Source of the DNA: Comamonadaceae bacterium
Lineage (GTDB): Bacteria > Pseudomonadota > Gammaproteobacteria > Burkholderiales > Burkholderiaceae_C
Direction: 5' to 3'
Length of the DNA: 64,000 nt
Assembly (NCBI GenBank): GCA_027484575.1
Contig: JAIXSQ010000007.1
Location: 248,001-312,000 of the forward strand
Below are positions 1 to 64,000 of the stretch, piece by piece. The first letter of the stretch is position 1. The number at the start of each line of letters is the position of its first letter. Position numbers and translations under genes: made by a program. A model generated the notes under the pieces. That model was not told the DNA's origin, did not search any database, and worked only from the letters and a program-made list of their open reading frames with translations.

Positions 1-207
1 TTCCTTCCACTGCACGAACCAGCCGGCCTGGTGCAGCAGCGCGGTGTGGATGCCCAGCGGCAGGTTGTGGCGCAGCGCGCTGGCGCGGATGCGTTCCATC
101 TCGGCGTACACGGGCCCCGACAGCGTCGCGCGGCTGGCGTACAGCAGGCGCGCCACGCGCTCGTGCGGATCGGGGGGAGGCAGGGAGTCGTACTGCGAAT
201 CGCTCAC
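1..207 (-). CDS. BLUF-like sensor domain protein (C-terminal part cut by window edge)
   Basis: A GTG start at 207 opens a frame that runs off the left edge, leaving 69 codons. Residues 17-69 resemble a BLUF (blue-light sensing, FAD-binding) domain: RLLYAS at residues 20-25, an RHN motif at 46-48 where the family has the flavin-contacting Asn, then GI at 52-53 and GWFVQWKE at 62-69 matching the usual F-x-Q-x-x-E end of the fold. Tyr23, Asn48 and Gln66 sit where the three key BLUF residues are expected. The proline-rich N-terminal 16 residues are not part of the fold. No clear Shine-Dalgarno lies upstream, and the gene follows the DedA gene on the same strand after a 43-base gap. Photoreceptor activity is an inference, since degenerate non-photoactive relatives exist. 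Confidence 0.6.
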   Translation of the reverse strand, partial: MSDSQYDSLPPPDPHERVARLLYASRATLSGPVYAEMERIRASALRHNLPLGIHTALLHQAGWFVQWKE

Positions 208-250
208 CCCGGGATGTTCGGCAGCGCGGCGCGCCGCCGCTTGCGCGGCA

Positions 251-877
251 TCAAGCGCGGCCGCGGGCGCGGCGCCGCCGCCACCACAGCGTCAGCAGCA
301 CGACAGCCAGCAGCAGGGCCAGCAGCGGCAGCAGCACGCCACGCCAGCGCAGCGCGGCATCGGCCAGCAGCTGCCAGTTCCCGCCCACGGCGCGCACCGC
401 CCACACCAGCAGCGGGATCTCGACCAGCGCGGCGCCACCGTCCCACAGCCACAGGTCGCGGTAGCGCAGGCGCAGCGAGCCGGCCGCGAACAGCAGCGCG
501 GTGCGCAGTCCGGGCGCGAAGCGCACCAGCGCCAGGCAGGCGGGCCCCCAGCGCTGCACCCGCACCTGCAGGGCCAGCAGCCGCTGCGGCGGCAGCACGC
601 GGGCGGCGGCGCGGTGCCGCAGCAAGGGCGCGCCGAAGCGGCGGCCCCAGTGGAACACCAGCGTGTCGGCCGCCAGGATGCCCACCCAGGCGGTGGCCAC
701 CAGCGGCAGCGGCTCCATCACGCCGCGCAGCGTCAGCGCAGCCGCGGCCACCAGCAGCAGGTCCTCGTTGACCGGCAGGCCGAAGCCGCTGGACAGCAGC
801 GCGCCGAGCAGCAGCGCGTAGGCCGGCAGTCCCTGCAGGGCCTGCAGCGCATCGAGCAGCCGGTCCATCACGTCCAT
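251..877 (-). CDS. DedA/VTT-family inner membrane protein
   Basis: A 208-residue, strongly hydrophobic protein with the layout of the DedA (SNARE-associated, VTT) family. It has an N-terminal hydrophobic stretch followed by the family pattern GLPVNEDLLL (about residues 33-42), a short charged loop, and a second half carrying VRFAPGLRTALLFAAG (about 116-131), which matches the conserved F-x-P-G-x-R motif. The C-terminus ends in an arginine cluster, typical of the cytoplasmic side. Family members are inner membrane proteins linked to lipid flipping, proton-motive force and envelope stress. The start may be ATG 877 or the next ATG three codons on (868). The gene is divergent from the dioxygenase gene at 994, with a 116-base gap holding both promoters. 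Confidence 0.8.
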   Translation of the reverse strand: MDVMDRLLDALQALQGLPAYALLLGALLSSGFGLPVNEDLLLVAAAALTLRGVMEPLPLVATAWVGILAADTLVFHWGRRFGAPLLRHRAAARVLPPQRLLALQVRVQRWGPACLALVRFAPGLRTALLFAAGSLRLRYRDLWLWDGGAALVEIPLLVWAVRAVGGNWQLLADAALRWRGVLLPLLALLLAVVLLTLWWRRRRARGRA

Positions 878-993
878 GCGGCCAGTGTGCCGCGCGCCGT
901 CGTTGCGCGGCGCGCAACGCTCCGGTGCGCCCCGCCGGCTGTGTGCGGGCGCGGCGCCGGCCTACAGTGCGGGCCTGCCCCGAGGACCCCGCC

Positions 994-1776
994 ATGGACC
1001 GCCTGCCCGCCCTGTTCGTCTCCCACGGATCGCCGATGTTCGCCGTCGAGCCCGGCCTGGCCGGCCCGCAGCTGGCCGCGCTCGGCCGCGCCTGGCCCCG
1101 GCCGCGTGCCGTGCTGGTGCTGTCGCCGCACTGGATCACGCGCGGCCTGCGCGTGGCCACCGCCGCGCGGCCCGAGACCATCCACGACTTCGGCGGCTTC
1201 CCGCCGGCGCTCTACCGCATCCAGTACCCCGCTCCCGGCGCGCCGGAGGTGGCGCAGGAGGCGCTGGCCCTGCTGCGGGCCGCCGGCTGGGAGGCGCAGG
1301 AGGACGCGCAACGCGGCCTGGACCATGGCGCGTGGGTGCCGGTGCGCCACCTCTACCCCGACGCCGACGTGCCCGTGCTGCAGGTGTCGATGCCGCACAC
1401 GCTCACCGGCGCGTCGGCGGTGGCCCTGGGGCGCGCGCTCGCGCCGCTGGCCGCCACGGGCGTGCTGCTCGTCGGCTCCGGCAGCATCACGCACAACCTG
1501 GCCGACCTGAACCGCTGGGAGGACGTCGCCCCCCTGCCCTACGCGCAGGACTTCGTCGCCTGGGCGCGCGATGCCGTCACCCGCCACGACGGCGCCGCCC
1601 TGGCCGCCTGGGAGGCCGCCCCGCATGCGCAGCGCGCCCATCCCACGCCCGAGCACTACCTGCCCCTGCCGTTCGCGTTCGGTGCCGGCGATGCGCAGGC
1701 GCCGGCGCGGGTGATCGACGGCGGGATGACCTACGGGGCGCTGGCGATGGACGCGTACGTGTTCGGCAAGAAGTGA
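994..1776 (+). CDS. ygiD: Class III extradiol ring-cleavage dioxygenase, YgiD/DODA type
   Basis: A 260-residue protein of the LigB-like, 4,5-DOPA dioxygenase extradiol type. Motifs in order: FVSHGSP (about residues 8-14), VLSPHW (44-49), DHGAWVPV (109-116) and GSGSITHNL near residue 161. These supply the histidines and acid that hold Fe(II) or Zn(II) in this family. The ATG at 994 is chosen because a GAGG Shine-Dalgarno lies 8 bases upstream and the motif-bearing domain begins at once. A TACAGT hexamer at 963-968 could be the -10 box. E. coli YgiD cleaves L-DOPA in vitro, but the natural substrate here is unknown. The gene stands alone and ends just before a REP-type repeat. Confidence 0.85.
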   Translation: MDRLPALFVSHGSPMFAVEPGLAGPQLAALGRAWPRPRAVLVLSPHWITRGLRVATAARPETIHDFGGFPPALYRIQYPAPGAPEVAQEALALLRAAGWEAQEDAQRGLDHGAWVPVRHLYPDADVPVLQVSMPHTLTGASAVALGRALAPLAATGVLLVGSGSITHNLADLNRWEDVAPLPYAQDFVAWARDAVTRHDGAALAAWEAAPHAQRAHPTPEHYLPLPFAFGAGDAQAPARVIDGGMTYGALAMDAYVFGKK

Positions 1777-1803
1777 CCGGCGCGCCTCACGGCGCCTGCA
1801 GCC

Positions 1804-1878
1804 GTCGTCCCCGCGCAGGCGGGGACCCACGCACCACCCCTGCGCCCGATCGTGGATGCCCGCCTGCGCGGGCATGAC
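1804..1878. repeat. REP-type palindromic repeat pair (GTCGTCCCCGCG family)
   Basis: Two GC-rich palindromic units in opposite orientation, GTCGTCCCCGCGCAGGCGG... and its near-inverse ending ...GCGGGCATGAC, separated by about 20 bases. The outer arms pair over about 28 bases with few mismatches, giving a branched stem-loop. The element lies between the convergent dioxygenase and phosphatase genes, and related copies occur at 27831 and 29948. Confidence 0.8.
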
Positions 1879-1908
1879 GAGGCCGCCACGGCACCCGGCG
1901 GCCGCGCC

Positions 1909-2472
1909 TCAGGGCTGCAGCGTCCCCAGCACCTGCAGCGCCCCGTCCGGGCCGCGCCGCAGCACCACGCCTTCGCCGGACGACGCGCCCAGGCCCGTCA
2001 GGGCGGTGATGTTGACCTGGTGGGTCACCACCACCAGCGTGCCGGGGCCGCGCCAGCCGGCCAGCAGCGCGCGGGCGCGCGCGGTCTGCGCATCGGCAGC
2101 CGCGCTGCCCTGCTGGAAGAAGCTGTTGAACACCGGCTCGTCGCGCACGGCGGCCTGCGGGAACGCCAGCCGCGCGGTCTCGCGCGTGCGGCACCACTGC
2201 GAGCTCCACACCGCGCCCACCTGCACGCCCTTGCCGCGCAGCAGCTCGCCCAGCCGGCGGGCCTGCGCGCGGCCGTCGTCGCTCAGGTTGCGCTGGGTCG
2301 GGCAGTCGTCCAGGCGGAAGCCCGGGGGATCGCCCACCCCGGGCGCCATCGCATGGCGCACCAGCAGCACGCTGCCCGGCTGCGCGAGCGCCGGCCAGGG
2401 ATCGGCCGGCTGCGCGCAGGCGCCCGCGCCCAGCCATACGAACCCCAGTGCGAGCAGGTGGCGGCGCTGCAT
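1909..2472 (-). CDS. Exported histidine phosphatase family protein (SixA/PGM-like)
   Basis: A 187-residue protein beginning with a 20-residue signal peptide ending in an A-C-A type cleavage site (GAGACAQ). The mature part has LLVRHA, the R-H signature carrying the phosphorylated histidine (about residues 36-41), a CRTRETA motif in the middle, and a second conserved His in VVVTHQVNI near the C-terminus. It is a minimal version of the fold, so it could act on a small phospho-ester or phosphohistidine in the periplasm, but the substrate is not evident. ATG 2472 is preferred because the signal peptide starts there. The gene lies 8 bases after the aminotransferase gene on the same strand, so the two are probably cotranscribed. 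Confidence 0.75.
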   Translation of the reverse strand: MQRRHLLALGFVWLGAGACAQPADPWPALAQPGSVLLVRHAMAPGVGDPPGFRLDDCPTQRNLSDDGRAQARRLGELLRGKGVQVGAVWSSQWCRTRETARLAFPQAAVRDEPVFNSFFQQGSAAADAQTARARALLAGWRGPGTLVVVTHQVNITALTGLGASSGEGVVLRRGPDGALQVLGTLQP

Positions 2473-2480
2473 GGCGGCCC

Positions 2481-3668
2481 TCAGAGCGCCTGGGCCAGGC
2501 GGGCCACGCCTTCTTCGATCTTCGCCACGTCGGCGGTGGCGAAGGACAGGCGCAGCGTCGCGGGATCGGGGTCGCGGGCGTAGAACGGCGCGCCCGGCAC
2601 GAAGGCCACGCCCTGCTCGATCGCGCGCTTGGCGAAGGCGGCGGCATCGGCACCCGGTGCCGTCAGGCGGGCCCAGAAGAACAGGCCACCCTGCGGCTGC
2701 GTGAAGGCCACCGCGTCGCCCAGCTCCCGCTGCAGCGCCGCGCCCATGGCCTGGGCGCGCTGGGCATAGACCTCGCGCACGTGCGCCAGCGTGGCCGGCA
2801 TGCGGCCGGCGCGCAGGTACTGCGCCGCGGTGGCCTGGGCGAAGGTGCTGGTGTGCGCGTCGCTGAACTGCTTGCACATCGTGGCCTTGGCCAGCAGCTC
2901 GGGCGGCGCCACCAGCCAGCCCAGCCGCAGGCCGGGCGCCAGCACCTTGCTCAGGCTGCCGCAGTGCACCAGCCAGTCGCGCGAGCCGGGCACGGTGTGC
3001 GACAGCGCCAGCAGCGAGGGCGGCGGCGCGCGGTCGAACCACAGGTCGCCGTACGGGTCGTCCTCGACCACCAGCACCTGGTGGCGCACCGCCAGCTCCA
3101 GCACGCGGCGGCGGCGCTCCAGCGACAGCAGCGCGCCGCTGGGGTTGCCGAAGGTGGGGATCAGGTAGATGAACTTGGGCTTGTGCTCCACCACCAGCTG
3201 CTCGAGCCGCTCGACGTCGACGCCCTCGGCATCGACCGGGGCCGAGACCAGCTCGGCGCCGTACAGGCGAAAGCACTGGATCGTGGCCAGGAAGGTCGGG
3301 CCCTCGACGATCACCTTGTCGCCCGGGCCGGCCATGGTCTTGCCCAGCAGGTCCAGCGCCTGCTGGCTGCCGGTGGTGACGATCAGCTCGTGCGGCTGCA
3401 GGCCCTGCACGCCCTTGGCCTGCTCGAACGCGGCCAGCTGCTGGCGCAGCGGGTCGTAGCCCTCGGTGGCGCCGTACTGCAGCGCGGCGCCCGGCTCCTG
3501 CGCCAGGGCGGCGGCACTGGCCTCGCGCAGGCCCTCGACGTCGAACATCGCGCTGTCGGGAAAGCCGCCCGCGAAGGAGATGATGCCGGGCTTGCCCAGC
3601 AGCTTGAACAGCTCGCGGATGGCGGAGGTCTCGACGTTGCCGAGGCGGGAGGCGAAAGGCAGGGACAT
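2481..3668 (-). CDS. PLP-dependent aminotransferase, class I/II (LysN/MocR-catalytic type)
   Basis: A 395-residue fold-type I aminotransferase without a DNA-binding domain. The N-terminus carries IRELFKLLGKPGIISFAGGFPD (positions about 16-37), typical of 2-aminoadipate and broad-range transaminases. It continues with TGSQQALDL (cofactor phosphate region, about 110-118), TFGNPSG (about 174-180), VEDDPYGDL (about 202-210, the Asp and Tyr that hold the cofactor) and SLSKVLAPGLRLGW, whose lysine forms the internal aldimine. It transfers amino groups between amino acids and 2-oxo acids in the cytoplasm. The exact substrate (2-aminoadipate, aromatic or branched amino acids) cannot be read from sequence. 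It is the first gene of a likely two-gene unit with the phosphatase downstream. Confidence 0.85.
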   Translation of the reverse strand: MSLPFASRLGNVETSAIRELFKLLGKPGIISFAGGFPDSAMFDVEGLREASAAALAQEPGAALQYGATEGYDPLRQQLAAFEQAKGVQGLQPHELIVTTGSQQALDLLGKTMAGPGDKVIVEGPTFLATIQCFRLYGAELVSAPVDAEGVDVERLEQLVVEHKPKFIYLIPTFGNPSGALLSLERRRRVLELAVRHQVLVVEDDPYGDLWFDRAPPPSLLALSHTVPGSRDWLVHCGSLSKVLAPGLRLGWLVAPPELLAKATMCKQFSDAHTSTFAQATAAQYLRAGRMPATLAHVREVYAQRAQAMGAALQRELGDAVAFTQPQGGLFFWARLTAPGADAAAFAKRAIEQGVAFVPGAPFYARDPDPATLRLSFATADVAKIEEGVARLAQAL

Positions 3669-3786
3669 GGGCGTGGGAAGTGGTGCTGCGGACGCGCGCG
3701 CCGCCGCCGGCGCGCAGGCCCCGATTGTGGCGCGGCCGGCGCAGGCGAGCGCGCCGGTGGGTCGGCGCGGTCGCGCGCGGGCGGTG

Positions 3787-4974
3787 TCAGCGCGCGGGCG
3801 CGCGCCAGGCGGCGCCCTGCCGGCGCGCCAGGGCCAGCAGGTTGCCCATGGGCAGCTGCATGTCGGCCAGGTGCAGGCCCCAGTCGTCGAACACCCGGCC
3901 GACCGCCACCAGGTCGCCGGGCACGGTCGCCGGCCGGCCGGTGCCGGCCGCCGCGGGATCGGTGCCCACGGCCAGGTAGTGCGCGGCGCCGTCGCGCACG
4001 CAGGCCAGGCGCAGCAGCCCGGGCAGGTCGACGAAGGGCGTGTCCACCCCCGCCAGCCCCTGCTGCCAGTCGGCCGGCTGCGGCTGCCCCAGCAGGTTGG
4101 CGCTGCGCGGCAGCCAGGCCTGCACCGGCATGCCGCTGAGGGCGACGGGGTCGGTGCAGACCACCTCGGTGCCGGCTTCGCGCGCCCGGCCGAAGCGTGC
4201 GTTGCCCGGGGGCGGCGCGCTCGCGCGGAAGCTCGCCCAGCTCAGGAAGCAGCCCACCTCGTCCCCACTGCGGCACGGCGCCAGCCGCGCGAAGGTGCCG
4301 CCGGTGGTGCCACCGGCGGGCACCAGCACGTTCAGCCCGACGAGGTAGGCCGCGACCAGCTGGCGCTGCACCGGCTGGCCCTCGATGTCGCGCTTGAGCA
4401 GTTCGACGAGCATGCGGCTGCCCTGCGAATGGCCCACCAGCAGCACGCCGCGCCCGCGGTTGTCGTTCGCCAGGTAGTGGCGCCAAGCCGCGCGCACGTC
4501 CTGCACCGGCAGCTCGGCGTCGATGCCGGCGGGCTGGCCGCCCATCGCGGCCCGCAGCCCGGCCAGCGTCACCTGGCGGTACAGCGGCGCGAAGGGGCGG
4601 CACACCGAGGCGAAGGGCGCGAACTGCTGCGCCGCCGCGCGGCGCTCGCCCGGGCCGGCGGCCAGCGGGCTGTTGGGCGCCGGGTCCTCGGAGATGGTCG
4701 GGTAGACGTAGAAGCAGTCGAACGGCGCATCGGCGGCGGCGCGCAGCACCTCGGTCGACCGGCGGCCGGCGGCGTCGATGCGGGTCAGCGCCTGCGGTTG
4801 CGCGCACGGGTCGTCGCGGCCGGGCCGGCACAGCCAGGCCTCGGGAGCGTCCCAGGGCGAGGCGCCCGGCGCCACGGCGGGCGTGGGCGGCGCCAGCGGG
4901 GTGGCGATGGGTGTCTGGGCGCAGGCCGCGGCGACCCCGAAGGCCGACGCGAGCGTCACGAGCAGGCGGTGCAT
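3787..4974 (-). CDS. Exported DUF3089 alpha/beta-hydrolase-like protein
   Basis: A 395-residue protein with a 19-residue N-terminal signal peptide, then a proline-rich linker, then a DUF3089 domain. Features are DCFYVYPT (about residues 84-91), a VLLVGHSQGSRML nucleophile elbow (G-H-S-Q-G, near residue 172) and a C-terminal HLADMQLPMGNLLALA stretch. The nucleophilic serine elbow implies esterase or lipase activity, but the family is uncharacterised. The start at 4974 has a good AGGAG Shine-Dalgarno 7 bases upstream and begins the signal peptide directly. It stands apart from the aminotransferase gene by about 120 bases. Confidence 0.8.
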   Translation of the reverse strand: MHRLLVTLASAFGVAAACAQTPIATPLAPPTPAVAPGASPWDAPEAWLCRPGRDDPCAQPQALTRIDAAGRRSTEVLRAAADAPFDCFYVYPTISEDPAPNSPLAAGPGERRAAAQQFAPFASVCRPFAPLYRQVTLAGLRAAMGGQPAGIDAELPVQDVRAAWRHYLANDNRGRGVLLVGHSQGSRMLVELLKRDIEGQPVQRQLVAAYLVGLNVLVPAGGTTGGTFARLAPCRSGDEVGCFLSWASFRASAPPPGNARFGRAREAGTEVVCTDPVALSGMPVQAWLPRSANLLGQPQPADWQQGLAGVDTPFVDLPGLLRLACVRDGAAHYLAVGTDPAAAGTGRPATVPGDLVAVGRVFDDWGLHLADMQLPMGNLLALARRQGAAWRAPAR

Positions 4975-5077
4975 GTAGTCTCCTGGCCGGCCCTGGCGCG
5001 GGCCGTGCCGGATTCTGGCCGCCGGCCCGCGGCCAGCCCCGCGCGTGCGTGACAGCGCGCAGCGCGCGGCCGGCGCC

Positions 5078-5686
5078 TCAGTCCGGGCGGGTGCGCCCCC
5101 AGCCGTCGCGGCTGGGCCGCTCGCCGGGCGCGGCGGCCACGGCCCGCTCGACGCGGCCGTCGCGCGCCGACGCCGCCGTGCCGCCGGCCGCCGGGCGGGC
5201 GGCCGGGCCCTGGCCCTGGCCCTGGCCCTGGCCCTGCCCCTGCTCCTGCGCCTGCTGCGCCAGGTCGCGCGCCAGCTCGCGCAGCCGCGGCTGCTGCGGC
5301 CGGTGCACCACGCCGGGGCGGTCCTGCGGCGCGGGCGCGCCGCCATGCATCAGCCGCAGCGCCTCGTCGGCGCGGCCGTCGTCGGCGGCATCGACGCACA
5401 GCACCCAGCGGCCCTCGTGCACGTCGCGCGACCAGTGCTCGCGGTGAGCATGGCCGGTGCCCAGCATCCGGCCGAAGAAGTCGCCGATCGACTGCACCAC
5501 CCGCGGGTCGACCGCGATCTCGCGCTCCATGCCGTCCCAGGCCCGCGGATCGATCCCCTCGCGCCGGGCGTGGTGGTCGCGGTGCTGCAGGTGGATGTCG
5601 TCGTCGGCGTAGCCGGCGGCCAGCAGGCGCTGGCGCGCGGCGCCGGCCGCGGCCTCGTCGGGATAGCTGCAAAGGGCGGTGTGCAT
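5078..5686 (-). CDS. Stress-type protein with N-terminal YflT-like domain and Gln-Gly repeat
   Basis: A 202-residue protein. The first 100 residues look like the N-terminal domain of general stress protein 17M/YflT-type proteins: MHTALCSYPDEAAAG, then AGYADDDIHL, and later GRWVLCVDA. The same pattern occurs at the N-terminus of the gene at 55838 (MHTVIAAF, RGFDRSDVHI, GRCVVIADV), so the two are paralogues. The C-terminal half is low complexity: a Q-G repeat (about residues 150-161) encoded by the 6-base tandem repeat at 5206-5235, then a charged, disordered tail. AGGAG 11 bases before ATG 5686 supports the start. The function is unknown; a stress-response role is only inferred from the paralogue's YsnF partner domain. 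Confidence 0.7.
   Translation of the reverse strand: MHTALCSYPDEAAAGAARQRLLAAGYADDDIHLQHRDHHARREGIDPRAWDGMEREIAVDPRVVQSIGDFFGRMLGTGHAHREHWSRDVHEGRWVLCVDAADDGRADEALRLMHGGAPAPQDRPGVVHRPQQPRLRELARDLAQQAQEQGQGQGQGQGQGPAARPAAGGTAASARDGRVERAVAAAPGERPSRDGWGRTRPD
5206..5235. repeat. 6-base tandem repeat, five units (GGCCCT/GGCCCT-type)
   Basis: Five back-to-back copies of a 6-base unit (GGCCCT on the + strand) within the coding region of the 202-residue stress-type protein. They encode alternating Gln and Gly. Copy number changes would keep the frame, so only the length of the Q-G linker would vary. Confidence 0.85.
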
Positions 5687-5866
5687 GGCGGGGGCTCCTG
5701 TCGACTCCGGGCACCCGTGATAGCGCCGCGCTGCCGCGCTGGCCGTCGTCCCGCCCGGTCAGCCGCTGTAGGCGGCGGACGACCCCCGCGCGGCACGGCG
5801 CGTGGCGACGGCCGGCTGCGGCGGTGTCCGACGCGCCGCGCGCCGCCGCTGGGCCACGCTGCACCG

Positions 5867-6802
5867 GTGGTGTCCCCCAAGCAACTGCTGCAGCTGGCCG
5901 TGCAGGCCGTCAAGCAATGGTCGGCCGACTACGCGCCCAGCATGGGCGCGGCGATCGCCTACTACACCGTGTTCTCGCTGGCGCCGCTGCTGGTGATCGT
6001 GATCGCGGTCGCCGGCGCGGTGTTCGGCCGCGAGGCGGTGCAGGGCCAGGTGTCGGACCAGCTGGCCGGGCTGGTGGGGCCGCAGGCGGCGCAGATGGTC
6101 GAGGGCCTGGTGGCCGCGGCGAGCGACACCGACCGCGGCCTGGTGGCCGGCCTGGTGAGCGTGGCCGTGCTGCTGGTGGGCGCGACCACCGTCTTCGCCG
6201 AGCTGCAGAGCGCGCTGGACCGCATCTGGCACGTGCCCGAGCGCGCCAAGCCCTCGGGCCTGTGGGGCCTGCTGCGTGCGCGGCTGCTGTCGTTCGGCCT
6301 GATCCTGGGGCTGGCCTTCCTGCTGATGGTGTCGCTGGTGGCCAGCGCCGCCCTGGCGGCCTTCGGCAGCTGGTTCGGCGGCCTGCTGCCCGGCTGGGAG
6401 ACGCTGCTGCAGCTGGCCAACGCGCTGCTGTCGGTCACGGTGCTGGCGCTGCTGTTCGCGATGATCTTCAAGTTCATGCCGTCCACCCCCATCGCCTGGC
6501 GCGACGTGGCGGTGGGCGCCCTGGTGACCGCCCTGCTGTTCGAGGTGGGCAAGGTCGCGATCGGCCTGTACATCGGCAAGAGCGGCATGGACGAGACCTT
6601 CCAGGCCGCCGGCGCGGTCGTGCTGCTGCTGGCCTGGGTGTACTACGCGGCCCAGATCTTCCTGCTGGGCGCGGAGTTCACGCGGGCATGGGCACAGGCG
6701 CATGGGTCCCGGCGGGACGCACCGGCGCCGTCGCCACCGCCCGGGGCACCGGCCGCAGCGCCGGGCGCGCCAGCGCCTGCACGGGCGCCGGCCCGGCCCT
6801 GA
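5867..6802 (+). CDS. YihY/BrkB family inner membrane protein
   Basis: About 311 residues with six hydrophobic segments. Family patterns are AIAYYTVFSLAPLLVIVIA (about residues 27-45), ALDRIWHVPE (about 119-128) and a late segment GAVVLLLAWVYYAAQIFLLGAEF. The last 35 residues are Ala/Pro-rich and look disordered. YihY proteins were once called RNase BN in error, and their true role is unsettled (permease-like). No ATG fits the N-terminus; GTG 5867 or GTG 5870 gives a normal length, but no Shine-Dalgarno is evident, so the start is uncertain. The 3' end overlaps the convergent Crp/Fnr gene by 125 bases. Confidence 0.8.
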   Translation: MVSPKQLLQLAVQAVKQWSADYAPSMGAAIAYYTVFSLAPLLVIVIAVAGAVFGREAVQGQVSDQLAGLVGPQAAQMVEGLVAAASDTDRGLVAGLVSVAVLLVGATTVFAELQSALDRIWHVPERAKPSGLWGLLRARLLSFGLILGLAFLLMVSLVASAALAAFGSWFGGLLPGWETLLQLANALLSVTVLALLFAMIFKFMPSTPIAWRDVAVGALVTALLFEVGKVAIGLYIGKSGMDETFQAAGAVVLLLAWVYYAAQIFLLGAEFTRAWAQAHGSRRDAPAPSPPPGAPAAAPGAPAPARAPARP

Positions 6803-7469
6803 AGCGGCGCAGGCCGTCCAAGTCGAGCACGCGCACCGCGCCGTACTTGGCCACCAGCACGCCGGCCTCCTCCATCAGCCCCAGCGCGCGGTTGACGCGC
6901 TGGCGCGTGGTGCCCGACAGCCAGGCGATCTCCTGCTGCGTGAGCTCCAGCTGCGCGCCCACGCCCGGGTAGAGCACCGGGTTGAACAGCCACGCGAGGC
7001 AGCGCGCCACGCGGGTCTCGGGCTCCTCGAGCCGCTCGGCCTCGATCACCGCCATGAACTGCGCCAGCCGCTCGTTCAGCTGCGCCATCACGAAGCGGTT
7101 GAACGCGGAGCTCTCCTCGAGCAGCCACAGGAAGCTGGCCTTGGGCACCAGCGCGATGCGGGTGGGACGCATGGCCACGCCGTCGAAGTCCCAGGCCTCC
7201 GAGCGCAGCACCGGCCCCTCGCCGAACCAGGCCCCGGCCGGCATGCCGGTCAGCGTGGAGTGCGCGCCGGTGGGCGAGACCACGCTCATCTTCACCAGCC
7301 CGTCCATCACCCCCTTCCAGTACTGCACCTGGGCGCCGGTCTCGCAGACGGTGGTGCCCGCGGGCACGGTGCGCTCGCGCACCTCGCCGGCCAGGCGCTC
7401 GACCTGGGCGGGCGTGAGGGCACGCCCCCACGAGGTCGAAAGGATGAACGTCAGGGCAGTGTTTTCCAT
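6678..7469 (-). CDS. Crp/Fnr family transcriptional regulator
   Basis: A 263-residue regulator. Residues about 35-130 form the cyclic-nucleotide-binding-like beta barrel (GTTVCETGAQV; GMPAGAWFGEG). A long dimerisation helix follows, then the helix-turn-helix ELTQQEIAWLSGTTRQRVNRAL (about 177-198). No four-cysteine Fe-S set is present, so it is not a classical Fnr. The last 35 residues are a Pro/Ala/Val-rich tail absent from typical members and encoded opposite the YihY tail. The gene is divergent from the acyl-CoA ligase and Liv operon, and a perfect 7-base inverted repeat lies in the 95-base gap. It therefore probably controls that operon and itself; the effector is unknown. Confidence 0.85.
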   Translation of the reverse strand: MENTALTFILSTSWGRALTPAQVERLAGEVRERTVPAGTTVCETGAQVQYWKGVMDGLVKMSVVSPTGAHSTLTGMPAGAWFGEGPVLRSEAWDFDGVAMRPTRIALVPKASFLWLLEESSAFNRFVMAQLNERLAQFMAVIEAERLEEPETRVARCLAWLFNPVLYPGVGAQLELTQQEIAWLSGTTRQRVNRALGLMEEAGVLVAKYGAVRVLDLDGLRRFRAGPAPVQALARPALRPVPRAVATAPVRPAGTHAPVPMPA

Positions 7470-7483
7470 GAGAAGTGTTAACC

Positions 7484-7513
7484 CTTAAATGTCTGTGACG
7501 GTACTAATTTAAG
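7484..7513. promoter_or_regulatory. Inverted repeat operator candidate, CTTAAAT-N16-ATTTAAG
   Basis: Two perfect 7-base arms, CTTAAAT at 7484-7490 and ATTTAAG at 7507-7513, 16 bases apart, in the only AT-rich patch of the region. They lie between the divergent regulator and acyl-CoA ligase starts. This is the natural site for the neighbouring Crp/Fnr-type protein to act on both promoters. TGTGA inside the spacer resembles half of a Crp box. Binding is inferred. Confidence 0.5.
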
Positions 7514-7564
7514 CATTCCGGACTCCTAAAGTGCTACTCACCACACCAAAAGGCCACATTCACG

Positions 7565-9544
7565 GTGAGCTCATCCACGACCATGGACACGAAAGCAGAC
7601 ACCTTCCCGAAGTTGCTGATGCGCCATGCCGAGCAGCGGGGCGAGCGCCCCGCGATCCGGGAAAAGAGCCGCGGCATCTGGCAGACCATGAGCTGGCGCG
7701 AGCTCGCCGACGAGGTGCTGGTGCTGGCAGCGGCCCTGCACGAGAGCGGCTTCGCGCGCGGCGGCCACCTGGGCCTGGTGGGCGACAACCGGCCCCGGCT
7801 GTACGCCGCGATGTGCGCCGCGCAGCTGCTGGGCGGCGTGGCCGTGCCCCTGTACCAGGACGCGGTGGGCGCCGAGATGGTCGGCCCTCTGCACGCGGCC
7901 GACGTCAGCCACGTGTTCGCCGAGGACCAGGAGCAGGTCGACAAGCTGCTGGAGATCCTGCCCCAGTGCCCGCTGCTGGCGACCATCGTCTACGACGAGG
8001 ACCGCGGCATGCGCCACTACCGCCAGCGCGAGCTGGTGAGCTACGAGGCCTTCGCCCGCAAGGGCCGCGACGTGCTCGACAGCCTGCGCGGCAACCTGCT
8101 CATCGAGCTGCAGCGCGGCAGCGGCGACGACCCCGCCGCGATGTTCTTCACCAGCGGCACCACCGGCCAGGCCAAGGGCGTGGTGCTGACGCACAAGGCG
8201 CTGATCGACCGCGCCGAGGCCGCCGCCCGCATGGAAGGCCTGCAGGACACCGACGTCGCCGTGGCCTACCTGCCGCCGGCCTGGATCGGCCAGAACATGT
8301 TCAGCTACGCGCAGCCGCTGGTGGTGGGCTACACCATCTGCTGCCCCGAGTCGTCCGAGACCATGCTGGCCGACATGCGCGAGATCGGGCCCACCTACTT
8401 CTTCGCGCCGCCGCGGGTGCTCGAGCAGCTGGTGACCGACGTGACGATCCGCATGGAGGACGCCGGCGCCCTCAAGCGCAGCCTGTACCAGAGCGCGCTG
8501 GCGCTGGCGCGCCGCGTCGGCGCCGACGTGCTGACCGGCAAGCCGGTGGGCCTGGCCGACCGCCTGAAGTACGCCGCCTGCGACCTGCTGATCTACGGGC
8601 CGCTGCGCGACGTGCTGGGCATGAGCCGCCTGCGCGTGGCCTACACCGCGGGCGAGGCCATCGGCGCCGACCTGCTGATGTTCTTCCGCGCGATCGGCAT
8701 CAACCTCAAGCAGCTGTACGGCTCCACCGAGACCAGCGTGTTCGTCTGCGTGCAGCCCAACGGCGAGGTCAAGCCCGACACCGTGGGCCCCGCGGTGCAG
8801 GGCGTGGAGATCAGGTTCACGCCGCAGCGCGAGCTGCTGATCCGCTCGCCCGGCCTGTTCACCGAGTACTGGCGCAACCCCGAGGCCACCCGCGCGGCCA
8901 AGGACGCCGAGGGCTGGTTCCACACCGGCGACGCCGGCTACGTGGGCGACGACGGGCACCTGCGCATCATCGACCGCGTCAAGGACGTGGGGCAGCTGGC
9001 CGACGGCTCGCTGTTCGCGCCCAAGTACATCGAGAACAAGCTCAAGTTCTTCCCGTACATCAAGGAAGCGGTGGCCTTCGGCGCCGGCCGCGACCAGGTC
9101 TGCGTGTTCGTCAACATCGACCTGGCCGCCGTGGGCGACTGGGCCGACCGCCGCAACATCTCCTACACCGGCTATGCCGACCTGGCCGGCCGCGAGGAGG
9201 TGGGCGAGCTGATCGCCGGCTGCGTGGCCAAGGTCAACGAGGACCTGGCCCGCGAGCCCACCTTCGCCGCCTCGCAGATCGCCCGCTTCCTGGTGCTGCA
9301 CAAGGAGCTGGACGCCGACGACGGCGAGCTCACCCGCACCCGCAAGGTCCGCCGCGGCCACATCGGCGAGCGCTACCGCGTGCTGGTCGACGCCCTGTAC
9401 GGCCGGCAGCCCAGCGTGCGCATCGACGCCGAGGTGCGCTACGAGGACGGCCGCACCGGCACCCTCTCGGCCGACATCCGCATCCGCGACGCGCGCACCT
9501 ACGCCGCACCGGCCGCGCCCGCCGCGCTGAAGCAGGCCGCCTGA
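7565..9544 (+). CDS. AMP-binding long-chain acyl-CoA synthetase-type ligase
   Basis: A 659-residue ANL-superfamily adenylate-forming enzyme. Visible motifs are the P-loop FFTSGTTGQAKGVVLTHKAL (about residues 195-214), the A5 motif QLYGSTETSVF (near 384), GWFHTGDAGYVGDDGHLRIIDRVKD (near 450, with the ribose-binding Asp) and a late KVRR (near 600). It would activate a carboxylic acid to its acyl-CoA with ATP. It resembles FadD15-type ligases. Lying first in the Liv-type operon, it likely traps the imported acid as a CoA thioester. GTG 7565 has an AAAAGG 11 bases upstream; ATG 7583 is an alternative start with no better site. The substrate is unknown, and an aromatic or fatty acid is an inference. 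Confidence 0.85.
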   Translation: MSSSTTMDTKADTFPKLLMRHAEQRGERPAIREKSRGIWQTMSWRELADEVLVLAAALHESGFARGGHLGLVGDNRPRLYAAMCAAQLLGGVAVPLYQDAVGAEMVGPLHAADVSHVFAEDQEQVDKLLEILPQCPLLATIVYDEDRGMRHYRQRELVSYEAFARKGRDVLDSLRGNLLIELQRGSGDDPAAMFFTSGTTGQAKGVVLTHKALIDRAEAAARMEGLQDTDVAVAYLPPAWIGQNMFSYAQPLVVGYTICCPESSETMLADMREIGPTYFFAPPRVLEQLVTDVTIRMEDAGALKRSLYQSALALARRVGADVLTGKPVGLADRLKYAACDLLIYGPLRDVLGMSRLRVAYTAGEAIGADLLMFFRAIGINLKQLYGSTETSVFVCVQPNGEVKPDTVGPAVQGVEIRFTPQRELLIRSPGLFTEYWRNPEATRAAKDAEGWFHTGDAGYVGDDGHLRIIDRVKDVGQLADGSLFAPKYIENKLKFFPYIKEAVAFGAGRDQVCVFVNIDLAAVGDWADRRNISYTGYADLAGREEVGELIAGCVAKVNEDLAREPTFAASQIARFLVLHKELDADDGELTRTRKVRRGHIGERYRVLVDALYGRQPSVRIDAEVRYEDGRTGTLSADIRIRDARTYAAPAAPAALKQAA

Positions 9545-9566
9545 ACCCCCAGACCCGGAGCCAGCC

Positions 9567-10430
9567 ATGACCGTCCAGTTGCACGACCACCCGAGGGGCT
9601 ACGCCATCGGCGGGCCGATCATCCAGATGCAAGACATCTCGCTGTCGTTCGGCGGGGTGAAGGCGTTGACCAAGATCTCGTTCGACGTCAACGAGCACGA
9701 GATCCGCGCCATCATCGGCCCCAACGGCGCCGGCAAGAGCTCGATGCTCAACGTGATCAACGGCGTCTACCGCCCGCAGGAAGGCCAGTACACCTTCCGC
9801 GGCGAGAAGATCACCGGCATGACCCCGCGCCGCGCGGCGCACATGGGCGTCAGCCGCACCTTCCAGAACATCGCCCTGTTCAAGGGCATGAGCGTGCTGG
9901 ACAACATCCTGGCCGGCCGCAACATGAAGATGCACGCCAACTTCCTCGAGGTGGCGTTCCACCTGCCGCGGGCGCGCCGCGAGGAGACCGAGCACCGCGA
10001 GGTGGTCGAGGAGATCATCGAGTTCCTCGAGATCGAGCACATCCGCAAGACGCCGGTGGGCCGCCTGCCCTACGGCCTGCAAAAGCGCGTGGAACTGGGC
10101 CGGGCGCTGGCCGCGCAGCCCGACGTGCTGCTGCTGGACGAGCCCATGGCCGGCATGAACATCGAGGAGAAGCAGGACATGTGCCGCTTCATCCTGGACG
10201 TCAACGACCACTACGGCACCACCATCGTGCTGATCGAGCACGACATGGGCGTGGTGATGGACATCAGCGACCGCGTCGTGGTGCTGGACTACGGCAAGAA
10301 GATCGGTGACGGCACGCCCGCCGAGGTGCGCGCCAACCAGGCCGTGATCGACGCCTACCTGGGCGTGCCGCACGACGAGCCGCCCGCGGCGGCCAACGAC
10401 GCGACCGGCAAGGACCTGCTGGCAGCCTGA
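9567..10430 (+). CDS. livG: Branched-chain amino acid-type ABC transporter ATPase (LivG-like)
   Basis: A 287-residue ATP-binding subunit. The Walker A motif GPNGAGKSS lies near residue 50 and the signature region YGLQKRVELGRALA near 168. Walker B LLLDEPMAGM follows near 188, and the switch histidine lies in LIEHDMGVVM. The signature helix reads GLQKR in place of LSGGQ, a known variation in this family. GGAG 7 bases upstream fixes the ATG. It lies 22 bases after the ligase and 12 before livH, so it is part of one operon. With LivF it would form the nucleotide-binding heterodimer of an importer for an acid, probably not leucine given the ligase partner. Confidence 0.9.
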   Translation: MTVQLHDHPRGYAIGGPIIQMQDISLSFGGVKALTKISFDVNEHEIRAIIGPNGAGKSSMLNVINGVYRPQEGQYTFRGEKITGMTPRRAAHMGVSRTFQNIALFKGMSVLDNILAGRNMKMHANFLEVAFHLPRARREETEHREVVEEIIEFLEIEHIRKTPVGRLPYGLQKRVELGRALAAQPDVLLLDEPMAGMNIEEKQDMCRFILDVNDHYGTTIVLIEHDMGVVMDISDRVVVLDYGKKIGDGTPAEVRANQAVIDAYLGVPHDEPPAAANDATGKDLLAA

Positions 10431-10442
10431 GGGAGACACGAC

Positions 10443-11345
10443 GTGGCGCAATTCCAATTCTTCATCGAGGTGCTGGTGGGCGGCCTGCTCTCCGGCGTCA
10501 TGTACGCGCTGGTGGCCCTGGGCTTCGTGCTGATCTACAAGGCCTCGGGCGTCTTCAACTTCGCCCAGGGCGCGATGGTGTTCTTCGCCGTCCTGACCTT
10601 CGTGGGCTTCATGGAGCTGGGCCTGCCCTTCTGGGCGGCGCTGCCCGTGACGGTGGGCGTGATGGTGCTGCTGGGCATCACCACCGAGAAGTACGTGCTG
10701 CGGCCGCTGGTCAACCAGCACGAGATCACGCTGCTGATGGCCACCATCGGCCTGACCTTCGTGCTGGAAGGCGTGGCGCAGCTGGCCTGGGGCGTGCAGG
10801 TGCGCCGCCTGGACCTGGGCATCAAGGACGAGCCCCTGCCCTGGCTGGCCGACAAGGCCGGCGTGTTCGTCAGCCAGATCGACATCTTCGCGGCCGTGGT
10901 CGCGGGCACCCTGGTGGCCGTGCTGGCCCTGGTGTTCAGCAAGACCAAGGTGGGCCGCGCGCTGCGTGCCGTGGCCGACGACCACGCCGCCGCGCTGTCC
11001 ATCGGCATCCCGCTCAAGCGCATCTGGGCGCTGGTGTGGGCCATCGCCGGCGTGGTGGCCCTGACGGCCGGCATGCTGTGGGGCGCCCGCTCGGGCGTGC
11101 AGTTCGCCCTGGTGTTCGTGGCGCTCAAGGCCCTGCCGGTGCTGATCATCGGCGGCTTCACCTCGGTGCCCGGCGTGATCGTGGCCGGCCTGATCGTGGG
11201 CGCGGCCGAGAAGCTGGCCGAGGTCTACGCCGGCCCCTCCGTCGGTGGCGGCATCGAGAGCTGGTTCCCCTACGTGCTGGCCATCCTGTTCCTGCTGGTG
11301 CGGCCCGAGGGGCTGTTCGGCGAAAAGATCATCCGCCGCGTCTGA
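10443..11345 (+). CDS. livH: Branched-chain amino acid-type ABC permease (LivH-like)
   Basis: A 300-residue inner membrane permease with about eight hydrophobic segments. N-terminal FFIEVLVGGLLSGVMYALVALGFVLIYKASGVFNFAQGAM (residues 5-44) is the LivH hallmark. The loop ALRAVADDHAAALSIGIPLKR (about 177-197) is the cytoplasmic coupling region that contacts the ATPase. The GTG start at 10443 follows GGGAGA by about 7 bases. It pairs with the LivM-like gene directly downstream. Confidence 0.9.
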   Translation: MAQFQFFIEVLVGGLLSGVMYALVALGFVLIYKASGVFNFAQGAMVFFAVLTFVGFMELGLPFWAALPVTVGVMVLLGITTEKYVLRPLVNQHEITLLMATIGLTFVLEGVAQLAWGVQVRRLDLGIKDEPLPWLADKAGVFVSQIDIFAAVVAGTLVAVLALVFSKTKVGRALRAVADDHAAALSIGIPLKRIWALVWAIAGVVALTAGMLWGARSGVQFALVFVALKALPVLIIGGFTSVPGVIVAGLIVGAAEKLAEVYAGPSVGGGIESWFPYVLAILFLLVRPEGLFGEKIIRRV

Positions 11346-11364
11346 CGGCCGAGGGAGACACGAC

Positions 11365-12432
11365 ATGCTTTACCGCGAAGCAGGCCAGTTCCGCAGCAGC
11401 TACGCCGAAGACCGGCAGATCCTCCCGCTCAAGCAGGACCGCATCGCGATGCTGGTCATGCTGGCCGTCGGCCTGGGCGTGATCCCGCTGATCGCCAACG
11501 ACTACTGGCTCAAGGCGCTGCTGATCCCCTGGCTGATCTTCTCGCTGGTCGCCCTGGGCCAGAACATCCTGACCGGCTACGCCGGCCAGCTGTCACTGGG
11601 CTCGGCCGGCTTCATGGCCGTGGGCGCCTTCGCCTGCTACAACTTCATGCTGCGCATCGACGGCATGCCGTTCCTGGTGGCCATCGTGCTGGCGGGCATC
11701 ACGGCGGCGGCGGTGGGCATCGCCTTCGGCCTGCCCTCGCTGCGCATCCGCGGGCTGTACCTGGCCGTGGCCACCCTGGCGGCGCAGTTCTTCATCGTCT
11801 GGGCGCTGGACAAGTTCGGCTGGTTCAAGAACTACGACCCCTCGGGCGTGATCACCGCCCAGAAGATCGAGATCCTGGGCTACAGCTTCGCCACGCCGCA
11901 GCAGAAGTACGTGCTGGTGTTCCTCATCGTCGCGGCGCTGGCGCTGCTGGCCAAGAACATGGCCCGCGGCAGCACCGGCCGCGCCTGGATGGCGGTGCGC
12001 GACATGGACGTGGCCGCCGAGGTGATCGGCCTGCCGCTGATGCGCACCAAGCTGCTGGCCTTCGCGATCAGCTCGTTCTACTGCGGCGTTGGCGGCGCCC
12101 TGTTCGCGTACGCCTACCTGGGCACGGTGGAGCCCTCGGCCTTCACCATCGACCTGTCGTTCCGCATCCTGTTCATGATCATCATCGGCGGGGTCGGCAC
12201 CATCCTGGGCTCGTTCCTGGGCGCGGGCTTCATCCTGCTGCTGCCCATCTTCCTGTCGGTGATCTTCCACGCGCTGCTGGGCGCCTCGGTGGACGCCAGC
12301 GTGACCTCGGCCGTCGAGCTGATCGTCTTCGGCGTGCTGATCATCGTGTTCCTGATCCTGGAGCCCCACGGCCTCGCGCGCCTGTGGCAGCTCACCAAGG
12401 ACAAGCTGCGCCTGTGGCCCTTCCCGCACTGA
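11365..12432 (+). CDS. livM: Branched-chain amino acid-type ABC permease (LivM-like)
   Basis: A 355-residue permease partner. The start ATG 11365 follows GGGAGA and gives a hydrophilic N-terminus before the first membrane helix. GQNILTGYAGQLSLGSAGFMAVGAFAC (about residues 63-89) is the LivM signature, and AVRDMDVAAEVIGLPLMRTK (about 211-230) is the coupling loop. It ends in a charged cytoplasmic tail. It is separated from livH by 19 bases, consistent with one transcript. Confidence 0.9.
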   Translation: MLYREAGQFRSSYAEDRQILPLKQDRIAMLVMLAVGLGVIPLIANDYWLKALLIPWLIFSLVALGQNILTGYAGQLSLGSAGFMAVGAFACYNFMLRIDGMPFLVAIVLAGITAAAVGIAFGLPSLRIRGLYLAVATLAAQFFIVWALDKFGWFKNYDPSGVITAQKIEILGYSFATPQQKYVLVFLIVAALALLAKNMARGSTGRAWMAVRDMDVAAEVIGLPLMRTKLLAFAISSFYCGVGGALFAYAYLGTVEPSAFTIDLSFRILFMIIIGGVGTILGSFLGAGFILLLPIFLSVIFHALLGASVDASVTSAVELIVFGVLIIVFLILEPHGLARLWQLTKDKLRLWPFPH

Positions 12433-12492
12433 GCGCCCGCCGTTCCCGTTCCCCCTTCCCCTTCCCACACCACAACTGCTAGGAGACGCGAC

Positions 12493-13845
12493 ATGACTTT
12501 GAACTTCGGCATCGGCCGCGCCCTGCGCGGCGCCCTGGCCGCCACGGCCGTGGCGGCGACCGCCCTGGTGCCCGCCGTGGCCCAGGCCCAGGCCAAGGAG
12601 CAGTACTTCGGCATCCCCAGCTACCGCGTCGGCCCCTTCGCCGCCGGCGGCACGGGCTTCTTCGGCGGGATCATCGACTACCTCCAGTACGTGAACATGA
12701 AGGAGGGCGGCGTCAACGGCGTGCAGATGACCTGGGCCGAGTGCGAGACCGAGTACAACGCCGCCCGCGGCGTGGAGTGCTACCAGCGCCTGCTCAAGAA
12801 CGCCAAGGGCCAGCAGATGCACATCTTCGAGCCGCTGGCCACGCCCATCGCCTACGGCGTGCTCAACCGCGTCGACGACGACAAGGTGGTGCTGACCCAG
12901 TACGGCTACGGCCGCTCCGACGCCGCCGACGGCCGCGTGTTCCCCTGGGTGTTCTCCACCATGACCAGCTACTGGTCGCAGGCCTCGGCCATCATGAACT
13001 GGGTGGCCCAGAAGGAAGGCGGGCCCGACAAGCTCAAGGGCAAGAAGATCGCCCACCTGCACCTGGACTCGGCCTTCGGCCGCGAGCCGCTGCCAGTGCT
13101 CAACCGCCTGGCCAAGGAGTGGGGCTTCGAGCTGATCTCGATCCCCGTGGCCGCGCCCGGCATCGAGCAGCAGTCGCAGTGGCTGCGCATCCGCCAGGAA
13201 CGCGCCGACTACGTGATCCTGTGGGGCTTCGGCGCGGGCATGAACTCCACCGCCATCACCAACGCCGCGCGCCAGAACTTCCCGCGCGACAAGATGATCG
13301 GCGTGTGGTGGGCCGGCTCCGAGGAGGACGTGATGCCCGCCGGCGACGCCGCCAAGGGCTACATCGCCGCGGCCAACGTGCCCTCGGGCAAGCAGTTCCC
13401 GCTGGTGCAGGACATCGAGAAGGTCGTCTACGGCGGCGGCAAGGGCAACCTGTCGGATCCCAAGCGCATCGGCAACATCTACTGGAACCGTGGCGTGACC
13501 GCCGCGATCTTCTGGGTCGAGGCCGTGCGCAACGGCCAGCGCATCGCCAACAAGGTTGGTCAGCCGCTCAACGGCGAGGAACTGCGTGCCGGCTTCGAGG
13601 CGCTGAACCTCACCCCCGAGCGCCTGAAGACGCTGGGCATCGAGGGCATGCTGCCGTCGTTCCGCCTGTCGTGCAGCGACCACGAGGGCGCCGGCGTGAT
13701 CAAGCTGATCCAGTGGGACGGTGCCAAGTGGAACCTGATCACCCCGACCTGGGTCTCGTCGGACCGCAAGATGATCCGCGAGATGGTCGAGGAGTCGGCC
13801 GCCAAGTACGCGGTCGAGCAGAAGGTCACCCCGCGCAAGTGCTGA
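12493..13845 (+). CDS. Liv-type ABC transporter periplasmic substrate-binding protein
   Basis: A 450-residue type I periplasmic binding protein with a clear signal peptide (residues 1-33, ending AVAQAQA). It is longer than LivK (about 370) and belongs to the larger branch often tied to aromatic or other organic acids. The body has the paired Rossmann-like lobes (ADYVILWGFGAGMNSTAI mid-protein). The only cysteines in the mature part are C86 and C97 (a WAECETE-x-C pair), one near residue 395 and the C-terminal residue. AGGAG 7 bases before ATG 12493 is the strongest ribosome site in the operon, in keeping with the excess needed of a binding protein. The ligand cannot be read from sequence. Confidence 0.88.
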   Translation: MTLNFGIGRALRGALAATAVAATALVPAVAQAQAKEQYFGIPSYRVGPFAAGGTGFFGGIIDYLQYVNMKEGGVNGVQMTWAECETEYNAARGVECYQRLLKNAKGQQMHIFEPLATPIAYGVLNRVDDDKVVLTQYGYGRSDAADGRVFPWVFSTMTSYWSQASAIMNWVAQKEGGPDKLKGKKIAHLHLDSAFGREPLPVLNRLAKEWGFELISIPVAAPGIEQQSQWLRIRQERADYVILWGFGAGMNSTAITNAARQNFPRDKMIGVWWAGSEEDVMPAGDAAKGYIAAANVPSGKQFPLVQDIEKVVYGGGKGNLSDPKRIGNIYWNRGVTAAIFWVEAVRNGQRIANKVGQPLNGEELRAGFEALNLTPERLKTLGIEGMLPSFRLSCSDHEGAGVIKLIQWDGAKWNLITPTWVSSDRKMIREMVEESAAKYAVEQKVTPRKC

Positions 13846-13853
13846 CCCGCGGA

Positions 13854-13879
13854 GGCGGGGCGCCAGCCGGCGCCCCGCC
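13854..13879 (+). terminator. Intercistronic hairpin between binding-protein gene and livF
   Basis: A perfect 11-base stem, GGCGGGGCGCC paired with GGCGCCCCGCC across the loop AGCC, begins 9 bases after the binding-protein stop codon. No T-run follows, so it is more likely an mRNA-stabilising or partial-termination hairpin than a full terminator. It would raise the amount of binding protein relative to LivF. Confidence 0.6.
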
Positions 13880-13909
13880 GTCCACCACCGACAGACCTCC
13901 GGAGTTGCC

Positions 13910-14761
13910 ATGTCTTCCGTGCTCGAAGCCTCCCATGCGTCCAGGCCGGCCTCGCCGGCCGAGGCGCCCATCCTCTCGGTCAAGAACATCGAGGTCATCT
14001 ACGACCACGTGATCCTGGTGCTGCGGGGCGTCTCGCTCGAAGTGCCCAAGGGCCGCATCGTCGCCCTGCTGGGCGGCAACGGCGCCGGCAAGAGCACCAC
14101 GCTCAAGTCGGTGTCCACGCTGCTGGGGGCCGAGCGCGGCGAGGTCACCAAGGGCTCGATCGAGTTCAAGGGCCAGCGCACCGACCAGCTCACGCCCGGC
14201 GACCTGGTGGGCATGGGCATGGTGCAGGTGATGGAAGGCCGGCACTGCTTCGGCCACCTGACGGTCGAGGAGAACCTGCTGACCGGCGCCTACACCCGCA
14301 AGCAGTCGGCCGCGCAGCTGCGCGACTCGCTCGAGCGCGTGTACCACTACTTCCCGCGCCTGAAGGTGCGCCGCGCCAGCCAGTCGGGCTACACCTCGGG
14401 CGGCGAGCAGCAGATGACGGCGATCGGCCGCGCCATGATGGCCAAGCCGCAGATGCTGCTGCTGGACGAACCCTCGATGGGCCTGGCCCCGCAGATCGTG
14501 GCGGAGATCTTCGAGATCGTGAAGGACCTGAACCAGAAGGAAGGCGTGAGCATCCTGCTGGCCGAGCAGAACACGACCGTCGCCCTGCGCTACGCCGACT
14601 ACGGCTACATCCTGGAGAGCGGCCGCATCATGATGGACGGCCCCGCCCGGGCCCTGGCCGAGAACCCCGACGTCAAGGAGTTCTACCTGGGCCTGTCGAC
14701 CGAGGGCCGCAAGAGTTTCCGCGACATGAAGTCCTACCGCCGGCGCAAGCGCTGGCTCTGA
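13910..14761 (+). CDS. livF: Branched-chain amino acid-type ABC transporter ATPase (LivF-like)
   Basis: A 283-residue second ATPase of the importer. Walker A GGNGAGKST lies near residue 62, SGGEQQMTAIGRAMM near 164, Walker B LLLDEPSMGLAPQIV near 182 and AEQNTTVAL near 217. Compared with standard LivF (about 235) it carries about 20 extra N-terminal residues and a basic C-terminal extension (SYRRRKRW). GGAG lies 8 bases before the ATG. It is the last gene of the operon and is followed by a strong terminator. Confidence 0.9.
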   Translation: MSSVLEASHASRPASPAEAPILSVKNIEVIYDHVILVLRGVSLEVPKGRIVALLGGNGAGKSTTLKSVSTLLGAERGEVTKGSIEFKGQRTDQLTPGDLVGMGMVQVMEGRHCFGHLTVEENLLTGAYTRKQSAAQLRDSLERVYHYFPRLKVRRASQSGYTSGGEQQMTAIGRAMMAKPQMLLLDEPSMGLAPQIVAEIFEIVKDLNQKEGVSILLAEQNTTVALRYADYGYILESGRIMMDGPARALAENPDVKEFYLGLSTEGRKSFRDMKSYRRRKRWL

Positions 14762-14826
14762 GGCTCGGGGGAGCCACACACCACATCCGTACCAGTTGTC
14801 TCTTTCGGGGAATCCACCCTGGATTT

Positions 14827-14854
14827 GGGCCGCCCTTGGGCGGCCCCTTTTTTT
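14827..14854 (+). terminator. Rho-independent terminator of the Liv-type operon
   Basis: A perfect 9-base stem GGGCCGCCC / GGGCGGCCC with a TT loop, one C, then seven T. It lies 66 bases after livF and is the clearest terminator in the window. Confidence 0.93.
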
Positions 14855-14940
14855 GGTTCCGATCCCGAAGACGGCGGCTGTCGCTTCGTCACCCCGCGGG
14901 GATCCAGGCCGCCGCGCGCAGCGCGGCATCATCACGGCCG

Positions 14941-16098
14941 ATGTCCCCGCACCCCACCCGCCGCGCCGCCCTCGCCGCCCTCGCGGCCCCGCTGCTGCCC
15001 GCCTGCGCCACCACCCCGCCGCCCGCGGCGGTCGCGGCCGCCGTCGACCGCGCCGTCCGGCCGCTGCTGGCCGAGCACGCCATCCCCGGCCTGGCCGTGG
15101 GCGTGACGCTGGACGGCCGCCGCCACCTCGCCTGCCATGGCGTCACCGCGCCCGGCGGCTGGCGCCCCGTCAGCCCCGCCACCGTCTTCGAGCTCGGCTC
15201 GCTCAGCAAGCCCTGCACCGCCACCCTGCTCGCCTGGGCGCACGTGACGCAGCAGCTGTCGCTCGACGCGCACCCGGGCGAGGTCTTCCCCATCCTGCGC
15301 GGCAGCGCCGTCGACCGCGCCACCCTGCGGCAGTTCGCCACCTACACCGCGGCCGGCCTGCCGCTGCAGGTGCCCGACGGCGTGACCGAGGCGCGCCTGC
15401 TCGACTGGTTGCGTGGCTGGAGCCCGCCGTCCGCGCCGGGCACCGCCCGCCGCTACAGCAACCCCAGCATCGGCCTCGCGGGCCTGGCCGTGGCGCAGCG
15501 CCTGGGACGGCCGTTCCCCGCGCTGCTGCGCGAGGCCGTGCTCGCCCCGCTGGGACTGGCGCACACGCACGTCGACGTGCCCGCCGCAGCGGCCGACGAC
15601 CACGCCTGGGGCACCGGCCCCGCCGGCCAGCGCATCCGCGTGAACCCGGGCGTGCTCGACGTGCAGGCCTACGGCCTGAAGGCCACGCCCGGCGACCTGC
15701 TGCGCTTCGTGGAGGCGCAGCTGCAGCCGCAGGCCCTGCCCGCCCCGCTGGCCGAGGCCATCCGCCTGACGCAGCGCGGCTGGGACCGGGTGGGCGCGAT
15801 GGTGCAGTGCCTGGGCTGGGAAGGCTTCGGGCCGGCCGCGACGCGCGAGGACCTCGTGGCAGCCACCAGCGCGGCCATGGCGCTGGAACCCCACCCCGCC
15901 ACGCCGCTGGCGGCCGACGACCCGGCGGCACGTCCCGCGCTGCTGCACAAGACCGGCTCGACCAACGGCTTCGGCGCGTACGCCATCGCCGTGCCGGGCC
16001 GCCGCGCCGGGCTGGTGCTGCTGGCCAACCGCAACATTCCGAATGCCGCGCGGGTGCAGGCGGCCTGGACGGTGCTGCGCGAGCTCGGCGTGGTCTGA
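14941..16098 (+). CDS. ampC: Class C (AmpC-type) beta-lactamase
   Basis: A 385-residue serine hydrolase with all three class C signatures in place: S87-L-S-K90, Y172-S-N174 and K337-T-G339. Their spacing is that of AmpC, and the collinear AmpC stretch ATYTAAGLPLQVPD (about residues 133-146) is very close to the enteric enzymes. The second motif reads YSN rather than YAN. The N-terminus has a twin-arginine-like start (PTRRAALAALAAPLLPACA), so export by Tat or as a lipoprotein is possible. It would hydrolyse cephalosporins and penicillins in the periplasm. No ampR is adjacent, and the gene follows the Liv terminator on its own, so expression is probably constitutive or low. Activity is inferred. 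Confidence 0.88.
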   Translation: MSPHPTRRAALAALAAPLLPACATTPPPAAVAAAVDRAVRPLLAEHAIPGLAVGVTLDGRRHLACHGVTAPGGWRPVSPATVFELGSLSKPCTATLLAWAHVTQQLSLDAHPGEVFPILRGSAVDRATLRQFATYTAAGLPLQVPDGVTEARLLDWLRGWSPPSAPGTARRYSNPSIGLAGLAVAQRLGRPFPALLREAVLAPLGLAHTHVDVPAAAADDHAWGTGPAGQRIRVNPGVLDVQAYGLKATPGDLLRFVEAQLQPQALPAPLAEAIRLTQRGWDRVGAMVQCLGWEGFGPAATREDLVAATSAAMALEPHPATPLAADDPAARPALLHKTGSTNGFGAYAIAVPGRRAGLVLLANRNIPNAARVQAAWTVLRELGVV

Positions 16099-16134
16099 AC
16101 GTCGTGCCGGGTCGCCGGGCGCGATGCGGGCGGC

Positions 16135-16830
16135 TCAGGCGCGCGGCGGGTGGGCGTGGCCGTCGTGCACCGCGGAGCCGTGCCCGCCAGGCGCCCCGTG
16201 GCCGGCGTGCCCGTGGCGCAGCTCGCTGCGCGCATGCCGCAGCACGCTCACGCTGCCCTGCAACGCCAGCGCGCCCATCACCGCGGCCACCGCCAGGTCG
16301 GGCCAGGCGCTGCCGGTGCCGAACACGCCGGCCGCCGCGCCCAGCACCGCCAGGTTACCCAGCGCATCGTTGCGCGAGCAGATCCAGGCCGAGCGCATGT
16401 TGGCGTCGCCGTCACGGAAGCGCAGCAGCAGCAGCGCCACGCCCGCGTTGACCGCCAGCGCGGCCAGGCCGACCGCGCCCATGGTCAGCGGCTCGGGCGT
16501 GCCGCCGCGGCTGAAGGTCCAGGCGGCATGGGCGAGCACGCCGAGGCCGAAGGCGCCCATCGTGGCCGCCTTGGCCAGCGCCGCCCGCGCCCGCGTGGCG
16601 GCCGACAGGCCCAGCACCGCCAGGCTCAGCGCGTAGTTGGCCGCGTCGCCGAAGAAGTCGATCGCATCGGCCAGCAGCGCCACCGAGCCCGACGACCACG
16701 AGGCGCCGGTCTCGACCGCGAACATGCCGGCGTTGAACGCCAGCGCGATCCACAGCGCGCGCCGCCAGCGCGGGTCGGTGGCGGCGACGGTGGGGGTGTG
16801 GGAGCAGCAACGGGAGGACATGCCGGCCAT
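16135..16830 (-). CDS. Cation diffusion facilitator-type metal transporter
   Basis: A 231-residue membrane protein with six predicted helices. The metal site of helix 2 appears as LLADAIDFFGDAANY (about residues 52-66), with aspartates spaced as in CDF transporters. Helix 5 has CSRNDALGNLAVL (about 149-161). It has a short Cys-Cys-His N-terminus (SSRCCSHTP) and a His-rich tail (HGHAGHGAPGGHGSAVHDGHAHPP), typical metal-collecting ends. It lacks the long cytoplasmic domain of ZitB/CzcD. It should export Zn, Co, Cd or Ni from the cytoplasm. It lies upstream of the VOC gene on the same strand. ATG 16830 or the fourth codon ATG may be the start. Confidence 0.8.
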   Translation of the reverse strand: MAGMSSRCCSHTPTVAATDPRWRRALWIALAFNAGMFAVETGASWSSGSVALLADAIDFFGDAANYALSLAVLGLSAATRARAALAKAATMGAFGLGVLAHAAWTFSRGGTPEPLTMGAVGLAALAVNAGVALLLLRFRDGDANMRSAWICSRNDALGNLAVLGAAAGVFGTGSAWPDLAVAAVMGALALQGSVSVLRHARSELRHGHAGHGAPGGHGSAVHDGHAHPPRA

Positions 16831-16884
16831 TGGAAACCCTGGAGCGGGTCCGGGGTCAAGGGGTGCGGGCCGCCGCGTCCGGCC

Positions 16885-17307
16885 TCAGGCAGCGGACGGC
16901 AGGTCCGGGTTGAACGCCACCTCCCACAGGTGCCCGTCCAGGTCCTGGAAGTAGCCGGCCCAGCCGCCCCAGAACGCCCGCTGCGCCGGCTTGACGATGC
17001 GGGCGCCCGCGCGCTGCGCCTGCGCCAGCACCGACTCGACCTCGGCGGGCGAGCCCACGTTGTGCGCCAGGCACACGCCGGTGGTGCTGGTGGGCTGCAC
17101 CGGCAAGCCGGTGTCGGCGGCGAGGCTGGTGCGCGGCCACAGCGCGAGTTTCAGTCCGCCGGCCAGCTCGAAGAAGGCCACCGCGCCGATGGCGAACTCG
17201 GCGCCCATCACGCCCTCGGTGGGCCAGCGCAACCCGTCGCGGTAGAAGGCCAGGGCGCGGTCGAGGTCGTCGACGGCGAGGGTGATCAGGCTGACGTGCG
17301 GCTGCAT
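16885..17307 (-). CDS. VOC/glyoxalase superfamily protein
   Basis: A 140-residue single vicinal-oxygen-chelate domain with two beta-alpha-beta-beta-beta modules. The first is VSLITLAVDDLDRALAFYRDGL at residues 5-26, and the C-terminal part is YFQDLDGHLWEVAFNPD, with the usual D-x-x-G-x-x-x-E ending. ATG 17307 is chosen because the domain begins immediately. No partner gene points to a substrate, so it may be a glyoxalase, dioxygenase or binding protein. Members of this exact type (lactoylglutathione-lyase-like, fused to nothing) are common in Burkholderiales. Confidence 0.75.
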   Translation of the reverse strand: MQPHVSLITLAVDDLDRALAFYRDGLRWPTEGVMGAEFAIGAVAFFELAGGLKLALWPRTSLAADTGLPVQPTSTTGVCLAHNVGSPAEVESVLAQAQRAGARIVKPAQRAFWGGWAGYFQDLDGHLWEVAFNPDLPSAA

Positions 17308-17423
17308 GGGAGACAGGTTACGCCCGCGTGCCGCCCGCTGGGAAGCGGGGCCGGCGAGCGCGGCGCGGCCGCCGGCGAGCCACAGCTGCATGTCTGCCTG
17401 CAGCGGCCCGCGGTGCCGGGTCT

Positions 17424-17894
17424 TCAGCGGTATTTCGCGGCCGTGATGAACTGGCCGAACGTCTCGCACCACACGATCACGGTCGTGTAGCGTGACGGGT
17501 CCACCGACGCCGGCAGGGGCAGCAGGAAGTTGTGGAACGTCTTGACGTCACCCACGCGAGCCATCGCTGGCTTGAGTCGGGCGAAGTCGGCCTCGGTCTC
17601 GACGAATTCGGGGGACAGGTAGAGCTTGTAGTCCGGGCCGGGCGCCAGTCGGCCCTGGAAGGCGACGAAGCCAGTCCCGATGGACACCGTGCCCTCGCCC
17701 CAATGCAGGGCGTCACTGTCTTTCAGGTCTCGATGGAAGCGCCCCTGGTAGCGAGCCGCCTGCGCCTGGCCGGCAACCTCGGCGTCCCCGGGGGCCTCGG
17801 GAGCGATGAGGATGGGAAACGCGTAGACCCCGAGCGCGAAGCCGGCGGCGGCCACCAGCAGGTGGGAGGCAGACAGGAGCAGCGTCTTCTTCAT
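17424..17894 (-). CDS. Membrane-anchored DM13 domain protein
   Basis: A 156-residue protein with an N-terminal signal or anchor (residues 1-29, KKTLLLSASHLLVAAAGFALGVYAF). A DM13-type domain follows: GRFHRDLKDSDALHWGEGTVSI (about 51-72), then DYKLYLSPE and FHNFLLPLPASVDPSRYTTVIVWCETFGQFITAAK. The final W-C and F-x-x-F-x-x-A residues match the family, proposed to bind a haem or redox partner. It is an exported protein of unknown role and stands alone. Confidence 0.75.
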   Translation of the reverse strand: MKKTLLLSASHLLVAAAGFALGVYAFPILIAPEAPGDAEVAGQAQAARYQGRFHRDLKDSDALHWGEGTVSIGTGFVAFQGRLAPGPDYKLYLSPEFVETEADFARLKPAMARVGDVKTFHNFLLPLPASVDPSRYTTVIVWCETFGQFITAAKYR

Positions 17895-18096
17895 GGGTCG
17901 GCAGCAACGGGGTCGGTCGGCAGGGGCGGCAAGGGTCACGGACGCAGGGGTCGGCAGCTGCGGTGCCCACGGCGCTCGCATCGGCACCCAAGTGCACGGG
18001 CGCATTCTGGCCTCTCGCCGCCTCGTTGGCGCGGGCACCACTGCACCCCGGGTCCAACGGCCCAGGCCGCGTTCCAGGGGCGTTCACAGCCCGGCG

Positions 18097-18179
18097 GCGC
18101 CCGCAACAGCCCCCGCGCTCACCCCTAGACCGCGACCTCCAGCCAGTCCTGCACCGCGAACTCGCGGTCGACGGCGACC
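18097..18179. repeat. 83-base direct repeat, left copy
   Basis: Matches 21054-21136 with about seven mismatches (over 90 percent identity). The right copy is the 3' end of the 217-residue membrane-anchored protein gene plus its downstream flank. The two copies are in the same orientation, 2957 bases apart, and enclose the lower-GC cassette island. Confidence 0.85.
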
Positions 18180-18211
18180 AGCCGGGCCGGCGGCGCGCTG
18201 GTAGGGGTCAC
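18125..18211 (-). pseudogene. Remnant of the C-terminus of a paralogue of the 21076-21729 gene
   Basis: Read on the minus strand, this stretch encodes PARLVAVDREFAVQDWLEVAV followed by a TAG stop. The intact gene at 21076 ends KPVAIDREFAVQYWLEVAVQR. Only about 20 residues are shared, and upstream of them the sequence diverges at once, so this is a truncated copy rather than a gene. It is part of the left direct repeat. Confidence 0.7.
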
Positions 18212-18215
18212 CCGC

Positions 18216-18479
18216 TCAGAGGCCCCGCTCGACCTCGCGCTGGATGGCGTTGACCAGGCGGGCCAGTTCGGGCTCGTGCCCGTGCATGTCGAACTCGCGC
18301 GTGGCGATCAGGCCCATGCTGAAGGGACCCGGAGCGGGCTCGACCGGCTCGCCGCGCACGAACGCCAGGCACCAGCGCAGCTGGCGCAGGATCGAGATGG
18401 CCGGCTCCCAGCCCTGCTGCGCCAGTGGTTCGACCTGCGCGATCGCGTCGGCGATGCGCTCGGCCAGCGGCGACGGCAT
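18216..18479 (-). CDS. Small hypothetical protein
   Basis: An 87-residue soluble protein of unknown family, with an N-terminal helical part (LAERIADAIAQVEPLAQQGWEPAI) and a C-terminal helix (EPELARLVNAIQREVERGL). It starts 10 bases after the stop of the membrane protein gene on the same strand, so the two are likely cotranscribed. Codon use is as GC-rich as the chromosome, unlike the cassette genes upstream. No Shine-Dalgarno of note. Confidence 0.55.
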   Translation of the reverse strand: MPSPLAERIADAIAQVEPLAQQGWEPAISILRQLRWCLAFVRGEPVEPAPGPFSMGLIATREFDMHGHEPELARLVNAIQREVERGL

Positions 18480-18489
18480 GGCAGCCCGC

Positions 18490-18768
18490 TCAGCCGTCGA
18501 CCGGCTGCACGTCGAACTCGATCCCGCCCACGTGCGGCGCCATCGCGTTGTAGACGGCGCAGCCCACGACCACCATCACGTAGCCGAGCACGAGATAGAT
18601 GAGCGGCACGCTCAGCATGAACAGCAGCGGCGGCGCCGCGCCGTCAGGTGCCGCCATCAAGGCCACCAGCATGAACGGCACGACGAAGACCAGGGCACCG
18701 ACGGCCATCAGGATGGCGGCCACCTTGCCGTTCTGGTGGGGCGAGAACCGGGCGATCCGTTGCTTCAT
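18490..18768 (-). CDS. Small two-helix membrane protein, unknown
   Basis: A 92-residue protein with two strong hydrophobic segments, VAAILMAVGALVFVVPFMLVAL (about residues 16-37) and PLIYLVLGYVMVVVGCAVYNAM (about 55-76). The ends are basic and then acidic, giving both termini a likely cytoplasmic location. ATG 18768 is chosen because it begins the basic N-terminus. No family recognised. Confidence 0.6.
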   Translation of the reverse strand: MKQRIARFSPHQNGKVAAILMAVGALVFVVPFMLVALMAAPDGAAPPLLFMLSVPLIYLVLGYVMVVVGCAVYNAMAPHVGGIEFDVQPVDG

Positions 18769-18970
18769 GCGGGGGCGCCTCCCTGCGCCCGTGGGTGGGG
18801 TGGGACTCGGTGGCGAGGGCTGCGGATCGTTCGAATCGACACGATCGTCGTGCGCAGTGGATCCGCAGCTTGCTCGTCGAGCATCGTCGATGGCTCTTTC
18901 GTTCTGCGCTCGAACGTAAAGGTGATCGGCGATGCGGCGAGGGGCCACGAGGTGGCGGGTGTCCCGCGGC

Positions 18971-19019
18971 GTCTAGCGGCACCTTCCCGCAACTTATCCG
19001 AGTCGGCCAAACTGTTAGC
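18971..19019 (-). repeat. Partial attC-like site at the end of the cassette row
   Basis: On the minus strand it begins GCTAACAG, overlapping the TAA stop of the HEPN-type gene, and continues GGCCGACTCGGA, resembling the first half of the attC at 19753 (GTTCGACTCGGACACG). The second half with a matching GTTAG core is not found (only GCTAGAC at 18971), so the site looks truncated or degenerate. Confidence 0.4.
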
Positions 19020-19737
19020 GGGCGACATTCGGATGGTTCCAGAAACCGCTTGAGGCATTTGACAGTTGTGCGTCCAAGGAATCCCAAGCGAAGCCTGCGT
19101 TTCTGACAATGAGACCCAAGAGTTCAACGAGCCGTTGCATGATTTCCATGTTCCGACGCACGTCGCCCCACTTGATCCCGAGCTTGCCGATGTCCACAAG
19201 TTGGTACTTATCTGCGACGAATCTCACCTCCGTGTGCGCAGAAACTTTGTCCCGCACGGTGAGGAATGCATGCATTGAAGGAGAACCAGCTAGGTTCTTC
19301 CACAACTCCTGCAACTCCGCATAGTGATCGCGGAATTGCTCTCGCCTCTCCAGGCGCTCCCGTTCTTCCATCCGCTTCAGCGCAGCGACTATGTCCGGGT
19401 CCTCCTGTTGGTCCGCAGAGGGGATGACCCAGATGGCGTATCGGTCCTCCAGTTCCCGCCGCATGGCGGGGTCATCTAGTGCGCCAACCAAGTTGCGAAT
19501 GCTCGGCGTGCGCTTGTCACCGTCTAGGCTCAGCTTTGCGATGTCCTGCACGCAGGAAAGAAAAAGCGTGTTCTTCAGGATCTGGAAGCCCCGCACCTGA
19601 TGCTCTGAGCCTCGCGCCGCAACTGTTTCACGGTTGAACAGCATCGGTTCCAAAAGGGCGTACTTTTCTCGCAACCCGATGAAGGCATCAAGAAGGTGAC
19701 TGGCGTGGGCTTCTAGTTTTTCAACTTGGGAAGGCAT
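19015..19737 (-). CDS. Cassette-borne HEPN-type (AbiU2-like) protein
   Basis: A 240-residue, mostly helical, charged protein with codon use much less GC-rich than the chromosome. Near the C-terminus it has R162-D-K-V-S-A-H168, matching the R-x4-6-H active motif of HEPN ribonucleases in the setting VRDKVSAHTEV. A hydrophobic helix FQILKNTLFLSCVQDIAKLSLD (51-72) and the following TPSIRNLVGAL resemble the AbiU2-type HEPN family. Such proteins can act as abortive-infection or toxin RNases. ATG 19737 sits 16 bases inside the preceding attC boundary, as expected for a gene cassette, and its TAA stop overlaps the next attC core. Family placement is by pattern; no antitoxin partner is visible. Confidence 0.65.
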   Translation of the reverse strand: MPSQVEKLEAHASHLLDAFIGLREKYALLEPMLFNRETVAARGSEHQVRGFQILKNTLFLSCVQDIAKLSLDGDKRTPSIRNLVGALDDPAMRRELEDRYAIWVIPSADQQEDPDIVAALKRMEERERLERREQFRDHYAELQELWKNLAGSPSMHAFLTVRDKVSAHTEVRFVADKYQLVDIGKLGIKWGDVRRNMEIMQRLVELLGLIVRNAGFAWDSLDAQLSNASSGFWNHPNVAR

Positions 19738-19752
19738 CGCTCGATCTTGCCC

Positions 19753-19866
19753 GCTAACGTCGAATTTGACCGGCGCTAACCAGTAGCTCGCCGGAAGGTG
19801 CACAAACACCTGGACGCCTGGAGGCGCAATGCCGGTTCGTGTCCGAGTCGAACGCCCCGTTAGAGC
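19753..19866 (-). repeat. attC recombination site of an integron gene cassette
   Basis: A 114-base imperfect palindrome directly after the stop codon of the 163-residue cassette gene. Read on the minus strand it opens GCTCTAACG...GTTCGACTCGGACACG and closes GCCGGTCAAATTCGACGTTAGC. The end cores are thus TAAC and GTTA, with complementary inner boxes, as attC sites require. Outer sequence is close to the attC at 20394. Confidence 0.75.
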
Positions 19867-20358
19867 TCACTGCTCGGAAGTTCCCTTCTTGGCGAAACGC
19901 CGGATCACTGCCTCGATGATCTTGGCCTCGATCTCAGTGAACTGAACTTCCTCACCCTCTTTGGTACGGCGAAGTTTGCTGCGGAGCCTTAGCAGGAGAT
20001 ACGACAGATACCCTGTACCCACCGCGGCTCCGCCCACCGCAATGGGCACGCCGATCGGGGTGGCCGGAAGGATACCCGCCGACATTAAGAAGCCAGTAAA
20101 GCCACTGGCACCGATGGTCGTCCCGAAGATGCCCGCGCTTCCGATGATTGCGGCAGTCGCTCCCGTGAGGGTCAGCGTCCCGGCGCCAAGCAGCGCGCCA
20201 GCGCCAGTAAGTAGAGAAGCTATAGCAGCCGTGCTCAGATATGTGCCCGCGACATAGCCGCTTGCACCCATCGTGACGATTACGCCGCCGGCGGCGTGCG
20301 GCACAAGACTACCCCCAGCGGCTAGTGCAGCGATAACTGGAACGAGTGGAAGCGGCAT
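19867..20358 (-). CDS. Cassette-borne glycine-zipper membrane protein
   Basis: A 163-residue protein. Residues 1-115 are almost all Gly, Ala, Thr, Ile and Val, with many small-x3-small repeats (GGVIVTMGASGYVAGT, LLTGAGALLGAGTLTLTG, GIFGTTIGASGFTGF) characteristic of glycine-zipper membrane or pore-forming proteins. A basic stretch (RLRSKLRRTKEGE) and a charged helical C-terminus (EIEAKIIEAVIRRFAKK) follow. It looks like a bundle of short helices entering a membrane. The start has GAGG 7 bases upstream and lies 36 bases from the attC at 20394; its stop abuts the next attC. It is lower GC than the chromosome. Function unknown; a pore, toxin or phage-defence effector is possible but unproven. 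Confidence 0.65.
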   Translation of the reverse strand: MPLPLVPVIAALAAGGSLVPHAAGGVIVTMGASGYVAGTYLSTAAIASLLTGAGALLGAGTLTLTGATAAIIGSAGIFGTTIGASGFTGFLMSAGILPATPIGVPIAVGGAAVGTGYLSYLLLRLRSKLRRTKEGEEVQFTEIEAKIIEAVIRRFAKKGTSEQ

Positions 20359-20393
20359 GACGACCTCGGATAAAACACAGGCGTGAGGTGAGC

Positions 20394-20505
20394 TCTAACG
20401 TCGGAGTTGACCGGCACGCAGCGGCATTGCGCTGCGAAGCGCACGCTCACGAGCACGATTCGCGGCGCAATGCTGCTGCGTGTCCCCGTCGAACGACCTG
20501 TTAGA
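20394..20505 (-). repeat. attC recombination site, best example
   Basis: A 112-base near-palindrome. The ends are TCTAACG at 20394 and GTTAGA at 20500-20505. The arms pair almost fully: TCTAACGTCGGAGTTGACCGG... on one side, against the reverse complement of the other side TCTAACAGGTCGTTCGACGGG..., then CACGCAGCGGCATTGCGC against CACGCAGCAGCATTGCGC. The extra unpaired bases are as in attC bulges. The TAA stop of the gene on its right lies inside the site. Confidence 0.85.
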
Positions 20506-20831
20506 CCGCTGCATCCACGTTCCTCTTCCTCTGCAGTGCTTCCCGTACCAGCAACACAGTTAAGACCTGCAGAAGCACAGTGAGCCAAGCTCCGACGAGA
20601 TAAGCGGAATCGACGCCCGCAGCACTGACTGCAGCCATTCCCCCGACCCACGCGAGCCCCAGGAAGGGGAGGGTCACGAGCACGCCAAAACCCTGCCAGA
20701 GGTCCGCCCAGCAAATTTGTCAGCGGAAAGATTGCTGAGTAGACCACTGCCATTAACAACTGCTGGCGAGTTAAGGAGAAAGCGGCTCTCCTTTGTGGTC
20801 TAACGTAATGTAGGCAGAGCCCGCAGAACAC
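20501..20831 (-). pseudogene. Cassette-borne small membrane protein, apparently frameshifted
   Basis: Two adjacent frames on the minus strand read as one four-helix membrane protein. The upstream frame is VFCGLCLHYV and LLMAVVYSAIFPLTNLLGG. The downstream frame is GVLVTLPFLGLAWVGGM and YLVGAWLTVLLQVLTVLLV, ending RKRNVDAAV at a TAA inside the attC. Removing one base from the run of four A/T at 20687-20690 joins them into about 110 residues from GTG 20831. A 7-base inverted repeat (AAGGAGA/TCTCCTT at 20773-20793) lies within the 5' part. Alternatively only the last 60 residues (GTG 20683) are translated. A sequencing error cannot be ruled out. Confidence 0.45.
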
Positions 20832-21053
20832 AACGACCGCAACTTCCGGATAACACCGGCCCGGACTTCGCCCCAAGTCCTTGTCGCACTGGCATGTTCC
20901 CGTGTCCTCCCTCCCCGAGCAGGTCGCCGTTTCCGCGACCTCGATCCCGGCAGCGGTGCCGCCAGCGCCTTCGACCTTCAGTCTGCCACCGCCGGCCTGC
21001 GCCACCCCCGGCGCCCTGCGCCGGCTCTCCCCAAAGTCCCATCTGCCTGCGGC

Positions 21054-21136
21054 GCGCCCGCAACAGCCCGCACGCTCACCGCTGGACCGCGACCTCCAGC
21101 CAGTACTGCACCGCGAACTCGCGGTCGATGGCGACC
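21054..21136. repeat. 83-base direct repeat, right copy
   Basis: Partner of 18097-18179. This copy holds the last 19 or so codons of the intact 217-residue protein gene and 22 bases beyond its stop. The 200 bases to the left of it (20850-21053) are GC-rich, contain no supported gene and mark the edge of the low-GC island. Confidence 0.85.
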
Positions 21137-21729
21137 GGCTTGCCCTGGGCCACGATGCGCGTGCCGGTGGGCAGCACGCCCAGGCTCTTGCGGGCCTGGA
21201 AGTACGCGACGTCGTTGGCCGGCAGGCCATCGCGCAGCACCATGTTGGCCGAGACGGTGAAGCTCGACCCCGGCGTGATGCTGTCGGGGCCCTGGGCCGG
21301 CGGCGCGTTCGTGGCGGTCGACACGAGCTTGATGCGCGTCCAGGCCTTCTGCTTCCTGTCGTAGTCGCCGATCCACAGGTAGCCCTTCTGCGCCTGCACG
21401 GCCTCGACCGAGGCCAGCTGCGCGGTCTGGGTCGACACGGTCTGGCTCGCCTCGAAGATGTCCGACCGCGCCACGTCGGTCAGGGCCTTCTCGGGCGTCT
21501 GCTTCTTCAGTTCGTCCATCGCCTTGGCCAGCGCATTGACCTGCGCCGACAGCGAGGCGATCTCGCCCTTGGCGTCCTGCGTGAACTTGACGCCGTCCCT
21601 GGTGATCTCCGACAGCGCGCCGAACGGCACGCCCAGGATGAACTTGGCGCCGACCAGCGCGATGAAGATCGACAGGACGGCCAGGGGGTACTTCCAGAGC
21701 TCGATGACAGGGTGTGCGCTGTCGGCCAT
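21076..21729 (-). CDS. Membrane-anchored coiled-coil protein, unknown
   Basis: A 217-residue protein with one N-terminal transmembrane helix (YPLAVLSIFIALVGAKFILG, about residues 14-33). A helical heptad-rich stretch follows (GEIASLSAQVNALAKAMDELKKQ, about 58-80), then a beta-rich C-terminal domain (KGYLWIGDYDRKQKAW onwards) ending in LPTGTRIVAQGKPV and the repeat-encoded tail. The arrangement suggests a periplasmic domain held by a single helix and a coiled coil. GGGAGG 8 bases upstream of ATG 21729 fixes the start. No family recognised. A truncated copy of its end lies at 18125. Confidence 0.65.
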   Translation of the reverse strand: MADSAHPVIELWKYPLAVLSIFIALVGAKFILGVPFGALSEITRDGVKFTQDAKGEIASLSAQVNALAKAMDELKKQTPEKALTDVARSDIFEASQTVSTQTAQLASVEAVQAQKGYLWIGDYDRKQKAWTRIKLVSTATNAPPAQGPDSITPGSSFTVSANMVLRDGLPANDVAYFQARKSLGVLPTGTRIVAQGKPVAIDREFAVQYWLEVAVQR

Positions 21730-21895
21730 GTGATGCCCTCCCGGTACCGCGACCTGGGGTGCGGCCTCGCATCCCGGGGTACCGCGCGCCCAGTCTGCAG
21801 CGGGCGCGGGCGGCCGGCCATCCGGGTCGTCCCGCTCGGCCGGAAGGCAGAGCCGGTGCTGCGCGCCAGGCCGGCGGGCCGGGCGCGGGCACCGC

Positions 21896-22324
21896 TCAGG
21901 AGTGCACGCCCCGCCGCTGGCGCGCGCCGCGGCCCTGCGCCTGCAGCCCCTGCAGGATGCCGCAGGCCGCATCCGCCCCGTCGCCCGCGCAGGCCGCGCG
22001 CAAGGCCCGCAGGTCCTTCTCCAGCGCCTTCAGGTCCCGCACCCGCTGCGCCACGTGCGCGATGTGCGCATCCAGCACCGCGTTCACCTCGCCGCAGTCG
22101 GCCTGCGGCGCGTCCCGGTGCCGCAGCAGCAGGCGGATCTCGTCCAGCGACATGTCCAGGCCGCGGCAGGCGCGGATGAACTGCAGGCGCTGCAGGTGCG
22201 CCGCGTCGTAGTCGCGGTAGTTGGCCGCCGTGCGCGCGGGCGGGGGCAGCAGGCCCTCGCGCTCGTAGTGCCGGATGGTGTCCACCGCCGTCGCGCTGGC
22301 GGTCGCGAGTTCGCCGATCTTCAT
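21896..22324 (-). CDS. cadR: MerR family Cd(II)/Pb(II)-type responsive regulator
   Basis: A 142-residue MerR protein with an N-terminal winged helix (MKIGELATASATAVDTIRHY; EREGLLPPP), a dimerisation helix, and a metal site with C77, C112 and C121. This spacing matches PbrR/CadR proteins, which bind Pb(II), Cd(II) or Zn(II). ATG 22324 begins the domain; an ATG three codons earlier is also possible. It is divergent from arsR, with 60 bases between. It could control its own gene or a metal gene elsewhere. No classic 19-20 base MerR-spaced promoter was recognised in the gap, so the target is uncertain, and the CadR label is by cysteine pattern only. Confidence 0.8.
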   Translation of the reverse strand: MKIGELATASATAVDTIRHYEREGLLPPPARTAANYRDYDAAHLQRLQFIRACRGLDMSLDEIRLLLRHRDAPQADCGEVNAVLDAHIAHVAQRVRDLKALEKDLRALRAACAGDGADAACGILQGLQAQGRGARQRRGVHS

Positions 22325-22348
22325 GCCGGCCATTCTGCGCCCGGTGGC

Positions 22349-22378
22349 TTGACGTCGATTCGTTATTTCATGGATACT
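22349..22378 (+). promoter_or_regulatory. Promoter candidate of the ars operon
   Basis: TTGACG at 22349-22354 and GATACT at 22373-22378 are 18 bases apart. Transcription would begin at or within a base or two of the arsR ATG at 22385, so the message may be leaderless. TCATGGA occurs twice around the start (22368 and 22383) as a short direct repeat that ArsR could use. Confidence 0.5.
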
Positions 22379-22384
22379 TGAATC

Positions 22385-22720
22385 ATGGAAGAAAGCGATG
22401 TCGTCCGCGCCCTGGCGGCGCTGGCCCAACCGGTGCGGCTGCAGCTGTTCCGCGCGCTGGTGGTCACCGGCCCACAGGGCCTGACGCCCGGCACCATGGC
22501 CGAGGGGCTGGGCATCTCGCCCAGCGCGCTGTCGTTCCACCTCAAGGAACTGCTCCACGCCGGCCTCGTCACGCAGGAGCGCGCCAGCCGCCACCTGATC
22601 TACCGCGCCGCGTTCGGCCGCATGAACGACGTGCTGGGCTTCCTGACCGACAACTGCTGCCAGGGCGCCGACTGCGCGGCCACGGCCCCCGCCGCCGCGC
22701 AGGCCTGCACGGACTGCTGA
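22385..22720 (+). CDS. arsR: ArsR family arsenic-responsive repressor
   Basis: A 111-residue winged-helix repressor. Helix-turn-helix is GISPSALSFHLKELLHAGLV (about residues 41-60), then ASRHLIYRAAF. The usual ELCVCDL metal site of classical ArsR is absent. Instead the C-terminus has DNCCQGADC and a final C-T-D-C, giving five cysteines (about residues 89-111), the arrangement of the Corynebacterium/Acidithiobacillus-type ArsR with a C-terminal As(III) site. It should repress the six-gene operon it heads and release DNA on binding As(III) or Sb(III). Confidence 0.88.
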   Translation: MEESDVVRALAALAQPVRLQLFRALVVTGPQGLTPGTMAEGLGISPSALSFHLKELLHAGLVTQERASRHLIYRAAFGRMNDVLGFLTDNCCQGADCAATAPAAAQACTDC

Positions 22721-22752
22721 GCCCCACCCCCACCACCCCACCGGAGAGCCCC

Positions 22753-23265
22753 ATGAAGCGCTTCCACGTCCACGCCCACGTCGCCGACCTGCCGGCGAGC
22801 ATCGCCTTCTACAGCCGCCTGTTCGGCGCCGCGCCCACGCGCGTCGAGGCCGACTACGCCAAGTGGATGCTCGAGGACCCGCGCCTGAACTTCGCGATCT
22901 CCGCCCGCGGGGGCGAGCCCGGCATCGACCACCTGGGCTTCCAGGCCGACACCGACGAGGAACTGGCCGAGCTCAAGGCCCGCGCGCAGGCGGCCGACAC
23001 GCCCATCCTCGAGGAAGGCACCACCACCTGCTGCTACGCCCGCAGCGACAAGCACTGGGTGACCGACCCGCAGGGCATCGCCTGGGAGCAGTACCGCACG
23101 CTGGGCGACATCCCGGTGTTCCGCCAGACGGCGCCGGCCGCCGCCCAGGCCGCGGCGCAGCCCGGGGCCGACGCCGCGTCGTCCACCGCAGCCGCCGCCT
23201 GCTGCGCCCCGCGCGGCAAGCCGGTGGGCGTGGCCGTGCGCGCCGCCGGCAGCAGCTGCTGCTGA
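22753..23265 (+). CDS. arsI: ArsI-type C-As lyase / CadI-like VOC dioxygenase
   Basis: A 170-residue VOC protein closely following ArsI: HVHAHVADLPASIAFYSRLFG at the N-terminus, YAKWMLEDPRLNFAIS (about residues 35-50), GIDHLGFQ (57-64) and a Cys pair C93-C94 (TTCCYA). Iron ligands H5, H60 and E112 fit the known H/H/E set. ArsI cleaves the carbon-arsenic bond of trivalent methyl- or aryl-arsenicals using O2 and Fe(II). The Cys pair binds the organoarsenical, and CadI proteins share the fold. The C-terminal 45 residues add an Ala-rich linker with two further Cys pairs (AACCAP, SSCC). GGAGAG lies upstream of the ATG. Second gene of the operon. Confidence 0.85.
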   Translation: MKRFHVHAHVADLPASIAFYSRLFGAAPTRVEADYAKWMLEDPRLNFAISARGGEPGIDHLGFQADTDEELAELKARAQAADTPILEEGTTTCCYARSDKHWVTDPQGIAWEQYRTLGDIPVFRQTAPAAAQAAAQPGADAASSTAAAACCAPRGKPVGVAVRAAGSSCC

Positions 23266-23275
23266 GGGGCCGGCC

Positions 23276-23770
23276 ATGGACCGTTCCCCGTACCAGGTGC
23301 TGTTCGTCTGCACCGGCAACTCGGCCCGCTCCATCCTGGCCGAGGCGCTGATGAACGCCATGGGCGGCGGGCGCTTCCGCGCCTGGTCGGCCGGCAGCCA
23401 TCCCAAGGGCCAGGTGCATCCGCTGGCGCTGGACGAACTGCGGCAGCTGCAGGTGCCCGCCGACGGTGCGCGCAGCAAGAGCTGGGAAGAGTTCGCCGCG
23501 TCCGGGGCGCCGGTGCTGGACTTCGTCTTCACCGTCTGCGACCAGGCCGCCGGCGAGATCTGCCCGGTCTGGCCCGGCCAGCCGCTCAGCGCGCACTGGG
23601 GCATGCCGGACCCGGCCGCCGTCGAGGGCACCGAGGCCGAGCGCCGCCGCGCCTTCCGCGACGCGGCGGTGCTGCTCAAGCGCCGCATCGACCTGCTGCT
23701 GTCCCTGCCCGTCGAGCGCCTCGACCGGCTCTCCCTGCAACGCGACCTGCAAGCGATCGGCACCCGATGA
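23276..23770 (+). CDS. arsC: Arsenate reductase, thioredoxin-type (LMW-PTP fold), copy 1
   Basis: A 164-residue protein with the P-loop C12-T-G-N-S-A-R18 (C-x5-R), SAGSHPKGQVHP and a C-terminal half with FTVCDQAAGEICPVWPG, which supplies the resolving cysteines near 83 and 90, as in thioredoxin-linked ArsC. It reduces As(V) to As(III) in the cytoplasm. The start is 10 bases after arsI. Its stop overlaps the next ATG (ATGA), giving translational coupling to the second arsC. Confidence 0.88.
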   Translation: MDRSPYQVLFVCTGNSARSILAEALMNAMGGGRFRAWSAGSHPKGQVHPLALDELRQLQVPADGARSKSWEEFAASGAPVLDFVFTVCDQAAGEICPVWPGQPLSAHWGMPDPAAVEGTEAERRRAFRDAAVLLKRRIDLLLSLPVERLDRLSLQRDLQAIGTR

Positions 23771-24255
23771 CCTCGCACATCCTCATCCTCTGCACCCACA
23801 ACTCGGCCCGCAGCGTGCTGGCCGAATGCATGCTCAACCACTGGGCCCGGCGCCTGGGCCGCAACGTGCAGGCGCACAGCGCCGGCAGCACGCCCAGCGG
23901 CCGCATCAACCCGCATGCGCTGCAGGCGCTGGCCGAGGCCGGCGTGTCCACCGAGGGCGTGCACAGCAAGAGCTGGGATGCCTTCGCCGCCCCCGGCGCG
24001 CCGGCGATGCGGGCGGTGATCACGGTGTGCGACAGCGCCGCCGCCGAGACCTGCCCGTACTGGCCGGGCAGCCCGGTGCGGGTGCACTGGGGCTACCCCG
24101 ACCCGTCCAACGCGCCCGAGGCCGACAAGCCGCGCGCCTTCGAGCTCACCCGCCAGGCCATCGGCTACCGCATGCTGCAGCTGCTGCAGCTGCCGCTCGA
24201 GACGCTGGACGACCGCGCGCTGCAGGCTGCGCTCACCGCCATCGGGCGCAGCTGA
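23767..24255 (+). CDS. arsC: Arsenate reductase, LMW-PTP fold, copy 2
   Basis: A 162-residue paralogue with C9-T-H-N-S-A-R15 at the P-loop and FITVCDSAAAETCPYWPG-like resolving cysteines (AVITVCDSA, ETCPYWPG). It is about 40 percent similar to copy 1 by eye, so an old duplication or separate origin is likely. It is coupled to copy 1 by the ATGA overlap and followed one base later by the aquaporin. Two different ArsC proteins in one operon may differ in reductant or metalloid preference (not testable here). Confidence 0.87.
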   Translation: MTSHILILCTHNSARSVLAECMLNHWARRLGRNVQAHSAGSTPSGRINPHALQALAEAGVSTEGVHSKSWDAFAAPGAPAMRAVITVCDSAAAETCPYWPGSPVRVHWGYPDPSNAPEADKPRAFELTRQAIGYRMLQLLQLPLETLDDRALQAALTAIGRS

Positions 24256-24256
24256 G

Positions 24257-24976
24257 ATGGCGGCCGCCACCCCGCAGGAGCTGCCCCGCCGCCTGCTCGC
24301 GGAAGCGCTGGGCACCGCCCTGCTGCTGGCCGTGGTGATCGGCTCGGGAATCATGGCCGAGCGCCTGTCGGCCGGGAACGCCGGCGTGGCCCTGCTGGCC
24401 AACACGCTGGCCACGGTCGGCGGGCTGGTGGTGCTGATCGAGCTGTTCGGCCCGGTCAGCGGCGCGCACTTCAATCCCGCCGTCAGCGCGGTGATGGCCT
24501 GGCGGCGCGAGCTGCCCGCCGGCTGGCTGCTGCCCTACGTGGCCGCGCAGTTGGCCGGTGCCCTGGCCGGCGCGGCGCTGGCCAACGCGATGTTCGAGCT
24601 GCCGGTGCTGCACCTGGCCACCAAGCTGCGCGGCGGCGGCGGCCAGTGGCTGGCCGAGGCGGTGGCCACCTGCGGCCTGCTGCTGGTGGTGCTGCGGGCG
24701 CCGGCCTCGCGGGTGGCGGCGCTGGTGGCGGCCTACATCGGCGCGGCCTACTGGTTCACCGCGTCCACCTCGTTCGCCAACCCGGCGGCCGCCTTCGGCC
24801 GCATGTGGTCCGACAGCTTCGCCGGGATCGCGCCGGCCAGCGTGCCGGGCTTCGTCGCCGCGCAGGCCGCGGGCGCGGTGCTGGGCGTGGTGCTGCACCG
24901 GCTGCTCGGGGCCCGCGGCGACGCGGCCAGCCTGCAGGAGACCGGCAGCCACCCCGGCGTGGCCGACCCGCGCTGA
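24257..24976 (+). CDS. aqpS: Aquaglyceroporin-family channel (AqpS-like)
   Basis: A 239-residue MIP-family protein with six helices and two half-helices. The NPA motifs are HFNPAVSAV (about residues 72-80) and FANPAAAFGR (about 172-181); the arginine after the second is the selectivity-filter residue. In Sinorhizobium meliloti an AqpS channel replaces the efflux pump and lets As(III) made by ArsC leave down its gradient, and the gene order here (arsR, arsC, aqpS) fits that model. The start ATG 24257 is one base after the arsC stop (TGAG-ATG), so it is translationally coupled. Confidence 0.85.
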   Translation: MAAATPQELPRRLLAEALGTALLLAVVIGSGIMAERLSAGNAGVALLANTLATVGGLVVLIELFGPVSGAHFNPAVSAVMAWRRELPAGWLLPYVAAQLAGALAGAALANAMFELPVLHLATKLRGGGGQWLAEAVATCGLLLVVLRAPASRVAALVAAYIGAAYWFTASTSFANPAAAFGRMWSDSFAGIAPASVPGFVAAQAAGAVLGVVLHRLLGARGDAASLQETGSHPGVADPR

Positions 24977-25009
24977 GGCACGCACCGCGGGCAAGGTACA
25001 AACGGGCCC

Positions 25010-26197
25010 ATGCCCGCCCCCGGCACCCGCCTCGTCCTCGCCCTGGGCAGCGCCCAGCTGCTGGCCTGGGGCTCCACCTACTACCTGCCCGCGATCCTGG
25101 CCGTGCCCATGGCCCGCGAGCTGGGCCTGGCGCCGTCGGCGCCGTTCGCGGCCTTCTCGCTGGCCCTCCTGGTCGCCGCGCTGGTGGGCCCGCAGGCCGG
25201 CCGCGCCATCGACCGGCATGGCGGCCGGCCGGTGCTGGCGGCCACCAGCGTCGTGTTCGCGCTGGGGCTGGTGCTGCTGGGCACGGCCCACGGGCCGCTG
25301 CAGCTGGCGCTGGCCTGGGCCGTGATCGGCGCCGGCATGGGCACCGGCCTGTACGAAGGCGCCTTCGCGGCGCTGGTGCGGCTGCAGGGCAGCGACGCGC
25401 GGCGCGCCATCACCGGCGTCACGCTGCTGGGCGGGCTGGCCAGCACGGTGGGCTGGCCGCTGTCGACCTGGCTGGAGCTGCAGGTGGGCTGGCGGGGCGC
25501 CTGCCTGGCCTGGGCCGCGATCCACCTGGCAGTGGCGCTGCCGCTGAACTTGTCGCTGCCGCGCGCGCTGCCGCAGGCCCCGCCGGCCGCCGCACCGGTG
25601 GCGGCCGCGCACGGCGAAGGCCGCGCGCCCTGGCTGCCCAGCGCCCTGCTCGCCTTCGTGTTCGCGGCCACCTGGTTCATCAGCACCGCCATGGCGGCGC
25701 ACCTGCCGCGGCTGCTGCAGGCGGTGGGCGCGACGCTGGCCGCCGCGGTAGCGGTGGGCATGCTGGTGGGGCCCGCGCAGGTCGCGGCCCGGATCGCCGA
25801 GTACGGCCTGCTGCGGCGCGTGCATCCGCTGCTGTCGGCGCGGCTGGCGGCGGCGCTGCACCCGCTGGCGGTGGTGGTGCTGCTGCTGGCCGGGCCGCCC
25901 GCCGCCCTCGCGTTCGGGCTGCTGCACGGCGCGGGCAACGGCATCCTCACCATCGCCAAGGGCACGCTGCCGCTGGTGCTGTTCGGCGCCGGTGGCTACG
26001 GCCACCGGCAGGGGCTGCTGATGGTGCCCGCGCGGCTGGCGCAGGCGCTGGCCCCGTGGGCCTTCGGGCTGGCACTGGACCGCTGGGGCGCGGGCGCGCT
26101 GTGGCTGTCGGCCGGCGTGAGCGCCGCGGCGCTGTGCGCGCTGCTGGCCCTGCGGCCGGCGGGCGCGGCGCCGGCCCCGGCCACCGCCGCGCCCTGA
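25010..26197 (+). CDS. MFS transporter at the end of the ars operon
   Basis: A 395-residue major facilitator protein with 12 hydrophobic segments. It has LLAWGSTYYLPAILA in helix 1, the A-like motif GPQAGRAIDRHGGRPVL between helices 2 and 3 (about residues 63-79), a central hydrophilic loop and a C-terminal bundle. Family members next to ars genes include ArsK, ArsJ and ArsP-like exporters, but the residues that would tell them apart were not recognised. It may export As(III), Sb(III) or an organoarsenical. It lies 33 bases after aqpS. Its 3' end is 6 bases from the convergent gamma-glutamyltransferase gene. Confidence 0.75.
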   Translation: MPAPGTRLVLALGSAQLLAWGSTYYLPAILAVPMARELGLAPSAPFAAFSLALLVAALVGPQAGRAIDRHGGRPVLAATSVVFALGLVLLGTAHGPLQLALAWAVIGAGMGTGLYEGAFAALVRLQGSDARRAITGVTLLGGLASTVGWPLSTWLELQVGWRGACLAWAAIHLAVALPLNLSLPRALPQAPPAAAPVAAAHGEGRAPWLPSALLAFVFAATWFISTAMAAHLPRLLQAVGATLAAAVAVGMLVGPAQVAARIAEYGLLRRVHPLLSARLAAALHPLAVVVLLLAGPPAALAFGLLHGAGNGILTIAKGTLPLVLFGAGGYGHRQGLLMVPARLAQALAPWAFGLALDRWGAGALWLSAGVSAAALCALLALRPAGAAPAPATAAP

Positions 26198-26203
26198 GCG
26201 GGC

Positions 26204-27814
26204 TCAGTAGCCTGCGGCCAGGCCGTCGCGGCGCGAGTCCGATGCGGCCACGTAGCCCTCGACCTTCGGGTCGCCGGCGCGCCAGATGAACTGGCCGGCG
26301 CCGAAGTCCTGGTAGTTGTCGTTGATGACTTCCATCACGTGGCCGCGGCGCGCGAGTTCGGCCACGACCTGCGGGTCCATCTGCTGCTCGACGTTGATCT
26401 CCAGGCCCTGGTTGTAGCGCCAGCGCGGCGCGTCGCAGGCGCTCTGCGGGTCCTGCTTGTAGTCGAGCATGCGCACCAGGGTCTGCATGTGGCCCTGCGG
26501 CTGCATGTTGGCGCCCATCACGCCGTAGCTCATCACCGGCTGGCCGTCCTTGGTCAGGAAGGCCGGGATGATGGTGTGGAACGGCCGCTTGCCCGGCGCC
26601 ACCTGGTTGATGCCGGGGTTCAGGCTGAAGGCATGGCCGCGGTTCTGCAGGCTGACGCCGTAGGTCGGCTCCACGCAACCCGAGCCGAAGCCCATGTAGT
26701 TGCTCTGGATGAAGCTGACCATCATCCCGTCCTCGTCGGCGGCCGTGAGGTAGATGGTGCCGCCCTTGGCCAGGTTGCCGGCGCCGAAGTCCTGCGCCTT
26801 CTTCATGTCGATCAGCTTCGCGCGGCTGGCCAGGTAGGCGTCGTCCAGCATCTGCTCGGGCGTGACCTCCATGGCCGAGCGCTCGGCCACGTACTTGTAG
26901 ACGTCGGCGAAGGCCAGCTTCATGGCCTCGATCTGCAGGTGCTGCGAATCGGCCGAGTCCACCGGCAGGCTGGCCAGGTCGAAGTGGTTCAGGATGCCCA
27001 CCGCCATCAGCGCCGCGATGCCCTGCCCGTTCGGCGGGATCTCGTGCAGCGTGTAGCCGCGGTAGTCCTTGGAGATGGTCTGCACCCACTCGGGCTTGTA
27101 GGCCGCGAAGTCGCTGGCCTTGAGGCTGCCGCCGTGCTCGGCCGAGAAGCGCTCGATGGCCTGGGCGATCTCGCCGCCGTAGTAGGCCTGGCCCTTGGTG
27201 GCCGCGATGGCGCGCAGGCCGCGGGCCGCCGACGCGAACTGGAACAGCTCGCCCACCCTGGGCGCGCGGCCGCGCGGCAGGAAGGCCTGCGCGAAGCCCG
27301 GCAGGCTGCCCAGCTCGGGGGTGGCGGCCTCCCACTTCTGCTGTACCACCACCGGCAGCAGGTAGCCGCGCTCGGCGATCTCGATGGCCGGCTGCAGCAG
27401 CTGCTCGAAGGGCAGCTTGCCGAAGCGCTCGGACATCGCCACCCAGGCCGCCACCGCGCCCGGCACGGTCACCGAGTCGGGGCCGCGCTTGGGCGGGTTG
27501 GCCTGGCCATCGCCGTACTTGCGGCGGAAGTACTCGGGCGTCCACGCGGCCGGCGCGCGGCCCGAGGCGTTCAGGCCGTGCAGTTCCTTGCCGTCCCACA
27601 GGATGGCGAAGGCATCGCTGCCCAGGCCGTTGGACACCGGCTCCACGATGGTCATCGTGGCCGCCGCCGCGATGGCCGCGTCCACCGCATTGCCGCCCTG
27701 CTGCAGGATGCGCAGCCCCGCCTGCGCGGCCAGCGGATGCGAGGTGGACACCACGTTGCGCGCGAACACCGGGATGCGGGTGGTGGGATAGGGATTGGTG
27801 AAGTTGAAGTGCAT
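26204..27814 (-). CDS. Gamma-glutamyltransferase family protein (YwrD-like)
   Basis: A 536-residue Ntn-hydrolase precursor. GGNAVDAAIAAAATMTIVEP (about residues 40-59) is the N-terminal signature. The self-processing and nucleophilic Thr is the one in GGTIYLTAADEDGMMVSFIQS (about 352-372). It lacks a signal peptide, so unlike E. coli Ggt it appears cytoplasmic. This matches the YwrD branch, which may act as a glutathione hydrolase or on other gamma-glutamyl compounds or cephalosporin-like amides. ATG 27814 follows GGAGAAC by 5 bases. A REP element lies just upstream. No operon partners are seen. Confidence 0.85.
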   Translation of the reverse strand: MHFNFTNPYPTTRIPVFARNVVSTSHPLAAQAGLRILQQGGNAVDAAIAAAATMTIVEPVSNGLGSDAFAILWDGKELHGLNASGRAPAAWTPEYFRRKYGDGQANPPKRGPDSVTVPGAVAAWVAMSERFGKLPFEQLLQPAIEIAERGYLLPVVVQQKWEAATPELGSLPGFAQAFLPRGRAPRVGELFQFASAARGLRAIAATKGQAYYGGEIAQAIERFSAEHGGSLKASDFAAYKPEWVQTISKDYRGYTLHEIPPNGQGIAALMAVGILNHFDLASLPVDSADSQHLQIEAMKLAFADVYKYVAERSAMEVTPEQMLDDAYLASRAKLIDMKKAQDFGAGNLAKGGTIYLTAADEDGMMVSFIQSNYMGFGSGCVEPTYGVSLQNRGHAFSLNPGINQVAPGKRPFHTIIPAFLTKDGQPVMSYGVMGANMQPQGHMQTLVRMLDYKQDPQSACDAPRWRYNQGLEINVEQQMDPQVVAELARRGHVMEVINDNYQDFGAGQFIWRAGDPKVEGYVAASDSRRDGLAAGY

Positions 27815-27830
27815 GGTGGTTCTCCGGGGC

Positions 27831-27906
27831 GTCGTCCCCGCGCAGTCGGGGACCCACGATCGACCGTGGCGCCTGTGCGTGGATCCCCGCCTGCGCGGGG
27901 ATGACG
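27831..27906. repeat. REP-type palindromic repeat pair
   Basis: Same family as 1804: GTCGTCCCCGCGCAGTCGG... and the inverse GGATCCCCGCCTGCGCGGGGATGAC, 20 or so bases apart. It lies immediately upstream of the gamma-glutamyltransferase ATG, so the element is in that gene's 5' untranslated or promoter region. Confidence 0.8.
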
Positions 27907-27965
27907 GGTCAATGGGTCTCGAGGATGGCGGGCTCAGGGTCGCGGGATGAACGACGGCAGGTGCC

Positions 27966-28958
27966 TCACTCGGCCGTCAGCTTCCTCTCGTCGATGATCT
28001 TCTTCCACTTGGCGCGGTCGGCCGTGGCCATCGCGGCGAACTGCTGCGGGGTGCCGCCCACCGGCTCGATGCCCAGGCGGGACAGGCGGTCCTTCACGTC
28101 GGCGTCCTGCAGCGCGGTGCCCACCGCGGTGGCCAGCCTGGCCGTCAGCTCGGCCGGCAGGCCCCGGGGCCCGTAGAGGCCGAACCAGGTGACCGACTCC
28201 CAGCCGGGCAGCGTCTCGCTGATGGCGGGCAGCTCGGGCAGCAGCGGCGAGCGCTTGAGCGAGGTCATGGCCAGCGCCTTCACGCGGCCTTCCTTGATGT
28301 GCGGCAGCGCGCTGGGCAGCGAGTCGAAGATGGCATCGAGCTTGCCGCTGATCAGGTCGGGCATGGCCAGCGCCGTGCCGCGGTAGGGGATGTGCACCAT
28401 GAAAACGCCGGCGGCCGACTTGAAGTACTCGGCCGTCAGGTGCACCACCGTGCCGTTGCCGCTGCTGCCGTAGTTCAGCTTGCCCGGGTTGCGGCGCGCG
28501 TGGTCGATCCATTCCCGCAGGTTGCGGCCCGGCGCGCCGGTGGGCACCACCAGGATGCTGGGCGCGTTGCCCACGTGCGAGACCGGCGTGAAGTCGGCCA
28601 CCGCGTCGTAGGGCAGCTTGTTGCCCGCGAAGCTGGGGCCGATGCTGTGCGTGCTGCTGGTGGCCAGCAGCAGCGTGTAGCCGTCGGCCGGGGCCTTGGC
28701 CACGATGTCCGAGCCGATCGAGCCGCCCGCCCCGGGCTTGTTGTCCACCACGATGGTGGTGCCCAGCACCGCCCCCAGGCGGTTGCTGACCGCGCGGGCG
28801 AAGATGTCGGTGGCGCCCCCCGCGGGGAACGGCACCACCAGCCGGATCGGCCGCGACGGCCAGGCCGCCTGGCCGAAGGCCGGCAGCGCCGAGGCCGCGG
28901 CGGCGGCCACGCCGGCGGCCAGCACCGTGCGGCGCGGAAGGGTGCGATGGGAGCTCAT
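27966..28958 (-). CDS. Bug-type tripartite tricarboxylate transporter substrate-binding protein
   Basis: A 330-residue periplasmic receptor. The twin-arginine-like signal (LPRRTVLAAG...) runs through residue 31 (FGQA). The mature part has WPSRPIRLVVPFPAGGATDIFAR (about 33-55) and DNKPGAGGSIGSDIVAKAPADGYTLLLA (about 72-99). These are the beta-sheet loops that hold a carboxylate through two waters in Bug proteins. Bug receptors are greatly amplified in Burkholderiales and usually work with a shared TctAB membrane pair elsewhere. The ligand is unknown. It is divergent from a LysR gene, which probably controls it. Confidence 0.88.
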   Translation of the reverse strand: MSSHRTLPRRTVLAAGVAAAAASALPAFGQAAWPSRPIRLVVPFPAGGATDIFARAVSNRLGAVLGTTIVVDNKPGAGGSIGSDIVAKAPADGYTLLLATSSTHSIGPSFAGNKLPYDAVADFTPVSHVGNAPSILVVPTGAPGRNLREWIDHARRNPGKLNYGSSGNGTVVHLTAEYFKSAAGVFMVHIPYRGTALAMPDLISGKLDAIFDSLPSALPHIKEGRVKALAMTSLKRSPLLPELPAISETLPGWESVTWFGLYGPRGLPAELTARLATAVGTALQDADVKDRLSRLGIEPVGGTPQQFAAMATADRAKWKKIIDERKLTAE

Positions 28959-29000
28959 GGCCCCGGATCATCCCGGCCCCGATCCACAAGGGCAAGCGAA

Positions 29001-29036
29001 TTGTTCTTTCCCCACGCACAAGCGATCCTTTAGCAT
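29001..29036 (+). promoter_or_regulatory. LysR-type box and -10 candidate
   Basis: TTGT-N13-ACAA (29001-29021) is an inverted repeat containing a T-N11-A core, as LysR proteins use, midway between the divergent Bug and LysR genes. TAGCAT at 29031-29036 would be the -10 of the LysR gene and leaves only 7 bases to the ATG at 29044, implying a leaderless transcript. Confidence 0.45.
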
Positions 29037-29043
29037 CGCCGGC

Positions 29044-29931
29044 ATGTCGAGCATCCGCCTGCTGCGCACCTTCCTGGCCGTCGCCGCCGAGGGCTCGTTC
29101 GCCGCCGCCGCCCCGCGGGTGGCGCTGACGCAGGCCGCGGTGGGCCAGCAGATGCGCGCGCTCGAGGCCGAGTTGCGCCGGCCGCTGTTCGAGCGGCACG
29201 GCAAGTCGGTGCAGCTGTCCGAGGCGGCCCGCGCCCTGCTGCCGCAGGTGCACCAGATCGTCGCCGCCTGGGACCAGCTGGTGGCCAGCGCGCCGGCGGC
29301 CCAGCCCATGGCCGGGACGGTGCACCTGGGCGCCATCGTCTCGGCGGTGCGGCCGCTGCTCGAATCGACCCTGGCGCTCAAGGCGCGGCACCCCGGGCTG
29401 GACCTGCACGTGAGCGCGGCCAAGTCGGCCGACCTGGTGGCGCGGGTGGCCGGCGGCGAGCTGGACGCGGCGCTGGTGGTCAGCGACGGTAGCCGCGCCG
29501 ACCCGGCGCTGGCGTGGACGGTGCTGTACGAGGAGCCGATGGTGCTGCTCGCCCCCGCCACCCTGGCCGCGGCGCCGGCGCGCGCGCTGCTGCAGCGCGA
29601 GCCCTTCATCCGCTTCGACCGCGGCGAGCACACCGGCGCGCTGGTCGAGCGCAGCCTGCGCAAGCTGCGGGTCAAGCCGGCGCCCTTCCTCGAGCTCAAC
29701 GCGCTCGAGGGCATCGTCGAGCTGGTGCGCTCGGGCCTGGGCATCGCGCTGGTGCCGCTGCTGCGCGAGGCCCGCTGGCAGTCGGACGCGCGCCTGCGCG
29801 TGCTGGAGCTGCCCCAGCCCGAACGCCGCACCGTGGCCCTGGTGCGCAAGCGCGAGGCCCGGCATGCGGCCGCGATGGCGGCGCTGGTGCGCGAGCTGCG
29901 GCGGCGGCTGGGCCTGGCCGGGGGCGACTGA
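29044..29931 (+). CDS. LysR family transcriptional regulator
   Basis: A 295-residue regulator. The winged helix is in residues 1-60 (RLLRTFLAVAAEGSFAAAA; LTQAAVGQQMRALEAELRRPLFER). The effector domain has MAGTVHLGAIVS from about residue 91 and the LVPLLREARW end near 237-246. It likely senses the ligand brought in by the divergent Bug receptor system and controls that gene. ATG 29044 begins the first helix. No Shine-Dalgarno is visible, in line with a leaderless start. Confidence 0.88.
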   Translation: MSSIRLLRTFLAVAAEGSFAAAAPRVALTQAAVGQQMRALEAELRRPLFERHGKSVQLSEAARALLPQVHQIVAAWDQLVASAPAAQPMAGTVHLGAIVSAVRPLLESTLALKARHPGLDLHVSAAKSADLVARVAGGELDAALVVSDGSRADPALAWTVLYEEPMVLLAPATLAAAPARALLQREPFIRFDRGEHTGALVERSLRKLRVKPAPFLELNALEGIVELVRSGLGIALVPLLREARWQSDARLRVLELPQPERRTVALVRKREARHAAAMAALVRELRRRLGLAGGD

Positions 29932-29947
29932 AGCCGTCCCCGCCGCT

Positions 29948-30021
29948 GTCGTCCCCGCGCAGGCGGGGACCCATGATCGCCCACCGCGCCCTGGCGTGGA
30001 CGCCCGTCCCCCCGGCATGAC
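29948..30021. repeat. REP-type palindromic repeat (second unit decayed)
   Basis: The first unit GTCGTCCCCGCGCAGGCGGGGACCCATG is intact. The inverse unit (GTGGACGCCCG...GGCATGAC) has decayed and pairs poorly. It fills most of the 183-base gap between the LysR gene and the Ohr-like gene. Confidence 0.7.
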
Positions 30022-30114
30022 CATGCCGACGCTCCCCGCCGAGTCGACCCGCACCGACCTGCGGCCGTGCGCCCGTCCGGCAGCGCCCGCGCCGTTCCCG
30101 CCCTGCAATGGGCC

Positions 30115-30543
30115 ATGAACGACAACACCCTCTACAGCACCCGCGCCACCGTGGCCGGCGGCCCGCCCGGCACCGTGCGCAGCGACGACGGCAAGCTCAC
30201 GCTGCGGCTGGCCACGCCGGGCGAGCTCGGCGGCACCGCCGGCGCCCAGGGCACCAACCCCGAGCAGCTGCTCGCGGCCGCCTATGCCGCCTGCTTCCAC
30301 ACGGCCCTGGCCCAGGCCGCTGCCGAAGCGCGCCAGCCGCTGCCCGCCGACCTCGCGGTCGACTGCGACGTCGGCCTGCGCCGGCGCGACGGCGGCTTCG
30401 CGCTGGACGTGGACATCGGCGTGCGCGCCGAGCGCACCGAGCCGTCGCGTCTGCAGCCGCTGCTGGACCGCGCGGTGGCGCTGTGGCCCCATGCGCCGGG
30501 CGTGCGGCCGCAGGTGCACCTCGCACGGGCCCAGCCGGCCTGA
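30115..30543 (+). CDS. Ohr/OsmC-family protein lacking the second catalytic cysteine
   Basis: A 142-residue OsmC-fold protein. It keeps the Ohr frame: LYSTRATVAGGPPGTVRS at the N-terminus, GTNPEQLLAAAYAACF with the peroxidatic Cys at exactly residue 60, and a GGFALDVDIGV strand. In Ohr proteins the partner Cys lies in a VCPYSNATRGN-type motif near 124; here that stretch reads LWPHAPGVRP, with Trp124 instead. An extra Cys84 (VDCDVGL) is present. Normal organic hydroperoxide reduction needs both cysteines, so the enzyme may be inactive, use Cys84, or have another role. ATG 30115 begins the fold. Confidence 0.78.
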   Translation: MNDNTLYSTRATVAGGPPGTVRSDDGKLTLRLATPGELGGTAGAQGTNPEQLLAAAYAACFHTALAQAAAEARQPLPADLAVDCDVGLRRRDGGFALDVDIGVRAERTEPSRLQPLLDRAVALWPHAPGVRPQVHLARAQPA

Positions 30544-30562
30544 CCCCACCCAGGAGAACCGC

Positions 30563-30751
30563 ATGCCAGCCACCCAGGACCCGAACCGTCCGGCCGAGAT
30601 CGAGACCAACCCCAGCCCGCAGGGGGACGGCCGTTACCCGCGCGAGCTGGGCGACGACGGCCTGCCCGTGCGCAACCCGCCGGGGCAGGCGCGCGAGGAC
30701 CGCCGCGAGGACGAACCCCCGCCCCGTAGCGGCGGCCGCGCCAGCGGCTGA
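30563..30751 (+). CDS. Small disordered hydrophilic protein
   Basis: 62 residues, rich in Pro, Asp, Glu, Arg and Gly, without hydrophobic core or cysteine (for example RPAEIETNPSPQGDG and REDRREDEPPP). AGGAG 6 bases before ATG 30563 is strong evidence of translation. It lies 20 bases after the Ohr-like gene, so it is probably cotranscribed. It resembles the small stress-associated disordered proteins common in Burkholderiales (compare 56706). Function unknown. Confidence 0.6.
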   Translation: MPATQDPNRPAEIETNPSPQGDGRYPRELGDDGLPVRNPPGQAREDRREDEPPPRSGGRASG

Positions 30752-30764
30752 GCCCGCACGTGCC

Positions 30765-30807
30765 GACGCCGCCGGCCGGTGCCCTGGGGCACCCGCGCGG
30801 CGGCGTC
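30765..30807. terminator. Long stem-loop between convergent genes
   Basis: Outer arms GACGCCGCC (30765-30773) and GGCGGCGTC (30799-30807) enclose an inner hairpin GGTGCCC/GGGCACC. There is no T-run on either side, so it may stop transcription by pausing only. It separates the + strand small gene from the - strand zinc-ribbon gene. Confidence 0.5.
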
Positions 30808-30836
30808 GAAAGGGAAGGAGCGCCGGGGCTCGGGAC

Positions 30837-31037
30837 CTAGCAGCCGTCCTTGCAGCGGAACTGCATGCGGCCGGCCAGGTTGAACACCCGCATCTGCGAG
30901 CGCGGCATGTGCTTGCCGCAGCGCAGGCAGCTGAGCGTCAGCCCGAACGATCCGGGGAACTCGCTGCCCGGCGTCTTCGATTCGTAGCGCAGGCCGCCGG
31001 GGCGGACCTTGGTCTTGACATGTTCGTCGTCGGCCAT
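30837..31037 (-). CDS. Small zinc-ribbon-like protein
   Basis: 66 residues with a four-cysteine metal site: LSCLRCGKHMPRS (C-x2-C near residues 37-40) and FRCKDGC at the C-terminus (C-x3-C). This fits a treble-clef or zinc-ribbon. AGGGAG 8 bases before the ATG supports translation. It lies 32 bases after infA on the same strand, so it may share the infA transcript and a nucleic-acid-related role. No named family was recognised. Confidence 0.65.
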   Translation of the reverse strand: MADDEHVKTKVRPGGLRYESKTPGSEFPGSFGLTLSCLRCGKHMPRSQMRVFNLAGRMQFRCKDGC

Positions 31038-31069
31038 CGTGGTCTCCCTGGGTCTGCGCTGCGGTCGCG

Positions 31070-31342
31070 TCAGCGGCGCACGGGCGGACGGCGGGGGGCG
31101 CCGGTGCCGGGCGGTCGCCGCTCGGCCAGGTGGCGGAACATGATCCGCCCCTTGGTCAGGTCGTACGGCGACATCTCGAGCGTCACGTCATCACCCGCGA
31201 TGATGCGGATGCGGTGCTTCTTCATCTTGCCGCCGGTGTAGGCCACCAGTTCGTGGCCGTTGTCGAGAATGACGCGGCAGCGCGAGTCCGGCAGGATCTC
31301 GGCGACCTTGCCGCGCATCTCGATCAGTTCTTCTTTCGCCAT
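31070..31342 (-). CDS. infA: Translation initiation factor IF-1
   Basis: A 90-residue S1/OB-fold protein. [24 protein letters not shown] at the start and [28 protein letters not shown] match IF-1 closely. The usual length is 72; here 18 residues of an Arg/Pro-rich tail ([15 protein letters not shown]) are added. It occupies the A site of the 30S subunit with IF-2 and IF-3. AAAGGA 7 bases upstream fixes the start. It stands outside a ribosomal protein operon, as in many Burkholderiales that have a second, stress-related infA copy near cold-shock genes. That this is an extra copy is an inference. Confidence 0.93.
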
Positions 31343-31423
31343 GGCGATCCTTTCATGCGTGCCGGGGCACGCAAGGTGTGTGGGGATGCACGACCGCCGT
31401 CGGCGGCCCGGCGCGAAAGACGG

Positions 31424-31714
31424 TCAATAGCCGCGGCCGCCGCCACCGAAACGGGGCGCGCGCGGCTCCATCGGACGCGCTTCGTTGACCACGAGGCCAC
31501 GGCCGCCGACCTGCTGGCCGTGCATGCCGGAGATGGCGGCCTGCGCCTCGGCATCGCTGCCCATCTCGACGAAGCCGAAGCCCTTCGAGCGGCCGCTGTC
31601 GCGGTCCATCATGACCTTGGCGCTGTTGACGGTGCCGTAGGCGGCGAAGGCCTGGGCCATGTCGTCGTCGCGGAAGGAGTACGGCAGGTTGCCGACGTAG
31701 AGTTTGTTGCCCAT
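31424..31714 (-). CDS. RRM-type RNA-binding protein
   Basis: A 96-residue single RNA recognition motif. RNP2 is LYVGNL (residues 5-10) and RNP1 is KGFGFVEM (about 44-51). The short Gly-rich tail ends FGGGGRGY. These cold-inducible bacterial RRM proteins bind single-stranded RNA and act as chaperones. GGAG 8 bases before ATG 31714 supports the start. It lies upstream of infA on the same strand with an 81-base gap, suggesting joint cold or stress induction. Confidence 0.9.
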   Translation of the reverse strand: MGNKLYVGNLPYSFRDDDMAQAFAAYGTVNSAKVMMDRDSGRSKGFGFVEMGSDAEAQAAISGMHGQQVGGRGLVVNEARPMEPRAPRFGGGGRGY

Positions 31715-32061
31715 GAGAAGGACTCCATGTAGGGAAAAGGAAGCGATGGAGCCCGGATGCGAATCCCAAAACCGTAGGGCATTGCGAGGCGAAGCTGACT
31801 GGACACCGCGAAAGACCGCGCAGGCTGCGCCCGCGCGACCCGGGATGATACGCGCTTGCGGCCCCGCGCAGGGGTCCGTGCCGCAAATGGGAGCGGCTGA
31901 GCGACTTGCGTCACGCCCGATGCGAGGTCCTTCGGGTCTGCAGGAACGGCGCGGCCGCGTGCACGTGCCGGATGCGGTCGTCCATCGCGCGCGCCGTTCT
32001 CCTGCGGAAAAGCGCGCGAGTCTACCCGCGTGCGGGCAGGCGGATGGCGGCACAACACGGC
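31715..32061. other. Non-coding stretch, divergent promoter region
   Basis: About 350 bases with no supported gene between the RRM gene and the S9 peptidase gene. It includes the 5' region of the RRM gene (an unusually AT-rich patch for this window, 31725-31790, with the run AAAAGGAAG), which could be a long untranslated leader as seen in cold-shock genes. No clear -35/-10 pair was identified. Confidence 0.4.
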
Positions 32062-34020
32062 ATGGACCAGCCCTTCTCGCCCGAGGACCTGCTGCTGCAC
32101 CGGCGGCTGTCCAGCCTGCACGCGCGCCCCGACGCCGAGGCCGTGCTGTGCACGGTGCGCAGCACCGACACCGCGCACGACGGCCACGGCACGCGCCTGT
32201 GGCTGTGGCACCCGCGGCAGGACCGGCCGGTGGCGCTGGACCTCGGCCATGCGGGCACGCAGCAGGGGCCGGCGCTCGCGCCCGGCGGCACGCAGCTGGC
32301 GTTCGTGGGCGCGGCCGGCAGCACGCAGCAGGTGCACCTGGCCGCGCTGCCCGACGGCCTCGCGCGGCAGGTCGGCCGGTTCCCGCAGGGCGTGACGCAG
32401 CTGCGGTGGTGGCCCGACGGCCAGTCACTGCTGGTGACGGCCGCGGTGGCGGTCGACCCCGACGCCCACGGCGAGCGCCCGCCGGCCGGCGGACTGCCGC
32501 CGCGCGGGCCGCATGCGCCCGAGGTGGCCTGGCGCCTGCCCTACAAGAACGACGGCACCGGCTACCTGCTGGCGCGCGAGCAGCACCTGTTCCGGCTGCA
32601 GCTCGACGGCCGCGCGCAGCAGCTGACCGACGGCGACTTCAACGTGTTCGGGGCCGACGTCGCGCCCGATGGCCGCCGCATCTCCTACGTGCGCAGCAGC
32701 GGAGGGCGCTTCGCGCACCGCAGCGAGGTCTGGACCTGCCGCGCCGACGGCAGCGGCCACGCGCTGCTGTGCGACGGCCTGGCGACCGCGATGGAGCCGG
32801 TGTGGTCGCCCGACGGCACCCGGCTCGCCGTGCTGGGCGCGCGCGACGAAGGCGATGCCCGCACCGGGCTGTGGCTGCTGGATGCCGCCGCCCCCGGCGG
32901 TGCGCCGCGCCGGCTCGGGGGCGACGACGTCGAGACCGCGAGCTTCGCCCCGCAGTGGCTGCACGACGGCCGGGTGCTGCGGATCGTGCAGGCCTGGCAC
33001 GGCCGCCACCGGGTGGTCACGCTCGACGCCGACGACGCAGGCGCGGCACCGCGCGTGCTGCTGGCCGGCGACCGCCAGTTCGGCGCCCATGCCGCCAGCG
33101 CGTCGCACCTGCTGGTGTCCACCGACGCGCCCACTCGGCCCTCGGAACTGCAGGCGGCCCGGCTCGACGGCAGCGGCGAGCGCACCTGCAGCGAGTTCAA
33201 CGCCTGGTGGTCGCAGCGCACGCCCATCCGCTGCGAGGCCCGCACGTTCGACGTGCCCGATGGCGAGGGCGGCACCGAGGCCATCGAGGGCTGGCTGCTG
33301 CGCGGCCCGCACGACGGCCCCGCGCCGCTGCTGGACGACGCCCACGGCGGGCCGGCCGCCTATGCCCTGCTCGACTACGACACCAACGTCTACTGGCAGG
33401 TGCTGTGCAGCCTCGGCTGGGCGGTGCTGGTGCCCAACCCGGTGGGCTCGGCCAGCTACGGCCGCGGCTTCTGCGACCGGCTGCGCGGGCGCTGGGGCTC
33501 GCTGGACCTGCCGCAGCACCTGGCCGCGCTCGACCGGCTGCGCGCCGACGGCATCTGCGACGACCGGCTGGCGCTGGCGGGCAAGAGCTACGGCGGCTTC
33601 CTCACGGCCTGGGCGCTGGGCCATGCGGATGCGTTCCGCGCCGCCGTGGTGATGTCGCCGGTGGGCAACCTGGAGACGCACTTCGGCACGTCCGACGGCG
33701 GCTGGTACGCCGACCCGTACTACCTGGGTCCCGGGCAGGACTTCGACCGCCGCGAGGCGCGCCGCCTCTCGCCGGTGCAGGCCATCACGCAGGCACGGGC
33801 GCCCACGCTGTTCCTGCAGGGCAAGGCCGACGAGCGCACGCCGCAGTGCCAGTCCGAGGAGCTGTTCGCCAGCCTGGCGCGGGCGCGGCCGCAGCTGCCG
33901 GCCGAGCTGGTGCTGTACCCGGGCTGCGACCACCACTTCCTGAATGCCGGGCCGCCGTCGGTGCGCATCGATGCAGCGCACCGCGTCGTGCGCTGGCTGC
34001 AGGCGCACGTGCACCGCTGA
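32062..34020 (+). CDS. S9 family serine peptidase (acylaminoacyl/dipeptidyl peptidase type)
   Basis: About 652 residues. The N-terminal 380 form a beta-propeller with WD40-like repeats (APDGRRISYV, SPDGTRLAVLG). The C-terminal alpha/beta hydrolase has the nucleophile in AGKSYGGFLTAWALGH (G-x-S-x-G-G), acid in GKADERTP and His in PGCDHHFLNAG. It would remove di- or acyl-peptides from small peptides. There is no signal peptide, so it is cytoplasmic. ATG 32062 or the in-frame ATG 32044 may be the start. It ends 90 bases before the glycan locus; a functional link is not evident. Confidence 0.85.
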   Translation: MDQPFSPEDLLLHRRLSSLHARPDAEAVLCTVRSTDTAHDGHGTRLWLWHPRQDRPVALDLGHAGTQQGPALAPGGTQLAFVGAAGSTQQVHLAALPDGLARQVGRFPQGVTQLRWWPDGQSLLVTAAVAVDPDAHGERPPAGGLPPRGPHAPEVAWRLPYKNDGTGYLLAREQHLFRLQLDGRAQQLTDGDFNVFGADVAPDGRRISYVRSSGGRFAHRSEVWTCRADGSGHALLCDGLATAMEPVWSPDGTRLAVLGARDEGDARTGLWLLDAAAPGGAPRRLGGDDVETASFAPQWLHDGRVLRIVQAWHGRHRVVTLDADDAGAAPRVLLAGDRQFGAHAASASHLLVSTDAPTRPSELQAARLDGSGERTCSEFNAWWSQRTPIRCEARTFDVPDGEGGTEAIEGWLLRGPHDGPAPLLDDAHGGPAAYALLDYDTNVYWQVLCSLGWAVLVPNPVGSASYGRGFCDRLRGRWGSLDLPQHLAALDRLRADGICDDRLALAGKSYGGFLTAWALGHADAFRAAVVMSPVGNLETHFGTSDGGWYADPYYLGPGQDFDRREARRLSPVQAITQARAPTLFLQGKADERTPQCQSEELFASLARARPQLPAELVLYPGCDHHFLNAGPPSVRIDAAHRVVRWLQAHVHR

Positions 34021-34098
34021 GCCGCCCCGGGGTCCGGATGGCCCGGACGCGCCATGCCGGCGGGGCCGGCCACGCCCCCGCGGCCGGGCCAGCCTGCC

Positions 34099-34104
34099 TA
34101 GGAT
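34099..34104 (+). promoter_or_regulatory. -10 box candidate of the glycan locus (leaderless start)
   Basis: TAGGAT lies 6 bases before the ATG at 34111, so transcription would begin on the start codon. No Shine-Dalgarno is present. The same arrangement is seen before the genes at 29044, 46052 and 47682. No good -35 was recognised. Confidence 0.45.
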
Positions 34105-34110
34105 CGCCGC

Positions 34111-35211
34111 ATGCGCCTCGTCGTCTTCGGCCTCACCGTCTCGTCGTCGTGGGGCAATGGCCACGCGACCCTGTGGCGCGGGCTGTGGCGGGCGCTGGCG
34201 GCGCAGGGCCACGAACTGGTGTTCTTCGAGCGCGACGTGCCGTACTACGCCGAGCACCGCGACTGCACCGGCCTGCCCGGCGGCACCCTGGTGCTCTACC
34301 CCGGATGGGACGCGGTGCGCGAGCGCGCGCGGGCCGAGGTGCGCGCCGCCGACGCGGTGCTCGCCACCTCGTACTGCCCCGATGCGGTCGCGGCGATGGC
34401 GCTGATGGCGCAGGCCGCGCGCGGCGTCACCGGCTTCTACGACCTGGACACGCCCGTGACCCTCGCCGCGCTGGACGGCGGCCAGCCCGTGCCCTACCTG
34501 GGGCCGCGCGGCCTGCGCGACGTCGACCTCGTGCTCAGCTACACCGGCGGGCCGGCGCTCGACGCCCTGCGCACGCGGCTGGGGGCCCGCCGCGTGCACC
34601 CGCTCTACGGCCATGTCGACCCGCAGGCCCACCACCCCGTGCCGGCGCACGCCGACTGGCGCTGCGACCTGTCGTACCTGGGCACCTGGGCCGCCGACCG
34701 CCAGGCCGCGCTCGACATGCTGTTCCTCGCGCCGGCGCGGCAGCGGCCACGGCACGGCTTCGTGATCGGCGGCGCGCAGTACCCGGCGGACTTCCCCTGG
34801 ACGCCCAACCTGCGCTTCGTGCGGCACCTGCCGCCGCCCGACCACCCGGCCTTCTTCGCGTCCTCGCGGCTGACGCTCAACGTCACGCGGGCCGCGATGG
34901 CGGCCAACGGCTGGTGCCCGTCGGGCCGGCTGTTCGAGGCCGCGGCCTGCGGCTGCCCGCTGCTGAGCGACGACTGGCCCGGCCTGGCGGAGTTCTTCAC
35001 GCCCGGCAGCGAGATCCTGCTGGCGCGCAGCACGGCCGAGGCGCTGCAGGCGCTGGACGCCGACGACGCCCAGCTCGCCCGCATCGCCGCCGCCGCGCGC
35101 GAGCGGGTGCTGGCCGAGCACACCAGCGCGCACCGCGCCCGCGCGCTCGTGGCGCTGCTGGACGCCGCCGCGCAGGGCCGCACCGACCCGGCGGGGGCCC
35201 TGCCCGCCTGA
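34111..35211 (+). CDS. CgeB-like glycosyltransferase
   Basis: A 366-residue GT-B-type protein. The N-terminus has GNGHATLWRGLWRALAAQGHEL (about residues 16-37) and VFFERDVPYYAEHRD. The middle has GFYDLDTPVTL and LSYTGGPALDAL. The C-terminal half has CDLSYLGTWAADRQ, then GWCPSGRLFEAAACGCPLLSD (about 268-288), the nucleotide-sugar-binding signature of the CgeB/DUF3880 group. It should transfer a sugar to an unknown acceptor in the cytoplasm. First gene of the five-gene + strand run. Confidence 0.8.
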   Translation: MRLVVFGLTVSSSWGNGHATLWRGLWRALAAQGHELVFFERDVPYYAEHRDCTGLPGGTLVLYPGWDAVRERARAEVRAADAVLATSYCPDAVAAMALMAQAARGVTGFYDLDTPVTLAALDGGQPVPYLGPRGLRDVDLVLSYTGGPALDALRTRLGARRVHPLYGHVDPQAHHPVPAHADWRCDLSYLGTWAADRQAALDMLFLAPARQRPRHGFVIGGAQYPADFPWTPNLRFVRHLPPPDHPAFFASSRLTLNVTRAAMAANGWCPSGRLFEAAACGCPLLSDDWPGLAEFFTPGSEILLARSTAEALQALDADDAQLARIAAAARERVLAEHTSAHRARALVALLDAAAQGRTDPAGALPA

Positions 35212-35252
35212 GGCCCGCAGACGCACCACCACCACGCCAAGGACGACACCGC

Positions 35253-36857
35253 ATGTGGGGCATCATTCCCGCCGCCGGCATGGGCACCCGCCTGCAGCCG
35301 CTGGGCTTTTCCAAGGAGCTGCTGCCGGTGGGCAGCCAGCTGGTGGGCGACGTCGAGCGGCCGCGCGCCGTCAGCGAGTTCCTGGTCGAGCGCATGCAGG
35401 CCGCCGGCGCCACCCGCATCTGCTTCGTCGTCGCGCCGGGCAAGTCGGACATCGTCCAGTACTACGGCTCGCGCCGCGGCAGCGCCGACCTCTGCTACGT
35501 GGTGCAGCCGCAGGCCGGCGGCCTGTGCGACGCGATCTTCCGCGCCTGCACCCTGGTGCGGCCCGACGAGCCCGTGCTGGTGGGCCTGCCCGACACGATC
35601 TGGTTCCCCGAGGACGGCTACGCGCAGCTGCCGGCCGACACCCTCGCTTTCCTGCTGTTCCCGGTGGACCGGCCGCAGGCCTTCGACGCGGTGGTGACCG
35701 ACGAGGACGGCGTGGTGCAGGAGATCCAGGTCAAGCACCCGGATGCCAGGACCAACTGGATCTGGGGCGCCTTCCGCATGCCCGGCCACGTGCTGCACGC
35801 GCTCGAGGCGCTGTGGCTGGAGCGCGGCAAGCAGGACGAGTACATCGGCACCCTGGTCAACGCCTGGATCCAGCGCGGCGGCCGCGCGCTGGGCGTGCGC
35901 GCCGGGCAGTCCTACGTGGACACCGGCACCGTGCACGGCTACCGCGAGGCGCTGGCGCTGCTGGGCCAGCGCCGGCGCGCGGTCCCGCCGGCGCCGCGCG
36001 GCCCCGACACCGTCTGCGGCCCGGCCGGCCAGCCGCTGGTGCGCCGCGCGCCGCCGGCGGCGCACCCGCTGCCGGGCAAGCTGCACACCCGCGCCGAGAT
36101 CGAGGCACGGGTGCAGGCGCTGGGCGACTGGTTCCACAACATCGACCTGCTGGGCGTGCCCACGGCGCCGGCGCATTTCCTGGGCGACTTCCCGGCCGCC
36201 AAGTTCCGGCGCGTGCAGCACGTGCTGCCGGCCGACCTGCACGGCATGACGGTGCTGGACATCGGCTGCAACGCCGGCTGGTACAGCCTGGAGATGAAGC
36301 GCCGCGGCGCCGACCGCGTGGTGGGCATCGACCACGACGAGTACTGGCTGGCCCAGGCCCGCTACGCGGCCGAGGTGCTGGGGCTGGACGTCGAGTACCG
36401 CCGGCTGCCCGTCTACGACGTGGCCGCGCTGGGCGAGCGCTTCGACCTGGTGCTGTTCATGGGCACGGTCTACCACCTGCGCCACCCGCTGCTGGCGCTG
36501 GACCTGATCCATGCCCACGTGGCCAGGGACCTGCTGCTGTACCAGTCGCTGCAGCGCGGCAGCGCCGAGATGGAGCCGGTCGCCACCGACTACCCGTTCT
36601 GGGAAACCGAGGTGTTCGAGCGGCCGGGCTACCCGCGGCTGCACTTCGTGGAGCACAGCTACTCGCACGACCAGACCAACTGGTGGATCCCCAACGCGGC
36701 CTGCAGCGCGGCCATGCTGCGCAGCGCCGGCTTCGACCTGGTGGCGCATCCCGAGGAAGAGGTGTTCCTGTGCAAGCGCGGCGAGGTGCCGCCCGGCGCC
36801 GAGGGCCTGCGCGCGGTGCACCCGGCGCGGCCGCCCACCGGCGCGCCGGCCGCCTGA
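35253..36857 (+). CDS. Fused sugar nucleotidyltransferase and SAM-dependent methyltransferase
   Basis: A 534-residue two-domain protein in one uninterrupted frame. Residues 1-235 are a nucleotidyltransferase: GIIPAAGMGTRL, FSKELLPVG and VGLPDTIWFP, the fold of glucose-1-phosphate uridylyl/thymidylyl transferases. Residues about 236-275 are a Pro/Arg-rich linker. Residues about 280-525 are a class I methyltransferase: VLDIGCNAGWYS (334-345), VVGIDHDEYWLAQAR and LVLFMGTVYHLRHPL. The second half resembles the family I recall as TIGR04290, named after a Ramlibacter protein; this was not searched. One protein could thus supply an activated sugar and methylate the product. AAGGA lies about 10 bases before ATG 35253. 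The PIG-L gene follows 3 bases later. Confidence 0.82.
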   Translation: MWGIIPAAGMGTRLQPLGFSKELLPVGSQLVGDVERPRAVSEFLVERMQAAGATRICFVVAPGKSDIVQYYGSRRGSADLCYVVQPQAGGLCDAIFRACTLVRPDEPVLVGLPDTIWFPEDGYAQLPADTLAFLLFPVDRPQAFDAVVTDEDGVVQEIQVKHPDARTNWIWGAFRMPGHVLHALEALWLERGKQDEYIGTLVNAWIQRGGRALGVRAGQSYVDTGTVHGYREALALLGQRRRAVPPAPRGPDTVCGPAGQPLVRRAPPAAHPLPGKLHTRAEIEARVQALGDWFHNIDLLGVPTAPAHFLGDFPAAKFRRVQHVLPADLHGMTVLDIGCNAGWYSLEMKRRGADRVVGIDHDEYWLAQARYAAEVLGLDVEYRRLPVYDVAALGERFDLVLFMGTVYHLRHPLLALDLIHAHVARDLLLYQSLQRGSAEMEPVATDYPFWETEVFERPGYPRLHFVEHSYSHDQTNWWIPNAACSAAMLRSAGFDLVAHPEEEVFLCKRGEVPPGAEGLRAVHPARPPTGAPAA

Positions 36858-36860
36858 GGC

Positions 36861-37706
36861 GTGGACCGCCTCGCCCGCGCCGCCCGGGCGCTGGAGCGGC
36901 TGGCCGACCCGCACGCCGCGCTGCCGCCCACGCTGGTGGCGGTGGCCCATCCGGACGACGAGGTGGTGGGGGCCGGCAGCCTGCTGCCGCGCCTGCGCGA
37001 GGCCTGGTTCGCCTATGCCACCGACGGCGCGCCGCGCGACGGCGCCGACGCCGCGCGGCACGGTCTGTCGGTGGCGGACTACCGGGCCCTGCGCCGGCGT
37101 GAACGCCTGGCGGCCTTCGCCGCCAGCAGCATCGCTGCACCTCGGATCCTCGAGCTCGGCTGCGCCGACCAGCAGGCCCCGCACCACCTGGCGGGGCTGG
37201 CCTGGCAGCTGGCCGGTCTCTGCGACGTGCACGCCATCGACCTCGTCCTGACCCATCCCTACGAAGGCGGCCATCCCGACCACGACGCGACCGCGTTCGC
37301 GGTGCAGGCCGCGTCGGCCCTGCTGCGGCGCGCCGGCCGGCCCGCGCCGGTCGTGCTCGAGATGGCCTCGTACCACGCCGCACCGGACGGCCGCCTGCAG
37401 GCCGGCGCCTTCCTGCCGCATGCCGGCGCCGGGCCGGCGCTGGCACTGCCGCTGGACGCCGCGGCGCGCGCCCGCAAGCAGGCCCTGCTGGACTGCCACG
37501 CCAGCCAGCGCGAGACGCTGGCGCAGTTCCCGCTCGCGGCCGAGCGGCTGCGCGCCGCGCCGGCCTACGACCTCCTGGCCCCGCCGCATGCCGGCGCCCT
37601 GCTCTACGAGCGCATGGGCTGGGGCGGCTGGCAGGGCGGGCGCTTCCGCGCGCTGGCGGCCGCCGCCTGCACGGCGCTGGGCCTGGGGACACCGCCTTGG
37701 CCCTGA
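36861..37706 (+). CDS. PIG-L family deacetylase
   Basis: A 281-residue LmbE/PIG-L protein. VAVAHPDDEVVGAGSLLPRL (about residues 26-45) has the A-H-P-D-D-E zinc motif. LTHPYEGGHPDHDATAFAV (about 130-148) has the second H-P-D-H site. Such enzymes remove N-acetyl groups from GlcNAc-type sugars (glycolipid, mycothiol or bacillithiol paths). The start is GTG 36861, 3 bases after the fusion gene. The 3' end overlaps the next gene by 10 bases, so the genes are translationally coupled. A free amine on the sugar would be made here, open to acylation by the GNAT-type protein. Confidence 0.85.
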   Translation: MDRLARAARALERLADPHAALPPTLVAVAHPDDEVVGAGSLLPRLREAWFAYATDGAPRDGADAARHGLSVADYRALRRRERLAAFAASSIAAPRILELGCADQQAPHHLAGLAWQLAGLCDVHAIDLVLTHPYEGGHPDHDATAFAVQAASALLRRAGRPAPVVLEMASYHAAPDGRLQAGAFLPHAGAGPALALPLDAAARARKQALLDCHASQRETLAQFPLAAERLRAAPAYDLLAPPHAGALLYERMGWGGWQGGRFRALAAAACTALGLGTPPWP

Positions 37707-38752
37707 CCGTGCTGGCCGTGGCCTACCCGTTCGCGCCGGTCTCGGCCGATGCGGTGGGCGGCGCCGAGCAGGTGCTGGCCGGCCTCGATGCGGCGCTGGT
37801 GCGCGCGGGCCACCGCTCGCTGGTGCTGGCGGCGGCCGGCTCGCGGGTGCGGGGCGAACTGCTGCCGCTGCCCCTGCCGGCGGGCGCCATCGGCGCGGCC
37901 GAGCGCAGCGCGGCTTGGCAGGCACAGCGCGCGGCCATCGTCGACGTGCTCGCGCGCGAGCCGGTGGACCTGGTGCACCTGCACGGCATCGACTTCGCGC
38001 AGGTGCTGCCGCCGCCCGGCCGCGTGCCGCTGCTGGCCACGCTGCACCTGCCGCCGGCCTGGTACCCGCCGGCAGTGTTCACCGACGCCCGCGCCGACCT
38101 CACGCTGCAGTGCGTCTCGCAGGCCCAGCGGCGTGCCTGCCCGCCGACGGCGCAGCCGCTGGTCGTGATCGAGAACGGCGTGCCGCTGCACCAGCTGGCC
38201 GCCCGGGTGCGCAAGCGGCCCTACGCCCTGGCCCTGGGCCGCATCTGCCCCGAGAAGAACCTGCATGCGGCGCTGGATGCCGGGCGGCTGGCCGGCATGC
38301 CGGTGCTGCTGGGCGGCCAGGTCTTCCCGTACGACGCGCACCAGCGCTACTGGCGCGAGTCGGTGTGCCCGCGGCTGGACCGCTGGCGGCGCTTCCTCGG
38401 CCCCCTGCCCTTCGCCCGCAAGCGGCGGCTGCTGGCCGGCGCGCGTTGCCTGCTGGTGCCCAGCCTCGCGCCCGAGACCAGCTCGCTGGTGGCGATGGAA
38501 GCCCTGGCCTGCGGCACGCCGGTGGTGGCCTACCCGGCCGGCGCGCTGCCCGAGATCGTCGAGCACGGCCGCACCGGCTTCCTGGTGCGCAGCCCGCGCG
38601 AGATGGCGCTGGCCATGCGCGCCTGCGACACGCTGGACCCGCAGGCCTGCCGCGCGGCGGCGCAGCGGCGCTTCGGCCTGGAGCGCACGGCGGCGCGCTA
38701 CCTGGCGCTGTATGCGGAACTCGCCGCAGGGCACCCGGCCGATGCGCGCTGA
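37697..38752 (+). CDS. GT4-type glycosyltransferase
   Basis: A 351-residue GT-B enzyme. The start is a TTG at 37697 inside the end of the PIG-L gene. Features are AVAYPFAPVSADAVGGAEQVL (about residues 7-27), DLVHLHGIDF, ALGRICPEKNLHAALDAG (about 176-193) and the C-terminal E-x7-E signature in PSLAPETSSLVAMEALACGTPVVAY (about 256-280). It is a retaining transferase using an NDP-sugar. GTG 37709 is a possible alternative start. It overlaps the following gene by 11 bases. Confidence 0.83.
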   Translation: MALTVLAVAYPFAPVSADAVGGAEQVLAGLDAALVRAGHRSLVLAAAGSRVRGELLPLPLPAGAIGAAERSAAWQAQRAAIVDVLAREPVDLVHLHGIDFAQVLPPPGRVPLLATLHLPPAWYPPAVFTDARADLTLQCVSQAQRRACPPTAQPLVVIENGVPLHQLAARVRKRPYALALGRICPEKNLHAALDAGRLAGMPVLLGGQVFPYDAHQRYWRESVCPRLDRWRRFLGPLPFARKRRLLAGARCLLVPSLAPETSSLVAMEALACGTPVVAYPAGALPEIVEHGRTGFLVRSPREMALAMRACDTLDPQACRAAAQRRFGLERTAARYLALYAELAAGHPADAR

Positions 38753-39758
38753 GCCCCAGCCCCTGCTGGTGCAGCCGGTGCGCGATGTGCCCACGCTGGA
38801 TGCGCTGCGGCCCGAGTGGGAGGAGCTGTGGCGGGCCTGCCGGGCGCCGGTGTTCTGCGCGCCGGCCTGGCTGCGCCCCTGGTGGGACCACGTCGGGCAG
38901 GGACAGCTGGCGGGCATCGCCCTGCGTGCGCCGGCCGACGGCCTGCTGGTGGGCTTCGCGCCGCTGTACCTGCACCGGGCGGATGACGGCGCGCGGCAGC
39001 TGCTGCCGCTGGGCATCGCGACCAGCGACCGTGTCGACGCCCTGCTGCGGCCGGGCTGGGAGCAGGCCGCCGGCGCCGCGCTGGTGCAGGCGCTGGCCCG
39101 CGAGGCACCGGCCTGGGACCGGCTGGATGCGCCCGACCTCGCGCCCGGCGCCACCCTGGCGGCGCTGCCCTGGCCGGCGCACTGGGCGGTCGACGCGGGG
39201 CCCGGGGCCGCCAATCCCGTGCTGGACCTGCCGGCCAGGCTGCCGCCGGCCATGGCGCAGGCCCTGGGCTACGCCCGGCGCCGGGCCGCGCGCGACGCCG
39301 ATCCCGCGGTCGAGCGCGCTGCCGACGAGGACACGGCACGCGGCCTGCTCGCCGAGCTGGACCGGCTGCACGCGGCCCGCTGGGCGCAGCGCGGCGAAGG
39401 CGGCGTGCTGGGCGGCGACGGGGTGCTGCCCTGGCTGCACGCGGCCGTGCCGGGGCTGCTGCAGGCGGGCCTGCTGCGCCTGCTCGGCCTGCGGCTGCAG
39501 GGCGCCACGGCCGCCGTGCTGCTGTGCCTGGCCGACCCGCCGGGCTGGCCGCAGCGCCGCTGGAGCTACTGGATCGGCGGCTTCGATCCCGCCCAGGCGG
39601 CCTTCAGCCCGGGCACGCTGCTGGTGGGTGCCGCCATCGACGCGGCGACGGCCGAGGGCGCGCAGGCCTTCGACTTCCTGCGCGGGGACGAACCGTACAA
39701 GCGGCGCTGGGGCGCGCAGGTGCAGCGGCTCGCGCGGCTGCGCGTGCGTCCGCCCTGA
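38742..39758 (+). CDS. GNAT-type acyltransferase (BioF2/CelD-like)
   Basis: A 338-residue protein with the layout of the BioF2-like/CelD acetyltransferase group. The N-terminus LRPEWEELWRACRAPVFCAPAWLRPWWDHVG (about residues 21-51) is the hallmark W-x-x-L...P-F-x-x-x-x-W pattern. A later YWIGGFDPAQAAFSPGTLL stretch (about 271-289) and FDFLRGDEPYKRRWGA (about 309-324) match the GNAT end. Members transfer acyl groups in polysaccharide synthesis. Overlap with the upstream gene points to a joint pathway. Acceptor and acyl donor are unknown. Confidence 0.78.
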   Translation: MRAEPQPLLVQPVRDVPTLDALRPEWEELWRACRAPVFCAPAWLRPWWDHVGQGQLAGIALRAPADGLLVGFAPLYLHRADDGARQLLPLGIATSDRVDALLRPGWEQAAGAALVQALAREAPAWDRLDAPDLAPGATLAALPWPAHWAVDAGPGAANPVLDLPARLPPAMAQALGYARRRAARDADPAVERAADEDTARGLLAELDRLHAARWAQRGEGGVLGGDGVLPWLHAAVPGLLQAGLLRLLGLRLQGATAAVLLCLADPPGWPQRRWSYWIGGFDPAQAAFSPGTLLVGAAIDAATAEGAQAFDFLRGDEPYKRRWGAQVQRLARLRVRPP

Positions 39759-39768
39759 GGCGGCGCGG

Positions 39769-41166
39769 TCAGTCGACGCGGGCCCCGGGCAGCACCGTGT
39801 GCAGCAGCGCCAGCATGCGCGCGCGGATGCGGCCGAGCGCCGCCGCGTCGTGGCCCTCGAAGCGCAGCGTCAGCACCGGCGTGGTGTTGGACGCCCGCAC
39901 CAGGCCGAAGCCGTCGGGCCAGTCCAGCCGCAGCCCGTCGAGCGTGCAGGCCTGCGCGCCGTCGGACCCCGCCGCCTCGGCGGCCCGGGCCGCGAGGGCG
40001 GCGGCCACCGCGCGGGCCTGGGCGGCGTCGGCGCAGGGCACGTGCAGCTCGGGCGTGGACACGCTGTCGGGCAGGCCGTCCAGCAGCGCACCGGGATCGC
40101 CGTCGCGGGCCAGCACCTCCAGCAGGCGGGCGGCGACGTAGGTGCCGTCGTCGAAGCCGGGCCAGCGGTCGGCGAACACCACGTGGCCGCTGAGCTCGCC
40201 GCCCAGGGGCGCCTGCAGCGCGTGCAGCCGCTCCTTGAGCAGCACGTAGCCGCTGGGGGCCATCACCGGCCGGCCGCCGGCGGCGGCGATCGCCGCGGGC
40301 AGGCGCTGGCTGCTCTTGACGTCGAACACGATGGGCGCGCCCGGCTGCCGGGCCAGCACGTCGCGGGCCAGCAGCACCAGCCAGCGGTCGGGCCAGACGA
40401 TGGCGCCCGAGGCCGAGACCACGCCCAGGCGGTCGCCGTCGCCGTCGAGCGCCAGGCCCAGGTCGGCGCGGTGCAGCTGCACGGCCGCGACCAGGTCGCG
40501 CAGGTTGCCTGGCCGCGAGGGGTCGGGATGGTGGTTGGGAAAGCGCCCGTCCACCTCGGTGTGCAGGCCCACCACCTCGCAGCCCAGCGCCCGCAGCACG
40601 GCCGGCGAGGTGGCGCCGGCAATGCCGTTGCCGCAGTCCAGCACCACCTTCAGCGGGCGGGCCAGGCGCACGCCGGCGGTGATGCGCGCCAGGTAGTCGG
40701 GGAAGACGTCGACGGCCGCGGCCCGGCCGCGCGCGACGGCGGGCAGCGGGCCCGGCCGCCCCATCGCCTCGCGCAGACGCTGCAGGGCCGCACCGTGCAG
40801 CGTGCGTCCGGCCAGCTGCAGCTTGAAGCCGTTGTGGTGGCGCGGGTTGTGGCTGGCCGTGACCTGGACGGCGCTGCGGGTGCGCGTGCTGGCCGCGAAC
40901 CAGGCCATGGGCGTGGTGCAGGGCCCCAGGTCCAGCACGTCGACGCCCGCCTGCAGCAGGCCGTCGACCAGCGCGGCCGCCAGCGACGGGCTGCTCTCGC
41001 GGCCGTCGCGGCCGACGGCCACCGTCGCCTCGCCTTCCTGCCGCGCCTGGATGCCGACCGCGAGGCCCAGCGCCTGCGCGAAGGCCTCGTCGACCGTGTC
41101 GGGATGCACGCCGCGCAGGTCGTAGGCCTGGAAGACGGAGGGATCGGGGGTGAACGGCGGGCGCAT
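39769..41166 (-). CDS. Phosphomannomutase/phosphoglucomutase
   Basis: A 465-residue alpha-D-phosphohexomutase with all four domain signatures: TASHNP with phosphoserine S105, LDGDGDRLGVV (metal loop, about 238-248), GGELSGHV (sugar-binding, about 314-321) and RASNTTPVLTLRFEG (phosphate-binding, about 426-440). It converts mannose- or glucose-6-phosphate to the 1-phosphate, the substrate needed by the nucleotidyltransferase nearby. It is convergent with the + strand glycan genes (10-base gap), so it forms a separate unit with the same apparent purpose. It is of the AlgC/ManB type and closer in length to bifunctional forms. Confidence 0.9.
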   Translation of the reverse strand: MRPPFTPDPSVFQAYDLRGVHPDTVDEAFAQALGLAVGIQARQEGEATVAVGRDGRESSPSLAAALVDGLLQAGVDVLDLGPCTTPMAWFAASTRTRSAVQVTASHNPRHHNGFKLQLAGRTLHGAALQRLREAMGRPGPLPAVARGRAAAVDVFPDYLARITAGVRLARPLKVVLDCGNGIAGATSPAVLRALGCEVVGLHTEVDGRFPNHHPDPSRPGNLRDLVAAVQLHRADLGLALDGDGDRLGVVSASGAIVWPDRWLVLLARDVLARQPGAPIVFDVKSSQRLPAAIAAAGGRPVMAPSGYVLLKERLHALQAPLGGELSGHVVFADRWPGFDDGTYVAARLLEVLARDGDPGALLDGLPDSVSTPELHVPCADAAQARAVAAALAARAAEAAGSDGAQACTLDGLRLDWPDGFGLVRASNTTPVLTLRFEGHDAAALGRIRARMLALLHTVLPGARVD

Positions 41167-41237
41167 GGACGGGCCATGCTAGGCAGCGCGCCAGTCGCCG
41201 GGGGACCGGTGACCCGAAGGGGCCAGCCGGCCCAGGT

Positions 41238-41352
41238 CACCGGATCCCGGCCTGCGCCGGGATGAGGCCTCCCGCCGCGTCAGGCCCGCGCAGGCGGGCA
41301 TCCACGCCCGGGCGCAGCACTGGCTCGCAGGTCGCGCCGGCGCGGGAACGAC
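41238..41352. repeat. REP-type repeats, three decayed units
   Basis: Units CCGGATCCCGGCCTGCGCCG... (41240), GTCAGGCCCGCGCAGGCGGGC... (41279) and GGTCGCGCCGGCGCGGGAACGAC (41330). Mixed sequence from the two REP families of the window. They fill the gap between the mutase and the ABC exporter genes. Confidence 0.65.
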
Positions 41353-41356
41353 GGGG

Positions 41357-43174
41357 TCAGGGGAGCTGCCGCCCCTCGACCATCCGCGCGTACCAGCCGC
41401 CCTGCGCCAGCAGCTGCGCATGCGTGCCCACCGCCTCGATGCGGCCCTCGCGCAGCACGACGATGCGGTCGGCGTCGGCCACGGTGGACAGGCGGTGCGC
41501 GATCACCAGCGTCGTGCGGCCGCGGGTCAGGCGGCGCAGCGCGTCCTGCACCAGCGCCTCGCTCTCGTTGTCCAGCGCGCTGGTGGCTTCGTCCAGCACC
41601 AGGATGGGCGCGTCCTTGAGCAGCGCGCGGGCGATGGCCAGCCGCTGCCGCTGCCCGCCCGACAGGCCGGCGCCGCGCTCGCCCAGCACGGTGGCGTAGC
41701 CCTGCGGCAGCGCGGCGATGAAGTCGTGCGCGTTGGCCGCGCGCGCCGCCGCCTCGACCTGTGCGGCGGTGGCACCCGGGGTGCCGTAGGCGATGTTGGC
41801 CGCGACGGTGTCGTGGAACAGGTGCACGTCCTGCATCACGGTGCCCACCTGCCGGCGCAGCGAGGCGCCGGTGACCTCGGCGATGTCCTGCCCGTCCACC
41901 AGCACCCGCCCCGCCGCGGGCGCATGCAGCCGCTCCAGCAGCGACACCAGGGTGGTCTTGCCGCAGCCGCTGGGGCCCACCAGCGCGACGGTCTCGCCCG
42001 GCGCCACGGCCAGGTTGATGCCGCGCAGCACCGGCCGGCCGTCGGCGTAGGCGAAGGCCACGCCCTCGAACGCCACCGCGCCGCGCGCCACCTGCAGCGC
42101 CGGCGCGCCGGGCCGGTCGGCCAGCGGGTCGGGGGTCTCGAGGATGGCGGCCACGGCCTCCAGCGACACGCCCGCGCGCCGCACCGTGGCATAGATGCCG
42201 GTCAGGCCCTGGATGGGCCCGAACAGGCCGCCGACGTACTGCAGCGCCGCCACCAGCGTGCCCACCGTGCCGTGGCCGCGCAGCACCAGCCAGGCGCCCA
42301 GGGCCGCCACCGACAGCCGGGCGGCCGCGGCCGACAGGCCCTGCAGCGCGGTGGTGGCGGCATCGCGCCGGGCGCCGCGGATCGCCTCGGCATTGCCTTG
42401 CGCGACGGCGGCCAGGAAGCGCTGCGACTCGGCCTGCTCCATGGCCTGGCCCTTGACGGTGCGGATGCCGCCCAGCACCTCGGTCCAGCGGCCGAAGGTG
42501 GTGGTCCAGTGGGCCAGCAGGCGGCGGTCGCGGGCGGCCTGCTCGGGGGCCGCCCGCAGGCCGATCAGGGCCGGCAGCGGCGCGAACACGAGCACGGCCA
42601 GCGCCAGCCGCCAATCGAGCTGCAGCAGCGCGGCCAGGGCCAGCACGAGGTAGGCGATGGCGGGCAGCGCCTTGAACGCCAGCTCGGTGATGGCGGCGAC
42701 GAAGCCGGCGACGGCGGTGTTGACGCGGTTGACGGTGCCGCCCACGGTCTGCTGCTGGTGCCAGGCCAGCGGCAGCGCATGCAGCTGCCCGGTGACGCGG
42801 CGGCGCAGCGCGAAATCCAGGTCCAGCCGCACCCGCCAGCTGCGGCCCTCGAGCAGGCGGCCGAGCCAGACCTGCCCGACCTCGGCCAGCGCCACCAGCG
42901 CCAGCGCGGTGAGCACCGCGCGCACGGCGGCATCGGCCGGCGCGCGGTGGGCGGCGGTGGCCGCGGCGACCGCGCCGAGCGCGTCGACCAGGCCCAGCGT
43001 CGCCAGCGGCGCCGCGGCGCCCAGCGCCGCCAGCAGCAGGGCCAGCGCCAGCACCTTGGCGATGGGCGTGCCGAAGCCGGCCAGCCAGGGCAGCGCGCGC
43101 CGCACCAGCGCGCCGGTACGGGCCGGCGGGGGCAGGCGCTGGTCCTGCGGGAGGGAGTGGGCGGCGGTGGTCAT
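41357..43174 (-). CDS. ABC exporter, fused permease and ATPase (glucan/lipid exporter type)
   Basis: A 605-residue half-transporter. Six hydrophobic segments lie in residues about 35-310, then a nucleotide-binding domain with Walker [10 protein letters not shown] (about 403-411), signature [16 protein letters not shown] (about 505-520), Walker [13 protein letters not shown] and switch His (VIAHRLSTV). The permease sequence [21 protein letters not shown] resembles the NdvA/ChvA glucan exporters. It would work as a dimer and flip or export a glycan or lipid-linked sugar. It lies beside the glycan locus and is a good candidate for exporting its product, though the two are separated by the mutase and REP repeats. 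Confidence 0.82.
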
Positions 43175-43527
43175 GGCGTGCGCGGGTGGTGCGATTGCAG
43201 CGCCCCGGCGGCGCCGTGGCATGGGCAACTCAACGGTCCCCGCTAGGGATTTGGCCGACGCGACCGTGCCGGGGCGTCAAGTGCGCGTCAGGCTTCGGGC
43301 GCCGCGCGTGACGGGATGCGCAGGGTGGTGGCTGGGGGCGACGGGGGTGTGCGGTCTGCACGGGGAGCCGGCACCGTCATCCCGGCAAAGGCCGGGATCC
43401 AGTGACTTGGGGACTGCACCTGAAAGTCTCTGGGCCCCGGCCTTCGCCGGGGCGACGACGGGAGGCACCGCAGCCACCCCTCCCCGTCATCCCGGCGAAG
43501 GCCGGGATCCAGCGTCGTTGCGGCGCC
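43175..43527. other. Intergenic stretch with promoter of the ABC exporter and REP units
   Basis: About 350 bases. The first half lies upstream of the exporter gene and holds no recognised promoter. The second half is the REP cluster at 43376-43515. No gene is supported. Confidence 0.6.
43376..43515. repeat. REP-type repeats, second family (GTCATCCCGGC), three units
   Basis: CGTCATCCCGGCAAAGGCCGGGATCCAG (43376), its inverse CTGGGCCCCGGCCTTCGCCGGGGCGACGA (43430), and a third unit CGTCATCCCGGCGAAGGCCGGGATCCAG (43486). Each unit is a palindrome; units 1 and 2 also pair with each other. The same pair recurs at 59450. Confidence 0.85.
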
Positions 43528-44460
43528 CTAGCCCGCCGTCTCCCGCAGCCGCTGCTCCAGGTCGCGGATCAGCGCGCGGGCCTCGTCGCCCTCGGGGATC
43601 GGGCGGCCGCTGTCGCGCCACTGCACCGCGTCCTTGAAGCCGTGGACCTGCGCATGGCGGCGGAACCACAGGCCCTCGGGGTTGTGGCGGGTGATGCCGT
43701 CGAACACGGTGGCCAGCTGCTGCGATTGCTCGAGGCCCATGGCCAGCAGCACCTGGTTGACCACGATCTTGTGCATGGCGAGCATGCCGCGCGGCACGCC
43801 GGCGATGCGCTGCGCGAGCGCCAGCGTGGCGGTTTCGAGCCGGTCGGCGGGCACGGCCTCGTTGGCCAGGCCCCAGGCCGCGGCGGTGCGGCCGTCGATC
43901 ACGTCGCCGGTGAACATCAGCTGCTTGGCCCGGGTGGGGCCGAGCCGGTAGGTCCACATGGCGGTGGTGGGGCAGCCCCACACCCGCGTGGGCATGTAGC
44001 CGATGCGCGCGTCGTCGGCCATCACCAGCAGGTCGCAGCACAGGGCGATGTCGCTGCCGCCGGCCACCGCGGCGCCGTGCACCTTGGCGATGGTCGGCTT
44101 GGCGCTGCGCCACAGGGCCATGAAGTCCTCGGTGGTGCGCTTCATCCAGGCGTAGTCGGCCATGGGGTCCCAGGGCTGGCTCTCCTGCTGGCAGGGATGC
44201 TCGGCGCGGCCCTGGCCGAAGTCGACCAGGTCGTAGCCGCCGCAAAAGCCCTTGCCGGATCCCTCGACCACGATCACGTGGATCGCCGGGTCGGCGTTGG
44301 CCCAGTCGACCGCGGCGCGGATCGCGCCGGGCATGGCGGCGTCGATCGCGTTCAGCCGCGCGGGCCGGTGCAGCACCAGGCGGGCGATGCGCGGATGGCC
44401 GGGATCGGGGCCGCAGCGCACCGGCCCGAAGTCGTGCAGCGCCGCCGGGTCAGTCGGCAT
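43528..44460 (-). CDS. Enoyl-CoA hydratase/isomerase family protein
   Basis: A 310-residue crotonase. RIARLVLHRPARLNAIDAAM (about residues 25-44) starts the fold. The oxyanion-hole strands are GSGKGFCGGYDL (about 67-78) and VHGAAVAGGSDIALCCDLLV (about 127-146). An insert of about 20 residues (HPCQQESQPWDPMADY) and a longer C-terminus distinguish it from short fatty-acid crotonases. The catalytic acid pair is not obvious, so hydratase, isomerase or another crotonase reaction is possible. Its start overlaps the Bug gene stop by 11 bases, so the pair is translationally coupled. Confidence 0.85.
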   Translation of the reverse strand: MPTDPAALHDFGPVRCGPDPGHPRIARLVLHRPARLNAIDAAMPGAIRAAVDWANADPAIHVIVVEGSGKGFCGGYDLVDFGQGRAEHPCQQESQPWDPMADYAWMKRTTEDFMALWRSAKPTIAKVHGAAVAGGSDIALCCDLLVMADDARIGYMPTRVWGCPTTAMWTYRLGPTRAKQLMFTGDVIDGRTAAAWGLANEAVPADRLETATLALAQRIAGVPRGMLAMHKIVVNQVLLAMGLEQSQQLATVFDGITRHNPEGLWFRRHAQVHGFKDAVQWRDSGRPIPEGDEARALIRDLEQRLRETAG

Positions 44461-45424
44461 AGACGCCGGCCTTGCGGATCACCGGGCCCCACTTGGCGAT
44501 CTCGGCCTCCAGGTGGGTGCGCAGGCCGGCAGGGCTCATCTTGTCGGCCGGCACGATGTCGGCGTTCAGGTCGGCCAGGCGCTTCTTCACCTCGGGGTCC
44601 TGCATGGCCACGCGCAGGGCGGCATTGAGCTTGTCGAGCACCGGCTGCGGCGTGCCCTTGGGCGCGTACAGGCCATGCCACACCTTGACCTCGAAGCCCT
44701 TGAGGCCCTGCTCGTCCAGCGAGGGCACGTTGGGCAGCGCCTCCAGCCGCCGGGGCGTGGTGACGCCGAACACCTTGACGCGGCCGTCCTTGATCAGCGG
44801 CACGGTCTGCGTCGTCTGGTCGCACAGCAGGTCGACCTGGCCGCCCAGCAGCGCGTTCATCGCCGGGCCGGTGCCCGAGAACGGCACGGTGGTCAGCTCG
44901 GTGCCCACCGCGCTCTGGAACAGCAGCCCGCACAGGTGCGACACCGCGCCCAGGCCGGCGTTGGCCAGCGAGATCTTGTTGCCTTCGCGCTTGATGACGG
45001 CCTGCAGCTCCGGCAGCGTGTTGGCCGGGAAGTCCTTGCGCGCCAGCAGCGTCATCGGCACGTCGACCACCTGGCCGATGGTCTCGAAGTCCTTGAGCGG
45101 GTCGAACTGCAGCTTCTTGTACAGGGCCGGCGCGGTGCTCATGCCCATGTGGTGCAGGAAGACGGTGTAGCCGTTGGGCTGGGCCCGGGCCACGCGGGTG
45201 GCGGCGATGGTGCCGCCGGCGCCGACGGTGTTCTCGACCGTCACCGACTGCCCCAGCGAGCGGCCCATGGGGATGGCCATCATGCGCGCCACCACGTCCG
45301 TGGGCCCGCCGGCCGCGAACGGCACGACCAGGGTGACGGGGCGGTCGGGGAAGGCGGCCTGGGCGCCCGCGGCGAGCGAGGCGGCCGCGAGCGCGAGGGC
45401 GAGCAAGGGGCGGGCAAGACGCAT
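44450..45424 (-). CDS. Bug-type substrate-binding protein
   Basis: A 324-residue periplasmic receptor with a 22-residue signal peptide (LLALALAAASLAAGAQA). FPDRPVTLVVPFAAGGPTDVVARMM (about 25-49) and NTVGAGGTIAATRVARAQPNGYTVFL (about 64-89) are the ligand-binding loops. It probably captures a carboxylate degraded by the crotonase and decarboxylase made from neighbouring genes. ATG 45424 begins the signal. GGAGA lies 10 bases upstream. Confidence 0.88.
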   Translation of the reverse strand: MRLARPLLALALAAASLAAGAQAAFPDRPVTLVVPFAAGGPTDVVARMMAIPMGRSLGQSVTVENTVGAGGTIAATRVARAQPNGYTVFLHHMGMSTAPALYKKLQFDPLKDFETIGQVVDVPMTLLARKDFPANTLPELQAVIKREGNKISLANAGLGAVSHLCGLLFQSAVGTELTTVPFSGTGPAMNALLGGQVDLLCDQTTQTVPLIKDGRVKVFGVTTPRRLEALPNVPSLDEQGLKGFEVKVWHGLYAPKGTPQPVLDKLNAALRVAMQDPEVKKRLADLNADIVPADKMSPAGLRTHLEAEIAKWGPVIRKAGVYAD

Positions 45425-45538
45425 GGGAAGGTGTCTCCGGATCGTTGTGGGCAGGGATGCCGCCCCCACGGTACCGCGCCCCCGCCCGCCCCGCACTCGG
45501 GATTGACCTTGATGCCGGCCCGCCCGGGCCGGGTGGCC

Positions 45539-45916
45539 TCAGGCCTTGCCGGCGTCGAACACCTCGCGCGCGGTGCGGAAGCTGTCGATGGCGGCCGGCA
45601 CGCCGCAGTAGATCGCCGCCTGCAGGAAGACCTCGCGGATCTCCTCGCGCGTGACGCCGTTGTTGAGCGCGCCACGCACGTGCAGCTTGAGCTCGTGCGG
45701 GCGGTTCAGCGCGGTGAGCATCGCCAGGTTGAGCAGGCTGCGGGTGCGCCGGTCCAGCCCGGGCCGGTTCCAGATCTCGTCCCAGCAGTACTGGGTGACC
45801 AGCTCCTGCATGGGGCGGTTGAAGTCGTCGGCGCCGGCGATCGACTTGTCCACGTAGTCGCTGCCCAGCACGGCGCGGCGGGTGGCCAGGCCTCGTTCGA
45901 AACTGTCCTTGTCCAT
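45539..45916 (-). CDS. Carboxymuconolactone decarboxylase family protein
   Basis: A 125-residue AhpD-fold protein. ERGLATRRAVLGSDYVDKSI at the N-terminus and LDRRTRSLLNLAMLTALNRPHELKLHVRGALNNGVTREEIREVFLQ (about 54-99) match the PcaC (4-carboxymuconolactone decarboxylase) pattern, including E-x6-H. It lacks the C-x2-C of peroxidase members. Together with crotonase, Bug receptor and LysR this suggests an aromatic-acid type catabolic module. The substrate is not proven. Confidence 0.85.
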   Translation of the reverse strand: MDKDSFERGLATRRAVLGSDYVDKSIAGADDFNRPMQELVTQYCWDEIWNRPGLDRRTRSLLNLAMLTALNRPHELKLHVRGALNNGVTREEIREVFLQAAIYCGVPAAIDSFRTAREVFDAGKA

Positions 45917-46034
45917 GGTGTTGCCTCTCGGGGATCGGAAGGGCCGCGATGGTGACGGCAGGCGGCCCCCCGTGCAAGCGCGCGCGGCAAGACCCCGGCT
46001 TCGGCGGCGCCGAAGGCTGGCCCATCCGTGCGGC

Positions 46035-46040
46035 TACCAT
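46035..46040 (+). promoter_or_regulatory. -10 box candidate of the LysR gene
   Basis: TACCAT, 11 bases before ATG 46052, would start transcription about 5 bases ahead of the codon. There is no Shine-Dalgarno in between. Confidence 0.4.
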
Positions 46041-46051
46041 CGCGGCCTTCC

Positions 46052-46966
46052 ATGGATTTCGACCTGACCGACCTGCGCCTGCTGGTGGCCACGGCCGACG
46101 AGGGCAGCCTCACGCGCGCCGCCGCCGCCCGCCACCTGTCGCTGGCCGCGGCCAGCGCCCGCATCAAGGCCCTCGAGGGCCAGGCCGGCATCCCGCTGCT
46201 GTACCGCGAGGCCCGCGGCGTGCGCCTGACGCCGGCCGGCGAGGCCTTCCTGCACCATGCCCGCGCGGTGCTGCGCCAGTGCGGCCAGCTGCAGGGCGAC
46301 CTGCAGGCCTATGCCGGCGGCCTGCGCGGCCACGTGCGGGTGTTCGCCAACACCACCGGCGTGACCGACGTGCTGCCCGAGATCCTGGCCGCCTTCCTGC
46401 GCGCCCACGCCCAGGTCAACGTGGACCTGCGCGAGAAGCCCAACCCGGAGATCGCCCGCGGCGTGCTTGACGGCCGCGCCGACCTGGGCATCGTCGCCGG
46501 GCCGGTGGACACGCTGGGGCTGCGCCGCATCCACTTCAGCACCGACCGGCTGGTGCTGGTGGTGCCGCGCGGCCATGCGCTGGCGCGGCGCAAGCGGGTG
46601 GCGTTCGCCGACACCCTGGCCTACGAGCAGGTGGGCATGCACGAGGGCAGCACGCTGCAGGCCTTCCTGCTGCACGCCACGGCGCAACTGGGCCGGCCGC
46701 TGCGGCTGCGGGTGCAGCTGGCCGGCTTCGACGCGATCTGCCGCATGGTGGGCGCGGGCGTGGGCATCGCGGTGGTGCCCGAGAGCGCCGCCGCCCGCCA
46801 CCTGGCGCCGCACCGGCTGGTGCCCATCGCGCTGGAGGACGCCTGGGCCGTGCGCGAGCGCCACGTGCTGCTGCGCGAGCGCGAGGCCCTGCCCGCGCCG
46901 GCGCGCTCGCTGCTCGCGCTGCTGCTGGCGCACTACCGCGTGCCCGAGCCCGCCGACCTGCCCTGA
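46052..46966 (+). CDS. LysR family transcriptional regulator
   Basis: A 304-residue regulator. The winged helix is in DLTDLRLLVATADEGSLTRAAAARHLSLAAASARIKALE (residues 4-42). The effector domain has HVRVFANTTGVTDVLPEIL from about residue 93, and a conserved end GVGIAVVPESAAARH (about 236-250). It is divergent from the decarboxylase, Bug and crotonase genes and is their likely regulator. ATG 46052 begins the first helix. Confidence 0.88.
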   Translation: MDFDLTDLRLLVATADEGSLTRAAAARHLSLAAASARIKALEGQAGIPLLYREARGVRLTPAGEAFLHHARAVLRQCGQLQGDLQAYAGGLRGHVRVFANTTGVTDVLPEILAAFLRAHAQVNVDLREKPNPEIARGVLDGRADLGIVAGPVDTLGLRRIHFSTDRLVLVVPRGHALARRKRVAFADTLAYEQVGMHEGSTLQAFLLHATAQLGRPLRLRVQLAGFDAICRMVGAGVGIAVVPESAAARHLAPHRLVPIALEDAWAVRERHVLLREREALPAPARSLLALLLAHYRVPEPADLP

Positions 46967-46986
46967 CCGACCCACCTCGCCGACCG

Positions 46987-47640
46987 ATGAAGCAAGCCGA
47001 CGTCACCCCCTTCTTCGCCACCCTGCAGGCGGCCAACCCGTCGCCGCAGACCGAGCTGGAATACACCAGCGTGTTCGAGCTGCTGGCGGCGGTGCTGCTG
47101 TCGGCGCAGGCCACCGACGCCGGCGTGAACAAGGCCACCCGCCGGCTGTTCCCCCGCGCGGGCACGCCGCAGGCCATCCTGGACCTGGGCCTGCCGGCGC
47201 TGGAGGACGCGCTGCGCACCATCGGCCTGTACCGCACCAAGGCCAAGAACCTGTACGCGACCTGCCGCATCCTGGTCGAGCAGCACGGCGGGCAGGTGCC
47301 GCGCACGCGCGAGGCGCTGGAGGCCCTGCCGGGCGTGGGCCGAAAGACCGCCAACGTGGTGCTCAACGTGGCCTTCGGCGAGCCGACCATGGCGGTGGAC
47401 ACGCACATCTTCCGGGTCTCCAACCGCACCGGCCTGGCGCCGGGCAAGGACCCGCTGCAGGTGGAGATGCGGCTGCTCGATCGCGTGCCGCCGGCCTACC
47501 TGGCCGATGCGCACCACTGGCTGATCCTGCACGGCCGCTACGTCTGCGTGGCGCGGCTGCCACAGTGCTGGCGCTGCGCGGTGCGCTCCTGGTGCGATTA
47601 CCGCCCCAAAACGCCCGCGCCCGGGGCGTCCGGTGCATGA
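46987..47640 (+). CDS. nth: Endonuclease III
   Basis: A 217-residue DNA glycosylase/AP lyase. The helix-hairpin-helix is LPGVGRKTANVVLN (about residues 115-128), with catalytic Lys in GRKTAN and Asp in VDTHIFR (about 138-144). The C-terminal 4Fe-4S site is C-x6-C-x2-C-x5-C in VCVARLPQCWRCAVRSWC. It removes oxidised pyrimidines. ATG 46987 is 20 bases after the LysR stop. An ATG overlaps its stop (ATGA at 47637). Confidence 0.95.
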   Translation: MKQADVTPFFATLQAANPSPQTELEYTSVFELLAAVLLSAQATDAGVNKATRRLFPRAGTPQAILDLGLPALEDALRTIGLYRTKAKNLYATCRILVEQHGGQVPRTREALEALPGVGRKTANVVLNVAFGEPTMAVDTHIFRVSNRTGLAPGKDPLQVEMRLLDRVPPAYLADAHHWLILHGRYVCVARLPQCWRCAVRSWCDYRPKTPAPGASGA

Positions 47641-47681
47641 ACGGATGGGCCGCCGCGGCCGAACCTGCTAGGGTGGCGCGC

Positions 47682-48293
47682 ATGGAGCAGGGAGCGCAGA
47701 CCAACGGGCGCGTGGACGGCAGCGGGGCCGCGGGCCCGGCCGACCACTACGCGGTGCTGGGCCTGCGCAGCGATGCCAGCGCCGACGAGGTGCGCAGCGC
47801 CTTCCGCCGGCTGGCCCGGCTGCACCATCCCGACAGCCAGGATGCCGAGCAGGGGCAGGCGTCCACCGACGCCATGGCCCGCCTCAACGAGGCCTATGCG
47901 GTCCTGAGCGACACCCACCGCCGCACCGAGCACGACCTGGCCCTGCGCCTGGCCCGCCGCGCGCAGGGCAGCCCACCGCCCCCCGCCCCGGCCCGGGCCG
48001 CCACGCGTGTCCGGACCCCGCGCTGGCTGGTCGCGACCTCGGCACTCCTGGTCGGTGGCGCGCTGGCCGGCTGGACGCTCTGGCGGCCGGTGGCCCCCCC
48101 GGCCGGGCCGCTGGCGCCGGCCGTCGCCGCCGACGGCGCCGCGGGCACGGCCGCGCCCGAGGACCAGCCCCTGCGGCTGGTGGCCACCCGCGAACTCGCC
48201 CGCCTGCCGGGCGCCGGCGGCGCGTCCGCCGCCCAGGCCCCCAAGGCCGCCACCACCGCCCAGGCCGCGCCCACCGTGGCGTCGTCGCGCTGA
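47682..48293 (+). CDS. Membrane-anchored J-domain protein
   Basis: A 203-residue protein. The J domain is at residues 22-85: DHYAVLGLRSDASADEVRSAFRRLARLHHPDS with the H-P-D triad, then LNEAYAVLSD. After a Pro/Ala/Arg linker there is one hydrophobic helix (WLVATSALLVGGALAGWTLW, about 114-133) and an Ala-rich, probably periplasmic or disordered tail. It would recruit and stimulate an Hsp70 at the membrane. ATG 47682 has TAGGGT 7 bases upstream (leaderless type). The in-frame ATG 47637, coupled to the nth stop, would add 15 residues. Confidence 0.78.
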   Translation: MEQGAQTNGRVDGSGAAGPADHYAVLGLRSDASADEVRSAFRRLARLHHPDSQDAEQGQASTDAMARLNEAYAVLSDTHRRTEHDLALRLARRAQGSPPPPAPARAATRVRTPRWLVATSALLVGGALAGWTLWRPVAPPAGPLAPAVAADGAAGTAAPEDQPLRLVATRELARLPGAGGASAAQAPKAATTAQAAPTVASSR

Positions 48294-48303
48294 GACGGCC
48301 GCC

Positions 48304-48693
48304 GTGCTGCTGTCGGTGCTGGTGCTGTGCGTGGGCGCCTCGCTGGGCGCCCTCGCCCGCTGGGGGCTGTCCCTCTGGCTGAACGCCGGCACCCACTGGC
48401 TGCCCGTGGGCACGCTGGTGGCCAACCTGGCCGGCGGCTGGCTGATCGGCCTGCTGGTGGCGGTGTTCCAGGCCCATCCCCATCTCGATCCGGCCTGGCG
48501 CCTGGCGCTGGTCACCGGCTTCCTGGGCGCGCTGACCACCTTCTCGACCTTCTCGATGGAGACGGTGGGGCTGCTGCAGCAGGGCCGCCTCGGCCAGGCC
48601 CTCGCCCTGGCCGGGCTGCACCTGGCCGGCTCGCTGGCACTGACCTGGGCGGGGCTGCGCTGCGGGCAGGCGCTGGTGGGCACCGGGGCCTGA
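48304..48693 (+). CDS. crcB: Fluoride channel CrcB/Fluc
   Basis: A 129-residue, four-helix protein with VGASLGALARWGLSLWLN (about residues 10-27), GTLVANLAGGWLIGLL (about 36-51) and VTGFLGALTTFSTFSMETV (about 68-86), the Fluc hallmarks including the conserved Asn and the TFSTF break. It exports fluoride as a dual-topology dimer. The start is GTG 48304, 10 bases after the J-domain stop. No fluoride riboswitch was seen upstream, where coding sequence fills the space. Confidence 0.92.
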   Translation: MLLSVLVLCVGASLGALARWGLSLWLNAGTHWLPVGTLVANLAGGWLIGLLVAVFQAHPHLDPAWRLALVTGFLGALTTFSTFSMETVGLLQQGRLGQALALAGLHLAGSLALTWAGLRCGQALVGTGA

Positions 48694-48694
48694 C

Positions 48695-48700
48695 TAGAAT
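48695..48700 (+). promoter_or_regulatory. -10 box candidate of the antiporter gene
   Basis: TAGAAT directly after the crcB stop codon, 76 bases before the antiporter ATG. The leader holds a GC-rich hairpin (TCCGCCATGGTGGCGGG near 48714-48730). The -35 is not clear. Confidence 0.4.
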
Positions 48701-48775
48701 CCGCCCCCGGGTGTCCGCCATGGTGGCGGGCAGGCAAGCGCGCAGGTCGGGCCGCCTCGCGGGATCCGCCACGCC

Positions 48776-50050
48776 ATGCCCCAGCCCACCTCCACGCCCG
48801 TCCTCGTCCTGGCCGCCGTCCTGTTCGCGGTCGCCCTGGTCCACACCTTCGCCGCCAGCCGCATCGAGCGGCTGTCCCACCGCTACCCGCGCCACGCCGG
48901 CCTGTTCCACCTGCTGGGCGAGGTCGAGGTGGTGTTCGGCCTCTGGGCCATCGTGCTGGTGGCCGGCCTGGCCCTGCTGGCCAGCCCCGCGGAGGCCCTG
49001 GCCTATGCCGAATCGCGCCAGTACACCGAGCCGCTGTTCGTCTTCGTGGTGATGGTGGTCGCGGCCTCGCGGCCGATCGTGCATGCGGTGCTGCAGGCCA
49101 CGCAGTGGCTGGCGCGCCGGGCGCCGGTGCCCACGCCCCTGGCCGCGGCCTGGCTGGGACTGGCCGCGGTGCCGCTGTTCGGCTCCTTCATCACCGAGCC
49201 CGCGGCCATGACCATCGCCGCGCTGATGCTCGCGCCGCAGGTGTTCCGCCCCGGCATGCCCGAACGCCTGAAGTACGTCGCGCTGGGCGTGCTGTTCGTC
49301 AACGTGTCCATCGGCGGCACGCTCACCTCGTTCGCGGCGCCGCCGGTGCTGATGGTGGCGGCCACCTGGGACTGGGACACCGCCTTCATGGCGGCCAACT
49401 TCGGCTGGAAGGCGGCGATCGCGGTGGTGGTCAACGCCACGCTGGCGGTCTGGCTGCTGCGCGGCCACCTGGGCCGCGAGGGGTCGACCGCGGGCGCCGA
49501 CACCGCAACCCGCACCGCCATGCCCCTGGGCGTGGTCGCGGTGCACGCGGCCTGCCTGGCCGCGGTGGTGCTGCTGGCGCACCATCCGGTGGCCTTCCTG
49601 GGCGTGTTCCTGCTGTTCCTGGGCTACACCCAGGCCTATGCCCGCCACCAGAGCCCGCTGATCGTGCGCGAGGCGCTGCTGGTGGCCTTTTTCCTGGCGG
49701 GCCTGGTGGTGCTGGGGGGACTGCAGCAGTGGTGGCTGCAGCCGCTGGTGTCGGCAATGGGACCGACCACGCTGTTCTTCGGCGCCACGGCGCTGACCGC
49801 GATCACCGACAACGCCGCCCTCACCTACCTGGGCTCGCTGATCCGGGGCATCTCCGACGAGGCCAAGTACAGCCTGGTGGCCGGCGCGGTCACCGGCGGC
49901 GGCCTGACGGTCATCGCCAACGCGCCCAACCCCGCCGGGGTGGCGCTGCTCAAGCAGGGCTTCGCCGACGGCGCCATCGGCGCGGGCGGGCTGTTCGTCG
50001 GCGCGCTGCTGCCGACGCTGTTGGCGGGGGCGGCGCTGCTGCTGCTGTGA
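48776..50050 (+). CDS. Putative sodium/proton antiporter (DUF1504 type)
   Basis: A 424-residue membrane protein with about 12 hydrophobic segments. SHRYPRHAGLFHLLGEVEVVFGLWA (about residues 33-57), FGSFITEPAAMTIAALML (about 138-155), FVNVSIGGTLTSFAAPPVLMVA (about 175-196) and ATALTAITDNAALTYLGSL (about 338-356) fit the putative Na+/H+ antiporter family of the IT superfamily. The D-N pair in TAITDNAAL and E in ITEPA are likely ion-binding. It would move ions across the inner membrane. The gene stands alone between crcB and the TetR gene. Confidence 0.8.
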   Translation: MPQPTSTPVLVLAAVLFAVALVHTFAASRIERLSHRYPRHAGLFHLLGEVEVVFGLWAIVLVAGLALLASPAEALAYAESRQYTEPLFVFVVMVVAASRPIVHAVLQATQWLARRAPVPTPLAAAWLGLAAVPLFGSFITEPAAMTIAALMLAPQVFRPGMPERLKYVALGVLFVNVSIGGTLTSFAAPPVLMVAATWDWDTAFMAANFGWKAAIAVVVNATLAVWLLRGHLGREGSTAGADTATRTAMPLGVVAVHAACLAAVVLLAHHPVAFLGVFLLFLGYTQAYARHQSPLIVREALLVAFFLAGLVVLGGLQQWWLQPLVSAMGPTTLFFGATALTAITDNAALTYLGSLIRGISDEAKYSLVAGAVTGGGLTVIANAPNPAGVALLKQGFADGAIGAGGLFVGALLPTLLAGAALLLL

Positions 50051-50069
50051 CGCGGCGCGCGGCCGCCGC

Positions 50070-50681
50070 TCAGGCCTGCGTCACCAGCCGCTCGACGAGC
50101 GCATTGCGCGCCGCCCGCCCGCTGCCGGCGTCCAGCACCGGCGCCAGCGACTCGGCCACGATGAAGCCGTAGACCAGCGCCGCGCGCGAGCGCGCCTCGA
50201 GCACCGCGAAGCCCAGCGCGGAGAACAGCTGCGCGATGTGGGCCATGCGCGCGGCGTCGGCCTCGTCGACCGCATGGCGGGCCATGGCATCGCGCCGGGC
50301 CCAGGCACGGATCGCCAGCTCGATGCGCGCGGCACGCGCGGCCGCGCGGCCGCGGAACGGCAGCGACAGCACGTCGCGCAGCTGCTCGCGCGGGTCGGCG
50401 TGGGCGCGCTCCAGCCGCTCGGTCAGCTGCACGGTGGCGAAGTCGCGCCAGGCCTGCAGCACGCTGCGCAGCAGCGCCTCGCGGTCGCGGAAATGCCAGT
50501 AGAAGCTGCCGCGCGTCACGCCCAGGCGGCTGGCCAGCACGTCGATGCGCACGTGGTCGATGCCCTGGTCCACGAGCACCTCGGTGGCCGCACCGGTCCA
50601 GCTGTCGGGGGTGAGCGCGGCGCGCTGGGCCTCGGCGGCCGCCGCGCGCGGGCGGCGGGTGGAGGCGGTGGCGGCGGTCAT
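50070..50681 (-). CDS. TetR family transcriptional regulator
   Basis: A 203-residue repressor. A hydrophilic 25-residue start is followed by the helix-turn-helix VLVDQGIDHVRIDVLASRLGVTRGSFYWHFRDREALL (about 36-72). The C-terminal ligand domain is helical and Ala/Arg-rich. It is divergent from the acyl-CoA dehydrogenase gene; two inverted repeats in the gap are likely operators. The ligand is probably an acyl-CoA or related acid (inference from the neighbour). ATG 50681 begins MTAATAS. Confidence 0.85.
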   Translation of the reverse strand: MTAATASTRRPRAAAAEAQRAALTPDSWTGAATEVLVDQGIDHVRIDVLASRLGVTRGSFYWHFRDREALLRSVLQAWRDFATVQLTERLERAHADPREQLRDVLSLPFRGRAAARAARIELAIRAWARRDAMARHAVDEADAARMAHIAQLFSALGFAVLEARSRAALVYGFIVAESLAPVLDAGSGRAARNALVERLVTQA

Positions 50682-50698
50682 GGCCGGCGATTCTAGGA

Positions 50699-50720
50699 GT
50701 CCATACGGGACTGCATGGAC
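50699..50720. promoter_or_regulatory. Inverted repeat, GTCCAT-N10-ATGGAC
   Basis: Perfect 6-base arms in the gap between the divergent TetR and acyl-CoA dehydrogenase genes, 17 bases before the TetR ATG. Candidate operator for self-control by the TetR protein. Confidence 0.45.
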
Positions 50721-50778
50721 TGCGGGCAAACCATGAGTGCTGCCGCGCAGGGCCGACCGTACAGTCGCCCGCCAAGAA

Positions 50779-50794
50779 CATACAGCAGTGTATG
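50779..50794. promoter_or_regulatory. Inverted repeat, CATACA-N4-TGTATG
   Basis: Perfect 6-base arms with a 4-base spacer, a typical TetR operator size, ending 21 bases before the dehydrogenase ATG. The best operator candidate in this gap. Confidence 0.6.
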
Positions 50795-50815
50795 GGCCGC
50801 TGAGCCCACCCGACG

Positions 50816-52543
50816 ATGCCCTGGACCTACGACGCCCCGCTGGCCGACATGCGCTTCGTGCTCGAGCACGTGCTCGACGCGCCGTCGGCGTGGGCGCGCT
50901 GCGGGCGCCATGCCGAGCTGGATCTCGACACCGCCGCCAGCGTGCTGGAGGAGGCGGCGAAGTTCGCCGCCGGCGTGCTGCTGCCGCTCAACGCCAGCGG
51001 CGATGCCCAGGGCTGCCGGCTCGAGGCCGGCCGGGTGCGCACGCCACAGGGCTACCGCGAGGCCTACCGGGCCTATGTCGACGGTGGCTGGGCCGCGCTG
51101 GCGGGCGAACCGGCCTGGGGCGGCCAGGGCCTGCCGCTGCTGCTCGATGCGGCGGTGCGCGAGATGCTCGCGGCCTGCAACCACGGCTGGGTGATGTACC
51201 CCGACCTGCTGCACGGCGCCTGCGAGGTGCTGCTGCACCACGGCAGCGAGGCGCTGAAGGACCGCTACCTGCAGCGCCTGGTCACCGGCCAGTGGCTGGC
51301 CGCGATGGCCCTGACCGAGCCGGGCGCCGGCAGCGACCTGGGCGCGCTGCGCACCCGGGCCGAGCCGCAGCCCGACGGCAGCCTGCGCCTGCGCGGCAGC
51401 AAGGTGTTCATCAGCGGCGCCGACCACGACCTGACCGACAACGTGGTCCACCTGGTGCTGTGCCGCCTGCCCGACGCGCCCCCAGGCAGCAAGGGCCTGT
51501 CGCTGGCGCTGGTGCCCACCGTGCTGCCCGACGGCTACCGCAACGCGGTGCACGTGGACGGCCTGGAGCACAAGCTGGGCATCCACGGCAGCGCCACCTG
51601 CGCGCTGCGCTACGAGGATGCCACCGGCTGGCTGGTGGGCGAGCCGCACCGCGGCCTGGCGGCGATGTTCCTGATGATGAACTCGGCCCGGCTGCACGTC
51701 GGACTGCAGGGGCTGGGCCACCAGGAGGTCGCGGCGCAGAACGCGCGCCGGCAGGCCGCCGAGCGGGTGCAGTTCGGCCGCCCCATCGCGCAGCAGCCGG
51801 CCATGCGCCAGGCGCTGCTGCGCGGCCAGGCGCTGGCCGAGGCCCACCGCGTCATCGCCTACCGCGCCGCCCTGGCGCTGGACCGCGCCGCCTTGCACGA
51901 CGACCCGCAGGTGCGCGCTGCCGAGCAGCGCATGGCCGCCCTGCTGACGCCGGTGGTCAAGGCCTGCCTGACCGAGCAGGGCTTCGCCGGCGCCAGCGCC
52001 GCGCTGCAGGTCTGGGGCGGCTACGGCTACGTCGAGGAGACCGGCATCGCGCAGGTGCTGCGCGACAGCCGCATCGCCATGGTCTACGAGGGCACCAACG
52101 AGATCCAGGCGATCGACCTGATGCAGCGCAAGCTGCTGGCCGACGGCGGTGCGGGCTGGCAGGCCTGGGCCGCCGAGGCGCGGGCCGAGGCTGCGCGCTG
52201 CGAGGCCGCGGGCACGGACCCGGCACTGGCGGTCGTGGCCGCCGCGCTGCGCGGCCAGCTCGACGCGGCCGATGCGGCCCTGGCCGCGCTGGCGCGTTAT
52301 GCGCACGCCGATGCGCAGGCGCCGCTGGCCCTGGCCGGCGACGTGCTGCAGGGCGTGCACCACGCGCTGCTGGCCTGGGCCTGGGCCGCCAGCGCGCGCG
52401 CGGCCGCCGGCCATCCCGACACCGCCTGGGCGCAGGCGCGCACCGCCCGCATGCGCTGGGCCGCCGAGTGGCTGCTGCCGCAGGGCCTGCTGCACTGGCG
52501 CCGCGTGGCCGACGGGGCGCCCGCCCTGCCTCTTGTATGCTGA
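50816..52543 (+). CDS. Acyl-CoA dehydrogenase, DmdC-like long form
   Basis: A 575-residue flavoprotein, about 200 residues longer than short acyl-CoA dehydrogenases and of the DmdC/AidB-neighbour type. Visible are ALTEPGAGSDLGALRTRA (about 164-181), the FAD-binding strand KVFISGADHDLTDNVVHLVL (about 198-217), VQVWGGYGY-like ALQVWGGYGYVEETGIAQVLRD (about 397-418) and the MVYEGTNEIQAIDLM region with the catalytic Glu (about 422-436). An extra C-terminal helical domain follows. It oxidises an acyl-CoA to the enoyl-CoA. It lies upstream of a Bug receptor gene (37-base gap), so uptake and breakdown of one acid are likely joined, under TetR control. Confidence 0.88.
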   Translation: MPWTYDAPLADMRFVLEHVLDAPSAWARCGRHAELDLDTAASVLEEAAKFAAGVLLPLNASGDAQGCRLEAGRVRTPQGYREAYRAYVDGGWAALAGEPAWGGQGLPLLLDAAVREMLAACNHGWVMYPDLLHGACEVLLHHGSEALKDRYLQRLVTGQWLAAMALTEPGAGSDLGALRTRAEPQPDGSLRLRGSKVFISGADHDLTDNVVHLVLCRLPDAPPGSKGLSLALVPTVLPDGYRNAVHVDGLEHKLGIHGSATCALRYEDATGWLVGEPHRGLAAMFLMMNSARLHVGLQGLGHQEVAAQNARRQAAERVQFGRPIAQQPAMRQALLRGQALAEAHRVIAYRAALALDRAALHDDPQVRAAEQRMAALLTPVVKACLTEQGFAGASAALQVWGGYGYVEETGIAQVLRDSRIAMVYEGTNEIQAIDLMQRKLLADGGAGWQAWAAEARAEAARCEAAGTDPALAVVAAALRGQLDAADAALAALARYAHADAQAPLALAGDVLQGVHHALLAWAWAASARAAAGHPDTAWAQARTARMRWAAEWLLPQGLLHWRRVADGAPALPLVC

Positions 52544-52580
52544 GCTTTTCCCCACCCCACCTGAACACAGGAGACATCCC

Positions 52581-53585
52581 ATGACCCTGCAACGACGCAC
52601 GCTGCTGCAAGCCGGCGGCGCCGCCGCCCTGCTGGCCGGCATCGGCCGCGAGGCGCTGGCCCAGGCGGGCGGCGCCCAGCCCGCCATCGAGACGCTGAAG
52701 ATCGTCACCGGCTTCGCCGCCGGCGGCACGTCGGACACCACCTGCCGACGCGTCGCCACGCGCCTGCAGGGCACCTGGGCCAAGACCGCGGTGGTGGAGA
52801 ACCGCACCGGCGCGGGCGGCCAGATCGCGATCCAGTACATCAAGACCCAGCCGGCCGACGGCGCGACGCTGCTGCAGTCGCCCACGTCGATGTTCACGAT
52901 CTACCCGCACATCTACAAGAAGCTGCCGTACGACCCGGTGGCCGACGTCACCCCGGTCACCCTGGCCTGCGTGTTCGACTTCGGCCTGGCGATCGGTCCG
53001 CTGGTGCCGGCCAACGTCAAGACCGTGGCCGAGTTCGTGGCCTGGGCCAAGGCCAACCCGACCCAGGCCAGCTTCGGCTCGCCGGCGGCAGGCTCCACGC
53101 CCCACTTCGTCGGCGCGCTGCTGGGCCTCAAGGGCGGCTTCGACTTCAAGCACGTGCCCTACCGCGGCACGCAGCCGGCCATGCAGGACCTGCTGGGCGG
53201 CCAGATCGCCTCGGTCAGCGGCCCCATCGGCGACCTGACCCAGCACCTGGCCAGCGGCAAGGTGCGCATCCTGGCCACCTCGGGTGCCAAGCGCAACCGT
53301 TTCGCGCCCGACGTGCCCACCTACACCGAGCAGGGCTTCGCCGAGCTGCAGCACAGCGAATGGTTCGCCTTCCACCTGCCGCCCAAGGCCGCGCCCGAGC
53401 TGGTCGCGCGCTTCAACGGCGCGCTGCGCAACGCGCTGGCGCAAAAGGACGTGGTCGACGGCCTGGCCACCTTCGGCCTGGAGGCCATGAGCAGCACCCC
53501 GGCCGAGCTGGTCGAGCTGCTCAAGCGCGACACGGCCAAGTGGGCGCCGATCGTCAAGCAGATCGGGTTCACGGCCGAGAGCTGA
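52581..53585 (+). CDS. Bug-type substrate-binding protein
   Basis: A 334-residue periplasmic receptor with a twin-arginine-like signal (LQRRTLLQAGGAAALLAG) ending near residue 28 (ALAQA). IVTGFAAGGTSDTTCRR (about 41-57) and VENRTGAGGQIAIQYIKTQPADGATLL (about 71-97) are the binding loops. AGGAGA 8 bases upstream fixes ATG 52581. It is cotranscribed with the acyl-CoA dehydrogenase and followed by a clear terminator. Confidence 0.88.
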   Translation: MTLQRRTLLQAGGAAALLAGIGREALAQAGGAQPAIETLKIVTGFAAGGTSDTTCRRVATRLQGTWAKTAVVENRTGAGGQIAIQYIKTQPADGATLLQSPTSMFTIYPHIYKKLPYDPVADVTPVTLACVFDFGLAIGPLVPANVKTVAEFVAWAKANPTQASFGSPAAGSTPHFVGALLGLKGGFDFKHVPYRGTQPAMQDLLGGQIASVSGPIGDLTQHLASGKVRILATSGAKRNRFAPDVPTYTEQGFAELQHSEWFAFHLPPKAAPELVARFNGALRNALAQKDVVDGLATFGLEAMSSTPAELVELLKRDTAKWAPIVKQIGFTAES

Positions 53586-53606
53586 CCGGCCCCCGCGCCC
53601 CCACCG

Positions 53607-53632
53607 AGCCCGGCACCCGCCGGGCTTTTTTT
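53607..53632 (+). terminator. Rho-independent terminator
   Basis: Perfect 8-base stem AGCCCGGC/GCCGGGCT with loop ACCC, then seven T. It lies 22 bases after the Bug gene and ends the dehydrogenase-Bug operon. Confidence 0.93.
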
Positions 53633-54130
53633 CGCCCGTCCGCCGGGCCGGCAGCCACGACGGCAGAGCTTGCGTGCGGCCAAGTCGTAACGCCCTGCAT
53701 GAGCCATTGCGCCGGGGCCAGCGCGACGGTGGCATCTCGACAACATCCCACGGCCGAGCTTCACCGGGGTGCCGGCGGCGCCGGCCGATCCGCCGTTGAG
53801 TCCCGCCACGGCTGGGCGAGCGTCCGACGCATATGCAGGACGCGTCCTACACCGCCCCCAGCGCGGCCGGCACGCCGGCGTGACGGGCTGCACGAAAACC
53901 CCAAGCTCATGTTCCGTTACGCCTGAGACGGCTCTCCTACAGGCTCGTAGGACGCGGATGACACAGTGCGGTCTCCGTTCGCTGAGCTCACCTGCCAGAC
54001 GCCACAGGCCAGCAGGGACGTGCGGTGGCCACGCCACCCGTGTCGAGCTTCAGCCCACTTGCCAACAGGTCTGCCGCAAGGCCGCCGCCCAGGCGGCCCC
54101 AGGACCGCCCTCTCAACAGGAGCGCTGAAC
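53633..54130. other. Long intergenic stretch with palindromes
   Basis: About 500 bases with no supported gene, upstream of the GH18-like lipoprotein. It contains a 12-base perfect palindrome AGGACGCGTCCT near 53839 and an inverted repeat TCCTAC-N6-GTAGGA at 53935-53952. The word GTAGGACGCG occurs at both places in opposite orientation. It may be a complex promoter or hold a small RNA. The codon pattern does not support a protein. Confidence 0.45.
53935..53952. promoter_or_regulatory. Inverted repeat TCCTAC-N6-GTAGGA
   Basis: Perfect 6-base arms, 180 bases upstream of the lipoprotein gene. The right arm extends into GTAGGACGCG, which recurs inverted at 53842. Candidate operator or activator site. 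Confidence 0.4.
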
Positions 54131-55105
54131 ATGAAACGACGTCTCTTCCTTTCCGGCTTCTCGGCTTCCGCGCTGGCCCTGGTGGGCTGTGGCGGTGGTG
54201 GCGGTGGCGCCGCCGGCGGCGATGCCGCGAGCGCGTCGATGGTCGCCGGTGCCGCGCCCGGCAGCTCGGCCGGCGCGGGTGCCTCGGCCGCCGCGACCGG
54301 TGCCTCGCTGCCCGCCAAGGTGCTGGCCACCTACTACACCGGCTGGGATGCCGGCAGCCTGCGCATCACCGACGTGCCGGCCGACTTCAACGTGATCTAC
54401 CTCTTCCACGCCAAGCCCTCCGGCAACCCGGTGGGCGGCAGCTGGAACAACGCCGGCGACGGCAGCTTCGTGTTCGAGTACTACGGCGACGTGCCGGCGG
54501 CCGACATCCAGGCCGTGCGCGGCCGCGGCACCAAGGTGATCCTGACGGTGGGCGGCGCGCAGGCCGGCTTCAACTTCGACACCCGCGCCAAGAGCCAGAA
54601 CTTCGTCAACAGCTTCCGCACCATCTTCGATCGGCTGGGCGGCGTGGACGGCTGCGACTTCAACAACTTCGAGGCCGGCATCGGCTCGTCGCCGGCCGAG
54701 ATGGTCTGGATCGCCCAGCAGCTCAAGGGCCTGTACGGCGCCGGCTTCGCGATCACCGCGCCGCCGCAGCCCAACTCGGACCAGGACCGCGCGATGCTCA
54801 AGGCCATGGCCGACGCGGGCGTGCTGGACTGGGCTGCCCCCCAGTACTACGACTGGTCCGGCTTCAACGCGCCGGGCTTCATCAGCGGCCGCACCAACGA
54901 CTGGGTGCGCGACCTGGGCGCCAGCCGGGTCATGGTGGGCCTGTCGGCCAACTATCCCAACGGCCCGACGCTGGACGACTGCGTGCGCGAGTGGAACGCG
55001 GTCAAGGCGGCCCACCCGGACGTGCGCGGCATGTTCTGCTGGAACGCGCTGCTGAACGTGCGCGGCGGCAACACCTGGGGCCGCACCATGAAGGGCCTGC
55101 TGTAA
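54131..55105 (+). CDS. GH18-like (chitinase-fold) lipoprotein with altered active site
   Basis: A 324-residue lipoprotein with signal FLSGFSASALALVGC and lipobox L-V-G-C20. A 40-residue Gly/Ala/Ser linker leads to a GH18-type TIM barrel: VLATYYTGWDAGSLRITDVP (about 64-83), KVILTVGGAQAG (about 135-146) and PQYYDWSGFN. The catalytic D-x-x-D-x-D-x-E strand of chitinases is replaced by D173-G-C-D176-F-N-N-F-E181, with Asn for Asp and one extra residue. It may be a weak hydrolase or a chitin- or glycan-binding protein on the outer membrane. The ATG follows AACAGGAG by about 9 bases. Confidence 0.78.
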   Translation: MKRRLFLSGFSASALALVGCGGGGGGAAGGDAASASMVAGAAPGSSAGAGASAAATGASLPAKVLATYYTGWDAGSLRITDVPADFNVIYLFHAKPSGNPVGGSWNNAGDGSFVFEYYGDVPAADIQAVRGRGTKVILTVGGAQAGFNFDTRAKSQNFVNSFRTIFDRLGGVDGCDFNNFEAGIGSSPAEMVWIAQQLKGLYGAGFAITAPPQPNSDQDRAMLKAMADAGVLDWAAPQYYDWSGFNAPGFISGRTNDWVRDLGASRVMVGLSANYPNGPTLDDCVREWNAVKAAHPDVRGMFCWNALLNVRGGNTWGRTMKGLL

Positions 55106-55140
55106 GCAGCGCCCCGGCCCGCGGCGCGGGCCACCTCCGC

Positions 55141-55212
55141 GCGCCACACGCGCCACACGCGCCACACGCGCCACACGCGCCACACGCGCCACACGCGCCA
55201 CACGCGCCACAC
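55141..55212. repeat. 9-base minisatellite, eight exact copies
   Basis: Eight perfect head-to-tail copies of GCGCCACAC, beginning 35 bases after the GH18-like gene. Not within a supported gene; the other strand could encode a Val-Trp-Arg repeat but has no ribosome site. It lies in the untranslated region between two genes and can be expected to vary in copy number. Confidence 0.9.
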
Positions 55213-55373
55213 GCCACGCCCGCGCGCTGCCCACGCAGCCCGCGGGCGTTTGCCGTGCCCAGGCCGAGTCGCAGGGCTCCTACCACCGCTCGCCCCCGGG
55301 GCCGACAGCGGCGGCTGCACGTTCCTCCCAGAGTCGCCCGCTTCACTCACCCGATCCGAAGCGAAGCCTTTCC

Positions 55374-55835
55374 GTGCGCACCGATCCCGACCGCGACACC
55401 ACCCTGCCCGTCACCGAGGAACAGCTCGACGTGCGGCGCGAGGTGGTGGACACCGGCCACGCCGTGCGCCTGCGCAAGCAGGTGGACGAGGTGACCGCGC
55501 TGGTGGACGAGGCGCTCACCGCCGAGACGGTGGACGTGCAGCGCGTGCCCGTGGGGCGCGTGGTGGACGAGCCGCCGCCGGTGCGTGTCGAGGGCGATGT
55601 CACGGTCGTGCCGGTGGTGCAGGAGCGCCTGGTCACGCGCAAGGAATTCGTGCTGGTGGAGGAGATCCACCTGCGCCGCCGCCGCGAGGTGGTGCGGGCG
55701 CAGGCGCAGGTCCCCCTGCGGCGCGAACGCGTGCTGATCGAGCGCCTGGACCCCGGCACCGGCCAGTGGCACGCCGTCGAGCCGGGCGACGACACGGCGG
55801 GTGAACCTCGCAACCCGATCCCCAGGAGCCACTGA
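55374..55835 (+). CDS. YsnF/AvaK domain (DUF2382) protein
   Basis: A 153-residue, highly charged protein. VTEEQLDVRREVVDTGHAVRLRKQVDE (about residues 13-39) and RKEFVLVEEIHLRRRREVVRAQAQVPLRRERVLIERLD fit the DUF2382 stress domain, made of repeated beta strands with alternating Val and Arg/Glu. GTG 55374 gives a full domain; the ribosome site is weak. The neighbouring gene carries the same domain. Such proteins are often induced by desiccation, heat or oxidative stress; the biochemical role is unknown. Confidence 0.75.
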   Translation: MRTDPDRDTTLPVTEEQLDVRREVVDTGHAVRLRKQVDEVTALVDEALTAETVDVQRVPVGRVVDEPPPVRVEGDVTVVPVVQERLVTRKEFVLVEEIHLRRRREVVRAQAQVPLRRERVLIERLDPGTGQWHAVEPGDDTAGEPRNPIPRSH

Positions 55836-55837
55836 CC

Positions 55838-56691
55838 ATGCACACCGTCATCGCCGCATTCGAGACCCAGGAGCAGGCGCAGCGCGCCGCCGAGCTGCTG
55901 CAGCAACGCGGATTCGACCGCTCCGACGTCCACATCGAGCACCAGGGCGGCAGCACGCCCTCGGCCGCGCAGGCGGCCCCCCGGCGCGAGGAGAAGGGCT
56001 TCTTCGCCTCGCTGTTCGGGACCGACGACGACTACGACCGCCACGGCGCCGGCTGGGACCGCGCGGTCGAGGGCGGCCGCTGCGTGGTGATCGCCGACGT
56101 GCACGACCCGGCGCAGGCCGAGCAGGCCGCCTCCGTGCTGCACGAGGCCGGCGCGATCGACGTGGACGACCACCGGCAGGACCGCCAGGGCCTGGCCGCC
56201 GGGGCCACCGAGGCGCGTGGCGAGACCTTCGGCCGCGAGGGCGTGCTCGACGTGGTCGAGGAGGAGCTGCAGGTGGGCAAGCGCCGCATGGAACTGGGCG
56301 GCGTGCGCGTCGTGCAGCGCGTCTCCGAGAAGCCGGTGCGCGAGGTCGTGCGCCTGCGCGAGGAGCATGCGGTGGTCGAGCGCCGCCCGGTGGACCGCGC
56401 GGTGGAAGGCGACCTCGGCGGCGCGTTCCCACGATCGAGGTGCGCGAGAGCGCCGAGCAGGCCGTGGTGGCCAAGCGCGCCCGCGTGGTCGAGGAGGTGC
56501 GCGTGGGCAAGCGGGTGGACGAGCGCGACGAGGTCGTCGAGGACACGCTGCGGCGCAAGGACGTCGAGGTGCAGCGGCTGGACGAGGAACGCGAGCGCGC
56601 CGTCGCCTCGGGCCGCCGCGAGCCCCTGGCCGGCGAGCCGCGCGACCCCGACGCCACGCCCCGCACGCCGGGCCGCGGCCGGCCCCAGTGA
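55838..56691 (+). pseudogene. YflT/YsnF two-domain stress protein, frameshifted
   Basis: Residues 1-100 form a YflT-like domain (MHTVIAAFETQEQAQRAAEL, RGFDRSDVHIEHQ), then a DUF2382 domain starts (LDVVEEELQVGKRRMELGGVRVV, EKPVREVVRLREEHAVVERRPVDRAVEGD). At about 56427-56431, in a TTCCCACG context, the frame breaks. The rest of the domain (TIEVRESAEQAVVAKRARVVEEVRVGKRVDERDE and VEDTLRRKDVEVQRLDEERERA) continues in another frame to the stop at 56691. Adding one base to the C run restores about 285 residues. It is either a genuine lesion or a sequencing error. The start ATG 55838 lies 2 bases after the previous stop (TGACC-ATG), so it is coupled. Confidence 0.75.
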
Positions 56692-56705
56692 GCGGGGGTC
56701 TCGCC

Positions 56706-56984
56706 ATGGCGAACGATCCCAAGGACACCCGGCCCACCGGCCAGCCCTGGCATGCCGCCGACGAGGACGGCCCGCCGCCCGGCCTGCAGCCCAGGGGCGC
56801 GCCGGTGGGCACGCACAGCCTGGCCGGCGGCGGCGCCGGCGTGGGCATGCCGGTGGCGCGCCCGCAGAACGCGGACCGGCCCGAGCGGGGCCGTGCCGCC
56901 GGTGGCGCGGAGGACAGCACGCCCGATCCGCTGGCCGAGCCGCGCGCCGGAGCCGGCAGCGGCATCCTCGGGCCCAAGCCCTAG
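56706..56984 (+). CDS. Small disordered Gly/Pro-rich protein
   Basis: A 92-residue hydrophilic protein, for example DPKDTRPTGQPWHAADEDG near the start and GGGAGVGMPVARPQN in the middle; the end is AGSGILGPKP. No fold or motif is seen. It lies 15 bases after the YsnF-type gene in the same direction and ends 6 bases from the convergent GAF gene. It is similar in character to the small protein at 30563, and probably a stress-associated disordered protein. Confidence 0.6.
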   Translation: MANDPKDTRPTGQPWHAADEDGPPPGLQPRGAPVGTHSLAGGGAGVGMPVARPQNADRPERGRAAGGAEDSTPDPLAEPRAGAGSGILGPKP

Positions 56985-56990
56985 GCCGGG

Positions 56991-57572
56991 TCAGCGGCGG
57001 GTGTCGCCGAAGCTGGGCTGCAGGGACCAGTCGGGCACGTCCGCCGGCGGGCCACGCCTGCCGGCGGCCGCGGCCTGCAGCTTGCCGGCGATGAGCTTGG
57101 CGGTCGAGCGCAGGCGCTTGAGCTCCCGCTCGCCGACATCGTCCTGCGCCGCGCGGCTGACGCAGCACACGGTCCCGAAGACCTGGCCGTCGCCGAGCAC
57201 CACCGGCGTGCTGATGTAGGTGCCCACGGGCATGCGCCACGCGGGCAGCTCGCCCCGGGCGACCAGCGCCTGCGCATCGGGCAGCAGCTCGGGCAGCAGG
57301 CCGTCGACCACGCGGCGGCACCAGCTGTCCTCGAGCGGGTCGGCATGGCCCTCCGGGATCGACAGGTCCTCGGCCTGGTCGATGCGGCGCACCACCTGCT
57401 GGCCATCCTGGAATTGGGTCACGAACGCGATGTCCATGCGCATGCGCTCGCGCAGCAGCGCCAGCACCTCCTGCACCTGCGGCGCCAGCAGCGGGTCGGT
57501 GCCGTCGGGCGTGGCCACCAGCAGTTCGGTGATGCGGACGTCGAGGTCGTCGGGGGGCGTGCGGTCGAACAT
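56991..57572 (-). CDS. GAF domain protein
   Basis: A 193-residue single GAF domain. LRERMRMDIAFVTQFQDGQQVVRRIDQ (about 40-66) is the first beta-hairpin. PVGTYISTPVVLGDGQVFGTVCCVSRAAQDDVGERELKRLRSTAKLIAGKL (about 115-165) is the second half, with the usual helix at the end. There is no catalytic partner domain, so it may sense a small molecule and act through another protein. It is convergent with the stress genes. Confidence 0.82.
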   Translation of the reverse strand: MFDRTPPDDLDVRITELLVATPDGTDPLLAPQVQEVLALLRERMRMDIAFVTQFQDGQQVVRRIDQAEDLSIPEGHADPLEDSWCRRVVDGLLPELLPDAQALVARGELPAWRMPVGTYISTPVVLGDGQVFGTVCCVSRAAQDDVGERELKRLRSTAKLIAGKLQAAAAGRRGPPADVPDWSLQPSFGDTRR

Positions 57573-57594
57573 GCGGGCCAGTCTAGCGGCCGAA

Positions 57595-57990
57595 TCAGCC
57601 GCCGACGGCCACGCAGGTGATCGGCAGCCGCCGGCCGACGTCGATGCTCAGCTGGTCGCCGCGTCCACGCAACGCGACAGGCGCGGTCCCGTACGCGAAG
57701 CCCGCGGCCGCTGGCTGCTGCGGCAGCTCCCAGCGGCTGCTGCCGCGCACCAGCACCGCCGTGCCCTGCTGCGGGAAGAAGCGCAGCTCGGCCGGCTGGC
57801 CGTCGTCGCAGCGGTAGCTGGCGGCGCGGGCGGGGGTGGGCTCGGCAGGCGGCCGCGGCGCGGGCACGCCCGGCGCCGGCGCCGCGGGCCGGGCCGTGGA
57901 CGGGCTATCGGGCCAGGGCGGCAGCGGCGCGGCGCAGCCCGCGAGCGCGAGGGCCAGGACGGTGGCGGCGGTGCGACGGCTGGGGCGCAT
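57595..57990 (-). CDS. MliC-like lipoprotein (C-type lysozyme inhibitor type)
   Basis: A 131-residue lipoprotein. Signal TAATVLALALAGC has lipobox L-A-G-C. A Pro/Ala linker follows, then a domain beginning YRCDDGQPAELRFFPQQGTAVLV and ending in RLPITCVAVGG. The Cys pair (YRC...ITC) and the ELPQQPAAAGFAYG middle fit the MliC/PliC fold that blocks host lysozyme. The key Ser/Lys loop of true inhibitors is not clearly present. GAGGA 8 bases before ATG 57990 decides the start over an upstream GTG. Confidence 0.7.
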   Translation of the reverse strand: MRPSRRTAATVLALALAGCAAPLPPWPDSPSTARPAAPAPGVPAPRPPAEPTPARAASYRCDDGQPAELRFFPQQGTAVLVRGSSRWELPQQPAAAGFAYGTAPVALRGRGDQLSIDVGRRLPITCVAVGG

Positions 57991-58045
57991 GGGACGGGTC
58001 CTCACGGCGGTGGCGATGCCGCCATTCTGGCGGGGCGCCGCCGGC

Positions 58046-59557
58046 TCAGGGCGCCAGCCCGCCCCAGCCGCCGCCCAGCGCCTGCACCAGCGCGACGGCC
58101 GCGACCTGGCGCGCGCCCTGCAGCTGCACCAGCGCCTGGCGCGCCTGCAGCGCGGTCTGCTGCGCGGTGATCACCTCGGTGAAGCCCACCTGCCCGGCCT
58201 GGTAGCGGTTGAGCACCTGCTGCTCGACCAGGTCGGCCGCGCGCGAGGCCTCGGCCCGCAGGGCCTGCTGCTCGGCCAGCAGGCGCAGCGCGACCAGCTG
58301 GTCCTCCACGCCCTGGAAGGCCACCAGCACCGCCTGCCGGTACTGCGCCACCGTGCGCTCGTAGCCGGCCCGCGCGGCCTCGACCTGGCTGCGCGCCAGC
58401 CCGGCGTTGAACAGCAGCTGCGTGCCCGCCAGCCCCAGCGACCACAGCGTGGTGGGCGCGCTGAACAGGTCGCCCACCGACACCGCGCTGGTGCCCACCG
58501 CGCCGGTCAGCTGCAGCCGCGGGAAGAAGGCGGCCTGCGCGATGCCGATCTGCTCGTTGGCCTGCGCCACGCGGCGCTCGGCCGCGGCCACGTCGGGCCG
58601 GCGCAGCAGCAGGGTCGAGGGCACGGCCGGCGGCACCGCCGGCACCTGCGGCATCCACTGCGGCAGCGGCGCCAGCGCGAAGCGTGCCGGCGGCTGCCCC
58701 ACCAGCACCGCGATCGCATGTTCGAGCTGGGCACGCTGCTGCCGCTGCGCGGCCAGGCTGGCGCGCGCGTTGGCCAGCTGGGTCTGGGCCTGCAGCACGT
58801 CGGTGCGGGCGACCACGCCGGCGCTGTAGCGGTTGCCGGCGATCTGCAGGCCCCGCTCGAAACCGGCCACGGTGGCCTGCAGCAGCGCGATCTGGGCGTC
58901 GGCGGCGCGCAGGTTCAGCAGGTTGACGGCCAGCTCGCCCTGCGCCGCCAGCCGGGCGGCGGCCAGGTCGGCCTCGCTGGCCTGGGCGCCGGTGCGCGCG
59001 CCCTCGACGCCGCGGGCCAGCCGGCCCCACAGGTCGGGCTCCCAGGTGGCGCCGATCTGCAGGCTGTTGGCCGTGCGCGGGCCGGTCGAGAAGCCGGTGG
59101 AGGCGCCGCTGTTGCTGCTGTCGCTGCGGCTGGTGTTGGCGGTGCCGGTGATCGCCGGGAACAGCACCGCGCGCTGCTGGCCCACCAGCGCGCGCGCCTG
59201 CGCATAGGCGGCCACCGCGGCGGCCACGTTCTGGTTGGACACCTCCACCTGCGGCGCGAGCCGGTCCAGGTCGGCATCGCCGAAGGCCTGCCACCACGGA
59301 CCCGGGGCGGGCTGCACCGCCGCCGTGGCCGGCACCCAGTCGCCGCCGCCTTCCTTGAAGGCCACGGGCGTGTCCACCGGCGGCGGGCCGGCGTAGCGCG
59401 GGCCGACGGCGCAGGCGGTGAGGGACAGGGCGAGGATCGCAGGGCCCCAGAGTCGCTGGGCCCCGGCCTTCGCCGGGGCGACGACGTTGGCAGTGTCATC
59501 CCGGCGCAAGCCGGGATCCAGTGACTTCCGCGGCGCGGAATGTGTCGACGCTCTCAT
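58046..59557 (-). CDS. RND efflux outer membrane lipoprotein (OprM/NodT type)
   Basis: A 503-residue TolC-fold protein. Features are AVGPRYAGPPPVDTPVAFKEG just after the lipobox (LTAC, near residue 49), then PWWQAFGD, a two-repeat layout, GWDWSPDLWGR-like TWEPDLWGRLARGVEGA and LLRRPDVAAAERRVAQANEQIGIAQAAFFP. It forms the trimeric exit duct of the pump. The ATG overlaps the stop of the pump gene (ATGA at 59554-59557), so it is translationally coupled. The first 36 residues before the hydrophobic core run through a REP element, giving an unusually long, charged leader; no other in-frame start exists. Confidence 0.85.
   Translation of the reverse strand: MRASTHSAPRKSLDPGLRRDDTANVVAPAKAGAQRLWGPAILALSLTACAVGPRYAGPPPVDTPVAFKEGGGDWVPATAAVQPAPGPWWQAFGDADLDRLAPQVEVSNQNVAAAVAAYAQARALVGQQRAVLFPAITGTANTSRSDSSNSGASTGFSTGPRTANSLQIGATWEPDLWGRLARGVEGARTGAQASEADLAAARLAAQGELAVNLLNLRAADAQIALLQATVAGFERGLQIAGNRYSAGVVARTDVLQAQTQLANARASLAAQRQQRAQLEHAIAVLVGQPPARFALAPLPQWMPQVPAVPPAVPSTLLLRRPDVAAAERRVAQANEQIGIAQAAFFPRLQLTGAVGTSAVSVGDLFSAPTTLWSLGLAGTQLLFNAGLARSQVEAARAGYERTVAQYRQAVLVAFQGVEDQLVALRLLAEQQALRAEASRAADLVEQQVLNRYQAGQVGFTEVITAQQTALQARQALVQLQGARQVAAVALVQALGGGWGGLAP
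59450..59529. repeat. REP-type repeat pair inside a coding region
   Basis: Units CGCTGGGCCCCGGCCTTCGC... and GTCATCCCGGCGCAAGCCGGGAT, the same pair as at 43376-43458 in the opposite order. It lies within the 5' end of the outer membrane lipoprotein gene, encoding residues about 10-37 (SLDPGLRRDD and VVAPAKAGAQ). Confidence 0.85.
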
Positions 59558-62500
59558 GCAGGTTCCGGTTCATGCGAGCGCGCCAGCACGCGCTCATGGG
59601 GGCTGCGGCGGCGCAGCTTGTCCAGCAGCAGGTAGACCACCGGCGTGGTGATCAGCGTGAGCACCTGGCTGGCGACCAGGCCGCCGACGATGGCGATGCC
59701 CAGCGGGCGGCGCAGCTCGGCGCCTTCGCCGAAGCCCACCGCCAGCGGCAGCGCGCCCAGGATGGCGGCGATGGTGGTCATCAGGATCGGGCGGAAGCGC
59801 AGCAGGCAGGCCTCGCGCACCGCGTCCTGCGGCGACAGCCCGTGCGAGCGCTCGGCGTCGATGGCGAAGTCGATGATCAGGATCGCGTTCTTCTTGACGA
59901 TGCCGATCAGCAGGAACAGCCCGATGAGCGCCATGATCGACAGCTCCATGCCGGCGATGCCCAGCGCCAGCACCGCGCCCACGCCGGCCGAAGGGAGCGT
60001 GGACAGCACCGTCACGGGATGCACCAGGCTCTCGTACAGCACGCCCAGCACGATGTAGATCACCACCAGCGCGGCCACGATCAGCAGCCACTGCTGGCCC
60101 TGCGACTCCTGCGCCGCCCGCGCCAGGCCCTCGAAGCTGCCGCGCACGTTCGACGGCACGGCGATCTCGGCCTCGGCCGCATGCACGGCCGCGCGGCCCT
60201 CGGCCAGCGTGCGGCCGGGGGCCAGGTTGAAGGAGATGGTGGTGGCCAGCTCGGCGTCCTCGTGCGCGACCGAGGCCGACACCGGCCGCTCGGCGAAGCG
60301 CGCGATGGCCGCCAGCGGCACCAGCACCGCCGGCGCCGACGACAGCGGCCGGCCGCTGCTCTGGTCGCGCAGGCCCGGGTTGACCGCCGCCGGGGCGGCC
60401 GGGGTGCTGCCCGTGGCGGTGCTGGTCCCAGTGCCCGTCGCAGTGCCCGTGCCGCCCACGGCCGGCACGGTCTGGATCGCCGCCGAGGTGATCGCGCCGG
60501 GCACCAGCGAGGCCGCCGCCAGGTTGCGCGCCGGCACGTGCACGTCGGCCAGCGACAGCGGGCTGCGGGCCTGCCAGGGCGCCACGCCCATCACCACCGT
60601 GTACTGGTTCAGCGCGTTGTACAGCGTGGCCACCTGGCGCTGGCCGAACAGGTTGTACAGCGCGTTGTCGACGTCGCGCGCGTTGATGCCCAGTCGCGAA
60701 GCGGTCTCGCGGTCGATCTCCACGTAGGTCTCGATGCCGTTCTCCTGCTGGTCGGTGTCCACGTCCACCAGCGCCGGCTGCCGCCGCATCGCCTCGGCCA
60801 GCCGGCGCGCCCACACCCGCAGGTCGGCCACGTTGTCGCTCTTGAGCGTGTACTCGTAGGTGCTGTTGGAGCCGCGCGCGCCCATGCGCAGGTCCTGCGC
60901 CGGCGACAGGAACAGCTGCACCCCGGGCACCCGCGCCAGCTGCGGCCGCAGCCGCGCGATCACCGCCTGGCCGCGCTCGCCCGGCGGCCGCTCGGACGCC
61001 GGCTTGAGCGTCACCGACACGAAGCCGCCGCCGGCGCGGCTGCCGCCGGTGAAGCCCACCACGGTGGCCACCGCGGGGTCGGCGCGGATGATGTCCACCA
61101 GCTGGCGCAGCTTGTCCTGCATGGCCTGGAAGGAGATCGCGCGGTCGGCCCGGATGCCGCCGAAGATCTGCGCCGTGTCCTGCTGCGGGAAGTAGCCCTT
61201 GGGGATCTTGGTGAACAGCAGCACGTTGATGGCCACCACCGCCAGCAGCAGCAGCAGCACCAGGCCGCGTGCCTGCAGCGCCCAGTCCAGGCTGGCCGCG
61301 TAGCTGCGCTGGGTCCAGCCCCAGGCGGCATCGAGCGCGCGGCCCACCCGGGTGGGCGGCCGCCGCTGCGTGCCGGGCCGCAGCAGCCAGGCGCACAGCA
61401 TCGGCGTGGTGGTCAGCGACAGCACCAGCGAGATCATCACCGCGACCGACAACGTGACCGCGAACTCGCGGAACAGCCGCCCCACCTGCCCGCCCATGAA
61501 CAGCAGGGGGATGAACACCGCCACCAGCGACAGGCTGATCGACAGCACCGTGAAGCCGACCTCGCGCGCCCCCAGCAGCGCGGCACGGAAGCGGTCCAGG
61601 CCGCGCTCCATGTGGCGCGAGACGTTCTCCAGCACCACGATGGCGTCGTCGACCACGAAGCCGGTGGCCACGGTCAGCGCCATCAACGACAGGTTGTTCA
61701 GCGAGAAGCCCAGCAGCCACATGACGGCGAAGGTGCCCAGCAGCGACACCACGGTGGCGATGGCGGGGATGACGGTCGCGCGCAGGCTGCGCAGGAAACC
61801 GCTGACCACCACCACCACCAGCAGCACCGAGATGGCCAGCGTGATCTCCACCTCGTGCAGCGCGGCCCGGATCGAGGTGGTGCGGTCCGAGGCCACGTCG
61901 ATGCGGATGTCCGCGGGCAGCTGGTCCTTCAGCTCGGGCAGCAGCGCCTTGACGCCGTCGACCGTCTGGATCACGTTGGCGCCCGGCTGCAGGGTGATCG
62001 ACACCACCACCGCCCGCTCGCCGTTGAACAGGCCCAGGGTCCAGAGGTTCTGCACCGAGTCGCCGACGCTGGCCACGTCGCCCAGCCGCACCGGCGCGCC
62101 GTTGCGCCAGGCCACCACCAGCCCGCGGTAGTCGGCCGCCTGCAGCCCGCCGCCGGCGCTGTTGCGGGTGTAGACCTGCCAGCGCTCGCCGCCCTCCTCC
62201 ACCACGCCCTTGGGCCGGTTGGCGGCGGTGGACTGGATGGCCGCGCGCACGTCCTCGCTGGAGATGCCCCACTGGTTCAGCGCCTGCGGCGACAGCTCGA
62301 TGCGCACCGCCGGCTGGGCGCCGCCGCCGATCTCGACGTCGCCGACGCCGGACACCTGCGAGACCTTCTGCTGGACGATGTTGGAGACCGCGTCGTAGAT
62401 CTGGCCCGGCGTGCGCGTGGGCGAGGTCAGGGCCAGGATCAGCACCGGCGCGGCGGCCGGGTTGGACTTGCGCCAGGTCGGGTTGCTGCGCAGCGTGGCG

Positions 62501-62859
62501 GGCAGGTCGGCACGGCTGGCGTTGATCGCGGCCTGCACCTCGCGCGCGGCGGCGTCGATGTTGCGTTCGAGCTCGAACTGCAGGTTGATGCGGGTGGTGC
62601 CGTTGCTGCTGGTCGAGGTGATCTCGTTGACGCCGGCGATCGCGCCCAGCCGCCGCTCCAGCGGCGTGGCGACGCTGCTGGCCATGGTGTCGGGGCTGGC
62701 GCCGGGGATGCTGGCGCTGACCGTGATCACCGGGAAGTCCACCTTGGGCAGCGGCGCCACGGGCAGCAGGAAGAACGCGACGATGCCCGCCAGCGCCAGC
62801 CACAGCGTGAGCAGCACGGTGGCGACGGGGCGGCGGACGAAGGGCGCGCTGAGGTTCAC
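59554..62859 (-). CDS. mdtC: RND multidrug efflux pump subunit (MdtC/MuxC type)
   Basis: A 1101-residue inner membrane pump. The N-terminus is NLSAPFVRRPVATVLLTLWLALAG (GTG 62859, its GTGA overlapping the previous stop). Helix 4 has GFVVDDAIVVLENVSRH with the paired aspartates of the proton relay. The late region LIGIVKKNAILIIDFAIDA carries the Lys. It is about 60 residues longer than MdtC because of a Gly/Thr/Ala-rich insert (VGGTGTATGTGTSTATGS, around residue 795) in the second periplasmic loop. It works with MdtB and a membrane fusion protein beyond the right edge. Confidence 0.92.
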   Translation of the reverse strand: MNLSAPFVRRPVATVLLTLWLALAGIVAFFLLPVAPLPKVDFPVITVSASIPGASPDTMASSVATPLERRLGAIAGVNEITSTSSNGTTRINLQFELERNIDAAAREVQAAINASRADLPATLRSNPTWRKSNPAAAPVLILALTSPTRTPGQIYDAVSNIVQQKVSQVSGVGDVEIGGGAQPAVRIELSPQALNQWGISSEDVRAAIQSTAANRPKGVVEEGGERWQVYTRNSAGGGLQAADYRGLVVAWRNGAPVRLGDVASVGDSVQNLWTLGLFNGERAVVVSITLQPGANVIQTVDGVKALLPELKDQLPADIRIDVASDRTTSIRAALHEVEITLAISVLLVVVVVSGFLRSLRATVIPAIATVVSLLGTFAVMWLLGFSLNNLSLMALTVATGFVVDDAIVVLENVSRHMERGLDRFRAALLGAREVGFTVLSISLSLVAVFIPLLFMGGQVGRLFREFAVTLSVAVMISLVLSLTTTPMLCAWLLRPGTQRRPPTRVGRALDAAWGWTQRSYAASLDWALQARGLVLLLLLAVVAINVLLFTKIPKGYFPQQDTAQIFGGIRADRAISFQAMQDKLRQLVDIIRADPAVATVVGFTGGSRAGGGFVSVTLKPASERPPGERGQAVIARLRPQLARVPGVQLFLSPAQDLRMGARGSNSTYEYTLKSDNVADLRVWARRLAEAMRRQPALVDVDTDQQENGIETYVEIDRETASRLGINARDVDNALYNLFGQRQVATLYNALNQYTVVMGVAPWQARSPLSLADVHVPARNLAAASLVPGAITSAAIQTVPAVGGTGTATGTGTSTATGSTPAAPAAVNPGLRDQSSGRPLSSAPAVLVPLAAIARFAERPVSASVAHEDAELATTISFNLAPGRTLAEGRAAVHAAEAEIAVPSNVRGSFEGLARAAQESQGQQWLLIVAALVVIYIVLGVLYESLVHPVTVLSTLPSAGVGAVLALGIAGMELSIMALIGLFLLIGIVKKNAILIIDFAIDAERSHGLSPQDAVREACLLRFRPILMTTIAAILGALPLAVGFGEGAELRRPLGIAIVGGLVASQVLTLITTPVVYLLLDKLRRRSPHERVLARSHEPEPA

Positions 62860-64000
62860 GCCGGCGCCTCCGCGCGGCGCCAGCGCGCGCCCAGCCGGTC
62901 GAAAGCCAGGTAGACCACCGGCGTGGTGAACAGGGTCAGCAGCTGGCTGACCACCAGCCCGCCGAAGATCGCCAGGCCCAGCGGCCGGCGCAGCTCGGCG
63001 CCCTCGCCCCAGCCCAGCATCAGCGGCACCGCGGCGAACAGCGCGGCCAGGGTGGTCATCAGGATCGGGCGGAAGCGCAGCAGCGCCGCCTGGTGGATCG
63101 CCTCGCGCGGCGGCTTGCCTTCCAGCCGCTGCGCCTCCAGGGCGAAGTCGATCATCATGATCGCGTTCTTCTTGACGATCCCGATCAGCAGGATGATGCC
63201 GATGATCCCGATCACGCCCAGGTCCTGGCCGCTGATCCACAGCATGGCCAGCGCGCCCACGCCGGCCGAGGGCAGCGTCGAGAGGATGGTGACCGGGTGC
63301 ACGTAGCTCTCGTACAGCACGCCCAGCACGATGTACACGCAGACCACGGCCGCCAGGATCAGCCACAGCTGGTTGGTCAGCGAGGCTTCGTAGGCGCCGG
63401 CCGCGCCCAGGAACTGCAGCGTCACCGCCGGCGGCAGCCCGATGTCGCGCGCGGCCTGGCGCACCGCCTGCACCGCCGCGCCCAGCGACACGCCCGGGGC
63501 CGGGTCGAAGCCCACCGTGGCCGCCGGGTACTGCGCCACCCGCGTGACCTGCAGCGGCGCGGGCTGCTCGACCACCCGCGCCAGCGCCGACAGCGGCACC
63601 GCGTCGCCGCCGCCGGTGCGCAGCAGCACGTTGCCCAGCGCCTGGGCCGAGGGCACGGCCTCGGGCCGGGCCTCCAGGATCACGCGGTACTGGTTGGTCT
63701 CGGTGAAGATGGTCGAGACGATCCGCTGGCCGTAGGCGCTGTACAGCGCATCGTCGATGGCCGCCACCGTCACGCCCAGCCGCGCCGCGGTGTCGCGGTC
63801 GATGTCCACCAGCAGGGCCGAGCCGGTGGCGCCCGCATCGGTCACGCCGGCGCGCAGCTGCGGCAGCTCGCGCAGGCGGGCGGCCAGGCGCTGGGCCCAG
63901 CCGTTGACCACCGCGGTGTCGGCGCCCTCGAGCGCGACGCGCAGCGGCGTGGGCCCGCTCTCGGCATCGATGGTCAGGTCCTGCACCGCCTGCAGCCGCA
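62856..64000 (-). CDS. mdtB: RND multidrug efflux pump subunit (MdtB/MuxB type), 3' part
   Basis: The last 381 codons or so are present; the 5' part lies beyond the right edge. Visible are VDIDRDTAARLGVTVAAIDDAL, YGQRIVSTIFTETNQYRVILE, the helix YIVLGVLYESYVHPVTILSTLPSAG and GIVKKNAIMMIDFALEAQR. Its stop overlaps the next start (GTGA), so B and C subunits are made in step, as in mdtABC/muxABC operons. Confidence 0.92.
   Translation of the reverse strand, partial: RLQAVQDLTIDAESGPTPLRVALEGADTAVVNGWAQRLAARLRELPQLRAGVTDAGATGSALLVDIDRDTAARLGVTVAAIDDALYSAYGQRIVSTIFTETNQYRVILEARPEAVPSAQALGNVLLRTGGGDAVPLSALARVVEQPAPLQVTRVAQYPAATVGFDPAPGVSLGAAVQAVRQAARDIGLPPAVTLQFLGAAGAYEASLTNQLWLILAAVVCVYIVLGVLYESYVHPVTILSTLPSAGVGALAMLWISGQDLGVIGIIGIILLIGIVKKNAIMMIDFALEAQRLEGKPPREAIHQAALLRFRPILMTTLAALFAAVPLMLGWGEGAELRRPLGLAIFGGLVVSQLLTLFTTPVVYLAFDRLGARWRRAEAPA

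Follow-up and report, generated by a model that had tools for sequence, protein, structure and literature searches.

An attI-headed cassette row without an adjoining integrase gene in a Comamonadaceae genome: a candidate satellite integron array

The window, i.e., the whole stretch of 64,000 nucleotides which was analysed, contains a short row of gene cassettes on the minus strand. Read in this direction, an attI-type leader is followed by cassette 1 with attC1, cassette 2 with attC2 and cassette 3 with attC3. The features of the row and of its immediate flanks are as follows (R1 and R2 denote the attC and attI models described below, D1 a direct repeat):

20798 to 20956 (about), minus strand: attI-type head; recombination core GTTAGAC at 20804-20798, R2 match at 20858-20798
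20800 to 20895, minus strand: candidate attI leader reading frame, 31 codons, ATG start preceded by a purine-rich stretch; its stop is the TAG within the GTTAG core
20400 to 20797, minus strand: cassette 1; candidate reading frame at 20501-20683, 60 aa, GTG start, stop within attC1
20393 to 20506, minus strand: attC1; R1 106.8 bits, genome-wide E 1.2e-26, intact hairpin
19867 to 20358, minus strand: cassette 2 gene; 163 aa, glycine-rich, a membrane protein by eye
19752 to 19865, minus strand: attC2; R1 49.1 bits, genome-wide E 8.8e-10, R and L boxes kept, inner arms diverged
19015 to 19737, minus strand: cassette 3 gene; 240 aa, AbiU2-type HEPN protein, stop within attC3
18909 to 19020, minus strand: attC3; R1 37.1 bits, genome-wide E 2.7e-6, model positions 1-114, right core altered (GTTCGAG)
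21054 to 21157, plus strand: copy of D1 at the end of gene 21076-21732; 86% identity, 104 bases
18097 to 18200, plus strand: copy of D1 on the other flank of the row; 86% identity, 104 bases

The GC content of the row is 0.57-0.64 as compared to 0.66-0.80 in the rest of positions 12000-28000, which bears out the original prediction that the genes of the row are lower in GC than their surroundings. The same prediction had labelled the row a CALIN, i.e., a row of attC sites without an integrase. Formally the label fits. Three neighbouring attC sites, where two suffice, are located within 1.6 kb; tblastn detects no IntI likeness adjoining the row, and the sole above-cut-off intI of the genome is situated on contig C12. 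The row does not constitute a complete integron, in which intI adjoins attI. Yet the label misses the attI-type head, the completeness of attC3, the intI elsewhere in the genome and the recurrence of this layout throughout the genus.

A crude palindrome finder reported nothing in Markov-shuffled sequence (5 x 64 kb), and of the three window sites only attC1. Since attC2, attC3 and the attC on C12 escaped it, the covariance model R1 was built; its 18 training sites follow intI genes in seven other genomes of the genus, and none is from the own genome. In the own 4.4-Mb genome, where 150 of 12,882 first-look candidates were scored, R1 identified the three attC sites of the window and one on contig C12; up to E<=5 nothing further emerged except reverse-strand images of attC1 and of the C12 site. 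A model derived from other species thus recognizes both long palindromes as attC sites, as had been proposed. The third site had been considered partial; it is of full length. Rfam contains no attC match for the window.

In the attC consensus of the genus the R and L boxes are kept, the stems covary, and three single unpaired bases are present in the L'' arm against L'. Such extrahelical bases are a requirement of attC sites. The suggested check of single-strand folding had a divided outcome. The fold of attC1 is strong (z -5.9 for the bottom, -5.0 for the top strand). That of attC2 is weak (z -0.5 for the bottom strand, equalled by 62 of 200 shuffles; z -1.0 for the top strand, 36 of 200) because the inner arms have diverged. 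With 84% identity attC1 resembles a stretch of an Acidovorax plasmid; this is the only plasmid record with a match, at attC1 and not in the rest of the row, and among phage records the row has no match. On the Acidovorax plasmid pACDW039_1 a TIR-domain gene is directly preceded by an attC of this family (L009 11990-12102; R1 101.3 bits).

The head of the row was examined with R2, a sequence-only attI model generated from 12 other intI-linked attIs. R2 scores the window head with 26.1 bits (whole-genome E 3.5e-5) and the attI on C12 with 37.3 bits; in the window and locus L007 no further match is observed up to E<=5. A pairwise alignment demonstrates that the window head resembles the C12 attI out to about -150 from the core, and the head is in register with the attIs at about -75, -50 and -15 relative to the core. 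When 1.5-kb upstream stretches were compared by blastn (E<=1e-3), L148 alone, out of all attIs in the comparison, matched the window leader. Because of its likeness to the intI-linked attIs of the genus and of cassettes downstream in the right direction, the head is classified by sequence as a putative attI.

Class 1 integrons possess a small attI-borne reading frame, ORF-11. Among 53 attIs (window and sister loci) the leader frame which ends in the core TAG runs without a stop for at least 30 codons in 47, the other frames in 15 and 21, respectively. Codon-position entropy does not differ between positions. A leader reading frame which may be translated is possible; coding constraint is supported by frame openness and not by entropy.

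Cassette 3 encodes an AbiU2-type HEPN protein. It matches the AbiU2 family PF18734 over its length (E 7.7e-31, 107.5 bits against a cut-off of 26.8) and has an R-x5-H motif, in which R162 and H168 are invariant across 14 aligned sequences. With a score above the Pfam cut-off and an R-x4-6-H motif it belongs to the AbiU2 HEPN proteins. It differs from the family in that it stands alone in its cassette. HEPN proteins which keep the motif are predicted metal-independent RNases (PMC3710099). No PADLOC model matches cassette 3 at E<=0.01, and a sequence search of the PDB yielded one insignificant match (E 0.19). More generally, PADLOC returned nothing for five proteins, and no NCBIfam model came near its cut-off for six. 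The cassette 2 protein has no Pfam match and 690 homologues at E<=1e-3, of which the best 120 were viewed; 14 were aligned. The reading frame of cassette 1 is uncertain because it has no homologue at E<=0.01.

R1 was further applied to six loci of other genera which carry cassette homologues, and four of the six match at E<=1e-5. An AbiU2 homologue is positioned between two attC sites in L142, and in L136, L137 and L139 R1 matches are located around or beside cassette-2 homologues. L141 has no R1 match, and L138 reaches 13.5 bits only.

The two D1 copies flank the row like an insertion mark. As a general mark this was rejected: a flanking repeat of at least 60 bases is present in 2 of 23 rows tested, i.e., the window and L155. 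Gene 21076-21732 on one flank has no match in 40 other genomes searched; on the other side, gene 17424-17894 has a homologue in 22 of 60 genomes of the genus, own genome included. In G079 such a homologue is no more than about 7 kb away from an intI-less row (L179 3112-3582 and 7466-10231). A shared chromosomal place was considered, but the intervening genes differ and the attI scores 15.4 bits only; the vicinity is therefore treated as possible chance. Elsewhere in the window, an nhaA-I riboswitch is located at 48709-48759 on the plus strand (49.4 bits, gathering score 37), the sole gathering-level Rfam match. At 21896-24976 a MerR-type regulator adjoins genes which by eye resemble an arsenic resistance set, i.e., ArsR, two ArsC-like proteins and a MIP channel; of these names only MerR is from Pfam.

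It had been stated that no intI was seen in the window, and this remains correct. The recommended search elsewhere in the genome revealed one intI, on contig C12 (C12:89979-90923; TIGR02249, 430.7 bits, cut-off 265), with one in-frame TAG. Five weaker TIGR02249 matches in the genome are all under the cut-off. In the translated gene the stop precedes the motifs HTLRHSFATHLL, GHSDVS and TTMIYTH of the conserved HTLRH...TTMIYTH block. We take these motifs to carry catalytic residues including the nucleophilic tyrosine. Since the stop lies before this conserved C-terminal block, we predict that the C12 integrase has no activity, provided that the stop does not result from a sequencing error. An attI and one cassette with attC adjoin this intI; the window row has no cassette in common with the C12 locus.

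The analysis was extended to 60 genomes of the genus, most likely Ramlibacter (Comamonadaceae). An intI match over the cut-off is contained in 33 genomes and an attC match at E<=1e-4 in 43. R2 produced 59 hits of at least 20 bits, all of which were classed. Twenty-eight of them, window included, head a right-direction attC row without intI in the fetched stretch; these are distributed over 22 genomes. Twenty adjoin intI (12 of these had served to train R2). Two have attC sites and an IntI which is reduced to an N-terminal stub, 38 or 48 residues long (L161, L175). Six are at contig ends and cannot be classed (G074, G018 C156, G073, G068, G023 C4 and C6), and three (of 53 judgeable hits) have neither attC nor intI (L150, L159, L196). 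The weakest attC support among the 28 rows is that of L195 (22.4 bits). Four further loci of the same layout, L165, L179, L182 and L198, score below 20 bits with R2 and were left out of the 28.

Fifteen of the 22 genomes with intI-less rows possess an intI over the cut-off elsewhere; among these it is interrupted in G000 and matched only in part in G071 and G021. The remaining seven have no intI match at E<=1e-23. An intI-less row and intI are separated by about 474 kb in G007 and by >1 Mb in G082 (one contig each), and by 220 kb in G062. The one-contig genome G081, with a listed completeness of 100%, carries two attI-headed rows and lacks intI. Beyond intI in G034 the flank (L031 3592-5877) has 90% identity to that of the G069 locus with the IntI stub (L175 82-2364). 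By sequence this indicates that the G069 stub locus and the uninterrupted integron of G034 occupy the same chromosomal place, with intI whole in one and a stub in the other.

The search was also carried beyond the genus. At E<=1e-3 R2 detects attI-like sites in 34 of 200 genomes of the family (at least 90% completeness, own genome counted). From nine family genomes with two or three R2 hits 19 loci were fetched, and 13 of these have an R1 match at E<=0.01. Eight of the 13 are without IntI (tblastn, E<=0.01), i.e., L202, L205, L209, L210, L211, L212, L213 and L220. N-terminal IntI stretches of 27-33 residues adjoin attI in L203, L217 and L218; longer IntI stretches are present in L207, L208, L215 and L219.

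Are the intI-less attIs related to the integrase of their own genome? Likeness was tested with 18 intI-less attIs for which an intI-linked attI is available in the same genome. Sixteen are from the 28 rows; L159 (no attC) and L182 (<20 bits) were added, and L177 was excluded, as its core escaped recognition by the script. In 9 of 18 cases the satellite attI is nearest to the intI-linked attI of its own genome (best of 22), with a mean percentile of 0.86; none of 20,000 label permutations reaches the observed value. The window itself does not show this pattern, its attI being merely rank 6 of 22 against the C12 attI of its own genome. Segment by segment, satellite and intI-linked attIs are about equally conserved.

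The cassettes add to this. Six of 44 within-genome pairs of loci have DNA in common which is at least 90% identical over 250 bases or more, as compared to 1 of 1,786 between-genome pairs, the sole one being the flanking DNA of L031 and L175. Four of the six within-genome pairs combine an intI-linked row with a satellite and are attC-bounded (one in G033, one in G021, two in G020). The fifth, in G026, involves a row which reaches the contig end and shows no attI (L181); the sixth, L174/L175, is not attC-bounded. In G033 the cassette right behind a satellite attI corresponds core to core to an internal cassette of the intI-linked row, with 93% identity over 377 bases. Taken together, the likeness of the attIs and the common cassettes favour the view that cassettes may dock at satellite attIs by the action of one enzyme. 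The common cassettes can, instead, be copies made by homologous recombination, and nearness of attIs inside one genome is equally expected from common descent of a duplicated head, for which no activity is needed.

How is the window row to be understood? Three attC sites are aligned behind an attI-type head, no intI adjoins them, a stop-bearing intI is located on another contig, and the build is recurrent in the genus. The reading which we prefer, with moderate confidence, is that of a satellite integron array behind a sequence which matches the attI of the genus, likely filled in trans by an integrase whose gene is elsewhere in the genome. Cassettes would dock at the satellite attI, would be transcribed from a promoter within the attI leader, and would be traded with the intI-linked row via the common integrase. 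In this particular genome the traffic has probably stopped and the row is frozen, since the integrase is interrupted, attC2 is without a hairpin and the right core of attC3 is changed; attI and attC1 still match their models. The array may have originated when an integron head was copied or when an integron lost its intI; several sister loci retain merely an N-terminal IntI stub beside attI (L161, L175, L203, L217, L218). Against trans service of the window row itself stand the sixth rank of its attI, the lack of a cassette in common with C12 and a leader which by blastn matches only L148.

Several of these observations can be turned around. The row may be the dead remnant of a second integron minus its intI, and the intI-less rows of the genus decaying relics on which no enzyme acts in trans. 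The lack of intI beside the row and its interruption on C12, the decay of attC2 and attC3, the IntI stubs next to some attIs and the seven genomes which have such rows and no intI match all agree with this, as does the proposal that CALINs are degraded integrons (PMC9024848). Against it, satellite attIs are conserved segment by segment like intI-linked ones and track the attI of their own genome, near-identical cassettes are present in intI-linked and intI-less rows, and 15 of the 22 genomes possess an intI above cut-off elsewhere. On balance we consider the remnant doubtful, albeit a serious contender.

It is improbable that the cassettes were inserted singly by IntI at a secondary site, attG, and that the attI-like head is a chance resemblance. 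Insertion at attG sites has been described (PMC12444791), and R2 scores the window head moderately, much of the score being due, as judged by eye, to the core. A chance resemblance is difficult to reconcile with a head in register at three positions and alignable with the C12 attI far beyond the core; in addition, R2 does not match the attC sites in fetched arrays, and merely the three judgeable hits mentioned above lack both attC and intI. Finally, that the palindromes are terminators or other inverted repeats, which as a matter of general knowledge do occur at gene ends for other causes, is hardly credible in view of the R1 scores and their rarity in the genome, the kept R and L boxes with covarying stems, and the attC-like sites which adjoin homologues of cassettes 2 and 3 in other genera; we take it as refuted for attC1, and for attC2 and attC3 the decision rests on the model scores.

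How does a satellite array compare with known systems? A CALIN is defined as an attC cluster without integrase (PMC9024848). The window row shares with it at least two attC sites in a row and an integrase which is not adjoining; unlike a CALIN it retains an attI-type head. According to the available text of the same source IntegronFinder 2 seeks attI only in class 1 integrons, so that attI heads of other rows would go unseen. With a sedentary chromosomal integron the row has in common an attI, a row of similar attC sites and cassettes of unknown or defence-like function; it differs in that its intI is unlinked, on another contig and interrupted. About 50% of Xanthomonas genomes have CALINs outside the ilvD locus, and a functional IntI is able to mobilize CALINs in trans (PMC12444791). 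The Xanthomonas CALINs are likewise extra attC rows away from intI, yet the available part of that report mentions no attI head. In mobile integrons a truncated attI has been found within unusual cassettes (PMC12901181).

A precedent in print is the Shewanella prophage M16-3, which carries a complete integron and a CALIN, each starting with an attI of the same type (PMC9892861, section 3.3 of the available text). An attI-headed CALIN is thus on record. There it concerns one prophage, here a chromosomal layout which recurs in 22 genomes of a genus and in which there is evidence of cassette sharing between rows. A literature search, with subscription papers mostly outside its scope, retrieved no genus-wide account of attI-headed integrase-less rows, and no paper on integron, attC and Ramlibacter together. 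What would be new, then, is the genus-wide occurrence of such rows, with M16-3 as the one printed precedent found.

One may go a step further and ask whether Ramlibacter and sister genera operate a distributed integron in which one integrase serves several attI docking sites round the chromosome, the window being a stranded outpost. This we put forward tentatively, as a proposal which could well turn out to be wrong. If true, several cassettes at once would be in the first, expressed position. Independently, genomes with an intact integrase, with stubs and with none form a natural series within the genus, along which it is possible to trace how attI and attC decay once the integrase is lost. 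If many CALINs own an attI, cassettes may still dock at rows without integrase, and a single integrase may have several first-position slots at its disposal in one genome.
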